Origin: Dendrophyllia cribrosa
Lineage: Eukaryota; Cnidaria; Anthozoa; Scleractinia; Dendrophylliidae
Length of the DNA: 64,000 bases
Assembly (NCBI GenBank): GCA_024195265.1
Contig: JAJLRJ010000002.1
Location: 22,849,236-22,913,235, forward strand
Reading direction: 5' to 3'
A program made the translations under genes and the position numbers. How positions within the stretch are numbered: position 1 is the first letter of the stretch; each line of letters begins with the position of its first letter. Shown one piece after another: positions 1 through 64,000 of this stretch. The notes under the pieces were generated by a model. The model searched no databases. It had not been told where the DNA came from and saw only the letters and a program-made list of their open reading frames with translations.

Positions 1-3000
1 ATAATTTTTGCATCGCATTTTTTCACAAAAAACAAGTCTTCACTCCATCTCGAAATGTATTCATGCAAGAACCGATCGTGTAATTTTCTTCGGTTTTGGT
101 CCTTTCATCATTGCATCTAGAAAATCTAGGTCTGTTGGTTCATGCAGAAGTGTTGTTTTATGCTGTTCGCATCGATGTTGACTGGTAGTTTAACGGACCG
201 GAAGTGCTTGAAGTTTACGCATGCGCAAACGTTCTGCCGCGGTGCCTCTTTTGTCACGGTCTGATCACGTGCGCTAGCGGGCAACAGTGCAATGTTACCC
301 TCTGACGTCAAAATTGTTGCCCGCTTAGGATAATTAGCGGGAAACTGTTCGTTTGTTAGATATCATGTGACCATGATTCAACCAATCAACGCACGCGTTG
401 TATTGAGAAAAACTCCAGCTATATAACAGCATTTTTTGTTACAGCTTTCGGTTTCATTCTCGACCCCAGAGCTCTAGAATGCTGTTGGTTTTAGCAAAGT
501 GACCATGTGCGCATGCACAATGGCTTCAAATGATTCAAATTCCCCACCCGACCCAGGCAAAGTTCAAATTCCCCACCCTCGGGAAGGCCTTTTGCAACAA
601 ATTCCCTCTGTCCTCGGACACGAAAAATAGTCAAATGCCCGGGGTTTGCCCTGGGGAATATACCCGGTTGAAGTTTCGAATTGATCGGCGCATTACGAAA
701 CGAGACTTCAGTGAAGAAAGGCGAGAACTAAACCCAAACATTCTGTTCTTAGCGTTCAGACAGTGGAAGCAAAGGAAAAACGCCGCGTGAAAACAAATAA
801 TGTTAGCGCTGACGGAATTTTGTTAGGCTCATGGGGCCCCAGAAATACCCCATTATTTTCGGATGCTGTGCATTAATGTAGCGGATGGACTAGTTCAATC
901 AATGTGGTTGTTGCGAGCATTCGCGAATATTCGGTAAGCACACTGCGCAAAAATCATGCGTCATGCAACTTAGAAACCTCTTAACACCACCGCCTAGGTC
1001 AGTTATCGGAACTGTGTAGCACTGTGTCATGATCTTGGTTGATAAAATTTTCCATGACTTCTCATCTAAACACGACACGTTATTTATGACTTTGAATGAC
1101 TTATTCGCTTGTGAGTATAACTGCGCAAGACTCTTAAGAGACCTAATTAGCTTTTTTGTTTTGCTTTTTCTTTCATCTTTTTGTTTCTTAGGTTTGTTTG
1201 CATATTATCTGAAAAAAGACTTTAATAGCGACTTCGATGAACTCTTTTGTTTTTAGGAGTCAGGGCAGGTGTTATAATTGTGTGATCTTATTTTAACCGA
1301 AGTATGGAGGAAATGAAACAGTGTTAGTCTTTAAACTTGATATCCACAAAAAATCTTAACATTTTCGAGGATAATAACAAGTCTCAAATATTGACTGGTA
1401 AGCTTTTTTTAAATTTTAGTTCCTCTATATTCTAGTTATACTGACAAAGAAGATGAATGCTTTCTTTCTGTGTCAAAACAAAATGGCTTGAAATAATAAT
1501 TTTAAGTATAAGTGCTTTTTCACTTCCAAAGTTTAAGGGGAAAAGAATCTACACATGTACCATAAACAAGAAAAAGGAAATATTTACCCTCGAGTGCTGG
1601 TAAGTTTCTGGCATTGTAACAAATACTCTTTCTCATTTTCTCGCCAATTTAACGTTTCGTGTTACTTAATACAATTCATTCAGTTATCTTGGTGAGAAAA
1701 AAGAAAAACCCCGTGGCACAATAAAAACTGAAGTGTGAAAACCGCTACCATAACTTTATTTGTCATAGCTATAACAAAAATTCGCTTGGCTGATAACAAT
1801 GTTTATACGTAAAAAATCAAGACCTTTACAGACTTGAGATTATATGCCTGATTCTGTATTTCAAAAGTCATAATAATTTCGCAAAATTGTTATTTGTTTG
1901 TTTGCTCGAGAACCAACTAGAGCTTGGCGAAGCACGTTTTTATGTCTTCCTTAACTTATCAATTAAGAATTACCTTAGTAAATGAAATCGCTATATAGGT
2001 TACTTTTTTAAGTTTTTATTTTTCTAAAAATATTGCCAAAATTTTATCATCCCAGTCAGCAGGTGTTAGTTTCTTCAAAGAAACTAATCCACGTCATAAA
2101 CGAACTGTATAAATTTAAATAAGAGCCAGTATTTCATGGCCATGCAAGATAAATAGCTTTATCAAGCTCATTGTGGTAGTGGTATTACACCGTATTATTT
2201 GTGATTATTTAGTCCATTCACTGATCACTGATTTTGCGCTACTTTAATTTCTGGTTTACTAATAAGTTTTACCAAATATATGAAAATCGCTATTGGTTGA
2301 TTACTTATACCTCAAGTTAGCCAGTCGAATCTCTTTCCAGTTTAGTTAATCTAGTACCTTGAAAGATTTAAAGGAACTGAAGGAGACAGCTGAAAGGAGA
2401 GTTCAGTGGCCTGTTCAAAATGTTTTCTAGTAAGGTGTTGGCTTCTAGGTTCTACTAACAGATAGCTTGGAATAGCAAAATAACCTAAGGGTTAATTTTA
2501 AAAATAAGCTATCCACCTAATACTCTTGTTTATATTTCTGAATGAGAGAGCATCATTAATTGTAAATTTGTGAATAGTTCGATCCCAGGAGTATCAGTAG
2601 TTTGTCGAGTATGATCGCCCGGGTTAGTGTAGTTGTTGACAGTGATTGACGTTTCAACAATCTGATCTGAAGTCATCTTAATAGTCATGTGAATCGTAAA
2701 CCGTCAGTTGATGGTACTGGTAATATTTGGTTGTTGCTGTGATTCGAAATGTGCATTGTTATGGTATTTTTGTCAGTCCATTGTTTGTCAACAAACACTG
2801 AAGTCGTTTGTAGGCCGCAGGTAACTGTTGGCATCGGTTCAGTTGTGCTTGGTCTAAGTTAGTAAACATGGAGCACATCACTTATTGCGCTAGTAGTTTT
2901 AGCACACCATCATTTAAAATTAATTCGTATCTAGAAAGTGTAGTCACGCACCTTAGTAGTTGTTTTGTGCTTAACCTTTAACTCCCAAAAGTGCCAAACA

Positions 3001-4286
3001 TCAAAATTCAAGAAAAGGCCCAAATTTCATTTTGTAAAATATTGAAAAACGAATGACACCATGTAAAAGTACTGTCGAAGAGGTTTCACTTGAATGGTCA
3101 CATCATAGGTTTTAGTCCACAGACTCAAAAGTTAGAACTACATTACACGTCTCCATAATTGACTCTGGGAGTGAAAAGGATAAGAAGTTATAGCGCCAGC
3201 CGATGATTCGTGGGCCACTTTAATACTGGTTTTCTGGCTTGTAACGAACAATGGCAATTCTTCTTGCATGGAATTGGGAGTTAGAAAAAATATACTCGAT
3301 CATTGATATTTTTATGTAGAGAATAAGACTTTATCATCAATTGGGCTACACAGTAAGGAAGTTTTCACTTGAAAACTGAAAAGTACTGGAGTTAAAAGCG
3401 ATTAACAGGCAGCTTAAAGGGGCTATGTCACCTGTTTTAAGTATCACTTTGAAAAGCCAAAAAACATATTTGTTTTAATGGAAACCTACAAATAATGGTC
3501 CAGTTTTGTTAACAAATACTCTACCAGTGCACAGAAACAAGTATTCGTTATCTATGGCTGCGGATGGCTGCGGATGACAATTTTTTCAAGTTCCTCCCAA
3601 GTGTCGTGGAAAATCGCAGAAAAATGTAATATGGTTTGTTCTTCCTTGAATAAATCACTTGATATTTTCTTCTTGGTGCTCTAAGAACAATTTTATGTTT
3701 GAGCAAAGGTGCCTTGTCAACTATTTGGTGAATTTTGACCAAAACACAGCAGATTAAGCAAATTGATCAGTGAAAGGGACACTGTCCCGCCGAAATAAAA
3801 AAAAATAATTCGCTTAGCTATTTCCACGTTATATTCACCAAATGCCACCAAATATACTTATTTAGTTGGATAAAAAGATTCTATAGAGCAAAACAAAAGC
3901 AGTATTTTGGAGATAAAGTGCAGGATTGCAAGGATTGAAGTGGATTACAGTTAATGAAATGAATCTGCACAGGTGTTTCTTTGGCACAAGCGATCCGCGA
4001 CACAGACAATTCAAAGCTACAATTTATTATTTCTCCAGCATTACTTTACACATTATAGTTTTACTCTCTTACGCAAGATCACTGATTAACCCGCTAAAAA
4101 ATTCAGTTCTTACTTCATAAATATACAATCGTGCATGCGCATGTGTTTCCATTTTACATAACATTTATTACAGCCTTCACTTAGATAGTAAAATCAATTT
4201 GTGTTGTTATTTGTTATGCCTAGCTTGAGTTATAATACTCTTAAGTCTAATTTCACTGATCATGCATGATACCTGCTGATGGGGGT
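1..4286. other. Host flank without recognisable gene
   Basis: No open frame here is long or recognisable. I see a TATA-like string near 420, an A+T-rich interior, and near 3050-3150 a reverse copy of the degenerate 'gaccattcaa..agtctgtgga' repeat that recurs at 46.4-46.8 kb. It reads as intergenic or intronic metazoan DNA. A spliced exon of short length could be missed. Confidence 0.5.
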
Positions 4287-4292
4287 GCCCGG
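4287..4292. repeat. Target-site duplication, left copy (GCCCGG)
   Basis: GCCCGG sits directly before the AG that opens Polinton 1 and is repeated at 26895-26900 directly after the CT that closes it. Six-base duplications are the known signature of Polinton integration. Confidence 0.9.
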
Positions 4293-4697
4293 AGTAGAAG
4301 GGATATCACGGACTCCAATGCATCCTCGGACCCCGTTAATTTTAACGTAAAACACTTCTGCTTACTTATACACATTAGTAAATTATATGACTCGATTGAT
4401 CCTTTATGTTAAAACCACCAGAACTCAATAAAAATATTTCAGAAACTCATTTGTCATTTTCTCCTAAAATTTAACAGCATCTCCAAATGCTAACTTTCTG
4501 TCTAAATTTACCAGAGACATATTTTCATTGATTGTAAAAGTGCCATTTCATTTTCCTGTCAAATCATTACATATTCTTACTATTTGATTTAAGTATTTAT
4601 AAGACATAAAACCTTTGAATTAAGGGGGTCCTTCGGATCCATTGGAGTCCGTGATATCCCTTCTACTGTCTCAAAAAATATTGGGGGACCAAATATT
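4293..4697 (+). repeat. Left terminal inverted repeat of Polinton 1
   Basis: This pairs with 26490-26894. Inside it the outermost 28 bases (4293-4320) recur in inverted form at 4640-4667, so each terminus contains its own internal palindrome of about 375 bp. Beyond 4697 the two ends stop matching. Confidence 0.9.
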
Positions 4698-4799
4698 CTA
4701 TCTGTAGATAGATTTTAGAAAAGTTTTTTTCTCCAGTTTCTGGAGAGATTAAAAAGTTTTCTCCAGGAGAAAAGTTTTCAAAAACTGGGTGAAAAGATC

Positions 4800-5110
4800 A
4801 GATCAAAATTCTATCTGCAGATAGAATATTCAGTTGACAAAAATTCTATCTGCAGATAGAATATTCAGTTGACAAAAATTCTATCTGCAGATAGAATATT
4901 CAGTTGACAAAAATCTATCTGCAGATAGATTTTTAAAAAGTTTTTTTCACCAGATTCTGGAGAAAAAAACTTTTCTCCAGGAGAAAAACTTTTCAAAAAA
5001 CTGGAGAAAAAAACTTTTTAAAATTCTATCTGCAGATAGAATATTCAGTTGACAAAAATTCTATCTGCAGATAGAATATTCAGTTGACAAAAAATCTATC
5101 TGCTGGAAAT
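4800..5110. repeat. Subterminal tandem repeat with palindromic core
   Basis: Units of about 34 bp built as TTCTATCTGCAGATAGAA (a perfect palindrome) plus TATTCAGTTGACAAAAA recur in two clusters, interrupted by A/T-rich 'ctccag' hairpin-like sequence. The stretch 4698-5340 holds no gene other than these repeats and one larger hairpin. A binding-site array near the element end is one possible role. Confidence 0.75.
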
Positions 5111-5115
5111 AAAAA

Positions 5116-5248
5116 GTTGACAATCAGGAAGGTTACATATTTGATTTTTAAAACTTTTTTATTTTGAAAAAAGTTTTTGATTTTCCAAACTTTTTTTCAT
5201 TTTGAAAAAAGTTTTAAAATCAAATATGTAACCTCCCTGATTGTCAAC
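5116..5248. repeat. Intergenic hairpin, copy A
   Basis: GTTGACAATCAGG-AAGGTTACATATTTG at the left is mirrored by CAAATATGTAACCTCCCTGATTGTCAAC at the right (shown in parts; arms about 35 nt) around an A/T-only centre. Two further copies lie at 20118-20250 and 20679-20811. Confidence 0.7.
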
Positions 5249-5340
5249 TTTTCATTTAGAATTCTGGTTGACAAAATCATTTCCAAAAAAAACTGGTTGA
5301 CAAAATATTTTCTCCAGAAAAAGTTTCTCCGGAAAAGAAA

Positions 5341-5964
5341 ATGTCTGATTCCGAAGATGAAGATGAGGAAATAGATGACACTCCTGAAATTATTCAAGAA
5401 ACATATACAACAACATGGCATTCTCACAAAAATCTCAGACTTGAACATTTCAAAGTTGTCATCCGAAAAAATCAGGGGAAGAACCAAATTCCACTTAAAG
5501 ATCTTGAATTTTATCAAAAAGAAATTCTCTCCCAAATTCCCCTCCATGAAATCACCAGAAAAAAAGTCAGGGAGTTTGTTAAAGCTTCCAAATGGAAAAA
5601 AGTCAATGGCAACGATCATGAAATTTTCAATCACATAACAAATCACGATGGAAATGACTATGAATATCTGGAAAAGTTTCTCATTGACGATTTTAAATAT
5701 TTCTCACTGACATATGATGATCTTCATCCAAACAGAAAAAAGTTTCTCAATTTCAATCAAGTTCTTTTCTCCCTTCTGAAAAAGAATGGTTTCAATCCAA
5801 ATGAAGATGATTTCAAACTGTTGGTTCTCCCATCAAGAAGGGTAGAACAAGAAAAAATAATCCAAACCATCTTCAAAAAAAAACAAATGGAAAGAAAATG
5901 GAAGCCAGTGACCATGAAGATTGCCTCACTTGCTCAGAGGAGGAAGAAAGGAGCGGAGCAATGA
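5341..5964 (+). CDS. VLTF3-like late transcription factor (probable)
   Basis: This is a 207-aa protein with a strongly acidic N-terminus (residues 2-13, Ser/Asp/Glu), a basic middle and a basic C-terminus. Residues of about 125-180 (HPNRKKFLNFNQVLFSLL, then LPSRRVEQEKIIQTIFKK) resemble the C-terminal helical region of poxvirus VLTF3-type factors, which occur in nucleocytoplasmic large DNA viruses and some Polintons. The zinc-ribbon cysteines expected at the N-terminus of that family are absent. If correct, it would direct element-encoded late transcription, which fits the uniform TAAAATG start motif across this element. Its stop overlaps an internal ATG of the next frame (ATGA at 5961-5964). 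The family call rests on pattern recall only. Confidence 0.45.
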   Translation: MSDSEDEDEEIDDTPEIIQETYTTTWHSHKNLRLEHFKVVIRKNQGKNQIPLKDLEFYQKEILSQIPLHEITRKKVREFVKASKWKKVNGNDHEIFNHITNHDGNDYEYLEKFLIDDFKYFSLTYDDLHPNRKKFLNFNQVLFSLLKKNGFNPNEDDFKLLVLPSRRVEQEKIIQTIFKKKQMERKWKPVTMKIASLAQRRKKGAEQ

Positions 5965-6200
5965 GCGGAGCAATGAGCGAAAATGAAACCCCAACAACAT
6001 CTGACGAAGAATTTATTGTCTCTGATTCGGAGATGGAAGAAGCAGAGCAAAATGAAGAAGAGGAAGACACAATAGAACTCCTCTTTGAATCATTTGTCAA
6101 CCTCCAAGAGGAACACAAGATTCTCAAAAATGATCTCCAAAAACAAAGTTGTCTCCTCTGGGAAATCCACCAGGGATTGAAAGAAAGCAAAGCAAAGTGA
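5898..6200 (+). CDS. Small acidic coiled-coil protein
   Basis: This is a 100-aa frame overlapping the preceding gene. An ATG at 5898 opens it, but a second ATG at 5961 overlaps the upstream TGA as ATGA, the coupling used elsewhere in this element, so the true start may be 5961. Residues 10-55 are rich in Ser/Glu/Asp. Residues 60-95 (LLFESFVNLQEEHKIL..) look like an amphipathic coiled coil. I do not recognise a family. It faces the convergent integrase gene across 64 bp. Confidence 0.5.
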   Translation: MEASDHEDCLTCSEEEERSGAMSGAMSENETPTTSDEEFIVSDSEMEEAEQNEEEEDTIELLFESFVNLQEEHKILKNDLQKQSCLLWEIHQGLKESKAK

Positions 6201-6264
6201 AGGCGCAGCCCGCGTGAAGCGGTGTTTTGGAATGAATATGAATGTTGAACATTCATATTCTGTC

Positions 6265-7221
6265 TCAGAGATTTTCCACATCACTCAGTGGAACCCAAGA
6301 ATTGAATTTATCGGGATATCCTTTCCATTTAACCAAGGCTTTCTTTTTCTTCTGGTCGCGGCGAATAACCTTTTCAATGCGAAACACGCTTTGGTTTGTC
6401 CTTTGGAGTTCCGCCTCGTAAAATGATCCAGTTATTTTTTCTCCCAACAGATCGACTAACCTATACGTCGGAGGATTTGTGTTCAAAACCTCGTCGACGA
6501 CAAATATCTCCTCTGTCCAGTTCGGGGTGAAACCTTTGTCGAATATCTTTCGTTTGTATTTTGAAATTCGGACTTTGTCACCGACTTTGAATTTTGCTGG
6601 GTTGTGTTTAGCATAAATCATGTCGCCGAAAAGATTAGCAAAAACCTTTGTTTCATTTTTCTGTTTGCTCGCCTCTGCGGGTGACATCTTAATGCTTGAA
6701 TGATAAGTGTTATTATATTGATCCACTAACCTGTCCAGTTTGTCAAAGAAAATTGTATTATTGTTAGCAGAAAACATCCGGAAGAGTTTCTCTTTCATCG
6801 TCTTGTTCCAACGTTCAACCACAGATGACTTTTCTTCGTTCTCTGTGGTATACAATTTTATCCCATTCAAGTCAAGGAGATCCTTCATAGTTCTATTGAA
6901 AAATTCACTTCCTTTGTCTGTCCAAAGCATCTTCGGTTTTCGTTTCGCAAATATGGATTGGAAAGCATCGGCAACTGTTTGTCCCCGCTTGTCTTTCAGG
7001 GGGTGAATCCAACCGAACTTTGAGAAAACATCGATCACCATCAGGAGATATCTTATTCCCTTGTTTCACTTTGAAAATTTCCCCATCTCAACCAGATCAG
7101 CCGCCCAGATGTTGTCAATCCCATACGCAATGACTTTTCGTTTTGGAAATCTTCTCCTTATCGGCTGGTGAAGTTCATTTGCCAGATTTTGAGTCCAGCC
7201 TTCACTCAAAATCTTTTCCCG
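6265..7221 (-). pseudogene. INT: Retroviral-type integrase with C-terminal chromodomain (one in-frame stop)
   Basis: The rve integrase catalyses element insertion. The first catalytic Asp lies in WAADLVEM, the second in LWTDKGSEF, and the Glu in VVERWNK. An SH3-like region follows (KFKVGDKVRISKYKR), then a chromodomain (VFRIEKVI..ALVKWKGYPDKFNSWVP) at the end. A TGA at 7066-7068 stands where element 2 has a TGG Trp codon just after the first Asp. The flanks stay in the same frame, so this is a single nonsense change. No ATG sits at the natural N-terminus: the frame enters from the PLA2 gene at the slippery site 7221-7227. An out-of-frame ATG at 7320 exists but encodes a shadow of PLA2. Confidence 0.9.
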
Positions 7222-7227
7222 TTTTTT
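7163..7227 (-). promoter_or_regulatory. Predicted -1 ribosomal frameshift signal, PLA2 to integrase
   Basis: On the minus strand the PLA2 frame reads CCA AAA AAC GGG, giving the heptamer A_AAA_AAC (7227-7221). After a 6-nt spacer, AGATTTTGAGT (7214-7204) pairs perfectly with ACTCAAAATCT (7194-7184). The loop hexamer GGCTGG (7200-7195) pairs with CCAGCC (7168-7163), making an H-type pseudoknot with stems of 11 and 6 bp, a 3-nt first loop and a 15-nt last loop. A -1 slip enters exactly the integrase frame. Element 2 has the same arrangement with different stem sequence. Confidence 0.85.
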
Positions 7228-7901
7228 GGGGCACCAAATCCAGCGGAGCGGGTCGAGGCGAAGCCGAGACCAAGTTTTTGTTTTGCGTTGATTGTGTTTC
7301 TTGCAAAAGTATGTCCCCATTGTCTTTCTGCCCAGGGAATAGCATCCAATGCGGCAACCATTTTTCTGTCTGCTTTGTTTTTACATTTGCGTGGGTCTGG
7401 TTTATTTGCACAGACTGAATAATCAACGTCATGCTGCATAGAAACTGCATCTGTTTTTCCAGTTGGTTGTTGCCAGATTTCCAGAATTTCCCCAGTGTTT
7501 GGATCATAACTCAATTGTGTATTTAGCGGGTTATATGGCCCTGTATAATTATGTCCGGGGAGAGTGAATCCTCCTTTTGGTCTGGGAAGTTTTCCTATCA
7601 AAGCATGAGCATCGATCCCACGGCCGGATAAGGGATCTAATTTCTTTGAAATGTCACTTGTAAATGCGTCCAATGCTTGATCAAGATATTTATTCACCGC
7701 ACCTTTAATTTTTTGTTTGGCAAAATCTGATTTAACCGCTTTGGATAATCCAATGCGGCCAAGATTAGTCAATCCTTTCACGCCGCTTTTTAAGGCAATT
7801 TCACCGAGTGAATGACTGTCGGCTATATCGAAAAAGCCCCCACCTTGTGAGGGCAGACTCAGTTTCCCTGTTTCACGAACCTTGTTTTTTTAATTCCGCA
7901 T
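7206..7901 (-). pseudogene. Virion phospholipase A2-domain protein (stop at codon 4)
   Basis: This is about 230 aa. A basic helical N-terminal region is followed by a parvovirus-VP1-like PLA2 core: calcium loop LPGHNYTGPYN, catalytic HD in MQHDVDYSVC, and the supporting Asp in KNKADRKMV. Such domains breach endosomal membranes during entry. The ATG equivalent to element 2's start lies at 7899-7901 inside the Zn-ribbon gene, but codon 4 is TAA (7890-7892) where element 2 has AAC. The rest is open. No later ATG precedes the PLA2 core by a convincing margin, so expression is doubtful unless another start is used. The 3' end carries the frameshift signal into integrase. Confidence 0.8.
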
Positions 7902-8008
7902 GAAGCGCAATGGCAGAAAAACATCTTTCTCCCATTTTTTGCAGTCATATATCCGGATGGTTTAACGCAACCAGTGACTTTTTTTTCTTTGACGCAATAT
8001 GATTCCAT
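7859..8008 (-). CDS. Small Zn-ribbon protein, DUF5679-like
   Basis: This is a 49-aa protein starting at ATG 8006-8008, preceded by TTAAAA. It has Cys at 5 (SYCVK), 14, 32, 34 and 37 (CHCASCG), followed by KTRF. The layout (YCVK..K..GRKM..C..CG.K..RF) resembles DUF5679 zinc ribbons of large DNA viruses. It overlaps the PLA2 start in another frame. Element 2 encodes a 53-aa homologue at 59643-59804 in the same relative place, and conservation across the two diverged elements supports a real gene. Confidence 0.75.
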   Translation of the reverse strand: MESYCVKEKKVTGCVKPSGYMTAKNGRKMFFCHCASCGIKKTRFVKQGN

Positions 8009-8010
8009 TT

Positions 8011-8517
8011 TTAATTGAAATAATCTTTTATGAATTTCTCATTTTGCATTGTGTCAGTCAAACTGAAAGGTTGGAGAATATCATAGAAATCTTTCCCCTG
8101 CGACCATTGATGCAGGAAGAAGAGGCAATAATACCCGCAGAGAACACTGTTTATGTTTTGATATTGACTGCTGTTCCAAATTACAGGTTTGGAACTTTTA
8201 AATTCGAGAGGATAGCCCATTCCAAAACTATCAAAATACCATAAGAATTTTTTATCATGCGATGGGACGCAACAAACCCAATGAGTTCCTGCATTCTCGA
8301 ACGAATCAAGATTGATGATGCATGGGCTGTGTTTTTTGGGTATAGCTTCATCTCTTGCAAATATTCCTTTGAAATTGGGAATCCCCAGATATTCAATCCA
8401 ATTCAACAGATCAATATTTGACAGCGGTTTAATTACAAATTTAGGTCTCACAGAAGTGCCCCGAGAATTGGAATGCTGTTGAATGGACTTTTCGATCCCA
8501 GCAGAAGTCCTTTGCCC
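8011..8517 (-). CDS. PRO: Adenain-like maturation cysteine protease
   Basis: This is an adenovirus-protease/Ulp1-fold protease that would cut virion precursors. Visible catalytic elements are His in GTHWVCC, Asp in WYFDSFGMGY and Cys in SVLCGYYCLFF, in that order. The frame is open upstream to about 8589 but contains no ATG before the catalytic His: the first Met follows the catalytic Asp. It overlaps the end of the pVI-like gene in -1, so the coordinates here start at the codon reached by a -1 slip at 8517-8523. Element 2 has the protease fused in frame to its pVI-like protein. Confidence 0.85.
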   Translation of the reverse strand, partial: GQRTSAGIEKSIQQHSNSRGTSVRPKFVIKPLSNIDLLNWIEYLGIPNFKGIFARDEAIPKKHSPCIINLDSFENAGTHWVCCVPSHDKKFLWYFDSFGMGYPLEFKSSKPVIWNSSQYQNINSVLCGYYCLFFLHQWSQGKDFYDILQPFSLTDTMQNEKFIKDYFN

Positions 8518-9335
8518 TTTTTTGATTTTTTTTTTCCCATTCCAACAGAGTTCCTCCAACTTCCAATGAATGGAGGAGGTCTTGCCCAAGGAGTTCCCAG
8601 TCTGGGGGCACCTTTTCCAGAGGTCGCTCCGCTCCCTTTTGGTCGTCCAACTCTGGGGGCACCTTTTCCAGAGGTCGCTCCGCTCCCTTTTGGTCGTCCA
8701 ACTCTGGGGGCACCTTTTCCAAACAGGTTTTTCACCATATCAAGCGCAAGTGGAATTCCAATGGATGCCAGCATTGTTCCCAACAATCCACCAGATTGTG
8801 TTTTGGTTGGTTTCACAACAACCTGTCCTCCTGATTGCAGGGCAGTTAAAATATCCTGTTTCTGTTTATTTGTCAACAAATGTTTATTGTCAATCAGTTT
8901 CTGAATTTTATTTTGGGGGATGAGAAACCCACCCACTTGGCCAGCTCCCTGATGCGCTCCTTTTCCGCTGATTGATTTCACAACTTGACTCGCTCCTTCA
9001 CTCGCCAAACCAGCAAGTGCTGATAATCCCAGTGTTTTAGCTAGGGTTGGTGCAAGTGTTTTGGCAAAAGGAACAATAGCAGAAAATAGACTTCTACCTT
9101 GTTTCATTACTTTTCTGATTTGTGTTTTTGTTATCTTAATCTCAACTCCATTTCCCAGAGATTTTGCTTTTGCGATTCTTTTAATTTGATTGGCTGTCAG
9201 CATCAGTTCATCATTTCCACTTGTTTGATTGTTTTTCAATCTCAGGTTGATAGGCATGTTTGTTCTGAATGCTCTTCCAAGCTTTTGTTTTTGCCCTTTA
9301 GACAAATTTACTTTATACGGGTGATATGTTGTCAT
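8448..9335 (-). CDS. pVI-like membrane-active virion protein
   Basis: This is about 295 aa, starting at the ATG at 9333-9335 (an earlier ATG at 9350 lacks homology to element 2). A hydrophobic Gly/Ala/Leu-rich segment (TLAPTLAKTLGLSALAGLASEGAS) sits at about residues 85-110 (quoted in part as TLGLSALAGLASEGAS), with a second (LLGTMLASIGIPLALDMV) near 185-205. Basic Gly/Lys/Arg repeats (GKGAPRVGRPKGSGATS) follow, then the shared motif RPPPFIG. Adenovirus pVI has similar amphipathic and precursor character, but this is an analogy. A 51-bp unit is duplicated within it. The C-terminus (LLLGSKSPFNSIPILGALL) overlaps the protease frame, and the same dual coding survives in element 2. Confidence 0.65.
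   Translation of the reverse strand: MTTYHPYKVNLSKGQKQKLGRAFRTNMPINLRLKNNQTSGNDELMLTANQIKRIAKAKSLGNGVEIKITKTQIRKVMKQGRSLFSAIVPFAKTLAPTLAKTLGLSALAGLASEGASQVVKSISGKGAHQGAGQVGGFLIPQNKIQKLIDNKHLLTNKQKQDILTALQSGGQVVVKPTKTQSGGLLGTMLASIGIPLALDMVKNLFGKGAPRVGRPKGSGATSGKGAPRVGRPKGSGATSGKGAPRLGTPWARPPPFIGSWRNSVGMGKKKSKKGKGLLLGSKSPFNSIPILGALL
8474..8523 (-). promoter_or_regulatory. Candidate -1 frameshift signal, pVI-like protein to protease
   Basis: The pVI-like frame reads TCA AAA AAG GGC, giving A_AAA_AAG (8523-8517). Six nt later GGACTT (8510-8505) pairs with AAGTCC (8490-8485), and TGCTG in the loop (8503-8499) can pair with CAGCA (8478-8474). An upstream run of ten A (8526-8537 region) could also slip. 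A -1 slip leads straight into the protease, which has no usable ATG. Confidence 0.55.
8602..8703. repeat. Perfect 51-bp tandem duplication
   Basis: Starts at 8602 and 8653 carry identical 51-bp units, with a third partial unit from 8704. They encode the repeated basic segment GKGAPRVGRPKGSGATS of the pVI-like protein and keep its frame. Confidence 0.9.
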
Positions 9336-9358
9336 TTTTAATGATAACATATGTTTTC

Positions 9359-9390
9359 GCTCCGCTCCGCTCCGCTCCGCTCCGCTCCGC
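9359..9390. repeat. GCTCC pentanucleotide run after capsid gene
   Basis: Six copies of CGCTC lie between the pVI-like start and the capsid stop. Related GCTCC/GGAGC strings recur in other gene joints of this element (5952-5970, 8630-8690, 10738-10772). Confidence 0.8.
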
Positions 9391-9391
9391 T

Positions 9392-9949
9392 TTAGGCAAT
9401 GACCAGCTCATTTCCAACTTTATCAATCTTAGCTGTTTCCTCATAAAGAACGACTGCATGCACATGGAAGGCTGCAGCTGCATTGGCATTCAGCGTATAT
9501 CGAAATATCAACTGCTTGGGGTCTCGTGTTGGTTTTTCAGCTTGGTAAGACAAGTCGAAATAAATGAGGCCGAAGAGTGATTGAAAGTTAGCCAATTTCA
9601 ACTGAGTACCAGTGTTGAAGTCATTTTTCCTCATTGCATAAGCCATGACATCATTGAAGATTCTGACTTTTGATTCTGTGTCATAATCAGTTTCAGGATA
9701 AAACACTCCATTTCCATACTCCAATCTGCAAGTTGACAGGGATGAGTTTGCATTTGCTGCATTCAGCTTGAAAGTGTCAAAGAGATATGGGTTATCTTCT
9801 GCATGGTCATCATTGGGTGGAGCTGCTCTTTTCAGCCAGACAAAAATATGCTTTACATTGTCAATGCTCGCTGAATTCTGGAAGAATCCTGATGATTGTG
9901 TAGGAGGTGATTGATCATATATCTCCCTCAGATATTTCCATTGCGATTC
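9392..9949 (-). pseudogene. MCP: Major capsid protein, C-terminal half
   Basis: This is the second part of the double-jelly-roll capsid protein. From the stop at 9950-9952 the same frame continues open to 9392 with SPPTQSSGFFQ.., VKHIFVWLKR, LEYGNGVFYPET, KVRIFNDVMAYAMRKND and TRDPKQLIFRY, all mirrored in element 2. Its first ATG (9722-9724) is well inside the domain, so it has no natural start of its own. It ends GNELVIA. Confidence 0.85.
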
Positions 9950-10651
9950 TTAAAGAGAATCTTTTGGTGTCAATCTCGGCACCCAAAGCAAAAATCGATT
10001 CACCACAACTCTTTCAGGATCTGTGCCATTTGCCATATGAATCAATTCATCATCCTGTTGAAGATTAATTTCGAATTGCAGCTGCATTGGGACCAACATC
10101 CTATCTTCCAGTTCCTCGAAAAAGGAGAAACGATTCAGGGGGATAATTGCATTAACATCTTTTGCCCCTCCAGTCCCATTGTCTCGAACTGCTTGAGTTT
10201 GCAACCGTCTCGCTTCAAATCCTGTGTTATTCGCAGCTGTTGTCGCATTCACATCCAAATACCAGAAACTGTTTTTTGCGACTGATCTGCTGAAGTCATC
10301 TGAGTATTCCAATAGATTTTTAACAAAAGTAACTTTATGCAGATTGTCAGGTTCGTAAACAATCTTCCCTGCAGATCTGATTGTCATGTGTTTTATCAGG
10401 GAATGTGAACCATTTATCACTGTTATCCTATCAGCAGCAGCATATCCAGCACCATCTGCTAATTTCTGGAGTTGAAATTGCACTTCAAAATAAGCGTTAT
10501 GCCAGTCATAAAACGCTGATCTGTCATTGATGGTGAATTTATAAGCATTTTTTGCTTGATGTTGCCCATTTGCTGGGGCTCTGATAACATCATCCAACTG
10601 GAATCTTACTAATTCATTTCTTTGGAGATATTCATTCGATCGAAAAGCCAT
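9950..10651 (-). CDS. MCP: Major capsid protein, N-terminal half (ends at in-frame TAA)
   Basis: This is 233 aa from ATG 10649-10651 (motif ATCAAAATG), opening FRSNEYLQRNELVRFQLDDV. It builds the capsomer with the C-terminal half. The sequence is close to element 2's 61666-62430 and ends LLWVPRLTPKDSL followed by TAA at 9950-9952. The reading frame resumes directly after that stop. The break falls near the middle of the protein, about where one jelly roll should give way to the next, and element 2 is interrupted at the same place by a frame change. Either both copies are damaged at a weak point or the two halves are made separately. Confidence 0.85.
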   Translation of the reverse strand: MAFRSNEYLQRNELVRFQLDDVIRAPANGQHQAKNAYKFTINDRSAFYDWHNAYFEVQFQLQKLADGAGYAAADRITVINGSHSLIKHMTIRSAGKIVYEPDNLHKVTFVKNLLEYSDDFSRSVAKNSFWYLDVNATTAANNTGFEARRLQTQAVRDNGTGGAKDVNAIIPLNRFSFFEELEDRMLVPMQLQFEINLQQDDELIHMANGTDPERVVVNRFLLWVPRLTPKDSL

Positions 10652-10665
10652 TTTGATAGATTATT

Positions 10666-11097
10666 TTAAATTCCTTGACCACTGATCAGTCTATTCAGGA
10701 TGTCAGTTGCACTTTCTCTCTGTGGTTGTTTCACAGGGAGCGAAGCCGAGAGCGAAGCAGGGAGCGAAGCCGAGAGTGATTGTGGTTTTCGTCCTCGTTT
10801 CACATTTGTTGATGGTTTTTTTCCAATCTTCATGTTTCCCAGTTTTTTCATGATCAAATCACCTGATTTTTCAACTGCCATTTTGCCCACTTTTTCTCCA
10901 GCGTGAGAAATTCCTGCGTCCAAAGCTTTTTTCGCAAATGGTTTCGCAACTTTTTTCAGAATTCCTTTCATGGCTGGTCCTGCCATCTTTTTCAGTGGCT
11001 TGAAGATGGAATCAAAAATGATGCCTGTTCCTTTATGTTTATAAACAAACTTCCCCAGTTTGGGGTGATAAACTCGAGAAAATTCATATGCTTTCAT
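10666..11097 (-). CDS. Basic core-like virion protein
   Basis: This is 143 aa, starting at ATG 11095-11097 after TATAA. A conserved N-terminus (YHPKLGKFVYKHKGTGIIFD) is followed by a Lys-rich helical region with KKALDAGISHAGEKVGKMAV, then a Ser/Leu/Pro low-complexity insert and the C-terminal motif ATDILNRLISGQG. Element 2 has a 139-aa homologue in the same position. The basic, Ala-rich sequence between two capsid genes suggests a DNA-binding or capsid-lining role. No family is recognised with certainty. Confidence 0.7.
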   Translation of the reverse strand: MKAYEFSRVYHPKLGKFVYKHKGTGIIFDSIFKPLKKMAGPAMKGILKKVAKPFAKKALDAGISHAGEKVGKMAVEKSGDLIMKKLGNMKIGKKPSTNVKRGRKPQSLSASLPASLSASLPVKQPQRESATDILNRLISGQGI

Positions 11098-11098
11098 T

Positions 11099-11857
11099 TT
11101 ATAGTCTTTTTTTTAATATCAACGAGAATGCTGTGTCTGCTCCATTCAAGTTGACAATTCTTCTTTTCCCGTCTGTGATATAGATTCGAATTGAGCTGAT
11201 CGTGTTTTTATTCACAGGGCAGAATGCTATTTTTATGGGTTCACGCTCAAAACTATATGATGCCTGCAGAACAGATGTGGAAAAGGAATAGATGATGTCA
11301 GTCTCTTCCCCATCCACAAGTGAATTATTTGTCAGATCACAATGAATGTTCAACATATAAGTATCTTGACTGAGGTTTGGAACTCTGGGACCAAGATTAA
11401 CTTTCTCCTTCAGAATCTTTTTATCAAACCCTACAAGCTCCCCGAAATTCGATTGGGTGAAATCCAGTTGATAATTTTCAGCCAATGTGATTGTCACTCT
11501 GAAAGTTTCATTGCTGAAGGCAAGATTGATTGGAAAAACATCTTTTTTTCCAGATTCTTTCACCACTGTTGCTCCCCGAATGAAATCATTTATCCCAGAA
11601 TACCCCCAAACCCCAGCAGGAAACGCAATATCGGAAAATGTTTTCCCACCATCAGAGGAAAACCTGATCAGTTGATTTTCATATTGTGGATTGATGTTAT
11701 ACCACGTAAAACTCATATTGATAATTCGTTTCAGCCCAACAACATATTGTTCATTCGGATCAAGAATAATTTGACGATTAAATTTTGTTGTGAAATCTGC
11801 AGGTTTGTTTTGTCTGTTCTTAACGGCGTAAGATGATAGGACGATTTCTCTTTCCAT
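11099..11857 (-). CDS. Penton-like minor capsid protein
   Basis: This is 252 aa from ATG 11855-11857 (ATAAAATGGAAAGAG), chosen over an upstream ATG at 11893 because element 2 also starts MEREIVLSSY. It is beta-rich with a predicted single jelly roll. Conserved patches are RQIILDPNEQYVVGLKRIINMS, FRVTITLAENYQLDF, LGPRVPNLSQDT and SSIRIYITDGKRR..NLNGADTAFSLIL. Polinton minor capsid proteins occupy fivefold vertices. It abuts its neighbours by one or two bases. Confidence 0.8.
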   Translation of the reverse strand: MEREIVLSSYAVKNRQNKPADFTTKFNRQIILDPNEQYVVGLKRIINMSFTWYNINPQYENQLIRFSSDGGKTFSDIAFPAGVWGYSGINDFIRGATVVKESGKKDVFPINLAFSNETFRVTITLAENYQLDFTQSNFGELVGFDKKILKEKVNLGPRVPNLSQDTYMLNIHCDLTNNSLVDGEETDIIYSFSTSVLQASYSFEREPIKIAFCPVNKNTISSIRIYITDGKRRIVNLNGADTAFSLILKKRL

Positions 11858-11858
11858 T

Positions 11859-12848
11859 TTATGGTTTGAAATAGTTTTTGAACAGCTTTTCATGCTGGGA
11901 TTTGTTGATAACTGACTCTTTCAGGAGAAGATCAAGAATGCCCACTCCAGTGTTTCTGATTGCCAGATTTGTGTTTCCAGCATTGATGGAGCCAATGATT
12001 ACCTCAAGTTTTTTGAGAAGTTCTTTGGGATTGGAGAACAAGCGGATAGCTCCACCTTTTTTTCTTCTTTTCAACCCAGAACCCTGAAATGTTTTTGTTT
12101 TCTTTGTGTAATGTTTTATGTAATCATTCAGAACTTTGAAGGAACGATCTATTCTTTGATGTTGAAAATTCTTTTGCTCTGCAGTTATTTCTCCTTTGTT
12201 GAACTTTTTGGTAAAAGAAGCTTTGTAACCTTTTAATTGGTTTCGTGTATGTTCTGCCTTGAAAAGAATGTGTTTCTCAAGATAGTTTTTTTTCTGTGTT
12301 GCTGATAAATTCGGAGTTCTCAGAACCATATCCACTGTATCATAACTGAAAATATCCAGGTTATCTAGAATCTTGTTAGTGTCCGTTGTACTGTCTTCTT
12401 CTGTTTCATCACCCGGTGCTAAAGCATAATCAGGAGATTCATCTTCTTCATATGGAGGTGGGTCATCTCCTACCTCTTGCTGTAGTTCTTCTGCATAGAT
12501 TGGAGGATTTGCTGGGATTTGTTTAGCTGCTTGCGGCGCAACAATCTCATCATCAAACAAACCGCCAACATCCATCTCTTCAAATGGATCGACTTCTGGG
12601 TAATAATCTATGCCTGGTTTTTCTCCAACGACTTTCTTTTTCCTCCGAACTGGCAAAGCTGGCTGCCTCAAATTCGACGCAACAACCTCATCTAGTTTTG
12701 CTGTTATGGGACGGAACATTTTTGCTAGTCCAGTTTGGCTTGTTTCTTCACCCAACTTTTTCTGGGTGATGACATCGTGAACAAAGTTGATTTTTTTACC
12801 CAAAGCAGATTTGCTTTTGGCCATTTCATTCCATTTCAATAAACTCAT
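11859..12848 (-). CDS. Virion-associated protein with PPPY late-domain motif
   Basis: This is about 329 aa, starting at ATG 12846-12848 in TTAAAATGAG. There is a basic N-terminus, then an acidic and Pro-rich linker containing DDPPPYEEDE (a PPxY motif of the kind that recruits Nedd4-family WW domains), and a helical basic C-terminal third ending GVGILDLLLKESVINKSQ... Element 2's partial homologue at the window edge shares RIDxxxxxLNxYIKHY and the end. It is the first gene of the leftward virion operon, opposite the ATPase across an 82-bp divergent spacer. Confidence 0.6.
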   Translation of the reverse strand: MSLLKWNEMAKSKSALGKKINFVHDVITQKKLGEETSQTGLAKMFRPITAKLDEVVASNLRQPALPVRRKKKVVGEKPGIDYYPEVDPFEEMDVGGLFDDEIVAPQAAKQIPANPPIYAEELQQEVGDDPPPYEEDESPDYALAPGDETEEDSTTDTNKILDNLDIFSYDTVDMVLRTPNLSATQKKNYLEKHILFKAEHTRNQLKGYKASFTKKFNKGEITAEQKNFQHQRIDRSFKVLNDYIKHYTKKTKTFQGSGLKRRKKGGAIRLFSNPKELLKKLEVIIGSINAGNTNLAIRNTGVGILDLLLKESVINKSQHEKLFKNYFKP

Positions 12849-12930
12849 TTTAAGTCCACAAACATGAATTTGGATGAAGAACATGATGTTGAACAAGATG
12901 TTCATCTGAATTTGTCTTCTGGGAAATAAA
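12849..12930. promoter_or_regulatory. Divergent promoter region between virion operon and ATPase
   Basis: An 82-bp spacer separates leftward and rightward starts. TTAAAATG abuts one start and AAATAAAATG the other, matching the element-wide start motif. No other signal was seen. Confidence 0.5.
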
Positions 12931-13563
12931 ATGAAGATTCCAAATTATGATTGCCATGACCCAATCACAAACTTTCGACAGTTGCAACCTTTTATGCCGG
13001 ATCGAACTTTCAGAATGTTGATCTGTGGTCCTTCAGGATCTGGAAAAACAAACGTTCTCCTGGATATGATTTTGAGATTGCTTTTCTACGATAAAATCTT
13101 CCTCTATGCGAAAAATCTGGACCAAGCCAAATATCAACATCTTCTGAAAACATTTCGCCCAATCAGCAAAGAAGCTGGATATAACATCGTGGAAGCATCC
13201 CAGGATGAAATCATCCCAGTTTCGGAATTATCTGGGGAGAATCAAAAACTGGTTGTTTTTGACGATTTTGTTTGCGAAAAGAATCAAAAGCCATTGATTG
13301 ACTATTTCATCCGGGGCAGACACAAGAATTGTTCTGTGATTTATCTTTCACAAAGTTATTTCCAAACACCAAAAGATATCCGACTGAATTGCTCGCATCT
13401 TTGCATCTTTGAATTTCCAAGCAACAAAGAAATTACTGCGATCTGCAGGGAAAACAACATCAAGAAAGAAGATTATCTGAAAGCCACGCGTGATCCGTTT
13501 TCTTTCCTCTATGTGGATAAACCAAGGAAATTCATGGCTAAAAACTTTGATGAAAGACTTTAA
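12931..13563 (+). CDS. ATP: A32/FtsK-HerA type genome-packaging ATPase
   Basis: This is a 210-aa ATPase that would pump the genome into capsids. Walker A is GPSGSGKT at about residues 33-40, Walker B is KLVVFDDFV near 107-115, and a sensor-like YLSQSYF lies near 139-145. It opens MKIPNYDCHDPITNF and ends FMAKNFDERL. The length is typical for the Polinton family. TAA at 13561-13563 is followed by the fibre start at 13565 in the string TTTAAAATG. Confidence 0.92.
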   Translation: MKIPNYDCHDPITNFRQLQPFMPDRTFRMLICGPSGSGKTNVLLDMILRLLFYDKIFLYAKNLDQAKYQHLLKTFRPISKEAGYNIVEASQDEIIPVSELSGENQKLVVFDDFVCEKNQKPLIDYFIRGRHKNCSVIYLSQSYFQTPKDIRLNCSHLCIFEFPSNKEITAICRENNIKKEDYLKATRDPFSFLYVDKPRKFMAKNFDERL

Positions 13564-13564
13564 A

Positions 13565-15451
13565 ATGAGCTACTCAAATGGATTGCTTTCTGAAACAACA
13601 AGCACTTCTCGAGGGGGTCGAGATGGAAGAGATGGATTGCCAGGAGTTGGTTTTAAGCTGACATCCACAGGGGATTATGACATGTCAAACAGAAAACTGG
13701 TCAATGTCGCTGAAGGAACAGCAAATGGTGATGCAGTCACAAAACATCAAGTTGACTCGTTGAAAAGCAGTGTGGAAACCAAACTAATTCAACTGAGAGC
13801 AGATTCTTTGCAGGTTGATGGTTCTTCCCATATGACTGGAGATCTGGACCTCAGGGGAAAGAAACTGATTCTTCCCGGTGAAATTGACATGGATCGAAAG
13901 TTGATCACAAATCTGGATACTGATGAATCAAATGATCTTTCTGCGGTGAACATGGTGACGCTGAAAAAATATCACCCAAATGCTCCAGCACCAACGCATG
14001 AGGTAACAAAAGATATTGACTTGAAAGGACTTTTCCATGTCACGCATTCAAAGCAACAAACTTTTGATGACCTGTCAGTGAACTATAACAATCTGATCTC
14101 TTACAATGATGGAAAGAATGTTTTTGTCAGCCGAAAAGAAACATTCCCAATGGAAACAAGTTTGGATATGGGAAATCAATTCATTTATAACGTGAAAGAT
14201 CCAATAGCAATCGATCAAGCAGCCAATAAAAAATATGTCGATCAACATGTCACACAACTTACCTCATCAATTAGGTTTGTGGCCTCAGATACTCTTTCTC
14301 TTTCCGGAGGAACAATGACTGGGGAATTGGATATGGGAGGAGAAAAACTTGTTGGTCTTCCCGATCCAAAAACATCCAATGAAGCAACATCAAAACAATA
14401 TGTCGATACACAGTTAAATAACAAGACAGTAGCTCTGGCAGAGGAACTGATCAAAACAGAAGCTGACCTTAAAAAATATGTCAATGAATCGCATATATCT
14501 TCAACCTCCCACTTGAAGGATGAATTCCGGTATTTGATGGAGGATGTGGGTGAATCCAGAGCTGAACATAATATAACAGTGACTGGTTCGTCTGATTTTA
14601 CAAGTTCACCCCATCAGATCAATAAAAAAGCGTATGATTTGAAAATAACAAAAGATGTTTTCAATGAATACTCTGGGAGACTTGGTTTCCATATGCTGAA
14701 GCTTCCAGAAGGGGAATATACGATTTGCATTGAATTCTTCCCCGCTTCCATGACGGGTGTGAGCGTTGACGTGGTTTCGACCAGCTTGAATATCAATCAA
14801 CAATCAACGAAGAAGTTTTCCAACTATTCTCGATCAATCATTCACATGCATAAATGGCAGATTTCTCCACCGGAGTTCATTTATTTGGATTTGAAATGGC
14901 AAGGAACAGCATCATCAGCTGATCAAGGTCCAGCAAATCTGATTATTTATGGCGTTAAAGGTTCTCAATCAGATGTGCCAAGTTCTGTTTATGATGCTCC
15001 TTTCGTTTTTGACTCGGGGAAGATGGTCATGGAAACTGATTTGGATATGAATGGGCAAAAGTTGTTGAATTTCACGCCTAAATCCAGATCAGTCATTTTA
15101 GCAAAATACGATAACAGCAAAAATGACCATTATCTCTTCTTTTCAGCTGACGAACCAAACGAGGTAAATCGTCAGGCATTGGGTTTTGATGTTAAAATCA
15201 TCCAAATCACTCTTTATGTTTATAACAGTGTTGGAAACATAGACCCTAATCAAATTCAAATGACTTTATACACCAGGATTCCAGGAGGTAACGTTTTCAA
15301 TAAAGTAGTAACTCTTTCCTCTTCCCCACATTCAAAGTCACTCGTATTCTCTTTCGACTCAACTGTTCCTAAAGAAAGAGATTTTAGTTTCCACCTGTTC
15401 CATAATGGTACAATTATCAAAGCAAAAACAACAGTTCTCATTGAAATATGA
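13565..15451 (+). CDS. Trimeric fibre-like protein with collagen stub and phage tail-fibre repeats
   Basis: This is 628 aa from ATG 13565 (after TTTAAA), preferred over the overlapping upstream Met. A short collagen-type stretch (GGRDGRDGLPG) is followed by repeated phage tail-fibre units of the form MTG-ELDMGG-KLVGLPDP-x-ATSKQYVD, visible near residues 90, 205, 255 and 500. A beta-rich region without clear similarity lies at about 330-480 and a beta-rich C-terminus ends the protein. By analogy it is a receptor-binding or structural fibre. It overlaps the next gene by ATGA (15448-15451). Confidence 0.7.
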   Translation: MSYSNGLLSETTSTSRGGRDGRDGLPGVGFKLTSTGDYDMSNRKLVNVAEGTANGDAVTKHQVDSLKSSVETKLIQLRADSLQVDGSSHMTGDLDLRGKKLILPGEIDMDRKLITNLDTDESNDLSAVNMVTLKKYHPNAPAPTHEVTKDIDLKGLFHVTHSKQQTFDDLSVNYNNLISYNDGKNVFVSRKETFPMETSLDMGNQFIYNVKDPIAIDQAANKKYVDQHVTQLTSSIRFVASDTLSLSGGTMTGELDMGGEKLVGLPDPKTSNEATSKQYVDTQLNNKTVALAEELIKTEADLKKYVNESHISSTSHLKDEFRYLMEDVGESRAEHNITVTGSSDFTSSPHQINKKAYDLKITKDVFNEYSGRLGFHMLKLPEGEYTICIEFFPASMTGVSVDVVSTSLNINQQSTKKFSNYSRSIIHMHKWQISPPEFIYLDLKWQGTASSADQGPANLIIYGVKGSQSDVPSSVYDAPFVFDSGKMVMETDLDMNGQKLLNFTPKSRSVILAKYDNSKNDHYLFFSADEPNEVNRQALGFDVKIIQITLYVYNSVGNIDPNQIQMTLYTRIPGGNVFNKVVTLSSSPHSKSLVFSFDSTVPKERDFSFHLFHNGTIIKAKTTVLIEI

Positions 15452-15954
15452 ATTCTTCTCAAAAAATGAAAACAGATAAACAAAACATTTTCGATTTCAT
15501 CTACATTGACCCCAACATTGAGGAAGAAAAACTGAAAGAGATCAAGCAATTCTTCCGATTCTATCACAAAAGATTTTGGTGTTTGAAAAGAGCTCACAAA
15601 CATTTCAAGCGAATGAATTTGTTTGTGAATTTGACGTCGTCCGCTCTTGTTGCGATTGGCGCAATTGCTGGAGGAGTGACAATGATTCCTGTGATTTTAG
15701 GAGTGATTTCAGGTGCAGGACTGATCATCAAAACAGGGAATGAAATGAAGAAATATGACAACAAGATTGAAATAACAAAGTTTGCTTTCACAACCTATGA
15801 GAAAACATTGACTGATCTGCGTTTTGCTTTGAGTAGTGGAATATTTGATCGAGATGAATTTCTTCCAGCAATGATAGCAGTTGATGGGATTGTGATTGAT
15901 TTGGGAATTGATCTTGAAAAGTTTAAGAGAAAATATGATAAACACTTTGAATAA
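15448..15954 (+). CDS. Two-helix membrane protein
   Basis: This is 168 aa with a start overlapping the fibre stop, suggesting coupled expression. A charged N-terminal 50 residues is followed by a hydrophobic hairpin (LFVNLTSSALVAIGAIAGGV and MIPVILGVISGAGLII) at about 54-90 and a charged helical C-terminus (FAFTTYEKTLTDLRFALSSG). I do not recognise a named family. Proteins of this shape next to fibre genes could anchor or assemble the fibre or form a holin-like pore, but that is inference. Confidence 0.6.
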   Translation: MNSSQKMKTDKQNIFDFIYIDPNIEEEKLKEIKQFFRFYHKRFWCLKRAHKHFKRMNLFVNLTSSALVAIGAIAGGVTMIPVILGVISGAGLIIKTGNEMKKYDNKIEITKFAFTTYEKTLTDLRFALSSGIFDRDEFLPAMIAVDGIVIDLGIDLEKFKRKYDKHFE

Positions 15955-18885
15955 TTTTTTCATTTCTGGGAAATGAAAACTCATTTTTTTTCTGATATAT
16001 AGTTCGTGACCACATGTCAGTGTCTACATAAGATGATTGTGAACATGTTTTTCCTGGGTAAAAAATCCATTGCCCTTGTTTTAGATTACTTTTAAATTCA
16101 TCATGATTAGGATAAATATCATAACCAAATGTTTGAAAAATTCCTTCAGCTTCCCAATAATCTGTTATATCAAACCAATGACCTGTATGTAAATTACATA
16201 ATACTATCTTATCTCCTTTTCTCATTTTTACGTTTTCCCATAGAGATCCTGGATTGTAGTCTTTGAAAATTTCATCCACTTTATCACTAAAATATGCTGC
16301 AGAAGAAGAAGAATCTTCTGGTTGGATAATTTGCCCACTTTCTTCACTTTTTGGGATGTCAACTGATTTTGCTTCTGTTTTTGTTTCTGTTTCTGGAATG
16401 TCAACTGATTTTGCTTCTGTTTTTGTTTCTGTTTCTGGAATGTCAACTGGTTCTTTTTCTGTTTCTGTTTCTGTTTCTAGAATGTCAACTGGTTCTGTTT
16501 CTGTTTCTGGAATGTCAACTGGTTCTTTTTCTGTTTCTGTTTCTGTTTCTGTTTCTGTTTCTGGAATGTCAACTGGTTCTTTTTCTGTTTCTGTTTCTGT
16601 TTCTGGAATGTCAACTGGTTCTGTTTCTGTTTCTGTTTCTGTTTCTGGAATGTCAACTGGTTCTTTTTCTGTTTCTGTTTCTGTTTCTAGAATGTCAACT
16701 GGTTCTGTTTCTGTTTCTAGAATGTCAACTGGTTCTTTTTCTGTTTCTGTTTCTGTTTCTGGAATGTCAACTGGTTCTTTTTCTGTTTCTGTTTCTGTTT
16801 CTGGAATGTCAACTGGTTCTGTTTCTGTTTCTGTTTCTGTTTCTGGAATGTCAACTGGTTCTTTTTCTGTTTCTGTTTCTGTTTCTGGAATGTCAACTGG
16901 TTCTTTTTCTGTTTCTGTTTCTGTTTCTGGAATGTCAACTGGTTCTGTTTCTGTTTCTAGAATGTCAACTGGTTCTGTTTCTGTTTCTGGAATGTCAACT
17001 GGTTCTTTTTCTGTTTCTGTTTCTGTTTCTGGAATGTCAACTGGTTCTGTTTCTGTTTCTAGAATGTCAACTGGTTCTGTTTCTGTTTCTGGAATGTCAA
17101 CTGGTTCTTTTTCTGTTTCTGTTTCTGTTTCTGGAATGTCAACTGGTTCTTTTTCTGTTTCTGTTTCTGTTTCTGGAATGTCAACTGGTTCTTTTTCTGT
17201 TTCTGTTTCTGTTTCTGTTTCTGGAATGTCAACTGGTTCTGTTTCTGTTTCTGGAATGTCAACTGGTTCTTTTTCTGTTTCTGTTTCTGTTTCTAGAATG
17301 TCAACTGGTTCTTTTTCTGTTTCTGTTTCTGTTTCTGGAATGTCAACTGGTTCTTTTTCTGTTTCTGTTTCTGTTTCTGGAATGTCAACTGGTTCTTTTT
17401 CTGTTTCTGTTTCTGTTTCTGGAATGTCAACTGGTTCTTTTTCTGTTTCTGTTTCTGTTTCTGGAATGTCAACTGGTTCTTTTTCTGTTTCTGTTTCTGT
17501 TTCTGGAATGTCAACTGGTTCTGTTTCTGTTTCTAGAATGTCAACTGGTTCTGTTTCTGTTTCTGGAATGTCAACTGGTTCTTTTTCTGTTTCTGTTTCT
17601 AGAATGTCAACTGGTTCTTTTTCTGTTTCTGTTTCTGTTTCTGGAATGTCAACTGGTTCTGTTTCTGTTTCTGGAATGTCAACTGGTTCTTTTTCTGTTT
17701 CTGTTCCTGTTTCTGGAATGTCAACTGGTTCTTTTTCTGTTTCTGTTTCTAGAATGTCAACTGGTTCTTTTTCTGTTTCTGTTTCTGTTTCTGGAATGTC
17801 AACTGGTTCTGTTTCTGTTTCTGGAATGTCAACTGGTTCTGTTTCTGTTTCTGGAATGTCAACTGGTTCTTTTTCTGTTTCTGTTTCTGTTTCTGGAATG
17901 TCAACTGGTTCTTTTTCTGTTTCTGTTTCTGTTTCTGGAATGTCAACTGGTTCTTTTTCTGTTTCTGTTTCTGTTTCTGGAATGTCAACTGATTCTTTTT
18001 CTGTTTCTGTTTCTGTTTCTGGAATGTCAACTGGTTCTTTTTCTGTTTCTGTTTCTGTTTCTGGAATGTCAACTGGTTCTTTTTCTGTTTCTGTTTCTGT
18101 TTCTGGAATGTCAACTGGTTCTTTTTCTGTTTCTGTTTCTGTTTCTGGAATGTCAACTGGTTCTTTTTCTGTTTCTGTTTCTGTTTCTGGAATGTCAACT
18201 GGTTCTTTTTCTGTTTCTGTTTCTGTTTCTGGAATGTCAACTGGTTCTTTTTCTGTTTCTGTTTCTGTTTCTGGAATGTCAACTGGTTCTTTTTCTGTTT
18301 CTGTTTCTGTTTCTGGAATGTCAACTGGTTCTTTTTCTGTTTCTGTTTCTGTTTCTGGAATGTCAACTGGTTCTTTTTCTGTTTCTGTTTCTGTTTCTGG
18401 AATGTCAACTGGTTCTTTTTCTGTTTCTGTTTCTGTTTCTGGAATGTCAACTGGTTCTTTTTCTGTTTCTGTTTCTGTTTCTGGAATGTCAACTGGTTCT
18501 TTTTCTGTTTCTGTTTCTGTTTCTGGAATGTCAACTGGTTCTTTTTCTGTTTCTGTTTCTGTTTCTGGAATGTCAACTGGTTCTTTTTCTGTTTCTGTTT
18601 CTGTTTCTGGAATGTCAACTGGTTCTTTTTCTGTTTCTGTTTCTGTTTCTGGAATGTCAACTGGTTCTTTTTCTGTTTCTGTTTCTGTTTCTGGAATGTC
18701 AACTGGTTCTTTTTCTGTTTCTGTTTCTGTTTCTGGAATGTCAACTGGTTCTTTTTCTGTTTCTGTTTCTGTTTCTGGAATGTCAACTGGTTCTTTTTCT
18801 GTTTCTGTTTCTGTTTCTGGAATGTCAACTGGTTCTTTTTCTGTTTCTGTTTCTGTTTCTAGAATGTCAACTGGTTCTGTTTCTG
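15923..18885 (-). pseudogene. Glu/Thr-repeat protein: repeat body and C-terminal domain, cut off from its start
   Basis: On the minus strand one frame stays open from 18885 to 15923. It encodes PVDIPETETETEKE-type units (14, 10 or 18 residues) followed by a unique acidic linker (SEESGQIIQPEDSSSSAAY) and a C-terminal domain of about 115 residues (KMRKGDKIVLCNLHTGHWFD.., WFDITDYWEAEGIFQTFGYD, FYPGKTC). This frame alone tolerates the TCTAGA variants that put stops into the QKQK frame, so it is the coding one. A TAA and a 262-bp insertion at 18886 separate it from the 5' part at 19148-19725. The function is unknown. The repeats would make a long acidic, extended rod. Confidence 0.6.
16372..18885. 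repeat. Coding minisatellite, 42/30-bp units
   Basis: There are about sixty units, GGAATGTCAACTGGTTC followed by a variable number of TTTCTG hexamers. All lengths are multiples of 6, so every frame is preserved. The right half (17.9-18.84 kb) is nearly homogeneous 42-bp units, while the left half mixes 30-, 36-, 42- and 54-bp units. The array continues at 19148-19590 after an insertion. Confidence 0.95.
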
Positions 18886-19147
18886 AATGGGGTTAGTTTC
18901 TAGAGAAACTGTGGTGCTGCGTCGGTGGGGGGATGAAACACGAGAATTTAGTTTTATCGACTGAGTCGATAAGGTAAATTGACCACCGTAAAAAGATTCA
19001 AATAGCTGACGTTTCGAGCGCTAGCCCTTCGTCGGAGCGAATCGATTCGCTCCGACGAAGGGCTAGCGCTCGAAACGTCAGCTATTTGAATCTTTTTACG
19101 GTGGTCAATTTACCTTATCGACTCAGTCGATAAAACTAAATTCTCGT
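18886..19147. mobile_element. Hairpin insertion related to Penelope-type repeats
   Basis: A 262-bp foreign segment sits in the Glu/Thr-repeat array. It is flanked by a 13-bp duplication, GGTTCTGTTTCTG, at 18873-18885 and 19148-19160, which the array itself could mimic. From 18939 to 19148 it is a perfect inverted repeat with arms of 105 bp centred on CGAATCGATTCG. Each arm holds GACGAAGGGCTAGCGCTCG then AAACGTC, a string resembling the hammerhead motif of Penelope-like elements, with one core base changed. Confidence 0.65.
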
Positions 19148-19725
19148 GGTTCTGTTTCTGTTTCTGGAATGTCAACTGGTTCTTTTTCTGTTTCTGTTTC
19201 TGTTTCTGGAATGTCAACTGGTTCTTTTTCTGTTTCTGTTTCTGTTTCTGGAATGTCAACTGGTTCTTTTTCTGTTTCTGTTTCTGTTTCTGGAATGTCA
19301 ACTGGTTCTTTTTCTGTTTCTGTTTCTAGAATGTCAACTGGTTCTTTTTCTGTTTCTGTTTCTGTTTCTGGAATGTCAACTGGTTCTGTTTCTGTTTCTG
19401 GAATGTCAACTGGTTCTGTTTCTGTTTCTGGAATGTCAACTGGTTCTGTTTCTGTTTCTGGAATGTCAACTGGTTCTGTTTCTGTTTCTGGAATGTCAAC
19501 TGGTTCTTTTTCTGTTTCTGTTTCTGTTTCTGGAATGTCAACTGGTTCTTTTTCTGTTTCTTTTTCTGTTTCTGTTTCTGTTTCTGTTTCTGTGAAAGGA
19601 AGATGCTTTGGAAATGGAAATGGAGATGGCTCTGTTTTCATGAACTCTTTTAACTTTTCAATGACAACATCCCATTTTTCTTGAGGCCAAGGATCCATCT
19701 TTCCTGGAAGATATTGTATATTCAT
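19148..19725 (-). pseudogene. Glu/Thr-repeat protein, N-terminal part
   Basis: Start ATG 19723-19725 opens MNIQYLPGKMDPWPQEKWDVV, then a Pro/Phe stretch (SPFPFPKHLPF), then TETETE and PVDIPETE repeats. The frame runs into the hairpin insertion and stops at 19123. It lines up with the repeat body at 15923-18885, whose frame differs because the insertion plus duplication is not a multiple of three. Confidence 0.55.
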
Positions 19726-20002
19726 TAACTCCCCTTGGAGAATATTCAAAAATCGCAACTTCTTTCGCCATCTTCTGGCGTCTTGTTTTGGGCTTTGGCT
19801 TTGATTTGGGCTTTGGTTCAGGAGAAAGATCATCTTTAACCACTTCCAGTTGTCGCCCATCTTTCAAAGTGAATTTGTTTTTCCCCTCTTTCAAAACTCG
19901 ACATAAATATTGTCTGGTTAATTCCATATGAGGAGAGAGAGCAGAAATCGATTTCCCTGATGCCACTGTTTCTCCAGTTATCATGTTAATCAGATTCCAC
20001 AT
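19658..20002 (-). CDS. Small HTH-like protein
   Basis: This is 114 aa from ATG 20000-20002 (TATTAAAATG). Residues 1-50 (MITGETVASGKSISALS.., LTRQYLCRVLKEGKNKFTL) look like the short helix-turn-helix modules seen in NUMOD-type DNA-binding proteins. A Lys/Pro-rich segment (EPKPKSKPKPKTRR) follows. The last 35 residues overlap the start of the Glu/Thr-repeat gene in another frame, and a +1 change would join them, so this could be the true N-terminus of that protein. Confidence 0.45.
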   Translation of the reverse strand: MWNLINMITGETVASGKSISALSPHMELTRQYLCRVLKEGKNKFTLKDGRQLEVVKDDLSPEPKPKSKPKPKTRRQKMAKEVAIFEYSPRGVNEYTISSRKDGSLASRKMGCCH

Positions 20003-20883
20003 TTTAATAGGGGAAAAAAGTTGACAAAAAAAACTTTTTTTTGTCAACCAGATTTCAGAAACTTTTTGTCAACCAGATTTCTGGAAAACTTTTTTGTTTC
20101 CAGATTGGAAAATAAAAGTTGACAAACAGGGAGGTTACATATTTGTTTTTCAAAAAGTTTTTTTGAGAAAAAACTTTTTGGTTTTCTCAAAAAACGTTTT
20201 AAAATAAAAACTTTTGAAAAAATAAATATGTAACCTCCCTAATTGTCAACTTTTATTTTCCAGATTGTCAACTTTTTTGTTTCCAAAAAGATCTTTTTGT
20301 CAACCAGATTTCAGGAAAATGATTTTGTCAACCAGATTTCAGAAACTTTTTGTCAACTTTTTTGTTTCCAAAAAGATCTTTTTGTCAACCAGATTTCAGG
20401 AAAATGATTTTGTCAACTTTTTTGTTTCAAAAAAGATCTTTTTTGTCAACCAGATTTCAGAAACTTTTTGTCAACCAGATTTCAGAAACTTTTTGTCAAC
20501 CAGATTTCAGGAAAATGATTTTGTCAACCAGATTTTCTGCTCCAAAAATGATTTTGTCAACCAGATTTTCTGCTCCAAAAATGATTTTGTCAACCAGATT
20601 TTCTGCTCCAAAAATGATTTTGTCAACCAGATTTTCTGCTCCAAAAATGATTTTCTGTTGTTAGGAGGGATATAAAAAGTTAACAAACAGGGAGGTTACA
20701 TATTTGTTTTTCAAAAAGTTTTTTTGAGAAAAAACTTTTTGGTTTTCTCAAAAAACTTTTTAAAATAAAAACTTTTGAAAAAACAAATATGTAACCTCCC
20801 TAATTGTCAACTTTTATTTTCCAGATTGTTAACTTTTTTGTTTCCAGATTGGAAACAAAAAAGTTGTCAATCAGATTATATCC
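20003..20883. repeat. Gene-free repeat region: TTGTCAACCAGATTT repeats and two hairpins
   Basis: About fifteen copies of TTTTGTCAACCAGATTTC followed by AGGAAAATGATT, or by TGCTCCAAAAATGATT, fill 20040-20650. Hairpin copies B (20118-20250) and C (20679-20811) match hairpin A at 5116-5248, including GGAGGTTACATATTTG and its complement. The open frames here are repeat translations, not genes. A replication or regulatory centre is possible. Confidence 0.8.
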
Positions 20884-21171
20884 TCATATCTCATAAGGTC
20901 TGAAATATAATAATTTACTCACCTGTTTTTTATATTTTTTGACTGTGTTAAGATTCTTACATGCTTTTTTTATTTCTTTCCAATCACTCTTCAGAGAACT
21001 TTGGAGAAGTGAGATTAAAGAATCTATGATTTCTTTTTCAACTTTCTTTGCGTCTTTATAAGTTTCAAAAACTATGTTTTGTGGTTGACTTTTAAGAGTA
21101 TATATTGAAAATGTAAGGTCCATCGTTCTTAAAAAATATTCTTCATCGTCACTGAAAAACGTTTTTTTCAT
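20884..21171 (-). CDS. Hypothetical small helical protein
   Basis: This is 95 aa, starting at ATG 21169-21171, which overlaps the upstream stop as ATGA in TTTAAAATGA. It opens acidic and aromatic (MKKTFFSDDEEYFLRTMDL) and is then helical and Lys-rich (KKVEKEIIDSLISLLQSSL). No family is recognised. It is retained in the right-arm copy at 43594. Confidence 0.5.
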   Translation of the reverse strand: MKKTFFSDDEEYFLRTMDLTFSIYTLKSQPQNIVFETYKDAKKVEKEIIDSLISLLQSSLKSDWKEIKKACKNLNTVKKYKKQVSKLLYFRPYEI

Positions 21172-21812
21172 TTTAAAGAAGGGAAATCTTTTTCATTTTC
21201 ATCATCCTCATTTTGGTCCTCATATTCATCAAAAACTGAGGCAGTTTGGACCATCTCCTCCACAAGAACTTCATCCACAATCGCTGTGATAGATTTTACA
21301 TTTCCGCAGAAAAGATGTTTAACAGAAAAGACAACTTGCCCAAAAAGTGGCATGCCAATGAGTTCTTTCTGCCTCAGAATGGGCTTCTTTTTCCCATTTA
21401 TCAACTCCCAAAAACGACAAGAGAAATCCGTTTTGGGGATTTTGGAAGAATAAATCTTAGCAAAGATCTTTTCCTGTTCAGATTTATCTGTTTTCAAGAG
21501 AGTGAAATCTTCCTCATGAAACTTAGCAAAAGATGGAGAAAGTTTCTTCACTTCCGGTTGTTTTTTCATTGCAGCTGAACGAAGATGAGCTTCCAGTTTA
21601 TGGAAAAAGGGGATGTTTTCTTCAGGGAGATTGATACCCAGTGAAAAAGAATCTCCTTCATGAGCAAAGATTTTAAACTTAGTTTTGAGTTTCAGTTGAA
21701 GTTTTTTACCATCGAGAGAACAGGGGAGCAGACAATATGAGATCTTTCCAGAGGTTCGTTTTTGTGGCTCTTCAAGAATGATCTTGGAAACGGCAACTTT
21801 TTCGGGATTCAT
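21168..21812 (-). CDS. Hypothetical protein with acidic tail (possible ssDNA-binding)
   Basis: This is 214 aa, starting at ATG 21810-21812 after CAAGAAA. The middle is mixed alpha/beta and the C-terminus very acidic (FDEYEDQNEDDENEKDFPSLK quoted in part: DEYEDQNEDDENEKDF). An acidic tail ending in an aromatic residue is common in single-strand DNA-binding proteins, and its place next to the polymerase block fits, but I cannot see an OB-fold signature. It is coupled to the next gene by ATGA. Confidence 0.45.
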   Translation of the reverse strand: MNPEKVAVSKIILEEPQKRTSGKISYCLLPCSLDGKKLQLKLKTKFKIFAHEGDSFSLGINLPEENIPFFHKLEAHLRSAAMKKQPEVKKLSPSFAKFHEEDFTLLKTDKSEQEKIFAKIYSSKIPKTDFSCRFWELINGKKKPILRQKELIGMPLFGQVVFSVKHLFCGNVKSITAIVDEVLVEEMVQTASVFDEYEDQNEDDENEKDFPSLK

Positions 21813-21834
21813 TTTCTTGGTGGAGATAAAAAAA

Positions 21835-22621
21835 TCATTTTATTTCGAAATCCGTTTCTCCAAACTGTCTGTCTTTTTCATTTTTGACTGGAAGAAAACC
21901 ATTTACCTTGTCAACGGCTTTCTGAATCTTGGTTTCAATTTCAGCCCAATGCATCCATGCGATTTCTTCCTCCGTCAACCCACTTGTTGCTTTGTAAAAT
22001 TTGGGATCAATCAAAGTTGCATGATTTCTTATTTCAGCCAGTGCAATTTTGATTTCCTCCAGAGAAAAGAAATCTTGCCCCTCGATTGTGAAAAGTTTTC
22101 TTTGTTCATTTTTTATCCATTGGATAAAAAATTCAAAATGTGGCTTGAAAAACTTCCAGGTGTTTATCCATACCAGCTGACGCAGTTGAAACCAATCTGG
22201 AGACTCCTTTTCCTGAGCAAGCCTGAAGGAGTTTATTGTGCATAGCTTTCTCTTTCATCAAATCGAGAAATTCTTCCAGTCTGGGAGATTTCCAAGTGAC
22301 ATCGTGAGATTTCTCAGTTGAATCCAGAAAATGAGTTTTTTTCTTGCTGAGTTGATTGAAAAAAACTGTTCTGGACAAGCCAAATCTTTCCTGAATTTCC
22401 TCTGCGGTGAAAAAATCTTCTCCGTCAATCTGGATAAATGGTGAATCATCTTCCTCCTGAATCCAAAAAGTTTTTTTGTCAGCTCTTCTGAAATATTTGA
22501 TGTTGCCAGATTTGAGAACTCGTAAAATCGTTTTTGAGGGAAGACCAGTTTGTTCCTGGGCTTCTTTGAATGTGAAAAAAGTTTGCTTTTCTTTTCCTTC
22601 CTCTTGAATTGAAAACTTCAT
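21835..22621 (-). pseudogene. HTH-repeat DNA-binding-like protein, frame broken near 22150
   Basis: The N-terminal 162 codons run from ATG 22619-22621 (CTATTTAAAATG) to a stop at 22133. They include two modules of the form FFTFKEAQEQTGLPSKTILRVL and DFFTAEEIQERFGLSRTVFF. A third similar module (TIEGQDFFSLEEIKIALAEI) is open without its own ATG in the +1 frame down to TGA at 21835-21837. In the right-arm copy the sequence just after the break runs on in frame, so one longer gene is likely. About 95 bp before the break (22150-22245) bears no resemblance to the right-arm copy. Confidence 0.55.
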
Positions 22622-22657
22622 TTTAAATAGGGAAAAAATCTTTTTACCCCATTTAAA
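22622..22657. promoter_or_regulatory. Divergent start region, HTH gene and polymerase
   Basis: Only 36 bp separate the two starts. CCCTATTTAAAATG reads left and CCCCATTTAAAATG reads right: a near-perfect inverted pair of the element's start motif around TTTTTTC. Confidence 0.6.
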
Positions 22658-25600
22658 ATGGCAACTTTGAATGCATTGAAATCATTTGCGAGATCATCCG
22701 GATTGAAAGGTTGGTCTAGATTGAGGAGAGATGATTTAGTGAACTTTTTAATTGAAAATCTTTGGACTGGAGGTGGGAAAGATCAACCCAAAATGAATAA
22801 AGCAGCTCGTTTGAGAATTCGAAAACACAAAAAAGCCAACCCCCTAGATGAGGAAAATAAACAACTTGATGTGCCTATTTTGATTCCGGGGAAAAGAAAA
22901 GTTCCTCCCAAAATCATTCCCAAAGTCATTTCAAAACAAACAGAAAATATTTCAGACTGGGCGACTTGGCTGGAAGATGTGAATGATGCAGAAATCAGGA
23001 GAAGATCAACTCCTGCAGTTGAACGACTGAAAAGACAGATTGCTGCATTGTGGGGGCAAAGGCTGATCGTGGAAGAAGGAAGATCTGCTCTGAAAGGATT
23101 TGCCAGACAGCTGATCATTCAAGGAGATGACTCCCCAACTCCACAAGATTTTCTCCGGAAAGTGAGGAGTGAAGTTATTGAGCTGATAAGACAAAATCGG
23201 CAGACAAAAGTAAAGTGCATTCTGGTCTCTCTGCTGGTGAAACCCGACTTGAGTGACGACGGCGTGATTGAAGAAACACCTTTCTCCCACTCCCGAATGA
23301 AAAGAAATCTAGAAGGAAATGACGCAGGCGAGTTGTTTGATCAAATGAGCAGAGAAATGCTGATCAACCTGGAAAACTTCAACCAAAGAGGATCAAACTG
23401 GGTGTTTGAACGAGTGATCAGATTAGAGCTTCATCTCATTCGGTGGAGGCCACTGGGAGGATCTTCATGGATTCCTCTCCCAAAAGAAGTGGCAAACAAG
23501 AACGCTGTAGTGAACATGAAAAACGAGGATGAAATGTGTTTCAAATGGTGCATGACAAGAGCAATGAACTGGGTGGCGCAGAACCCGGAAAGAATCACGC
23601 CTCTCCTGAGAAAACAAGCTGAAAAACTCGATTGGAGTGGCATTTCATTTCCAACAACTCTGGAAGATATCGGAAAATTTGAGAAAAGAAACAACATTTC
23701 TGTAAATGTATTTGGATGGGACAGAAATCTTTTTACCCTGAGAGCAACAGATGAAGAAAAAGAAAAACATGTGGATCTGCTGCTGCTCAAAAAGGAGTTC
23801 AAAAGTCACTTCTGCATCGTGAAAAACTTTTCTCGTTTGGCTGGATCACAAATTTCTAGAACAAAACGAAAAAGATTCTTCTGTAAAAGATGTATAAATT
23901 CATTCCCCAGTGAAGACAGTTTGAAAAAACACAAGATCAACTGCGTAGAATTTGAAGCAACAAATGTTGTTATGCCTGAAGGACAAACATGTTCATTCCG
24001 TAACTTCTCAAAGATGATTCATGTTCCAGTTGTCGGTTACGCTGATTTTGAGTCAATTTTGAAACCCATGAAAGATGCAGGAAAGATGAAACAAACGCAG
24101 AAAATACAAGAGCATCTCCCATGTGGATTCGCTTTTCATCTCGTCTCTCCTTTTCTGAAAATGGAGCCTGTCCTGCAAAGAGCTGGGAGTGAAAAAGATT
24201 CAGCTGAGCTTCCAAAAGAATTTGTGCGACGACTCATTGAGGAAGTAAAAACTGCTCAACTGAAACTGAAGCCAAAGCCCATGGATCCGCTCACTCCAGA
24301 AGAATGGCATGTATTCAATCAAACATCATGGTGCTGGCTGTGTCAAGGTGAATTTGAGAGAGAAGGAGAAAAGATGAAAGTACGAGATCACTGTCATTTT
24401 ACTGGAAAATTCAGAGGAGCTGCACATCGCTCTTGTAACAGAATGTTTCAGAGACCAAAATTCACTCCAGTGTTCTTCCATAATCTGACGAATTATGACT
24501 CACATCTTTTTGTGCGGGGTCTGGGTTTGCTGGATGAAATTCTGGAGATACAATGCATCCCCAATAATGAAGAAAAATATATCTCTTTCTCCCTGAAATT
24601 TGAGCTGAAAAGAGAAAAGATATCTGAGGGAAAAGAAATCATTGTCAAACATGAAATCAGATTTTTGGATTCTTTCAAATTCATGGCTTCTTCTCTGGGA
24701 AATCTGGCTGGTAATCTTCCCAAGACAGATCTGAAAGAAACTGCTAGGTTTTTCCAGGGAGAAAAGTTTGATTTGATAACGCGAAAAGGAGTTTATCCCT
24801 ATGAATTCATGGATTCATTTGAAAAGTTTGCAGAGCCACTTCCAGAGAAAGAAGCGTTTTTCTCCAGCTTAAATGACTCGGGGATCGGAGAAGAAGATTT
24901 TGAGCACGCAAAACATGTCTGGCAGAAATGGCAGATGAAAAACATGGGAGAATTTCACGATCTCTATCTGAAAACAGATGTGTTGTTGCTGGCCGATGTT
25001 GTTGAAAACTTCAGAAAACTTTGCGAAGAAAACTATGGTCTGGATCCTGCACAGTTCTACACAACCCCTGGAATGGCATGGAACGCAATGCTGAAAATGA
25101 CTGGAGTTTCACTGCAGCTTCTGAACGACGTAGATATGCTGCTGATGGTTGAACGAGGGATGAGAGGTGGAAACTCAAATGCATTCAAAAGATACGCAAA
25201 GGCAAACAATCGGTTCATGAAAGATTTCAATGAAAAACAGCCTTCTTCTTTTCTGGTTTATCTGGACGCAAATAACCTTTATGGATGGGCAATGTCAAAA
25301 CCTCTTCCAGTTGGAAAGTTCGTCTGGATGGATGATCCGTCTAAATGGAAGGCATTTGTTGATGGAGAAGGTGTAGGATGCATCCTGGAAGTAGATCTGG
25401 AATATCCAGATGAACTGCACGATGACCAAAATGATTTTCCACTTGCTCCAGAAAGTTTGAAGCTAGATGGAGTGTGGAAGCTGACTCAAAATCTAAAAGA
25501 TAAAGAAAGAATGGTTCTGCACGGAGAAAATCTGAAACTCTTTCTTTCCCTGGGAATGAAGTTGAAAAAGATTTGGAGAGGAATTTCATTTCAGGAAGCT

Positions 25601-26470
25601 GCCTTCATGAAATCATATATTGAGACAAACACAAAACTGAGAATGAACGCAAAAAATGCCTTTGAAAAAGATTTCTTCAAACTGATGAACAACTCAGTAT
25701 TTGGGAAGACAATAGAGAACGTAAGGAAGCGCGTTTCCATTGAACTGGTTAAAGATGTCGAAAGAGCAGAAAAACTGATCAACAAGCCAAACTTTGCTGA
25801 TCTGCAGATTTTCGATGAATTTTTGATTGGGATAAAGATGAGAAAGACACAAGTCCGCATGAACAAACCAGTTTATGTGGGCATGTCAATCCTAGATCTC
25901 TCCAAAACCCTGATGTATAACTTTCATTATGGCTATGCAAAAGAAAAATGGAAAGATTTGAAAGTTCTTTATACAGACACAGATTCACTGGTCTATGAGA
26001 TTGGAACAGAAGATTTCTATGCGGACATTGGAGATGATGTTCTTGAATGGTTTGACACAAATGACTTTTCCAGAGATCATCCTGCAGTGATGAATGGATT
26101 GCCTATTGTGAAAGAAAACAAGAAAAAGATTGGGTTGATGAAAGATGAATGCGCTGGAAAAACCATAACAGAATTTGTTGCGCTGAGACCAAAACTTTAT
26201 GCTTTCCTGTTGAACGAAGGGAAAGAAGAAAAGAAAGCAAAAGGCGTAAAGAAATGTGTGATTAAAAACCAGCTGCGGTTTAACAACTTCATGAAATGTC
26301 TGAAAGGAGAAGGAAAAATACTCAGGACGCAAAATGTCATTCGCAGCAGAGAACATCATCTTTTTACAGAACGAATGGAGAAGATTGCACTGTCTGCCAA
26401 TGATGACAAGAGAGTGATTTTGAAAAATGGCATAGATACATTTGCGAGAGGACACTGGAGATTGAGATGA
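22658..26470 (+). CDS. POLB: Protein-primed family B DNA polymerase
   Basis: This 1270-aa polymerase would replicate the linear element by protein priming. It starts at ATG 22658 after TTTAAA. A SAP-like basic helix pair lies at 1-35 and a C2H2-like finger (FFCKRC..H..NC) near 407-430. ExoI is VVGYADFES near 460. A zinc/HNH-like patch (CWLC..VRDHCHFTGKFRGAAH) spans about 558-590. ExoII is FHNLTNYDSH near 606 and ExoIII is HDLYLKTDVLLLADV near 775. Motif A is LDANNLYGWAM near 868, motif B is KDFFKLMNNSVFGKT near 1005 and motif C is YTDTDSLVY near 1104. All key acidic residues are present and no stop interrupts it. It is the only gene of the rightmost 4 kb. Confidence 0.95.
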   Translation: MATLNALKSFARSSGLKGWSRLRRDDLVNFLIENLWTGGGKDQPKMNKAARLRIRKHKKANPLDEENKQLDVPILIPGKRKVPPKIIPKVISKQTENISDWATWLEDVNDAEIRRRSTPAVERLKRQIAALWGQRLIVEEGRSALKGFARQLIIQGDDSPTPQDFLRKVRSEVIELIRQNRQTKVKCILVSLLVKPDLSDDGVIEETPFSHSRMKRNLEGNDAGELFDQMSREMLINLENFNQRGSNWVFERVIRLELHLIRWRPLGGSSWIPLPKEVANKNAVVNMKNEDEMCFKWCMTRAMNWVAQNPERITPLLRKQAEKLDWSGISFPTTLEDIGKFEKRNNISVNVFGWDRNLFTLRATDEEKEKHVDLLLLKKEFKSHFCIVKNFSRLAGSQISRTKRKRFFCKRCINSFPSEDSLKKHKINCVEFEATNVVMPEGQTCSFRNFSKMIHVPVVGYADFESILKPMKDAGKMKQTQKIQEHLPCGFAFHLVSPFLKMEPVLQRAGSEKDSAELPKEFVRRLIEEVKTAQLKLKPKPMDPLTPEEWHVFNQTSWCWLCQGEFEREGEKMKVRDHCHFTGKFRGAAHRSCNRMFQRPKFTPVFFHNLTNYDSHLFVRGLGLLDEILEIQCIPNNEEKYISFSLKFELKREKISEGKEIIVKHEIRFLDSFKFMASSLGNLAGNLPKTDLKETARFFQGEKFDLITRKGVYPYEFMDSFEKFAEPLPEKEAFFSSLNDSGIGEEDFEHAKHVWQKWQMKNMGEFHDLYLKTDVLLLADVVENFRKLCEENYGLDPAQFYTTPGMAWNAMLKMTGVSLQLLNDVDMLLMVERGMRGGNSNAFKRYAKANNRFMKDFNEKQPSSFLVYLDANNLYGWAMSKPLPVGKFVWMDDPSKWKAFVDGEGVGCILEVDLEYPDELHDDQNDFPLAPESLKLDGVWKLTQNLKDKERMVLHGENLKLFLSLGMKLKKIWRGISFQEAAFMKSYIETNTKLRMNAKNAFEKDFFKLMNNSVFGKTIENVRKRVSIELVKDVERAEKLINKPNFADLQIFDEFLIGIKMRKTQVRMNKPVYVGMSILDLSKTLMYNFHYGYAKEKWKDLKVLYTDTDSLVYEIGTEDFYADIGDDVLEWFDTNDFSRDHPAVMNGLPIVKENKKKIGLMKDECAGKTITEFVALRPKLYAFLLNEGKEEKKAKGVKKCVIKNQLRFNNFMKCLKGEGKILRTQNVIRSREHHLFTERMEKIALSANDDKRVILKNGIDTFARGHWRLR

Positions 26471-26489
26471 TTTTTCTCCCAGTTGAAAA

Positions 26490-26894
26490 AATATTTGGTC
26501 CCCCAATATTTTTTGAGACAGTAGAAGGGATATCACGGACTCCAATGGATCCGAAGGACCCCCTTAATTCAAAGGTTTTATGTCTTATATATACTTAAAT
26601 CAAATAGTAAGAATATGTAATGATTTGACAGGAAAATGAAATGGCACTTTTACAATCAATGAAAATATGTCTCTGGTAAATTTAGACAGAAAGTTAGCAT
26701 TTGGAGATGCTGTTAAATTTTAGGAGAAAATGACAAATGAGTTTCTGAAATATTTTTATTGAGTTCTGGTGGTTTTAACATAAAGGATCAATCGAGTCAT
26801 ATAATTTACTAATGTGTATAAGTAAGCAGAAGTGTTTTACGTTAAAATTAACGGGGTCCGAGGATGCATTGGAGTCCGTGATATCCCTTCTACT
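26490..26894 (-). repeat. Right terminal inverted repeat of Polinton 1
   Basis: This is the inverted counterpart of 4293-4697 with very few differences (for example an extra TA step near 26588). The same internal palindrome is present (26520-26547 against 26867-26894). Confidence 0.9.
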
Positions 26895-26900
26895 GCCCGG
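26895..26900. repeat. Target-site duplication, right copy (GCCCGG)
   Basis: It matches 4287-4292. Confidence 0.9.
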
Positions 26901-28681
26901 CAGACATATCTCATATACAGGAGGTAAAATCGCACAAAACATTGCTGCATCAAAAGCCAAATATAAAACAGAACAAATCGGAACGTTTTCCCAATTTGAG
27001 AACAGGTGAAAAGTAAACAGTGTGGAATAACTTTAAAGGACATAAAAACAGATAGGTTTGCCAAATTTTTACTCCAATGTTTTGTTGAAAAGCTTTCATC
27101 CATAGAATCGCATTACGTAATGCTCTGCGTCGGTTATTACTCATGGCGTAGATGACTATTCATGTTTTGTCCTCTGAGTTTCACTGGTCTGATTGGTTGA
27201 CACGCGACCTCGGGATCTCTTGACTTCAAGATGGCGGCAAAATCTCCCCGTGTGTTGACTTGGGAAGAATTACAGCGTACAAGTTTTCAAGACAATACAA
27301 GGCGTTCATGGATGGATTGGACCGTTTGATAATCTGCTCGCCGCTTATTGCTGTGGAATTTTTGTTCCGGTAAGTTTTGGGTTTTATATAACTTGCCATT
27401 TGCTTAGCGATCGAGGTATCAAGTGTCGGCTACTGAATGTAGTGAATGTAGTATATTCTCACTTTTTAGACATAATTTAATTGTTTCTCCGTAAAAGCAC
27501 TCAAAACACGCGGGAATCAATACTTTAATGGGTTAAAGACGCTACGAGTTCAAACTTTGTACAGCTTTTTGTTTTACAAAAAACACAAAGAAAATACTTA
27601 TAACTTCCTATTTTAAATAAACAAAATTACATTTCCTGTGTTGCTATAGAGATAGAAATAAACTCTAAACCAGTCAGAGCAATGACTCTTTCTAATGGCA
27701 GTGTTTTCAATCGTATGGTTTTAGGACGTGATCCGCTCTGCATTTCGTCTAGGTTTCAAATCTCTAAATTAGTCGCAATCACCTGATTGAAAGGGAATAA
27801 AACGTAGTCATTGATTTCAGTACTGATCACAAAGTTTTAAAAATGAGAAGTATATTTGCACTTACAGTCCCATACATTATTATGCACATATACAAAAGAT
27901 ATAAATCATTAATGTCTGTACACAAAACAAATTAATATCAATAGCGCATTGCGAATTCCATGTATTACCAACCGTGAATATCAAGCGAGTTTTTATTCGT
28001 AGCCTGTCTCTACCCCTGCTCCGGATTGTGGGGAGCAAGGGAAAGTACTACGATAAGTGCTTGCGAGTGATAAGAGAGCGTTCCCGCGTTTCCCCTGTCC
28101 CTTTCGACGCTCCACACTCCAACTTCGACTCCCACAGTATGGATCGAGCTTACATTACTTCTCAAAACCATTAAATCTTTTCCCTACCAAGAGCGTCTAA
28201 ATTCATAAAATTAATGAAAAATACACAATTTCATTTTGTTAAAAGTTGTCAGAAAACAAGCAGTACCACTATGAAAAGGAAAGCACTGCCGAAGTGCTCT
28301 CACTTCAATGGCCACATGCACGGCAATATTTCATCTAAAAACTCATTTATTTAGTTACTAACCATGAACTACAGGCAGTCAATTTATGAGTTTATAAATG
28401 TTCAGCGTGCCCAAGTACGAACAAAATATAATTTCGAAAGAAAAGATTAGTCGTAGTAGATTTCAAAACTTCGCTTAAAAGTGGCTCGCAATGGTTTCAG
28501 CATTTTTAATTTTTTATACTTTGATGGATCAATACTACAATCCTCTAATAGGTAGGCCGTCAGTCGAAGTCGACCATGGGTGATGCGCCCTAGTTGTCGG
28601 TCTCGCTGCGGCTGGAGCAGCGTCGGGTGTGGCTGATGAGGCCAATGCGGGAATGGCGGCAGTCCCTGTCGCAGTGGCCAC

Positions 28682-28860
28682 ATCCAGGGGCGGATCCAGG
28701 AAATCTATAAAGAGGGGGCCGGAATAATTTTTATAGTGACAATATGGGCGCGCCAGCGCCCATCGGGAGCGCCGAAGACGTGACAATCTAGGGGGGTTCG
28801 GGGGCATGCTCCCCCGAAAAATTTTGATAATTGGAGTACTCGGAGATGCAATCTGGTGCA
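28682..28860. repeat. Dispersed DNA-transposon-like repeat
   Basis: CCAGGGGCGGATCCAGG opens a G-rich stretch that ends in GGGGGCATGCTCCCCCGAAAAAT, a hairpin. The CAGGGGCGGATCCAG type of end is widespread among hAT-like repeats. No second terminus or duplication was identified. Mirrored at 36057-36235. Confidence 0.35.
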
Positions 28861-30155
28861 TTCTGGACGCCTAAATTTAGCAATTGCTTGGATTCCATAT
28901 TGAACAAGAAATGCTGAAATATTTAATAAAATACAGGTGTGGTTGTCAAAGAAGTAGAGTAAACACTTTTGATGAATGACATGACCTTTTCCAACTTAAC
29001 AATAATATTAAATCAAACATGAGCCGCAGCAATCGCGGCGAGAGCGCAACCTCGCGCCAAAGCAGCAACATTTCCCCCCGGAAAATTGATGCTATACTGC
29101 ATGCATTTTGGGAACATTTGTGACCAAAATTGAAGGCTTCGGATGACAGATTTTAAGAAAATTTTTCCAAAAAAAAATTAAACAAACGAAATATCCCGTG
29201 GAAATGACTTTAAGAAGAGTCACTGCATGGGGTTAATTAATGTCATCCTTCTCTGGTTACGCTTGGCATAGTCGTCAACAATTGCACCATAATCTAAAGC
29301 TACGTCTTTGTGAACAAAGAGCAGCAACAGTGCGTTGAGGCGGTCTTCTCCCATGGTGCTTCTGTAAACATTCTTGAAACTTGTTTATAAAGGCGGGTTG
29401 ATTCGAACAACGATTGATAATGTTCATATTGATAATAAAGGAAATATATCTCAGGCAATAAAGCAAAAGCTGCAAAATACCATCTGACAGACGTTGCTAA
29501 CTAAAATATTACAAAAATAGTAATAATTCCAGGTGTATGGTCTCTGGCTGGTTGGCGGAGTTTTGCTCCTTTCTGCGGTTTCTTCTCTCCTCAGCTTCGC
29601 TATGGATCCTGTCCTCCCCAGGTATTAAACAAATGCCTAGTCTTTGGCGAACAAGTTATGAACTCTTTTATGATGTAACAGGCTACCAAAGTAACAATAT
29701 AACCTGGTCAAGGCACACTTAATTATAGCTTTTAGTGCTTATAACTTAAAAACGGGTTCGGCGATCCCCATTTTTTATAGAATTGTAATAACCATGTACA
29801 ACTTTTTACAGAGTTTAAAAAATTATTGGAAGGGGGTTCAGAGCTACCTTAAAATTTCAAAATTTTAATTGATCCATCAAAGTGGAAGTACTAGAATTTA
29901 CTAGAAACTGCCGGTGAGCAACCTTAATAATAAACGTTGGATACGGAATGAGCTGTTGTTTTTTTAGTACTGAAAATAGTTTTTTCTTTCCTCCAGGGAA
30001 CGAAAATAATTGAATTCTGCATGATATGAAATTTGAGTGAAATTTGAGTGAAATTTGGAGTAAAATTAAAGAAAACTTTAGTCTTGTAAACAAGTTATAG
30101 TTCATAATCAAATATTCAGATCCAACCGAGGCTTCTCAATGGGCACTGCTGGAAT

Positions 30156-30306
30156 TAGCCTCTCTATCAAAGCGAGGCTAGGTGCGAAACCTTTCATATG
30201 AAAATGAGTTTTCATTCACATGCAAATAAAACTTATTTGCATGTGAATGAATACTCATTTTCATAAGAAAGGTTTCGCACCTAGCCTCGCTTTGATAGAG
30301 AGGCTA
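30156..30306. mobile_element. Palindromic MITE-like element
   Basis: A 151-bp near-perfect palindrome opens TAGCCTCTCTATCAAAGCG and closes with its complement. The centre is TTTGCATGTGAATGA flanked by its inverse. It has no coding capacity. The mirror copy in the right arm is at 34611-34761. Confidence 0.8.
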
Positions 30307-31865
30307 AAGGTAACTCGGAAATGGCCTATTGACTGACTCATAAATAGCCTTCAGGAACTAAGGGGCTAATGCAGCGTTTAGGGGCCGAAGCAGATCTGTA
30401 GAATTTACGTACTTTGCATTTACTGCGCGTTTGCCTAAAGATATGCAAAATTTCTATGAAAACATTGGCTTTGACATGCAAACATTTGTTTTTATAGCAG
30501 GTGAAACTGATAAACAGAATTCTAATTCAGTACTAATCCCACGTACGATTCATCACGAGCCAGCAGTAGTCATTCAATGACAACGCATCTACATAAAGTG
30601 CCGCCGGCTAAATACCGCCACCAGTAAGCTTATTAAAACGATGCTGGTAAGGCACAAGGACAATTTCATATCTTTTTCGTAATCTTACATTCGTTAATCG
30701 GAACCTCTTACCGCTTTTCAAAAGTGAAATAACAAACAGAACAAAAGAAAGAACTCCGTCAACTTTGGTTGGTAAGTTGTGAAAATACGATATGCGTGGT
30801 CGGTTTCTTAAACGACCCATTTGCCTAAGTATAATATATATCATATTATATATTCGCCAAATAAAATTATTTAATGTTAGTTAAAACCTTTCTTTTGCAA
30901 TTCACTTTAAGAGCGTTTTATGGTATGTGTTCATTATGACTTCTTTTATGCCGATTATATATTTTCAAACTGCAAATTTGTTTCACATTATGTGTTTCGC
31001 AATTTTTCCTATCATCAGTAGAATTTTCTTAACATGCAAAAAGACGCTAACTAATGACTACACGGAGAATAAATTCCATTTTGCTTTCAAAGAAACTTCA
31101 CGATGCAGACAGAACTAAACGTATATTACTCGATTTTACAACTGAAACAATTGTTCCTGAACGATTTCCTGTAAAAAGATTGCAAACAAACAAAGGTAAA
31201 TGAAGTGGATTGTTTTCTATTTTTCATAGAAATTATAAGTTGGAAACAGGACTTAAAGAGACACTTTCATAAATAAAGAAAAAAAATGAACGCAAGGAAT
31301 TTTAACAGATAGTCTCTTTAAAAGAAGGATAAAGGAAAGACTGACTGAGCAGTTCCCGAGAGTCCGGCGGCCCTCTATGCCTTGTCGGTACCTTCAAACA
31401 CCTTAAGAAATAAATTAGCATATAACGTTACGTTTATTTTAAAGTGAAAACAAAATAAGATGTCGCCAGACTTTTTTTCATCGCCAGGCGCGAGTAGAGT
31501 GAAGAAATATCTAAGTTAATTATATTATATTTTTGTACCGGTTAATACACACACTTTCATGGTATGTTCTTATTTCATTTTATTTTAATTATCTGTGTTG
31601 ATTGATGCGCTCATTTCAGTTCTTTCTTGTCCATCGCTGTAAATACATTGAAAATTTGAAAATTTGCATACAAGTGAACATCATACGTACCTCAGTCATC
31701 ATGTTCACCTGTATAGTGCTCTACCATAAATAGATGCTTCAGTATATATAGAGATTAACTGATGGGTGGATCGACATCATGTTGCTCTACGAAACACATT
31801 TATATATATATATATACTGATATATATACTGATATATATACTGCTTTTCAAAAACATAGCTATTT

Positions 31866-31902
<37 letters not shown>

Positions 31903-32344
31903 CCTTTTGTATTCCCATCAAATAGGTGACGTTTTTGATGGGAATACAAAAGGTATATATATATATTTTTTTCTCAAATAGCTATGTTTTTGAAAAGCAG
32001 TATATATATATATATAATATATATAATATATAATATATATAATATATATATATATATTATATATATATATAAATATACAATTATATATATAAAAGCAGGA
32101 TAAATATGGTACACCAAACGAATGACTCCCAGTAGAAGGATCCACATAGGATACAGTGCTTCTATGTGAATTTGTAGATAAGCCGTGTACGAAGATGTGA
32201 CATAGAAACAAACTTCTAACTGTTCCGGCTGTTTAATTCAGTCGACGTTTCGGCCTTCGGCCTTCTTCAGGTGGAACTATTTACAGATAAAAATTTAAAA
32301 TTTAAAAAAGGATTTTTAGCTTTTTAAATTTTTATCTGTAAATA

Positions 32345-32400
32345 GTTCCACCTGAAGAAGGCCGAAGGCCGAAACGTCGACTGAATTAAACAGCCGGAAC
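32345..32400 (+). ncRNA. Candidate hammerhead ribozyme motif (Penelope type)
   Basis: The core CUGAAGA-A, helix GGCC-GAA-GGCC and GAAA are followed by CGUC, and outer strands GUUCC and GGAAC pair as a first helix. Short ACGU in place of a third helix is characteristic of Penelope-associated hammerheads. An inverted copy lies at 32222-32277 and mirrored copies in the right arm. Confidence 0.5.
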
Positions 32401-32458
32401 AGTTAGAAGTTTGTTTTTTATGTCACATCTTCGTACACTTATCTACAATTATATATAT

Positions 32459-33012
32459 ATATATATATATTGTAGATAAGTGTACGAAGATGTGACATAA
32501 AAAACAAACTTCTAACTGTTCCGGCTGTTTAATTCAGTCGACGTTTCGGCCTTCGGCCTTCTTCAGGTGGAACTATTTACAGATAAAAATTTAAAAAGCT
32601 AAAAATCCTTTTTTAAATTTTAAATTTTTATCTGTAAATAGTTCCACTGAAGAAGGCCGAAGGCCGAAACGTCGACTGAATTAAACAGCCGGAACAGTTA
32701 GAAGTTTGTTTCTATGTCACATCTTCGTACACGGCTTATCTACAAATTCACATAGAAGCACTGTATCCTATGTGGATCCTTCTACTGGGAGTCATTCGTT
32801 TGGTGTACCATATTTATCCTGCTTTTATATATATAATTGTATATTTATATATATATATAATAATATATATATATTATATATATTATATATTTATATATTA
32901 TATATATATATATACTGCTTTTCAAAAACATAGCTATTTGAGAAAAAAATATATATATATACCTTTTGTATTCCCATCAAAAACGTCACCTATTTGATGG
33001 GAATACAAAAGG

Positions 33013-33051
<39 letters not shown>

Positions 33052-36000
33052 AAATAGCTATGTTTTTGAAAAGCAGTATATATATCAGTATATATATCAG
33101 TATATATATATATATAAATGTGTTTCGTAGAGCAACATGATGTCGATCCACCCATCAGTTAATCTCTATATATACTGAAGCATCTATTTATGGTAGAGCA
33201 CTATACAGGTGAACATGATGACTGAGGTACGTATGATGTTCACTTGTATGCAAATTTTCAAATTTTCAATGTATTTACAGCGATGGACAAGAAAGAACTG
33301 AAATGAGCGCATCAATCAACACAGATAATTAAAATAAAATGAAATAAGAACATACCATGAAAGTGTGTGTATTAACCGGTACAAAAATATAATATAATTA
33401 ACTTAGATATTTCTTCACTCTACTCGCGCCTGGCGATGAAAAAAAGTCTGGCGACATCTTATTTTGTTTTCACTTTAAAATAAACGTAACGTTATATGCT
33501 AATTTATTTCTTAAGGTGTTTGAAGGTACCGACAAGGCATAGAGGGCCGCCGGACTCTCGGGAACTGCTCAGTCAGTCTTTCCTTTATCCTTCTTTTAAA
33601 GAGACTATCTGTTAAAATTCCTTGCGTTCATTTTTTTTCTTTATTTATGAAAGTGTCTCTTTAAGTCCTGTTTCCAACTTATAATTTCTATGAAAAATAG
33701 AAAACAATCCACTTCATTTACCTTTGTTTGTTTGCAATCTTTTTACAGGAAATCGTTCAGGAACAATTGTTTCAGTTGTAAAATCGAGTAATATACGTTT
33801 AGTTCTGTCTGCATCGTGAAGTTTCTTTGAAAGCAAAATGGAATTTATTCTCCGTGTAGTCATTAGTTAGCGTCTTTTTGCATGTTAAGAAAATTCTACT
33901 GATGATAGGAAAAATTGCGAAACACATAATGTGAAACAAATTTGCAGTTTGAAAATATATAATCGGCATAAAAGAAGTCATAATGAACACATACCATAAA
34001 ACGCTCTTAAAGTGAATTGCAAAAGAAAGGTTTTAACTAACATTAAATAATTTTATTTGGCGAATATATAATATGATATATATTATACTTAGGCAAATGG
34101 GTCGTTTAAGAAACCGACCACGCATATCGTATTTTCACAACTTACCAACCAAAGTTGACGGAGTTCTTTCTTTTGTTCTGTTTGTTATTTCACTTTTGAA
34201 AAGCGGTAAGAGGTTCCGATTAACGAATGTAAGATTACGAAAAAGATATGAAATTGTCCTTGTGCCTTACCAGCATCGTTTTAATAAGCTTACTGGTGGC
34301 GGTATTTAGCCGGCGGCACTTTATGTAGATGCGTTGTCATTGAATGACTACTGCTGGCTCGTGATGAATCGTACGTGGGATTAGTACTGAATTAGAATTC
34401 TGTTTATCAGTTTCACCTGCTATAAAAACAAATGTTTGCATGTCAAAGCCAATGTTTTCATAGAAATTTTGCATATCTTTAGGCAAACGCGCAGTAAATG
34501 CAAAGTACGTAAATTCTACAGATCTGCTTCGGCCCCTAAACGCTGCATTAGCCCCTTAGTTCCTGAAGGCTATTTATGAGTCAGTCAATAGGCCATTTCC
34601 GAGTTACCTTTAGCCTCTCTATCAAAGCGAGGCTAGGTGCGAAACCTTTCTTATGAAAATGAGTATTCATTCACATGCAAATAAGTTTTATTTGCATGTG
34701 AATGAAAACTCATTTTCATATGAAAGGTTTCGCACCTAGCCTCGCTTTGATAGAGAGGCTAATTCCAGCAGTGCCCATTGAGAAGCCTCGGTTGGATCTG
34801 AATATTTGATTATGAACTATAACTTGTTTACAAGACTAAAGTTTTCTTTAATTTTACTCCAAATTTCACTCAAATTTCACTCAAATTTCATATCATGCAG
34901 AATTCAATTATTTTCGTTCCCTGGAGGAAAGAAAAAACTATTTTCAGTACTAAAAAAACAACAGCTCATTCCGTATCCAACGTTTATTATTAAGGTTGCT
35001 CACCGGCAGTTTCTAGTAAATTCTAGTACTTCCACTTTGATGGATCAATTAAAATTTTGAAATTTTAAGGTAGCTCTGAACCCCCTTCCAATAATTTTTT
35101 AAACTCTGTAAAAAGTTGTACATGGTTATTACAATTCTATAAAAAATGGGGATCGCCGAACCCGTTTTTAAGTTATAAGCACTAAAAGCTATAATTAAGT
35201 GTGCCTTGACCAGGTTATATTGTTACTTTGGTAGCCTGTTACATCATAAAAGAGTTCATAACTTGTTCGCCAAAGACTAGGCATTTGTTTAATACCTGGG
35301 GAGGACAGGATCCATAGCGAAGCTGAGGAGAGAAGAAACCGCAGAAAGGAGCAAAACTCCGCCAACCAGCCAGAGACCATACACCTGGAATTATTACTAT
35401 TTTTGTAATATTTTAGTTAGCAACGTCTGTCAGATGGTATTTTGCAGCTTTTGCTTTATTGCCTGAGATATATTTCCTTTATTATCAATATGAACATTAT
35501 CAATCGTTGTTCGAATCAACCCGCCTTTATAAACAAGTTTCAAGAATGTTTACAGAAGCACCATGGGAGAAGACCGCCTCAACGCACTGTTGCTGCTCTT
35601 TGTTCACAAAGACGTAGCTTTAGATTATGGTGCAATTGTTGACGACTATGCCAAGCGTAACCAGAGAAGGATGACATTAATTAACCCCATGCAGTGACTC
35701 TTCTTAAAGTCATTTCCACGGGATATTTCGTTTGTTTAATTTTTTTTTGGAAAAATTTTCTTAAAATCTGTCATCCGAAGCCTTCAATTTTGGTCACAAA
35801 TGTTCCCAAAATGCATGCAGTATAGCATCAATTTTCCGGGGGGAAATGTTGCTGCTTTGGCGCGAGGTTGCGCTCTCGCCGCGATTGCTGCGGCTCATGT
35901 TTGATTTAATATTATTGTTAAGTTGGAAAAGGTCATGTCATTCATCAAAAGTGTTTACTCTACTTCTTTGACAACCACACCTGTATTTTATTAAATATTT

Positions 36001-38016
36001 CAGCATTTCTTGTTCAATATGGAATCCAAGCAATTGCTAAATTTAGGCGTCCAGAATGCACCAGATTGCATCTCCGAGTACTCCAATTATCAAAATTTTT
36101 CGGGGGAGCATGCCCCCGAACCCCCCTAGATTGTCACGTCTTCGGCGCTCCCGATGGGCGCTGGCGCGCCCATATTGTCACTATAAAAATTATTCCGGCC
36201 CCCTCTTTATAGATTTCCTGGATCCGCCCCTGGATGTGGCCACTGCGACAGGGACTGCCGCCATTCCCGCATTGGCCTCATCAGCCACACCCGACGCTGC
36301 TCCAGCCGCAGCGAGACCGACAACTAGGGCGCATCACCCATGGTCGACTTCGACTGACGGCCTACCTATTAGAGGATTGTAGTATTGATCCATCAAAGTA
36401 TAAAAAATTAAAAATGCTGAAACCATTGCGAGCCACTTTTAAGCGAAGTTTTGAAATCTACTACGACTAATCTTTTCTTTCGAAATTATATTTTGTTCGT
36501 ACTTGGGCACGCTGAACATTTATAAACTCATAAATTGACTGCCTGTAGTTCATGGTTAGTAACTAAATAAATGAGTTTTTAGATGAAATATTGCCGTGCA
36601 TGTGGCCATTGAAGTGAGAGCACTTCGGCAGTGCTTTCCTTTTCATAGTGGTACTGCTTGTTTTCTGACAACTTTTAACAAAATGAAATTGTGTATTTTT
36701 CATTAATTTTATGAATTTAGACGCTCTTGGTAGGGAAAAGATTTAATGGTTTTGAGAAGTAATGTAAGCTCGATCCATACTGTGGGAGTCGAAGTTGGAG
36801 TGTGGAGCGTCGAAAGGGACAGGGGAAACGCGGGAACGCTCTCTTATCACTCGCAAGCACTTATCGTAGTACTTTCCCTTGCTCCCCACAATCCGGAGCA
36901 GGGGTAGAGACAGGCTACGAATAAAAACTCGCTTGATATTCACGGTTGGTAATACATGGAATTCGCAATGCGCTATTGATATTAATTTGTTTTGTGTACA
37001 GACATTAATGATTTATATCTTTTGTATATGTGCATAATAATGTATGGGACTGTAAGTGCAAATATACTTCTCATTTTTAAAACTTTGTGATCAGTACTGA
37101 AATCAATGACTACGTTTTATTCCCTTTCAATCAGGTGATTGCGACTAATTTAGAGATTTGAAACCTAGACGAAATGCAGAGCGGATCACGTCCTAAAACC
37201 ATACGATTGAAAACACTGCCATTAGAAAGAGTCATTGCTCTGACTGGTTTAGAGTTTATTTCTATCTCTATAGCAACACAGGAAATGTAATTTTGTTTAT
37301 TTAAAATAGGAAGTTATAAGTATTTTCTTTGTGTTTTTTGTAAAACAAAAAGCTGTACAAAGTTTGAACTCGTAGCGTCTTTAACCCATTAAAGTATTGA
37401 TTCCCGCGTGTTTTGAGTGCTTTTACGGAGAAACAATTAAATTATGTCTAAAAAGTGAGAATATACTACATTCACTACATTCAGTAGCCGACACTTGATA
37501 CCTCGATCGCTAAGCAAATGGCAAGTTATATAAAACCCAAAACTTACCGGAACAAAAATTCCACAGCAATAAGCGGCGAGCAGATTATCAAACGGTCCAA
37601 TCCATCCATGAACGCCTTGTATTGTCTTGAAAACTTGTACGCTGTAATTCTTCCCAAGTCAACACACGGGGAGATTTTGCCGCCATCTTGAAGTCAAGAG
37701 ATCCCGAGGTCGCGTGTCAACCAATCAGACCAGTGAAACTCAGAGGACAAAACATGAATAGTCATCTACGCCATGAGTAATAACCGACGCAGAGCATTAC
37801 GTAATGCGATTCTATGGATGAAAGCTTTTCAACAAAACATTGGAGTAAAAATTTGGCAAACCTATCTGTTTTTATGTCCTTTAAAGTTATTCCACACTGT
37901 TTACTTTTCACCTGTTCTCAAATTGGGAAAACGTTCCGATTTGTTCTGTTTTATATTTGGCTTTTGATGCAGCAATGTTTTGTGCGATTTTACCTCCTGT
38001 ATATGAGATATGTCTG
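32459..38016. other. Host DNA, right palindrome arm
   Basis: This is the reverse complement of 26901-32458 and adds no new content. The MITE (34611-34761), transposon-like end and YY1-like string recur in mirror positions. Confidence 0.9.
32518..32573 (-). ncRNA. Candidate hammerhead motif, mirrored copy
   Basis: Same core and helices as 32345-32400, on the opposite strand. Its neighbour at 32641-32696 has lost one C before CUGAAGA. Confidence 0.45.
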
Positions 38017-38022
38017 CCGGGC

Positions 38023-38427
38023 AGTAGAAGGGATATCACGGACTCCAATGCATCCTCGGACCCCGTTAATTTTAACGTAAAACACTTCTGCTTACTTATA
38101 CACATTAGTAAATTATATGACTCGATTGATCCTTTATGTTAAAACCACCAGAACTCAATAAAAATATTTCAGAAACTCATTTGTCATTTTCTCCTAAAAT
38201 TTAACAGCATCTCCAAATGCTAACTTTCTGTCTAAATTTACCAGAGACATATTTTCATTGATTGTAAAAGTGCCATTTCATTTTCCTGTCAAATCATTAC
38301 ATATTCTTACTATTTGATTTAAGTATATATAAGACATAAAACCTTTGAATTAAGGGGGTCCTTCGGATCCATTGGAGTCCGTGATATCCCTTCTACTGTC
38401 TCAAAAAATATTGGGGGACCAAATATT
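38023..38427 (+). repeat. Polinton terminal inverted repeat, right-arm copy
   Basis: Mirror image of 26490-26894. GCCCGG precedes it at 38017-38022. Confidence 0.9.
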
Positions 38428-38447
38428 TTTTCAACTGGGAGAAAAAT

Positions 38448-41400
38448 CATCTCAATCTCCAGTGTCCTCTCGCAAATGTATCTATGCCATTTTTCAAAAT
38501 CACTCTCTTGTCATCATTGGCAGACAGTGCAATCTTCTCCATTCGTTCTGTAAAAGATGATGTTCTCTGCTGCGAATGACATTTTGCGTTCCTGAGTATT
38601 TTTCCTTCTCCTTTCAACATTTCATAAGTTGTTAAACCGCAGTGGTTTTTAATCACACATTTTTTACGCCTTTTGCTTTCTTTTCTTCTTTCCTTCATTC
38701 AACAGGAAAGCATAAAGTTTTGGTCTCAGCGCAACAAATTCTGTTATGGTTTTTCCAGCGCATTCATCTTTCATCAACCCAATCTTTTTCTTGTTTTCTT
38801 TCACAATAGGCAATCCATTCATCACTGCAGGATGATCTCTGGAAAAGTCATTTGTGTCAAAACCTTCACATCATCTCAATATCTGCATAGAAATCTTCTG
38901 TTCAATTCATAGACCAGTGAATCTGTGTCTGTATAAAGAACTTTCAATCTTTCCATTTTTCTTTTGCATAGCCATAATGAAAGTCATACATCAGGGTTTT
39001 GGAGAGATCCAGAATTGACATTCCCACATAAACTGGTTTATTCATGCACTTTGTCTTTCTCATCTTTATCAATCAAAAATTCATCGAAAATCTGCAGATC
39101 AGCAAAGTTTGGTTGTTGATCAACTTTTTCTGCTCTTTCACATCTTTACCAGTTCAATGGAAACTCTTCCACATTCTCCATTGTCTTCCCAAATACTGAA
39201 TTGTTCATCAGTTGAAGAAATCTTTTTCAAAGCATTTTTTGCATTCATTCTCAGTTTTGTGTTTGTTCAATATATGATTTCATGAAGGCAGCTTCCTGAA
39301 ATGAAATTCCTCTCCAAATCTTTTTCAACTTCATTCCCAGGGAAAGAAAGAGTTTCAGATTTTCTCCGTGCAGAACCATTCTTTCTTTATCTCTCAGATT
39401 TTGAGTCAACTTCCACACTCCATCCAGTTCAAACTTTCTGGAGCAAGTGGAAATCATTTTGGTCATCGTGCAGTTCATCTGGATATTCCAATCACTTCCA
39501 GATGCATCCTACACTTCTCCATCAACAAATGCCTTCCATTTAGACGGATCATCCATCCATTTGAATTTCCCAACTGGAAGAGGTTTTGACATTGCCCATC
39601 CATAAAGGTTATTTGCATCCAGATAAACCAAAAAGAAGAAGTTTTTTCATTGAAATCTTTCATGAACCGATTGTTTGCCTTTGCGTATCTTTTGAATGCA
39701 TTTGAGTTTCCACCTCTCATTCCTCTTCAACCATCAACAACATATCTACGTCATTCAGAAGTTGCAATGAAACTCCACATTTTCAGCATTGCATTCCACC
39801 ATTCCAGGGGTTGTGAAAAACTGTGCAGGATCCAACCATAGTTTTCTTCACAAAGTTTTCTGAAGTTTTCAACAACATCTGCCAACAACAACACATCTGT
39901 TTTCAGATAGAGATCGTGAAATTCTCCCATGTTTTTCATCTGCCATTTCCCAGACATGTTTTGCGTGCTCAAAATCTTCTCTCCGATCCCCGAGTCATTC
40001 AATCTGGAGAAAAACGCTTCTTTCTCTGGAAGTGGCTCTGCAAACTTTTCAAATGAATCCATGAATTCATAGGGATAAACTCCTTTTCGCATCAAATCAA
40101 ACTTTTCTCCCTGGAAAAACTAGCAGTTTCTGTTCAAATCTGATTTGGGAAGATTTCCAATCAGTTTCCCAGAGAAGAAGCCATGAATTTAATGAATCCA
40201 AAAACCGATTTCATGTTTCACAACGATTTCTTTTCCCTCAGTCTTTTCTCTTTTCAACTCAAATTCAGGGAGAAAGAGATATATTTTCTTCATTATTGGG
40301 GATGCATTGTATCCAGAATTTCATCCAGCAAAGCCCGCACAAAAGATGTGAGTCATAGTTTGCAATTATGGAAAAACACGGAGTGAATTTTGGTTCTGAA
40401 ACATCCGATTGCAAGAGCGATGAGCAGCTCCTCTGAATTTTCCAGTAAATGGCAGTGATCTCGCACTTTCATCTTTTCTCCCTCTCTCAAATTCACCTTG
40501 ACATAACCAACACATGATGTTTGTTGAATACATGCCATTCTTCTGGAGTGAGGGATCCATGGTTTTGGTTTCAGTTTCAGTTGAGCAGTTTTCACTTCCT
40601 CAATGAGTTTTCTCACAAATTCTTTTGGAAGCAGCTGATTCTTTTTCACTTCCTGCTCTTTGCAGACAGGTTCCATTTCAGAAAAGGAGAGACGAGATGA
40701 AAAGCAAATCCACAGGGAGATGCTCTTGTATTTTCTGCGTTTGTTTCATTTTCCTGCATCTTTCATGGGTTTCAAAATCGATTCAAAATCAGCATAACCA
40801 CAACTGGAACATGAATCATCTTTGAGAAGTTACGGAAAGAACATGTTCCTTCAGGCATAACAATATTTGCTTCAAATTCAACGCAGTTGAGTTTGTGTTT
40901 TTTCAAGCTTTCTTCACTGGGGAATGAATTTATCTTTTGCAGAAGAATCTTTTTCGTTTTGTTCTGAAACTTGTGATCCAGCCAAACGAGAAAAGTTTTT
41001 CACGATGCAGAAATGAGTTTTGAATTCCTTTTTCAGCAGCAGATCCACATGTTTTTCTTTTTCTTCATCTGTCGCTCTCAGGGTAAAAGTTTTTGTCCCA
41101 TCCAAATACATTTACAGAAATGTTGTTTCTTTTCTCAAATTTTCCAATATCTTCCAGAGTTGTTGGAAATGCAATTCCACTCCAATCAAGTTTTTCAGCT
41201 TGTTTTCTCAGCAAGGCGTGATTCTTTCAGGATTCTGCACCACCCAGTTCATTGCTCTTGTCATGCACCATTTGAAACACATTTCATCTCGTTTTTCATG
41301 TTCACTACAGCGTTTTTGTTTGCCACTTCTTTTGGGAGAGAAATCCATGAAGATCCTCCCAGTGGCTCCACCGAATGAGATGAAGTTCTAATCTGATCAC

Positions 41401-42138
41401 TTTTTCAAACCCCAGTTTGATCCTCTTTGGTTGAAGTTTTCCAGGTTCATCAACATTTCTCTGCTCATTTCATCAAACAACTCACCTGCATCATTTCCTT
41501 CTAGATTTCTTTTCATGCGGGAATGGGAGAATGGTGTTTCTTCAATCATGCCATCGTCACTCAAATCGGTTTCACCAGAGAGACCAAAACACATTTCACT
41601 TTTGTCTGCGATTTTGCTTATCAACTCAAAACTTCACTCCTCACTTTCCGGAGAAAATCTTGTGGAGTTGGGGAATCATCTCCTTGAATGATCAATTGTC
41701 TGGCAAATCCTCTCAAAGCAGATTTTCCTTCTTCCACGACAACCTTTGCCACAATGCAGCAATCTGTTTTTTCAATCTTTCAACTGCAGGATTTGTTCTT
41801 CTCCTAATTTCTCATCATCCACATCTTCCAGCCAAGTCGCCCAGTCTGAAATATTTTCTGTTTGTTTTTGAATGACTTTGGAATGATTTTGGGAGGAACT
41901 TTTCTTTTCCGGAACAACACTGGAACATCAATTTTTTATTTTCAACATCCAGGGGGTTAACTTTTCTGTGTTTCCAAATTTTCAAACGAGCTGCTTTATT
42001 CATTTTTGGTTGATCGTTTTTCCCACCTCCAGTCCATAGATTTTCAACTAAAAAGTTCTAAATCATCTCTCCTCAATCTAGACCAACCTTTCAATCCGAT
42101 GATCTCGCAAATGATTTCAATGCATTCAAAGTTGCCAT
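38448..42138 (-). pseudogene. POLB: Decayed copy of the family B polymerase
   Basis: Reverse copy of 22658-26470 beginning at ATG 42136-42138. About the first 100 bp from 38448 are identical to the left arm. Beyond 38.55 kb single-base gains and losses, many in homopolymers, break the frame every few dozen codons. Toward the gene start true substitutions appear as well (for example the region equivalent to residues 45-65). Recognisable pieces include DLYLKTDVLLLADVVENFR and FLSLGMKLKKIWRG. It is not functional as written, though part of the damage may be sequencing error. Confidence 0.85.
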
Positions 42139-42174
42139 TTTAAATGGGGTAAAAAGATTTTTTCCCTATTTAAA

Positions 42175-42947
42175 ATGAAGTTTTCAATTCAAGAGGAAGG
42201 AAAAGAAAAGCAAACTTTTTTCACATTCAAAGAAGCCCAGAACAAACTGGTCTTCCCTCAAAAACTATTTTAGAGTTCTCAAATCAGGCAACACAAGTAT
42301 TTCAGACGAGCTGACAAAAAAACTTTTTGGATTCGGGAGGAAGATGATCACCATTTATCCAGATTGATGGAGAAGATTTTTTTTGCAGAAGAAATTCTGG
42401 AAAGATTTGGCTTGTCCAGAACAGTTTTTTTCAATCAACTCTGCAAGAAAAAAACTCATTTTCTAGATTCAACTGAGAAATCTCACGATGTCACTTGGAA
42501 ATCTCCCAGACTGGAAGAATTTCTCGATTTGATGAAAGAGAAAGCTATGGTTGAAAAAGTTCTTCAGCGCTCAAGAAAAGGAATACCAAAAATGGCACTC
42601 AGTAAAAAGTCTGCGTATATAAACACGTTGACCAAACTTGTCAAGCCACATTTTGAATTTTTTATCATGGATAAAAAATGAACAAAGAAAAACTTTTCAC
42701 AATCGAGGGGCAAGATTTCTTTTCCTGGAGGAAATCAAAATTGCACTGGCTGAAATAAAAATCATGCAACTTGGATTGATCCCAAATTTTACAAAGCATG
42801 TGGTTGACGGAGGAAGAAATCGCATGGATGCATTGGGCTGAAATTGAAACCAAGATTCAGAAAGCCGTTGACAAGGTAAATGGTTTTCTTCCAGTCAAAA
42901 ATGAAAAAGACAGACAGTTTGGAGAAATGGATTTGGAAATAAAATGA
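42175..42947 (+). pseudogene. Copy of the HTH-repeat gene, right arm
   Basis: Starts at ATG 42175 after CTATTTAAA and ends at TGA 42945-42947. The frame is broken several times. At about 42548-42642 its sequence differs completely from the left copy, then both agree again from CAAGCCACATTTTGAA. It shows that the third module belongs to the same gene. Confidence 0.7.
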
Positions 42948-42969
42948 TTTTTTTATCTCCACCAAGAAA

Positions 42970-43597
42970 ATGAATCCCGAAAAAGTTTCCATTCCCGATC
43001 ACTCTCCAAGAACCAAAAACGAACCTCTGGAAAGATTTCATATTGTCTTCTCCCTGTTCTCTCAATGACAAAAAACTTCAACTGAAACTCCAAACAAAGT
43101 TTAAAATCTTTGCTCATGAAGGAGATTCTTTTTCATGGGTATCAATCTCCCTGAAGAAAACATCCTTTTTCCGTAAACTGGAAAATCATCTTCGCTCAGC
43201 TGCAATGAAAAAACAACCGGAAGTGAAAAAACTTTCTCCATCTTTTGCTAAGTTTCATGCAGAAGATTTCACTCTCTTGAAAGTGGATAAATCTGAACAG
43301 GAAAAGATCTTTGCAAAGATTTATCTCCAAAATCCCCAAAACAGATTTCTCTTGTCGTTTTTGGGAGTTGATAATGGGAAAAAAAAACCCATTCTGAGGC
43401 AAAAAAACTCATTGGCATGCCACTTTTTGGGCAAGTTGTCTTTTCCATCAAACATCTTTTCTGCGGAAATGTAAAATCTATCACAGCGATTGTGGATGAA
43501 GTTCTTGTGGAGGAAATGGTTCAAACTGCCTCAGTTTTTGATTAATATGATAAAAATGAGGATGATAAATGAAAAAGATTTCCCTTCTTTAAAATGA
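42970..43597 (+). pseudogene. Copy of the acidic-tail gene, right arm
   Basis: Corresponds to 21168-21812, with the same start context CCAAGAAAATG. It has indels and several base substitutions near the start and an in-frame TAA in the acidic tail region. Confidence 0.7.
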
Positions 43598-43881
43598 AAA
43601 AAACGTTTTTCAGTGACGATGAAGAATATTTTTTAAGAACGATGGACCTTACATTTTCAATATATACTCTTAAAAGTCAACCACAAAACATAGTTTTTGA
43701 AACTTATAAAGACGCAAAGAAAGTTGAAAAAGAAATCATAGATTCTTTAATCTCACTTCTCCAAAGTTCTCTGAAGAGTGATTGGAAAGAAATAAAAAAA
43801 AGCATGTAAGAATCTTAACACAGTCAAAAAATATAAAAAACAGGTGAGTAAAATTATTATATTTCAGACCTTATGAGATAT
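43594..43881 (+). pseudogene. Copy of the 95-aa gene, right arm
   Basis: The first 71 codons match 20884-21171 exactly at protein level, then an extra A in a run of A shifts the frame. Confidence 0.75.
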
Positions 43882-44361
43882 GAGGATATAATCTGATTGA
43901 CAACTTTTTTGTTTCCAATCTGGAAACAAAAAGTTAACAATCTGGAAAATAAAAGTTGACAATTAGGGAGGTTACATATTTGTTTTTTCAAAAGTTTTTA
44001 TTTTAAAAAGTTTTTTGAGAAAACCAAAAAGTTTTTTCTCAAAAAAAACTTTTTGAAAAACAAATATGTAACCTCCCTGTTTGTTAACTTTTTATATCCT
44101 CCTAACAACAGAAAATCATTTTTGGAGCAGAAAATCTGGTTGACAAAATCATTTTTGGAGCAGAAAATCTGGTTGACAAAATCATTTTTGGAGCAGAAAA
44201 TCTGGTTGACAAAATCATTTTTGGAGCAGAAAATCTGGTGACAAAATCATTTTCCTGAAATCTGGTTGACAAAAAGTTTCTGAAATCTGGTTGACAAAAA
44301 GTTTCTGAAATCTGGTTGACAAAAAGATCTTTTTTGAAACAAAAAAGTTACAAAATCATTT
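43882..44361. repeat. Repeat region copy before the gap
   Basis: Mirror of 20400-20883: one hairpin copy (about 43957-44092) and TCTGGTTGACAAAATCATTT repeats, with fewer units than the left arm. Confidence 0.8.
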
Positions 44362-44861
44362 NNNNNNNNNNNNNNNNNNNNNNNNNNNNNNNNNNNNNNN
44401 NNNNNNNNNNNNNNNNNNNNNNNNNNNNNNNNNNNNNNNNNNNNNNNNNNNNNNNNNNNNNNNNNNNNNNNNNNNNNNNNNNNNNNNNNNNNNNNNNNNN
44501 NNNNNNNNNNNNNNNNNNNNNNNNNNNNNNNNNNNNNNNNNNNNNNNNNNNNNNNNNNNNNNNNNNNNNNNNNNNNNNNNNNNNNNNNNNNNNNNNNNNN
44601 NNNNNNNNNNNNNNNNNNNNNNNNNNNNNNNNNNNNNNNNNNNNNNNNNNNNNNNNNNNNNNNNNNNNNNNNNNNNNNNNNNNNNNNNNNNNNNNNNNNN
44701 NNNNNNNNNNNNNNNNNNNNNNNNNNNNNNNNNNNNNNNNNNNNNNNNNNNNNNNNNNNNNNNNNNNNNNNNNNNNNNNNNNNNNNNNNNNNNNNNNNNN
44801 NNNNNNNNNNNNNNNNNNNNNNNNNNNNNNNNNNNNNNNNNNNNNNNNNNNNNNNNNNNNN
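44362..44861. other. Assembly gap, exactly 500 N
   Basis: A run of 500 N, a typical scaffold-gap placeholder. Sequence on its two sides is unrelated: Polinton repeats to the left, host gene to the right. Confidence 1.
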
Positions 44862-45239
44862 GTGAATGCGCGCAATTGATGTAACATAAAATCGAAAACC
44901 AAAAGCACCAGATGGACATCCATTGCGTTTTTAAACAGGCAACTCAAGAGTGAGGTGCAGGATTGCAGAAAATTAATTCAGTTTCTTTTAGAACGAAGCA
45001 TGATACAATGGGATGTATTGTTATTCAATGAGATAGAAATATGATTTCCATCTCATTACACTAGTTTTCTGCAAACCCGCACCTTAGTGCAACTCAAGCA
45101 AGCTGTGGATTTACAATGTGACCACGATGCACTTGCATATGTTTCTAGCACTTGCTCCGGCTTGCTTGACTGACGTCATAAGCAAGCATGCTTAGCGGCG
45201 ATCTCAAGCGCGAATGTGACCGAGGGGTAAGTTAGGTCA

Positions 45240-45345
45240 GGCCGGATGAGCAAAATATTTGGCTCTCGGTCATGGCGCACGGACCTTGCTGGGCTCCGTC
45301 CGCACGCCAGAGCTCGAGCCAAATATTTTCCCATCAGGCCATCCC
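45240..45345. repeat. Short palindromic repeat
   Basis: GGCCGGATGAGCAAAATATT followed by TGGCTC is mirrored by GAGCCAAATATTTTCCCATC followed by AGGCC. It is a MITE-like foldback of about 105 bp in host DNA. Confidence 0.6.
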
Positions 45346-45469
45346 ACACAGTCAATTAGCACATATTCTGTTGACCATATTTATACTTCTGTACTTGTAG
45401 TTAATGCGGAGTCCCTTCCCTCACTACTGTGTCTTTATTGTAACCTCTATTGACTTTTCCTACCGGCAG

Positions 45470-45658
45470 ATACCCTTGGATGCCAGGACTTCAGTAGATC
45501 CGGACTATGCAGACATAAACTTAGCTACTCCGAAATACTATTGGCTGTGCCGTAATTCGTCGGAGCCTGCATTTAACACCAGTGGAAATATTTCTGACAT
45601 TCCATTAGTCACCATACCAGAGCTTATATTGGACTACAGCAACCATAACGCTTCTGAG
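45470..45658 (+). CDS. Polycystin-1/REJ-like gene, exon a
   Basis: An open 63-codon exon between CCGGCAG and GTAATA, phase 0 at both ends. It encodes LDARTSVDPDYADINLATPK, YYWLCRNSSEPAF and so on. The bounded open frame plus the downstream exons support it. Upstream exons would lie beyond the gap. By similarity of the following exons it belongs to the extracellular region of a polycystin-1 or receptor-for-egg-jelly type membrane protein. Confidence 0.65.
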
Positions 45659-46228
45659 GTAATATATTAAATGAAACGAAGCAATGTTTGGTAGAGTCGT
45701 TAACAATCACGGACTTTGAATTCATGATAATCCGGAAAAGAACATGAGGACGTTTGCCGGAGACACGGTAACGGGTCGAACCAAACCTCCAGATATCGAA
45801 AATGAGTCGCAAAACGTAGACAAAGTGGCGGAGAAGTCGTGTGGACCTTGAAATCATTTGATTGGATCACAATGATTGGCTACGGCCTGTCTGTTTCACA
45901 AACGGAGTACGGCTCATTTCCTTCAGAGCAATCTTGCTTAAAACCCAGTGGCACATCTAGGGGAGAGATCCGGGGGTCCCTCCCCCCCCCCCCCTTACCT
46001 TGCTAAACAATAAGACTTGAAGGGCAAAAAATGTCTTTCGTCTTTAACATTTTCACTCCTATCCGCCCAGCCGACCGCCATTGAAACCAGCATAATGCGG
46101 ACTTCTCTTGGCGCCGATCATTGCTAAATTGGTAAACAGCAGAGACTGCAGGATGAAAAGTAATTTCCTATTAGCTTCCGCCAATAAGAACGTAGATTAA
46201 TATTAATATAATGTTTTCGTTTTTTTAG

Positions 46229-46326
46229 AACCTCGGAGGCTGCTTTGGGACAGGACCAGGTCGGCTCAACTTCTCGGGGCCTTTGGAACATATTGATTCA
46301 CGACGAGGAATGATAGAAAACTCTAC
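46229..46326 (+). CDS. Polycystin-1/REJ-like gene, exon b
   Basis: Acceptor TTTTTTTAG, donor AC|GTACGT. It encodes NLGGCFGTGPGRLNFSG.. and ends two bases into a codon that the next exon completes. The REJ module typically has this Gly/Cys-rich lead into a beta strand. Confidence 0.65.
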
Positions 46327-46359
46327 GTACGTATAATGAACTATTTGTGAAAAAAAATT

Positions 46360-46790
46360 AAGTTAAAATCGGACACAGCCAAATCGTGACTCGTGTAAAG
46401 TAATTCTAAGTTTTGAGTCTGTGGATGAAATCCCAAAGTGTGACCATTCAATCGGAAACCTCTTCATCACTATTTTCATGTTGTGCTGTTTATTAATATG
46501 CTGTACAAAGTGGTTCTAACTTTTAAGTCTGTGAATAATAGTCAACAGTGTCACATTGACCATTCAAATGAAAGCTCTTCAGTAGTACTATCCTATGGAG
46601 CTGTTTATTAGTGATTATGCTGTACAATGTAGTTCTAACGTTTGAGTCTGTCAATGAAATCCCACGGCATGACCATTGAAATGAAAGCTCTTTAGTAGTA
46701 CTTTTGAATGAAACTGTTGGATTTTCAGTATTTTTCAAAACGAAATTTGGCACTTTTGTTGAATTTTAATAGTGACCTATTATCCGTCTA
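46360..46790. repeat. Degenerate tandem repeat in intron
   Basis: Three diverged units of about 110-120 bp carry GTTCTAACTTTTAAGTCTGT, GACCATTCAAATGAAAGCTC and TTTAGTAGTACTT elements. Related sequence occurs near 3060-3130 and 28260-28330. Confidence 0.7.
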
Positions 46791-47230
46791 GGACAAATTT
46801 GAAAAAACATCTGTTACACGTCATCTGGCATTTAAAGAAGGGGCCGGTAGATTATGCATCTGGACGAACTATCTTCTTAGTGCGTCTCCAACGACTAACT
46901 ATTGGAGACAGCACTATCCACCTTTTTAACAACTGAGGCCAGATAGATAGTGCGTCTCTGCTATAGAAACAGCCAATCTAAACAAACATTTTTCGATCGT
47001 CTAAAACTTTAACCCGTGTATTCATTTTTAATCAGAAACCACGGCATGTAAATATAACCTTTACTTAGGCCTCGTCCTGCAAATTTGACGTTTCTATTTC
47101 GAAACACTGTAAAATGAGAATTTATACTGGCTAACTTTAAGCGCATAGTCATATAAAGAACACTGTTAATCTGTTAGTTTTAAGTTTAGCCACTTGCTAT
47201 GTCATATATTTCACCATATTTACATCACAG

Positions 47231-47341
47231 ATACGTCGTTACCCTCGTTCTCGATACCCACAATCCCTTTTTCACCAAAAGAGCTGTCTTCAAACAAGAG
47301 TTGGTAGTTGTTCTTGGGGACCCCCCTCAAGTGCAAGTCTC
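47231..47341 (+). CDS. Polycystin-1/REJ-like gene, exon c
   Basis: Acceptor CATCACAG, donor TC|GTAAGT. It encodes YVVTLVLDTHNPFFTKRAVF and then VVVLGDPPQVQVS, the beta-strand plus 'gdpP-v-v-C' pattern of REJ domains. Phases match exons b and d. Confidence 0.75.
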
Positions 47342-47449
47342 GTAAGTAGCCAATCTTTATTCTAATTAATAATAGTTCCTGTTAATGTAACATTTACTAG
47401 AATGTTCATGAAAACACTCAGTTTATGTTAACGGTCTTATCGGAGCCGG

Positions 47450-48460
47450 AGACAGTAGGGGATACGCCTTCTGGGAGCAGGAGGTTGTAGGTGTAGGAGG
47501 ATGGTCTTCTGGGAGTCGCTAGTAGAAGGAGCGCCTTCTAGGAGCGTGGGGTAGTAAGGGGTGCGCCTTCTCGAAGCCGGAGGTAGAAGGGGTGCGCCTT
47601 CTCGGAGCCGGGGATAGTATGGGATGCGCCTTTTCGCAGCCGGGGGTAGAAGGGGTGCGCTTTCTCGGAGTCAGGATAGTATCGGATGCACCTTCTCGAA
47701 GCCGGGGTTAATAGGGGGAGCGCCCTCTCGGAGCCGGGAGTAGTAGAAGGGGCACCTTCCCGGTGGCAGTAGGGGGTGCGCCTTCTCGGAACCGGGGGTA
47801 GTTGGGGATTCACCTTCTCGGGGCCAGGGGTAATAGGGGGAGCGCCCACTCTGAGCCGGGGGTAATAGGGGGGGCGCCTTCTCGACGATAGGGGTAGTAG
47901 GGGGTACGCCTTTTCGGAGCCGGGGATAGTAGGGGATGCGTCTTCTCGAAGTCGGGATAGTAGGAGGTGCGTCTTCTCGAAGCCGGGGATAGTAGGGGAT
48001 GCGCCTTCTCGGAGCCGGAGATAGTAGGGGATGCGCCTTCTCGGAGTCGGGATAGTTGGGGATGCACCTTCTCGAGGCTGGGGTTGATAGGGGGAGCGCC
48101 CTCTCGGAGCCGGGGATAGTAGGGCGTGTGTCTTCTCGGAGCCGAGGATAGTAGGGCGTGTGTCTTCTCGGACCCGAGGATAGTAGGGCGTGTGTCTTCT
48201 CGGAGCCGAGGATAGTAGGGGATGCGTCTTCTCGGAGCCGGGGATATTAGGGGATGTGCCTTCTCGGAGCCGGGGATAGTAGGGCGTGTGTCTTCTCGGA
48301 GCCGGGGATAGTAGGGGATGTGCCTTCTCGGAGCCAGGGATAGTAGGGGATGCGCCTTCTCAGAGCCGGCAATAGTAGGGGTGCACCTTCTCGGAGCCAG
48401 GGGTAGTAGGGGTGCACTTCACGGAGCCGTGGGGAGTAGGGGATGCGCCCCCTCTGTAAC
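47450..48460. repeat. G-rich minisatellite in intron
   Basis: About thirty degenerate units of 31-36 bp built on GGGGATAGTAGGGGATGCGC followed by CTTCTCGGAGCC. It is strongly G-rich on the plus strand. Open frames across it are translations of the repeat. Confidence 0.9.
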
Positions 48461-48906
48461 TAATTAAAGGTGGGTAACATGCCATTCAGGATCCTCCCAA
48501 GAGATAGGTGCTAAGATAATGGTTGCCATGGAAATTTGGTATGCCATAACCATTGGTAGAAAAAGTCACAAAGCTTGCTGGTTATGGTTGAATGCTTCAA
48601 AGTTAATAAAGTTTGAGGTCAGGGTGATACATCACCTCGACCCCACCCCCTTCGAGTTTGAATAGGGTTAGGGAATAGGGTTAGTAGTTGCTGTACCTTT
48701 TACATATACAACGCTCGGGGAAAATAGACGAACCTAACAAGCACAAGGAAAGACTAGCATGTCACTCGGTGCCGATTACGCTGACCAGTTAACAACATCA
48801 ATACTGGTAGGTAGTCGCCGGGGGTCTGCACGGCCGTGTTTATAGTGGTGAGTTAAGCCTTCCCTAACCTTTTCTCCAAAACGTAATCCTGTTTCCTATT
48901 TCATAG

Positions 48907-49238
48907 CTGCAACCCAATATGCGTAGAGAAGGTCAACATCGACCAAAAGCTACCTTTGAAGGGAACTTGTGTGGTCTGCTTTGGGGAACTGACATTTGAA
49001 TGGAAGCTTTTCCGGCACCCCTCTCCCGACATGGACCCGATAGACACGGAACACATGGAAGAAGTTTTAAATCTCGAGGAAATCTCAACCACATCGATTC
49101 GCTCACTAGATTTGGCAGTAAAGCACGACGCGTTAGCGCGAGATACTCATTACACTGCTACATTCAGGGCTTATCGACTTAGTGGACAATATGGGGAATA
49201 CTTCCATACTTTTCTCACGAATTCGCCTCCCGAAAACG
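48907..49238 (+). CDS. Polycystin-1/REJ-like gene, exon d
   Basis: Acceptor TTTCATAG, donor ACG|GTAATA. It encodes CNPICVEKVNIDQKLPLKGT.. then CVVCFGELTFEWKLF and a long hydrophilic stretch, ending in Y-x-ATFRAYRLSGQYGEYF. The Cys-x3-Cys, 'L-l-x-C-x-x-C' and W pattern is the REJ core. Spliced phases agree with exons c and e. Confidence 0.8.
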
Positions 49239-49699
49239 GTAATATATCACAGTTTTATTTGTATTTGACTTAATATGTCATGGTACACATACTCAAATGG
49301 TACAAATCTCATAATGATGAACCCTTTTTACTGTAACGGCCAAACCGTTAGTCGTCACTGTAATCGACTTTTTGAGTGTCATAGTGAAATCCTGCTGTGT
49401 GTGCTAATGAAAGCTACTGTCTTATTTAGTACTACTTTCATTTGGTGCTTTTTTGTTATGAGCAGTTTAAGCTTGTAGCTATATATAAGTCCTTGGATAG
49501 AATACTAAAGAGTAACCATTCAAATGAAGGCACTTTGACGGTAAGCTTCGCAAATACACTGCTAAATAATAAGTCAAAAATACATGCTAAACTACTAAAA
49601 TTACATTTCACGAAGCCAAAAACTAATTACAGAGCTAAATGGGTATAAGCTATAATACAAGATACAAGATAATAAACTAGAATAAGAATTATTAATATT

Positions 49700-49983
49700 A
49701 GAGCGGTTTTCAATTGAGTGTAGTAAAACCAAAACCAAAGTAATTACTCTGACCAATCACAGCAGTCGCAAACAATCCAATGAACCAATCAGAGCTCGAA
49801 GCAATTACATGTCGGCAGCGCCAAGCGCGGGAAAACGCGTGCGAGCAAGTTACGATTGGTTTTGGTTTTACTTCTGATTGGTCGAGAAAGTGGCGCGAGA
49901 TTTTTTAGCCAATCACAAAGCGTAGCAATGCAAAACCAAAGCAATTGTGTAATTACTTTCGACACTCAATTGAAAACTGCTCT
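49700..49983. mobile_element. MITE with 21-bp inverted ends
   Basis: AGAGCGGTTTTCAATTGAGT opens and ACTCAATTGAAAACTGCTCT closes a 284-bp non-coding element in the intron. The interior holds CCAATCA boxes in both orientations. Confidence 0.75.
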
Positions 49984-50199
49984 ATGTATACAGTATTAAA
50001 TTAGCTTTCTGTCAAATATGTTAACAATTTTAATAGTCAGCTACTCGCATCCATGTTGGTTAGATATGTCAACGATTTTAATGCTTAGCTACTCGCATCC
50101 ATGTTGGTCCCACAAATCCCCTAACCCTCCTCGCTCCTAGCTTCGCGAGATCCTGAGAGTCACGTATTTCTAGTTGACGCTATGTACTTACTACTTCAG

Positions 50200-50471
50200 G
50201 CACTTGTCATGTCACGCCCGAGAATGGAACTGCCATGAACACCTCGTTCACAATAAGCTGCTCGGGCTGGGCTGATCCCGATGAACCGCTCACCTACGAG
50301 ATTGCGTATATAAGCAGCTTGCAGCCATCCGTGTTCTACGTGTCTCGCATTCCTAACGCGTCCTCGGTCGTTTTGCCGATGGGACACGAAGACAATGACT
50401 TTAAACTCACCATAAGGATTCGTGTTATGGACCGTTTTGGTGCTGCTACTACCTTGTCGCTTGATATCAAG
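50200..50471 (+). CDS. Polycystin-1/REJ-like gene, exon e
   Basis: Acceptor CTACTTCAG, donor AAG|GTGAGG. It encodes FTISCSGWADPDEPLTYEIA and LPMGHEDNDFKLTIRIRVMD, with 'D-G-A-x-T' following: the second half of the REJ module, an extracellular beta-rich fold. Ends in phase 0. Confidence 0.8.
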
Positions 50472-50539
50472 GTGAGGTGAAAGAACAGTAAGGTTTAAGT
50501 TCTCAGTTCGTCGGTGTTTAGGATTCATTGGGGTATGAT

Positions 50540-51070
50540 GGATTTTTGTGTCAAGTGAGGTAGGATTGAGGAAAGGAAGTAAGAAACAGAAAAGGAAGCG
50601 AGGTATAGAGGACGATTTAGAGATAGAGGTATGTTGGTAAGAATAGATAATAAAGGGAGTAAGGGAGATATGGAAAGGAAGAAGATAGGGAGGAGCAAAG
50701 ACCAGGAGGGAGGAGGGAAGGTATGAAGCGAAGGGAAAGAAGGAGGGAGGGAGGGAGAAAGGAAGAAAGGAAGGAACACGGAAGGAAGGAATGTATGAAA
50801 GGATTGTGGATGGAAGGAAGGAAGGAAGGGATTGTGGAAGGGAGCAGGAGGAGAAGAAAAAAAAAAAGAAAGAAAGAACGGACGGACGGACGGACGGACG
50901 GACGGACGGACGGAAAAAGGAAAGGGAGGAAGGAAAAAAAGGAAGAAAGAAGTAGGGAGAGAAAGAGAGAGAGGGAAGTAGTGTAGGTGGTAGGTATGTA
51001 AGGCAGGGAGGGAAGGAGGTATGTAGGTAGTGCAGTGAGTGAAATTTATGAGGGAGAGAAGATGAATGGG
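50540..51070. repeat. Purine-rich simple sequence with (GGAC)n
   Basis: GGAAG/GAGGG-rich plus strand with a perfect run of about nine GGAC units at 50878-50913. The long minus-strand frame here is low-complexity and not a gene. Confidence 0.9.
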
Positions 51071-51202
51071 ATAACGAGCTTAAGTTATCCAGGGTAAAAA
51101 CATCAGCCATTATACTACTATTGTATATGTACAAAATATTAAACATTATTACTTCAAATCAATTATAGTGACAAGATATGTTTGTTTATCACGTCGCTAA
51201 AG

Positions 51203-51430
51203 GTGTCCCAACCGGAACTTGACACGAACGATCTTAACGATATCATCTTTAACGAGGATGGGCTGTTGAAAGAAGCATTGAAGACAGGAGATTTGCAAGA
51301 AGTGGTGGAAACCGTCAATTCAATTTGTTCGATTTTGAACTACATGAGCAGACAAGATGAGTTGAACAGTGATAGCGCAACCGAAGCTGAATCAGCAGCG
51401 ATTCAGGACGAACAAAATACAAGAGAAGAG
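51203..51430 (+). CDS. Polycystin-1/REJ-like gene, exon f
   Basis: Acceptor CGCTAAAG, donor GAG|GTTTGT. It is phase 0 at both ends and encodes an acidic helical segment (LLKEALKTGDLQEVVETVNS, ICSILNYMSR), the part after the beta-rich REJ region. Confidence 0.7.
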
Positions 51431-52076
51431 GTTTGTAGAACTATAGTCTTTATAGTGTGTGCACGAGAAGAAAACCTTTTTGCTATAAGTGTGAACACAG
51501 CATTAGAGCAATTTTCGCATGACCTTGAAATGATTACGTGCGAACACAACCAAAACAAAAAAAACTGGAAATTTAACCTAACCGCGCAAAAATACGCGCA
51601 AACGCGCGCGGTTTTTGGTTGGTTTAACGAACACGCAAAGCAAAACGAACGAATTGCGAGCTAAAAAGTAGCTACTCTCGTTGACGTCACTCGCTTTTCA
51701 GCATTCCGATGGATCAATCGAATAAGCCTCTTTTGATATATTTATATTATTAGGAATATATTTAGCAGAAGACCGAGCAAAGCTTGAATATTAATGTTTT
51801 GATCCTCCCAACTACTGGTGGATGAATCAAATCGCGAACACTCTGGGAAACTGTTTTTCAAGGTCATACAAAAATCACTCCAATTACTCGTTTAGAGTCC
51901 GCGCGTGGGCTTAACCAGTGGATCGAGCCACTAAGTGCAAGTCTATGTATCACACTACGTTACCAGAGACAAATACCTGTTTACGAGGCAATCATTTTAT
52001 CACTATGCAGTAATTTATTTTTGTGGTTTTTCATGCGCAGACGTTTAATGCGGTTTTAATTCTCTTTCGTTTTCAG

Positions 52077-52202
52077 TTACGCACTGAAGTTCTCGCAACT
52101 TTGAATCAATTTAAAATGTCTACTTTGGATCAGGTCTTGTTTACAGCCTCTGCGATCGATGTGACGACCGAGGTGACTGACGAACTCAATACCCAGTCAG
52201 GG
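52077..52202 (+). CDS. Polycystin-1/REJ-like gene, exon g
   Basis: Acceptor CGTTTTCAG, donor GGG|GTAAGG, 42 codons, phase 0. It encodes LRTEVLATLNQFKMSTLDQV.. continuing the helical region. No later exon is seen before the window ends, because Polinton 2 occupies the rest. Confidence 0.65.
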
Positions 52203-52759
52203 GTAAGGGAAATAGGTCCACTAAGCGTACATGTGTTTAAATCCAACTTTGACGTGAAATTTGCGCACGCCATGCCTTCAATACTAATTGTTTCATGTAC
52301 ACAAGTAAATCTTGCTTGGTACAATTATTGCGTTTCACGCGTAAAATGTTGTAGGATTGTAGAATATGTCTTAATACCGTACGACAATCATAACAAGAGC
52401 TGAAAAGTAGTATACATGCAGACAGGATTTTGCCAGCATTGTGTATAATGAATGTTCATCTGTTAACAAATCGATTACTTATGTTCTGTGCTAAAAAGTT
52501 GTAGATGCAGTGAAACATGTATAAAGCGGATCCCATATTCAAGGCTGCAAATAACATCCAGTCATCGGACAAATGTCCTGTAAATTTGCCATTTTGACTG
52601 GTGAAAGCTTAACCTGGCCTGACAGACAGACTGGGTAGTTCTGCTACAATTGAATTCAGTCTGAAATCTTCTCTCTGTGAAACATGAAAAACGTCCCATA
52701 GTTAGCTTTGACCACCAGGCACTTTTCAGTACAGATAAACCATACGAAACAAAATTGTC
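52203..52759. other. Intron or flank before Polinton 2
   Basis: A+T-rich with no exon recognised. It follows the donor of exon g, so Polinton 2 probably lies within this intron. Confidence 0.5.
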
Positions 52760-52832
52760 AGTAGTTAAGGACTTGGCGGTACCAGATCAGTTTTGCAAAA
52801 CTGATCTGATACCAAGCCAAGTCTTAACTACT
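52760..52832. repeat. Terminal palindrome, candidate left end of Polinton 2
   Basis: AGTAGTTAAGGACTTGGC continues to a centre TTTTGCAAAA and is mirrored to GTCTTAACTACT. Like Polinton 1's end it starts AGTAG and contains its own inverted copy. The right end needed to prove a terminal inverted repeat is not in the window. Confidence 0.5.
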
Positions 52833-52889
52833 TCCCATCTGTTGGATTAAAAAATATAGAAAAATCAAATGAAACTATATGTTAATAAA

Positions 52890-52980
52890 AACAAAATGGT
52901 GCGTTTATTCCATTGCGTGATTTCCTTTGCGTTTATTTCATTGCGTGATTCCACATAATAGAATCCTTTGCGTGACACAA
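52890..52980. repeat. TTGCGTGA iterons near left end
   Basis: ATTGCGTGATT, TTTGCGTTTA, ATTGCGTGATT and TTTGCGTGACA occur within 75 bp between the terminal palindrome and the polymerase stop. Confidence 0.6.
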
Positions 52981-53037
52981 TTCTCGGAAACACAGGAAGT
53001 TTACACAGGATTGAATTAAGGAAAGTTATTTTTTGAT

Positions 53038-54862
53038 TTAATTCTTTTTCATTTTATAATGTCCATAAGCATATGAATTTATACCATCTTCCAGTATATA
53101 TCTTTTGTCATCGAAACAGCTGAGTGATACTTTATTGATTTCATAACTTCCTAATTGATGGTTTTGACTTCTTATTGTTTTCATAGTGTGATGCATCTGT
53201 TTATTTCCTAATAACGTTTCTTTATAATCTTGATGCTTGATATTATTTTTGATAATATTCTTTTTGATTCCCTTGGCAGTCTTTCCTCCTTTTTGGTTGT
53301 CTTTCATGTAACTATACATTTTAGATCGTAGACCGATGAATTCAGTTATTGGTATACTTGCAGCTTCATCTTTGAATTTACCAATTACTTTTTTATTTGT
53401 CTTATCAAAATATGAAGAATCTTCAGGGTAATCGCTGTTATCAAATTTATCTTTATCATTCCAAAAATCTTGGTATACATCTTCAGCTTCAATTTCATAA
53501 GTTAAACTGTCTGTATCAGTAAATAAAAGTCTAGCCTTATTATCATATTTATTTTTGATATAGTTATAATGGAAGTCATACATTAAAACCTTGCTGAGAT
53601 CTAGGATACACATACCAACATATGCCGGCCTGTTTAGGGTTAGTGTTTCTTTAATCTTATGCACAGCTACAAGGTTTTTATTGAAGATCTTACTGCTTAC
53701 ATATGTTGGTTTAGCAGCCATTTTTAATAGTTTCTTTTCATCGGTCACTAATCTAACATCTACTCGTTTTCTGATATTTTCCATTGTTTTTCCGAAGACT
53801 GAATTGTTCATTAATTTAAAAAAGTCTTTTTCAAAAGCATTTTTAGCATTTTTTCGTTTGTTTGTGTTGAAATCAATATATTGCTTCAACCATGCAGACT
53901 GATTAAACTCCAATACTCGATGGACTTTGGTTACTTTCAAACCTAGATCAGTGTATAATTGTAGGTCTCTATAATGTAGCACATACTTTTCTTTGTTTTT
54001 CAAAGTTGGGATTAATTTATGTACAAGACCTGTTGATATATTATATTTAGCTGATATTTTTTTACAATAATCTGATAGCATGTTTTTGGTTACTTTCACT
54101 TTTTCTGGTCCCAATGGATAGTCATTATGAATGTCATGCAACTTTTGGGGATATTCCAAGTCAACTTCTAGTATTAAACCTTTTTGGGTGTTTTCATTAT
54201 ATTTGGCTAAATTTATGTTGTTTATCTGCTTTTCTGTCATCCATCTAAAACCGCCAGTAGGTAGGTATTGTGACATAGCCCAACCATATAGATTGTTAGC
54301 ATCCAGATACATTATATACTTTGAGGGCACCTTCTCATCATATGTTTTCATGTATTTATTGTTTGCTTTACCATACCTATTGGCAATGTAGCTTATTCCA
54401 CCACGCATTCCTTTTTCGATAAATTGAAACATGTCAATATCAGTTATAAGTTCTAATTTGATATCAGTCATTTTAAGCATAGCATCCCAAGACAAACCTG
54501 GGGATGTGAAATAATGACATGGATCTAATTTGTAGTATTCTAGACAGGTCTTTCTAAAGTTTTCAAACACATCAGCTAGCAAAAGGATATCAGATTTAAG
54601 ATATAAATTATGGTATTCACCCATATTTTGAAGATTGAAGGTATTCCACACATTTTGAGCATGTTTGTAATCTTCATTTGATATATGTTCATCATTCAAT
54701 ATGCTGTAAAATTCTTCTTTTGATGGCAGTTTTTCATTGAACTTTTCAAAGCTATCCATGAAGTCATATGGATACACTCCTTTTCTAGTCATCAAATCAA
54801 ACTTTTTATCTTTGAATTTTTGAGATGTATATTTTAACAATACAATTTTATCATTTTCTTTT
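53038..54862 (-). pseudogene. POLB: Protein-primed DNA polymerase B, C-terminal half
   Basis: This half contains ExoIII (HNLYLKSDILLLADVFENFR), motif A (LDANNLYGWAMSQYLPTGG), motif B (KDFFKLMNNSVFGKTMEN) and motif C (LFTDTDSLTY), all with intact acidic residues. It is separated from the N-terminal half by a 194-bp insertion at 54863-55056, and the flanks are in the same frame if the insertion and one copy of its duplication are disregarded. As written, no single frame spans both halves. Confidence 0.9.
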
Positions 54863-55056
54863 TTTTAAATTTTAGCTTTTATTATCAATTAATAAATTGT
54901 TAGCTTTATATAAATTTTAAATATTAAATATATTTTAGGTTTTAGATTAATATTAGATATTTTATACTTTTTTATGTGTCCCCAAATTAGTATGGGTTTA
55001 CCCAGGCTATAAGGTCTTTTGACACTTAAATAAAGTTTCTATCTATCTATCTATGC
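54863..55056 (+). mobile_element. Retroelement 3' fragment inserted in polymerase
   Basis: A 194-bp insert ends AAATAAAGTTTCTATCTATC, an AATAAA followed by a short TCTA repeat as in LINE or SINE tails. It is flanked by TTCTTTT at 54856-54862 and 55057-55063. It lies antisense to the gene. Confidence 0.75.
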
Positions 55057-57039
55057 TTCTTTTGGTAGATTACTTACTAGTTTTTCTAAACTGGAACTCA
55101 TGAATTGGAAACTGTCAATAAATGTTAGATGATTACCAAGCATGAACGCCATATATTTTTCCATGTTGTTAGGAATTGCATTGATGTTCATTTGACACTT
55201 TTCACCTTTCTTATTTGTATATGTATGCTTCTTGACTATTTCACCAATCTCTTGCATTATAAAATGACTGTCATACCCACGGAGATTGTGAAATATAACC
55301 GGTATCTTATCAGTTAATCGGAAGTTAATATTACAATCTTGATGCGCTGATCCTCTATACTTGCCAGTTATATGACAATGATCTCGAACTCGAATATCTT
55401 TCTCTGTATACTTTTTATCACATATATGGCATTTATCAGCTTTTTGGAATTCTTCTTCATCCTTTTTTGTCATTTTTAATGGTTTGTTAAAATATCTTTT
55501 ATTCATATTACGACAATATTTAACTTCTTCTAACATAGCTTCCATAAATTTGTTAACAGCTTTTTCACCTCTATAGATCTGTATTGGTTTACTATATTTA
55601 TCATCATAACAGCATACAACCTTATAACCATAACCACAATCAGTATGTTTTTGATACGATTCAGTATAGGATTTGTCATTGTTTGGCCTGCATCCTTCTA
55701 TTTTTTCTGTAATAGCTTCAAAATCTGCATAGATGACAAATGGTACAGGCAACTGCTTATGGAAGTTATTGAATTTTAGTATATTGTTATCCTTTGACGG
55801 CATTTTTATGGCTTGTTTTCCATTTATGATGATGCAATTTTCTTTATGATTTAATAATACTCTTTCACTACTGAAACATTGTAAACAATACATACAAAAA
55901 TGCTTTCTATGTTCATGTTTTGTTTGATTGTACATAAATTTATTGAAGTCTTTTATTAATACATAATGTCTGTTTTCACCTTCTGTTATCAATAATAAAT
56001 GCATTTGATCTTCAAATTTTTCTTGGGATATGTAAATAGGAAATGGTTGTTTTTCTTCATATCCAAATACATTGATATTGATATTATTCTGTTTCTCAAT
56101 TTTATTATACTGTTTTTGATTGACTGGAAATTCAATTCCTGAGTAATTCAACTTTTCAATAAATTCTTTATCACATTTTTTAATTCTCTGTGGGTATTTT
56201 TCTTGAGGATTCAAATGTCTGATGTGACACCATCTAAAGCATTCATTGTCATTGTTTTTCATGTTTATCAAACCTTTAGCACTGTTTCTGAGTTCTTGGG
56301 GCAGTTTAATATATGAAGATCCTCTCATTGGTTGATATTTTACAATATTAAGATAATGATTGTCAACAGATTTAATAGTCCATCCGGAGCCTTCAGATAT
56401 CCACTGTGCAATTTTATTTAATATCTGTTGTTTGGACACTTGTAGTGATTCAGTGATCTCTAGATTGTTTATGATTGTTTGAACTAGACTGTTGAAATAG
56501 GCAGTTTTATACACTGTTTCTCCATTTGATATTTTTGTAAATGTTACCTTAAGCGTTTCAACGAATTTTAATCCTTTCATTGATGTTAATACACTGATCA
56601 TATGGTATGCAACAGCCTTTCTTGTGTTTTGTAGTTGCATTAGTGGGTCTTTGTTGTTTTTTATGTCAATTTCATAAGACTTTGTATAGCCTTTAAGAGC
56701 TTTGTCTGTCTGCTCTATCTTAGTTCTAGGTGCTGGCACTGGTTTGTAAGTTCTAGATGCTGGCACTGGTTTAATAGTTCTAGGTGCTGGCACTGGTTTA
56801 ATAGTTCTAGGTGCTGGCACTGGTGGTAAAATGATATTATCTTCATAGTTTTTGACCATATCCCTAACAGATTTTCTCGGTGTAGGAACTGGTCTCCTAC
56901 GTTGTTTTTCGTCATCCACAATGATGATTTTAGGCTTTTTATTCTGTTGCTTTAAAAGCAATTTGATGAGTTCTGATTTACTAAGTTTCTTAAGATCACT
57001 CTTATTCATATCTATAAGGTTAGATTTTTCTGATTTCAT
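55057..57039 (-). pseudogene. POLB: Protein-primed DNA polymerase B, N-terminal half
   Basis: Starts at ATG 57037-57039 after TATATATATG. It has a SAP-like N-terminus (MNKSDLKKLSKSELIKLLLK), then five Pro-rich units of the type KPVPAPRTI at about 50-110. A conserved core follows (GLINMKNNDNECFRWCHIRH), then a C2H2-like finger (HFCMYCLQCF..H), ExoI (FVIYADFEAIT), a zinc/HNH-like patch (CHICDKKY..VRDHCHITGKYRGSAH) and ExoII (FHNLRGYDSHF). It runs into the insertion after NLPKEA. The finger and patch agree with element 1. Confidence 0.9.
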
Positions 57040-57155
57040 ATATATAATAATTCTATAGATAATCTTTTAAATAGTTTTACAAATGTGCGTTTAAATATAG
57101 TCGAGAATTCAAATAATCCAATCATGGATCCTTCGAACTATAACTATGAAAAGAA

Positions 57156-57416
57156 TTAATTTTGTGTGTAATTTGGATTATTTTTTTGTGTTATGTTGAT
57201 GATTCGTTGCATTATATTGTTGACATTTACATTCTTCATATGCTTTTTTGTTTTCAAGTGACACCATTTCCCTGCAAGTGTATAATTTTTATCATTTTTA
57301 CAAACATTACAATACCACTCTTTATTTAACATACATAAGGTTTTATGTTTTTTTAGTTCTTCTGTTGTGAAAACTTTTGGTCTACCGCGACTTCTCTTAA
57401 CATTTTGATTTTCCAT
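57156..57416 (-). CDS. Small AT-hook/zinc-finger protein
   Basis: This is 86 aa, starting at ATG 57414-57416 directly after TATATAT. An AT-hook-like RSRGRPK is near residue 9-15 and a C2H2-like finger (YCNVCKNDKNYTLAGKWCHL..KKH) spans about 35-60. It is likely DNA-binding. It has no counterpart in element 1. About 110 bp to the polymerase start and 258 bp to the next gene hold nothing recognisable. Confidence 0.6.
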   Translation of the reverse strand: MENQNVKRSRGRPKVFTTEELKKHKTLCMLNKEWYCNVCKNDKNYTLAGKWCHLKTKKHMKNVNVNNIMQRIINITQKNNPNYTQN

Positions 57417-57674
57417 ATATAATACTATACTATAGATATTATTTTAAATAGTTTCATAATAGTGCGGATAATATTGGTCAAGAATTATATATTTTGCATT
57501 ATTGCGTAATAGTCAGAAACATTAATATTTTTGGCTACCAATGAATAGCGAATGCAAAGATATAAATATCTCAGAAATTTCTGGGATACTTGTAAATAGT
57601 AACATCTCTTTAAAACAATTTTGTATATCCCTTTAAATCCCTGATTAGTGTTCTAATGTTACTGATTGTATTTT

Positions 57675-58061
57675 TTAAACCCATGTGCCCTGGATCAGAT
57701 GAATATTTCTACATCTTTCCAAATCCGCGTTGCTGCTTGTTTTTGTTGTGCTAGATATACTATTTTCTTGTTTGAGATATTTAATATTATCAACTTTGGT
57801 TTGTTTCAACACATTACATTCATCATCGTATCTATTGTTTTCTATCTCATTGCAGATAATATTCAATAACTCTTTCAATGTTATATCTTCATCAATTTCA
57901 TGTATTTTTTTATGATAAAGTTTCAATAATTTCTTTTTATATTGTAACAGATCCAATCTACGCTCATTATCATATATTTTATCATGAAGATTGTCTATTT
58001 CATCTTCACATTCCTGAATTTGAAAATTTATTTTTTTGATATATTTCTCAATGCCGCTCAT
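57675..58061 (-). CDS. Coiled-coil protein
   Basis: This is 128 aa from ATG 58059-58061 (an upstream ATG at 58076 overlaps the integrase stop). Residues 3-75 form a strong coiled coil (IQECEDEIDNLHDKIYDNER, RLDLLQYKKKLLKLYHKK). The C-terminus is Ser/Thr-rich. No family is recognised and there is no clear homologue in element 1. Confidence 0.5.
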   Translation of the reverse strand: MSGIEKYIKKINFQIQECEDEIDNLHDKIYDNERRLDLLQYKKKLLKLYHKKIHEIDEDITLKELLNIICNEIENNRYDDECNVLKQTKVDNIKYLKQENSISSTTKTSSNADLERCRNIHLIQGTWV

Positions 58062-58075
58062 GATATATATAAACA

Positions 58076-59031
58076 TTATATATTTTTTACATCTTTTAGC
58101 GGTATCCAGCTGTTAAAATCATCACTATATCCTTTCCACTTCACCAAAGCTTGTTTTTTCTTATAGTCTCTTTTGATAACCTTATCTATACGAAAAACAT
58201 CTTGTTTAGCTTTCAATAACTCCTGTTGATAGAAAAATCCTTCTATTGATTCATCATTGAGATCTTTTAATTTGTAAGTTATAGGATTAGTGTATTGTAT
58301 CTTATTGACTGTAAACACTTCTTCAGTCCAGTTTGGTGTATAACCCTTGTCGAACACATTCCGTTTATACTTTGAAATTCTAACCTTATCACTAACTTTA
58401 AATTTTGGTTTATATGATAATAGTTCCGTATCATATAGATTGAAATAAACAGTTCCTTCATTCTTTTTCATAGATGCTTCAATAGGTTTCATTTTAATAC
58501 TTGAATGCTTTGTACTGTTGTATTCATTTAATAGTTTTGGTAACATGTCTAAATATTGTGTTGTATTTTGAGCTGTAAATTGTTTCCACATTTTAGATTT
58601 TAATGTTCTGTTAAATCTCTCAATAATAACAGCTTTACCTTCATTGAAAGTAGAATACATCTCAATATTATTTTTCTTTAGCCAGTCTTTGAAAGTTTTA
58701 TAATAGAATTCAGACCCTTGGTCTACCCAAATAAATTTAGGTTTCCGTTTGGATTTTTTAATAACATCATCAAATGATTCAGTAATTGTATTACCTGTTT
58801 TATTTTTAATAGGGATGCTCCAAGCAAATTTCGAAAACACATCAATGATGTTTAACAAATATCTATATCCTTTATTCCATTTTGAAAACTTCTGCATTTC
58901 TACAAGATCAGCGCTCCAAATATCATCTATTCCATTAACAATAACACGTCTCTTTTGAAATTTCCGTTTGATTGGTTTATGTAGTTCATTTGCAAGGAGT
59001 TCAGCCCAATCATTACTCAACTCCTTTTTAC
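58076..59031 (-). CDS. INT: Retroviral-type integrase with chromodomain
   Basis: An intact catalytic frame: Asp in WSADLVEM, Asp in WVDQGSEF, Glu in VIIERFNRTLK, an SH3-like KFKVSDKVRISKYKR and a C-terminal chromodomain (VFRIDKVI..ALVKWKGYSDDFNSWIP). The frame has no ATG before the first catalytic Asp, and an upstream TAA closes it a few codons before the slippery site, so it can only be entered by frameshift from PLA2 or a non-AUG start. The coordinates begin at the first codon after the slip. Confidence 0.9.
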
Positions 59032-59038
59032 GTTTTTT
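58969..59038 (-). promoter_or_regulatory. Predicted -1 frameshift signal, PLA2 to integrase, element 2
   Basis: The PLA2 frame reads TCA AAA AAC GTA, giving A_AAA_AAC (59038-59032). After 5 nt, AAGGAGTT (59026-59019) pairs with AACTCCTT (59001-58994), and TGATTGG in the loop (59012-59006) pairs with CCAATCA (58975-58969). The first stem occupies the same codons as in element 1, but three adjacent pairs (ATT:AAT there, GAG:CTC here) are changed on both sides. Confidence 0.85.
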
Positions 59039-59691
59039 GACTTCCTTTTAACACCTAATCCAAGTTTTTGTTTTACATCAATCGTGTTTCTAGCCAACCA
59101 ATGCCCCCATTGTCTTTCATTATACGGTACGTTGTCTAAAGCTTGAACCATTTTTCGGTCTGCCTTATTTTTACATTTCCTATCATCCTTGCAGACTGAA
59201 TAATCGACATCATGTTGCATTGCTATTTCATCAGTTCTTCCTGTAGGTTGGTCATATATTTCTAATATTTGGCCAGTTGTTGGGTCATATTTCACTTGAC
59301 TCTTTAAATCATTATATGGGCCAGTATATTTATGGCCGGGTAATGTCCAACCGCCTTTTGGTTTCGGAAGCTTCCCAATGGCCTTATGAATATCAATCCC
59401 ACTACCTTTATGCAATGGATCTAGTTTCTTACTAATATCTGAAGTTAAACTATCTAAGGCTTGATCCAAATATTTATCAGCCATTCCTTTTATTTTTTGT
59501 TTAGCATAACCAGATTTAATTGCCTTTGATGCTCCGATTCTACCTAAATTATACAAACCTTTTAAAGCGCTTTTAGCTGCTATTTCACCAAGACTGTGAC
59601 TACCTTCTATATTTAAAAAGCCCCCATCTTGTGAGGGCTCAATTAGTTTCCCTGTTTTTGTTTTATAAATTTGGTTTTTGTTATACCACAT
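59017..59691 (-). CDS. Virion phospholipase A2-domain protein
   Basis: This intact 224-aa protein starts at ATG 59689-59691 inside the Zn-ribbon gene. A helical basic region spans 35-80. The calcium loop is PGHKYTGPYN at 118-127, the catalytic pair is His160-Asp161 in MQHDVDYSVC, and the supporting Asp178 lies in KNKADRK. It is related to parvovirus VP1 PLA2, which acts in endosomal escape. The basic C-terminus (VKRKSKNVKRS) coincides with the frameshift site. Confidence 0.85.
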   Translation of the reverse strand: MWYNKNQIYKTKTGKLIEPSQDGGFLNIEGSHSLGEIAAKSALKGLYNLGRIGASKAIKSGYAKQKIKGMADKYLDQALDSLTSDISKKLDPLHKGSGIDIHKAIGKLPKPKGGWTLPGHKYTGPYNDLKSQVKYDPTTGQILEIYDQPTGRTDEIAMQHDVDYSVCKDDRKCKNKADRKMVQALDNVPYNERQWGHWLARNTIDVKQKLGLGVKRKSKNVKRS

Positions 59692-59804
59692 TCAGCGCAA
59701 GTGCATTTCAACATAGTTCGACCATTTTTAGTTTTCACATATCGTTCGCTTCCTGGAACACATTCAGTGACTTTCTTCTGTCTAACACAATATGATTTTA
59801 CCAT
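59643..59804 (-). CDS. Small Zn-ribbon protein, DUF5679-like
   Basis: This is 53 aa from ATG 59802-59804 after TATATATAATG. Cys residues lie at 6, 15, 34, 36 and 39 (YCVRQKK, ECVPG, KCTCAECG), followed by TKTKF. It overlaps the PLA2 start. It is clearly the homologue of 7859-8008. Confidence 0.75.
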   Translation of the reverse strand: MVKSYCVRQKKVTECVPGSERYVKTKNGRTMLKCTCAECGITKTKFIKQKQGN

Positions 59805-59816
59805 TATATATATAAG

Positions 59817-61094
59817 TTAGATATTTCTAAAATAATGTTCGAGGAATCTCTCATTCTTCATTGTATCATATATGTCAAATACTTGCAATAAATTATAATA
59901 TGAATTCCCTTTATTCATTTCATTCAGAAAGTATAAACAGAAGTAACCACATGTAGTCGTTTTTATGTTCTGGATTTGGTTGTTTTGATGTAACAGAATC
60001 AAATTCTTTCTTTTTGTATGATTTACGATCTCTTGAAATGGAGGCATACCGAAACTATCAAAATAATTTATCACGTTGTCTTTGACATATGTGGCCACCC
60101 AATGGCTTCCACTCATATATGAGGGTTCAAGATTGTATATGAATAACGCCTGTTTATGCTTATGTGGAACTTTCTCATCCCTCGATAGAACATCTTTGAT
60201 TGGGATGTTCAAATATCTACACCATTTTATTAGATCATGATTACTTAACGGGATATCTTTATGGAATTTTGGTTTTACAGTATTGCCCCTAGTAGTGGTA
60301 TGCCATTGAATGGGCTGTTTTTCCCTAATAGTATGCCTTCTCCCGACTTGTTTTTTTTTGGTAGTTTTTTTTTTAATCCCCATACCAATTGGATTATCCC
60401 ATGTACCTATAAATGGAGGTGGTTGTCTGTATGCACCAATTCTCGGAGCTCCCTTACCCCCTTTTTTCTTACTAATTCCCATTCGTGGAGCCCCACTACC
60501 AGTTTTACCAGTCAAAGCATTTAGAAGGAGTGGAACACCGATGCTTGCCAACAGAGTGCCTAAAAATCCACCTGATTGTGTTTTTGTTGGTTTCACATGA
60601 ACACCTGAACCTGATTGAAGGGCATTCAATATATCCTGTTTTTGTTTCGTCGATAAAAGATGCTTATATTCTATCAGCATATTAATTTTGTCTTGTGGTA
60701 CGAGAAAACCACCCGACTGTACGCCTTTGCCAGATATTGATTTCACAATCTGAGAAGCACCTTCTGAAGCCAATCCAGCAAGAGCTGATAGCCCAAGGGT
60801 TTTACCTATAGTTGGTGCTAGTGTCTTGCCAATACTTAAGATAGAAGTTAGTAGACTACCTCCAACCTGTTTTCTAATATTACTTTTGACAAGTTTAATA
60901 TCCATACCTTTATTCATCATACGATTCTTCTCCAATCTCTTCTTTACCATTGCTGGTACATATAGAATATCATTTCCATTCAGAGATTCATTTGATAGTC
61001 TGAGAACAATAGTTTCCCTTTTTTTGAAAGCATTGCCAAGATTCTTCTTTTGATTGTCAGACAAATTTACTTTGATTTCAAAAAGCTGAGTCAT
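59817..61094 (-). CDS. PRO: pVI-like protein fused in frame to adenain-like protease
   Basis: A single 425-aa frame from ATG 61092-61094 (MTQLFEIKVNLS). The first half matches element 1's pVI-like protein, including TLGLSALAGLASEGASQIV, QKQDILNALQSG and RQPPPFIGTW. The second half is the protease: His in SGSHWVAT, Asp in YFDSFGMP, Cys in TTCGYFCLYF, in adenain order. The joint (around 60330-60385) lies in two runs of A. In the +1 frame the ancestral pVI-like ending (GILLGKNSPFNGIPLLGAIL) is still encoded, so a one-base change in an A run probably created the fusion, or slippage serves both products. Confidence 0.8.
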   Translation of the reverse strand: MTQLFEIKVNLSDNQKKNLGNAFKKRETIVLRLSNESLNGNDILYVPAMVKKRLEKNRMMNKGMDIKLVKSNIRKQVGGSLLTSILSIGKTLAPTIGKTLGLSALAGLASEGASQIVKSISGKGVQSGGFLVPQDKINMLIEYKHLLSTKQKQDILNALQSGSGVHVKPTKTQSGGFLGTLLASIGVPLLLNALTGKTGSGAPRMGISKKKGGKGAPRIGAYRQPPPFIGTWDNPIGMGIKKKTTKKKQVGRRHTIREKQPIQWHTTTRGNTVKPKFHKDIPLSNHDLIKWCRYLNIPIKDVLSRDEKVPHKHKQALFIYNLEPSYMSGSHWVATYVKDNVINYFDSFGMPPFQEIVNHTKRKNLILLHQNNQIQNIKTTTCGYFCLYFLNEMNKGNSYYNLLQVFDIYDTMKNERFLEHYFRNI

Positions 61095-61196
61095 TTGCTG
61101 TATATAATATATGTTATATAATTTTTTCCAGTTATAAAACATATATGAAATAAGGATATTTATTTTTATTAGTAATACATTACTTATTATACAATT

Positions 61197-61730
61197 TTAC
61201 ACTATAACCAATTCATTACCCACCTTGTCAATGACAACAGATTCTTCATATAGGACTACAGCATGAACATTGAAGTTTGCAGCTGCATTCTGGCTTAGTC
61301 TATACCTGAAGATTAGCTGTTTCGGATCTCTTGTTATTTTTTCAGTTTGATACGTAAGATTAAAGTAAATCAACCCATACAGAGAACTATAGTTTGCTAA
61401 GTTCAGCTGAGTTCCGCTGTTATAGTCATTTTTTCGCATAGTATATGACATCAAATCGTTAAAGATTCTCACTTTTGATTCTGTATCATACTCTGTTTCT
61501 GGATAAAAGACTCCATTTCCATATTCTAGTCTACAGTTTAAAAGGGAAGAGTTATTATTAGCAGCATTAAGTTTAAAAGTGTCCATTAGATAAGGACTGT
61601 CTTCTTCAACTGTATCATTAGGCGGGTTTGTTCTTTTCAAGTAAACAAAAATGTGTTTGACATTGTCAATACTGCTTGAAATCTGGAAAAATCCTGATGA
61701 TTGTGTAGGAGCTGATGCTGAAATTGTCAT
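61197..61730 (-). CDS. MCP: Major capsid protein, C-terminal half
   Basis: A 177-aa frame opening with ATG 61728-61730 and SAPTQSSGFFQISSSIDNV, then VKHIFVYLKR, LEYGNGVFYPETEYD, RKNDYNSGTQLNLANYSS and GNELVIV. It overlaps the N-terminal half by 65 bp in the +1 frame. This is the second jelly roll of the capsid protein. It has its own ATG, unlike element 1. Confidence 0.85.
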   Translation of the reverse strand: MTISASAPTQSSGFFQISSSIDNVKHIFVYLKRTNPPNDTVEEDSPYLMDTFKLNAANNNSSLLNCRLEYGNGVFYPETEYDTESKVRIFNDLMSYTMRKNDYNSGTQLNLANYSSLYGLIYFNLTYQTEKITRDPKQLIFRYRLSQNAAANFNVHAVVLYEESVVIDKVGNELVIV

Positions 61731-62430
61731 ACAATGAATCCTTTGGAGTTAGTTTTGGCACCCAGAGCAAAAACCTGTTAACAACAATTCTTCCAGCATC
61801 AGTTCCATTAGCCATGTGAATGAGTTCACCATCGTTTTGTAGCTCAATGTTAAATTGTATTTGCATTGGTACAAGCATCTTATCTTCAAGTTCTTCAAAA
61901 AATGAGAACCTGTTCAATGGTATGATCACATTAATGTTTTTAGGACCACCTGTACCATTATCGCGCAGAGCTTGAGTTTGCAACCTGCGAGCTTCAAATC
62001 CTGTGTTATTCGCAGCTGTTGTAGCATTCGTGTCCAAATACCAGAAACTGTTTTTAGCAACTGATCTACTGTAATCATCAGAATACTCTAGCAGGTTTTT
62101 AACAAAAGTGACTTTATGGAGATTGTCAGTGTCATAAACTATTTTTCCTGCAGATTTAATCATTATGTGGTCAATTAAGGAATGCCCTCCATTAATTACC
62201 GTTATTCGATCAGCAGCAGCATATCCTGCTCCGTCTGCTAATTTCTGTAGTTGGAATTGGACTTCAATATAGGCATTGTACCAATCGTAGAAACTCGATC
62301 GATCATTAATTGTACATTTATAACCATTTTTCGTTTGGTGTTGACCGTTAGCTGGAGACCTGATTACATCATCGAGTTGGAATCGCACCAACTCATTTCT
62401 TTGTAGAAAATTATCTGTTCTAAAAGACAT
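61666..62430 (-). CDS. MCP: Major capsid protein, N-terminal half
   Basis: Starts at ATG 62428-62430 after ATAATATATG. It matches element 1 residue for residue over most of 1-230 up to LLWVPKLTPKDSL, then runs into an unrelated tail (YDNFSISSYTIIRIF..). Loss of a stretch plus a frame change at this joint is likely, because element 1 keeps about ten residues here that are missing in element 2. Confidence 0.85.
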   Translation of the reverse strand: MSFRTDNFLQRNELVRFQLDDVIRSPANGQHQTKNGYKCTINDRSSFYDWYNAYIEVQFQLQKLADGAGYAAADRITVINGGHSLIDHIMIKSAGKIVYDTDNLHKVTFVKNLLEYSDDYSRSVAKNSFWYLDTNATTAANNTGFEARRLQTQALRDNGTGGPKNINVIIPLNRFSFFEELEDKMLVPMQIQFNIELQNDGELIHMANGTDAGRIVVNRFLLWVPKLTPKDSLYDNFSISSYTIIRIFPDFKQY

Positions 62431-62480
62431 ATATTATTATGTTATATAATTTTAACAATTAAAAAATATATTCATTGATT

Positions 62481-62900
62481 CTATACAAATCTAACTCTAC
62501 GTCTTCTCCTCAAACCATCTCCAGAAATGAGTCTATTCAGTATCATATCAGTACTTTCTTGATCTAGTTTTGGCTGATAATGTTGCTGCAGCTGTTTAAT
62601 GGGTGAGGATGGAACAATTGCTGTTTGTCTTGTAGCTCCTTTTCTCAAATTTGTCAATCTTTTCATTATCAAATCACCAGATTTTTGAGATACCGCCTTA
62701 CCCAGTCGCTCACCTGCATGGGATATCCCCGATTCTAACGCCTTCTTTGCTATTGGCTTAGCAAATTTCTTGAAAACAGATGATGCAACACTCTTCAACG
62801 GTTTGAAAATATTATCAACGATAATTCCCGATCCTTTGTGTCTGTATACAAATTTACCAAGTTTTGGATGGTAAAATCTTTTGAATTCATACGGTTTCAT
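62481..62900 (-). CDS. Basic core-like virion protein
   Basis: A 139-aa homologue of 10666-11097: YHPKLGKFVYRHKGSGIIVD, KKALESGISHAGERLGKAV, STDMILNRLISGDGL, with an added Arg-rich end (RRRRRVRFV). Starts after AGTATAATG. Confidence 0.7.
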   Translation of the reverse strand: MKPYEFKRFYHPKLGKFVYRHKGSGIIVDNIFKPLKSVASSVFKKFAKPIAKKALESGISHAGERLGKAVSQKSGDLIMKRLTNLRKGATRQTAIVPSSPIKQLQQHYQPKLDQESTDMILNRLISGDGLRRRRRVRFV

Positions 62901-62917
62901 TATACTATTATGTTATA

Positions 62918-63664
62918 TTATTCTATACTTTTCAGAATCAGTGAGAAAGCTGTATCTGCGCCATTCAAGTTAACTAATCTTCTTTTTCCATCTGTGATGT
63001 ATATTCGGATACTACTGATAGTATTTTTATTAACTGGGTTATATGTAACCCGTTTAGGTTCTAAAGTGAAGCTATAACTAGGTTGGAGTACACTGGTAGA
63101 GAAGCTATAAATGATGTCTGTATCTTGACCGTCGACAAGTGAATCATTAATTAGGTCACAATGGATATTCAAAATATCGGTGTCTTGACTTAGATTTGGT
63201 ACTCTAGGACCAATATTTGTTCCACTTGTCAATACTGTCTTATCAAACCCGATTAGATCATTAAAATTGGAATGCGTTAAATCAAGCTGATAATTCTGAG
63301 CCAATGTAATCGTAACCCTAAATGTTGTCTGATCAAATTCAAGAGTGATTGGATATTCATCACCGTTCTTTGTTATATCTTTTATATATTCATCGAAATC
63401 AGTATAATTCCATACTCCTGATGGAAATTGTATGTTGTGATAAGTTGTACCATTATTAGAGCTATATTTTATTAATTGATTGTTGTATCCTGCGTTAACA
63501 TTGAACCATGTGAAACTCATATTGATAATTCTGTTAAGACCGATAACATATTGAGAATTACTATCCAATATCATTTGTCTAGTAAATTTTGTTGTGAAAT
63601 CTTCAGGTTTATTATTTAATTGGGACTTCACACTATAGGAGGATAATACTATCTCTCGTTCCAT
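62918..63664 (-). CDS. Penton-like minor capsid protein
   Basis: A 248-aa homologue of 11099-11857, intact, starting MEREIVLSSYSVK after TATTATATATG. It keeps GPRVPNLSQDTDILNIHCDL and ISSIRIYITDGKRRLVNLNG. It occupies the same operon slot. Confidence 0.82.
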   Translation of the reverse strand: MEREIVLSSYSVKSQLNNKPEDFTTKFTRQMILDSNSQYVIGLNRIINMSFTWFNVNAGYNNQLIKYSSNNGTTYHNIQFPSGVWNYTDFDEYIKDITKNGDEYPITLEFDQTTFRVTITLAQNYQLDLTHSNFNDLIGFDKTVLTSGTNIGPRVPNLSQDTDILNIHCDLINDSLVDGQDTDIIYSFSTSVLQPSYSFTLEPKRVTYNPVNKNTISSIRIYITDGKRRLVNLNGADTAFSLILKSIE

Positions 63665-63675
63665 ATATAATAAAG

Positions 63676-64000
63676 TTACATTATATTTTTAAAATATTGA
63701 CCATACAATTTATTATACTGCGATCTATTGATTTTCGATATTTTCAATAATGTGTCCAATATAGTTACTCCCATATTTCGCATCTCAATGCTGGTATTCC
63801 CTGCCAATCTTTCACCAATAATCAATTCCAATTTTTTTAAAAGCTGCTTACATCATTAAAAAACATAATATTTCCACCTCTCTGTTTTTTTCCCCGACTC
63901 TGGATTCCAGAACCTTTTATTGTTTCCAATTTAGTATTATAATGTTTTATGTATTCATTTAAAGTATCTCTCGCATTGTCTATTCTTTTGTTTCGCATTT
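63676..64000 (-). pseudogene. Partial homologue of the PPPY virion protein, frameshifted
   Basis: The C-terminal third only, as the window ends. RIDNARDTLNEYIKHY and GGNIMFF lie in one frame, and LLKKLELIIGERLAGNTS to the TAA at 63676-63678 lies in another. The break falls near 63845 at CAGCTTTTAAAAAAATTGG. It matches the end of 11859-12848. Confidence 0.65.

What the first reader, a model, noticed from the sequence alone, without database searches (positions are those of the whole stretch)
7163..7227. Gag-pol-like -1 frameshift pseudoknot producing integrase from a PLA2 virion gene (element 1)
Seen directly: slippery A_AAA_AAC in the PLA2 frame, a 6-nt spacer, a perfect 11-bp stem (AGATTTTGAGT/ACTCAAAATCT), and a loop hexamer GGCTGG complementary to CCAGCC 15 nt past the stem. 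The -1 frame after the heptamer is exactly the integrase frame, whose natural N-terminus has no ATG. Established: this heptamer, spacer and H-type pseudoknot geometry is the canonical eukaryotic viral -1 frameshift signal. Inference: Polintons of this group make integrase as a minor PLA2-integrase fusion, which would put integrase inside virions. I know of no description of this for Polintons. Caveat: an ATG in the integrase frame at 7320, overlapping PLA2, could be an alternative start, and this copy has stops in both genes.
Basis: partly seen in the sequence, partly recalled or inferred. Interest (0 to 1): 0.93.

Follow-up and report, generated by a model that had tools for sequence, protein, structure and literature searches.

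The report
Double ribosomal frameshift making transposon integrase
A virus-like jumping gene in an animal genome appears to make its DNA-inserting enzyme the way some retroviruses do, by having ribosomes slip back one base at two set points so that a few copies of a small zinc protein are extended into a lipid-cutting enzyme and then into integrase.

Summary
It is no quirk of one copy. In the window's own genome 146 of 156 scored PLA2-integrase junctions are in -1, and all 146 hold a slippery heptamer in register: 133 AAAAAAC, 12 TTTAAAC, 1 AAAAAAA. Stem 2 is 6/6 paired in 39 of 39 distinct cores (0 of 2000 shuffles match) and survives a switch of 3' partner. No ATG for integrase in 95 of 127 junctions. 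Upstream I found a second -1 site: a DUF5679 zinc-ribbon ORF ends in G_GGA_AAC before its stop and PLA2 follows in -1 (in-frame heptamer in 89 of 92); element 1's PLA2 has no upstream ATG. Likely products: zinc ribbon, zinc-ribbon-PLA2, zinc-ribbon-PLA2-integrase, as in betaretroviral gag-pro-pol. Relatives, some named as corals, have PLA2 and integrase in one predicted protein. Some lineages' stems do not beat chance. Frameshifting, splicing and packaging were not testable.

The parts
4293..26894 (.). Element 1: full-length Polinton, 410-bp terminal inverted repeats (4293-4702 / 26485-26894, 99%), 6-bp target duplication GCCCGG at 4287-4292 and 26895-26900
7859..8008 (-). Element 1 ORF a: DUF5679-type zinc-ribbon protein, ATG at 8008, stop TGA 7861-7859, 49 aa
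   Evidence: (24.1 bits, cut-off 27)
7862..7868 (-). Element 1 slippery site 1, G_GGA_AAC, directly before the stop of ORF a; PLA2 is the -1 frame
7836..7854 (-). Element 1 stem-loop after site 1: GCCCTCAC aag GTGGGGGC, 8 bp with one G-U, 7-nt spacer
   Evidence: coordinates counted from the heptamer
7206..7868 (-). Element 1 PLA2 frame (ORF b), from slippery site 1 to stop TGA 7208-7206; no ATG before residue 143
7221..7227 (-). Element 1 slippery site 2, A_AAA_AAC
7204..7214 (-). Element 1 stem 1, 5' arm AGATTTTGAGT
7195..7200 (-). Element 1 stem 2, 5' arm GGCTGG (in the loop of stem 1)
7184..7194 (-). Element 1 stem 1, 3' arm ACTCAAAATCT
7163..7168 (-). Element 1 stem 2, 3' arm CCAGCC
6265..7227 (-). 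Element 1 integrase frame (ORF c): rve core plus chromodomain, entered by -1 slip; one in-frame TGA at 7068-7066
59643..59804 (-). Element 2 ORF a: DUF5679-type zinc ribbon, 53 aa, ATG 59804, stop TAA 59645-59643
   Evidence: (26.6 bits, cut-off 27)
59646..59652 (-). Element 2 slippery site 1, G_GGA_AAC
59017..59691 (-). Element 2 PLA2 frame (ORF b); ATG at 59691 overlaps ORF a
59032..59038 (-). Element 2 slippery site 2, A_AAA_AAC
58995..59025 (-). Element 2 stem 1 (AGGAGTTGAGT / GCTGAACTCCT, 10 of 11 pairs) with stem 2 5' arm GATTGG at 59011-59006
58970..58975 (-). Element 2 stem 2, 3' arm CCAATC
58076..59038 (-). Element 2 integrase frame (ORF c), 320 codons open; the frame opens 3 codons before the heptamer; its first ATG is the Met of DLVEM

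Best explanation
Three overlapping ORFs (DUF5679 zinc ribbon, PLA2, integrase with chromodomain) are each in -1 relative to the one before. Ribosomes that reach G_GGA_AAC just before the zinc-ribbon stop, and then A_AAA_AAC (in one group of loci U_UUA_AAC) near the PLA2 stop, slip back one base at some rate because a stem or H-type pseudoknot a few bases downstream stalls them. This yields an abundant zinc-ribbon protein, less zinc-ribbon-PLA2, and a minor zinc-ribbon-PLA2-integrase fusion. Shown: the frames, the heptamers, co-variation of the site-2 structures, dN below dS in all three frames, the lack of ATGs in most junctions looked at, and predicted proteins in relatives that hold these domains together. 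Inferred: that the ORFs share one mRNA, that slippage happens, its rates, and that the PLA2 part (a virion-type phospholipase) carries integrase into particles and so into the next cell, as Gag-Pol does.
For: Site 2: 146 of 156 junctions in -1, 128 of 129 -1 entries have the in-frame heptamer with both frames open (AAAAAAC 115, TTTAAAC 12, AAAAAAA 1; two of the 129 are the window's elements entered twice). Twelve loci have U_UUA_AAC in place of A_AAA_AAC with one codon fewer and changed amino acids, in the same frame before the same stem. Stem 2 pairs 6/6 in all 39 distinct cores, 234 of 234, shuffle mean 218, maximum 226, 0 of 2000; the 3' partner switches between two places together with the 5' arm (GGCTGG or GGCCGG with [CT]C[AG]GCC; GATTGG or GGTTGG with CCAATC). 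Stem 1: 144 of 165 pairs over 15 distinct arm pairs, maximum of 5000 shuffles 140; 401 of 429 in register against 52-215 when slid by 1-3. A third lineage has a different 14-bp stem, 13 or 14 of 14 paired in 7 distinct arm pairs, with two double changes that keep pairing. Pseudoknot score matched by at most 1 of 200 protein-preserving shuffles in 8 of 11 clusters (two of the eight are element-1-like). In the element-1 cluster 1 of 34 stem sites varies against 23 of 79 others. No ATG in the integrase frame in 95 of 127. Site 1: 92 of 96 entries in -1, in-frame GGGAAAC in 89. dN below dS in all three frames (e.g. element 2 vs L103: 0.103/0.465, 0.114/0.622, 0.097/0.358). By my motif rule 28 of the 120 listed integrase homologues (of 7727 found) hold PLA2 as well; P0041 is one predicted 550-aa protein with DUF5679, PLA2, rve and chromo.
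Against: No direct evidence of frameshifting. Both clusters of lineage G3 (spacer 10 nt, or a bulged helix) and the single-locus cluster L105 do not beat protein-preserving shuffles (46, 60 and 41 of 200 as good). Site-1 stems are only modestly better than shuffles in the six sequences tested (6-46 of 500 by energy, 7-44 of 500 by stem score). 7 of 156 site-2 junctions are in frame and 3 in +1. Element-2-type PLA2 has its own overlapping ATG, and 32 of 127 junctions have an ATG in the integrase frame. Nested folding of element 1 has z only -1.84. Copies are related, so the shuffles overstate independence. All DNA-level junctions come from one genome; viral contigs gave none.
Confidence: 0.88

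Rival explanations
1. Integrase and PLA2 are translated separately from their own starts (overlapping ATG by leaky scanning, non-AUG start such as the UUG in stem 1, or reinitiation after the upstream stop); the heptamers are incidental.
For: An ATG in the integrase frame exists in element 1 (7320) and in 32 of 127 -1 junctions; element-2-type PLA2 has ATG at 59691; a UUG lies shortly after the heptamer in elements 1 and 2 and the lineages like them.
Against: 95 of 127 junctions lack any ATG before the conserved ELH motif; element 2's integrase frame opens 3 codons before the heptamer and its first ATG is the Met of DLVEM; element 1's PLA2 has no ATG before residue 143; the ATG depends on the synonymous choice of the PLA2 Gln codon; the UUG is TCG in the 14-bp-stem loci shown except L120; none of this explains U_UUA_AAC in 12 loci or the stem co-variation.
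Confidence: 0.06
2. An intron joins the frames, and the overlaps are splice arrangements.
For: Animal genome; no RNA data were available to exclude it; I do not know whether the one-piece proteins of relatives come from uninterrupted ORFs or from spliced gene models.
Against: Conserved coding comes close to the heptamers on both sides, leaving little room for an intron; heptamers and stems would be unexplained.
Confidence: 0.03
3. Transcriptional slippage on the A-run, not ribosomal slippage, supplies the -1 frame.
For: A-runs at the junction; another lineage seems to have A9-A11 there with all three frames seen in protein tails.
Against: A6 is short; 12 loci use TTTAAAC; site 1 is GGGAAAC; downstream structure is conserved.
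Confidence: 0.02
4. Frame disruptions are decay or assembly error in dead copies.
For: Element 1 integrase has a TGA; a few copies have lone indels.
Against: The same -1 offset recurs in 146 of 156 junctions; 119 of the 125 integrase matches scored have no internal stop; dN is below dS in all frames.
Confidence: 0.01

Closest known systems
Betaretroviral and deltaretroviral gag-pro-pol with two -1 frameshifts (recalled: MMTV gag-pro A_AAA_AAC, MPMV/SRV gag-pro G_GGA_AAC)
   Same: Three ORFs, each -1 to the last; same heptamer classes; downstream stem or pseudoknot; integrase is the last domain
   Different: A Polinton DNA element; no reverse transcriptase or protease domain was found in these ORFs; the carriers are a DUF5679 zinc ribbon and PLA2, not Gag
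Coronavirus-type -1 signal (U_UUA_AAC plus pseudoknot, recalled)
   Same: Heptamer of 12 loci; long stem 1 with 6-bp stem 2
   Different: Different gene context; found as a replacement heptamer inside a transposon group
Predicted -1 sites in adintovirus Penton and Hexon-Adenain genes (PMC11071296; section 16 and the passages found by search read)
   Same: Related animal DNA viruses; -1 frameshift proposed by computation (KnotInFrame)
   Different: Other genes; what I read names no PLA2-integrase or zinc-ribbon-PLA2 site and no co-variation test
Sf Maverick 1 and 2 CAP (PMC5803895, passages read)
   Same: Maverick/Polinton protein with a parvovirus VP1-like PLA2 domain; INT with chromodomain listed as an ORF of its own
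   Different: Passages read report no overlap or frameshift with integrase
Trichoplax MELD virus integrase (P0102)
   Same: DUF5679-like leader homologous to the leader of the PLA2 proteins, then the same integrase
   Different: One protein without the PLA2 domain

Membership tests
-1 programmed ribosomal frameshift signal | X_XXY_YYZ heptamer in the 0 frame within the ORF overlap | tested here: met
   128 of 129 entries; the 19 further -1 junctions, read by eye, all have it, one (L153) behind a PLA2 stop
-1 programmed ribosomal frameshift signal | Downstream ORF open in -1 from the heptamer, without its own start | tested here: met
   146 of 156 in -1; no ATG in 95 of 127, ATG present in 32
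-1 programmed ribosomal frameshift signal | Stem or pseudoknot 5-9 nt downstream, stronger than chance, with co-variation | tested here: met
   Site 2: met in 8 of 11 clusters by score, co-variation; not met in both G3 clusters and L105. Site 1: only modest
-1 programmed ribosomal frameshift signal | Measured frameshifting or junction peptide | not testable with these tools
   No expression data in session
Polinton/Maverick | Viral-type PolB (PF03175) and rve integrase in one element | tested here: met
   PF03175 at 22658-26470 within element 1 (4293-26894) and at 53038-54840 beside element 2's integrase; PF00665 in both
Polinton/Maverick | Terminal inverted repeats with 6-bp target duplication (recalled as defining) | tested here: met
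   for element 1; not looked for in element 2
Polinton/Maverick | Major and minor capsid proteins, packaging ATPase, protease | tested here: inconclusive
   No Pfam match to these among the other ORFs scanned; not followed by fold search
Betaretrovirus-like double frameshift polyprotein | Two successive -1 sites joining three ORFs | tested here: met
   (as sequence layout)
Betaretrovirus-like double frameshift polyprotein | Fusion packaged into particles and cleaved by a viral protease | not testable with these tools
   inference only
Adintovirus | Adenovirus-like Hexon and OTU-bearing PolB (definition as in PMC11071296 section 16) | not tested
   not examined

The most novel reading that the evidence does not exclude
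A lineage of animal Polintons expresses a zinc-ribbon-PLA2-integrase polyprotein by two successive -1 frameshifts, and uses the PLA2 virion protein as a Gag-like carrier so that integrase travels in the particle with the incoming linear DNA; the integrase lacks the extra N-terminal region seen in 40%-identical relatives with their own ATG (L001, L002) and has the PLA2 carrier in its place. Polintons would then share not only integrase but also its dosage and delivery scheme with retroviruses.
Probability: 0.5. Interest if true: 0.93.

Novelty: new variant of a known kind. Interest (0 to 1): 0.86.

Why it matters
If true, a eukaryotic DNA transposon-virus makes its integrase by double -1 frameshifting, an expression logic known (recalled) from retroviruses and RNA viruses. 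It makes the question of whether Polintons form infectious particles that carry integrase directly testable: look for junction peptides, and for integrase in particles. It also warns that reading these elements as broken (stops in PLA2, integrase without a start) can be wrong, and gives a two-site signature to look for in animal genomes.

Tried and rejected
Scans of viral contigs with one integrase, an integrase alignment and a PLA2 alignment gave no relatives; genome contigs gave four distant ones (34-40% identity). Of these, L001 and L002 have an ATG-started integrase with an extra N-terminal region and no overlapping pair like ours that I could recognise; L003 has masked sequence and L004 is frame-broken at the integrase start. 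Rfam has no match above its cut-offs (three chance-level hits). A first dN/dS run gave implausible integrase values for pairs with the window's element 1 and some with element 2, I think because my motif search took a wrong anchor; I dropped the integrase values of that run and re-extracted from the heptamers (where 1 of 10 pairs, with L072, could not be extracted and several silent rates are saturated or undefined). In one search six of 67 distinct windows (14-bp-stem lineage) were left out because their stem has another register, and one codon was skipped in the G3 rows to align columns. In one search, 70 of 166 entries had no zinc-ribbon/PLA2 pair, 60 of them short fetches (L105-L164); of the three -1 entries without a counted heptamer L012 is a mis-detection in a copy where zinc ribbon and PLA2 share a frame, L056 has an early zinc-ribbon stop (GGGAAAC still present downstream), L066 has GGGAAAC but a PLA2 stop. 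Of the four entries counted in frame, L019, L090 and L092 read as one ORF and L100 has an early zinc-ribbon stop. Starrett et al. 2021 on adintoviruses is not held, so I could not check it. Literature absence rests in an open-licence library only. No structure prediction or fold search was run.

Full report
Observation. The PLA2 frame reads A_AAA_AAC at 7227-7221 and stops at 7208-7206; the -1 frame is integrase with rve and chromo domains. The second element in the window has the same layout at 59038 with a different stem sequence.

Is it conserved? The window's own assembly could be searched (627 Mb, 22 contigs). Integrase and PLA2 queries scored 125 and 150 places, lower bounds. I fetched 160 loci (L005-L164), chosen from the best hits of four searches. 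A motif pair (end of PLA2, start of the conserved integrase block) was found in 156; 146 are -1, 7 in frame, 3 in +1 (no pair in L036, L106, L115, L122, of which L106 and L115 look -1 and L122 +1 by eye). In one search (L001-L144 plus the two window elements counted again) 128 of 129 -1 entries have a slippery heptamer in register with both frames open: 115 AAAAAAC, 12 TTTAAAC, 1 AAAAAAA. The one miss, L075, has AAAAAAC but a stop in the integrase frame. Of the 19 -1 junctions, read by eye, all show AAAAAAC in register, L153 behind a PLA2 stop. Without the two re-entries this is 146 of 146: 133 AAAAAAC, 12 TTTAAAC, 1 AAAAAAA. Many of these loci are near-identical copies, so the count is of loci, not of independent events.

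The replacement is telling. In 12 loci the PLA2 tail reads VLN in place of PKN with one codon fewer, and the heptamer is U_UUA_AAC in the same frame in front of the same stem. Protein conservation does not predict that.

Structure. Among 39 distinct cores in one register, stem 2 is fully paired in all 39 (234 of 234; shuffles mean 218.0, maximum 226, 0 of 2000). Its 5' arm GGCTGG or GGCCGG goes with [CT]C[AG]GCC at one place (26 cores), GATTGG or GGTTGG with CCAATC four bases further (13 cores). Stem 1 has 144 of 165 pairs over 15 distinct arm pairs (maximum of 5000 shuffles 140), with changes on both sides at three columns between elements 1 and 2; slid registers pair far less. These shuffles ignore relatedness. 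A separate lineage has a 14-bp stem 7 nt after the heptamer with a loop of 52 nt; 23 loci give 7 distinct arm pairs with 13 or 14 pairs each, two of them with changes on both sides. Against shuffles that keep the integrase protein, the best pseudoknot score is matched by at most 1 of 200 in 8 of 11 clusters; the other three (both clusters of lineage G3, and the single locus L105) give 46, 60 and 41 of 200. In the element-1 cluster 1 of 34 stem sites varies, against 23 of 79 others; 4 of 7 heptamer sites vary there because of the other heptamers.

No start codon. Of 127 -1 junctions 95 have no ATG between the last upstream stop (or fetched edge) and the conserved ELH; 32 have one. In element 2 the frame opens three codons before the heptamer and the first ATG is the Met of DLVEM, past the aspartate that I take, by its rve alignment, for the first catalytic one. 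The ATG at 7320 comes from CAA TGG; copies that spell Gln as CAG have GTG there (translations).

A second frameshift. Reading upstream for the PLA2 start showed an ATG-started zinc-ribbon ORF (DUF5679, just below Pfam's cut-off) that ends in GGA AAC plus stop, preceded by G, so G_GGA_AAC abuts the stop; PLA2 follows in -1. Of 96 entries (94 loci plus the two window elements again) 92 are -1, and 89 of these hold in-frame GGGAAAC, 88 of them directly at the stop. The residues before GN vary (QGN, SGN, ASGN, KSGN, PSGN). In 12 of 14 distinct 48-nt sequences a stem of 8-9 bp follows after 4-7 nt; in the six sequences tested it beats protein-preserving shuffles only modestly. Element 1's PLA2 frame opens 7 codons before the heptamer and has no ATG before residue 143, so a standard ATG start could not make it. 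Element 2 keeps an ATG (59691) as well.

Selection. Pairwise dN is below dS in all three frames, e.g. element 2 against L103: zinc ribbon 0.103/0.465, PLA2 0.114/0.622, integrase (52 codons) 0.097/0.358; L037 against L057: 0.034/0.197, 0.031/0.162, 0.024/0.097. Several other pairs are saturated at silent sites.

Relatives elsewhere. Among the 120 listed of 7727 integrase homologues 28 hold PLA2 and integrase in one predicted protein by my motif rule; more appear with such a protein as query, including annotated proteins of the corals Oculina patagonica and Stylophora pistillata. Whether all are uninterrupted ORFs I could not check. P0041 has DUF5679, PLA2, rve and chromo in 550 aa. Of 120 listed PLA2 homologues 46 end in an xKN tail, and 20 of 120 integrases read KK plus R, Q or the like in the same place, the two readings one expects of A_AAA_AAC; 60 of the 120 integrases begin after that place and say nothing. 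Distant relatives L001 and L002 have an ATG-started integrase with an extra N-terminal region.

Mechanism. The anatomy is that of a -1 frameshift signal used twice. The expected dosage is zinc ribbon > PLA2 > integrase. That PLA2 takes integrase into the particle is an inference from the virion role of PLA2 in parvovirus VP1 (cited in the passages of PMC5803895) and from the Gag-Pol parallel.

Known or new. In an open-licence library I found one paper that proposes ribosomal frameshifting for Polinton-type viruses, PMC11071296: it predicts sites in Penton and Hexon-Adenain (section 16 read; other passages). The other paper with both terms, PMC12567637, uses the term for a tombus-like virus. 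My searches showed no account of a PLA2-integrase or zinc-ribbon-PLA2 site; Starrett et al. 2021 could not be read. Retroviral and coronaviral heptamer assignments are recalled.

Noticed in passing
   Followed up: yes
26362-31902 and 33015-38555: 5541-nt inverted repeat, 100% complementary, 1112 nt apart, containing the right end of element 1; beyond it stretches of element 1's 20-26 kb part are mirrored at 38-44 kb at about 90-100%. Recent inverted duplication or assembly fold-back.
   Followed up: no
53038-57039: Beside element 2's integrase the PolB region is two ORFs (600 and 662 aa) where element 1 has one of 1270 aa; an Endonuclease_7 match precedes PolB in both.
   Followed up: no
13490-18903: In element 1 a 653-aa ORF with weak trimeric-adhesin-stalk and tail-fibre matches is followed by an 850-aa ORF over a repeat array with spacings of 42, 30 and 12 nt; may be fibre-like.
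   Followed up: no
homologous proteins P0140, P0164, P0166, P0268, P0270, P0286 and others: In another lineage the PLA2-integrase junction seems, from protein tails, to be a run of 9, 10 or 11 A read in all three frames (KKKRPKF, KKKTPKI, KKKNAQN fused); slippage of another kind is possible.
   Followed up: partly
P0102: Trichoplax MELD virus integrase carries the zinc-ribbon leader of the PLA2 proteins directly, without PLA2.
   Followed up: partly
PLA2 C-terminus just before slippery site 2: An [LVF]G[LMV]G motif is present in 114 of 120 PLA2 homologues (searched anywhere in the protein, seen just upstream of the variable tail); possibly a processing site.
   Followed up: no
G000, element-2-type copies: 14 integrase copies other than the window's score identically (698.2 bits, 99% identity), which suggests a recent burst.
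   Followed up: no
L079: An insertion with terminal inverted repeats interrupts the PLA2-integrase junction.
   Followed up: no
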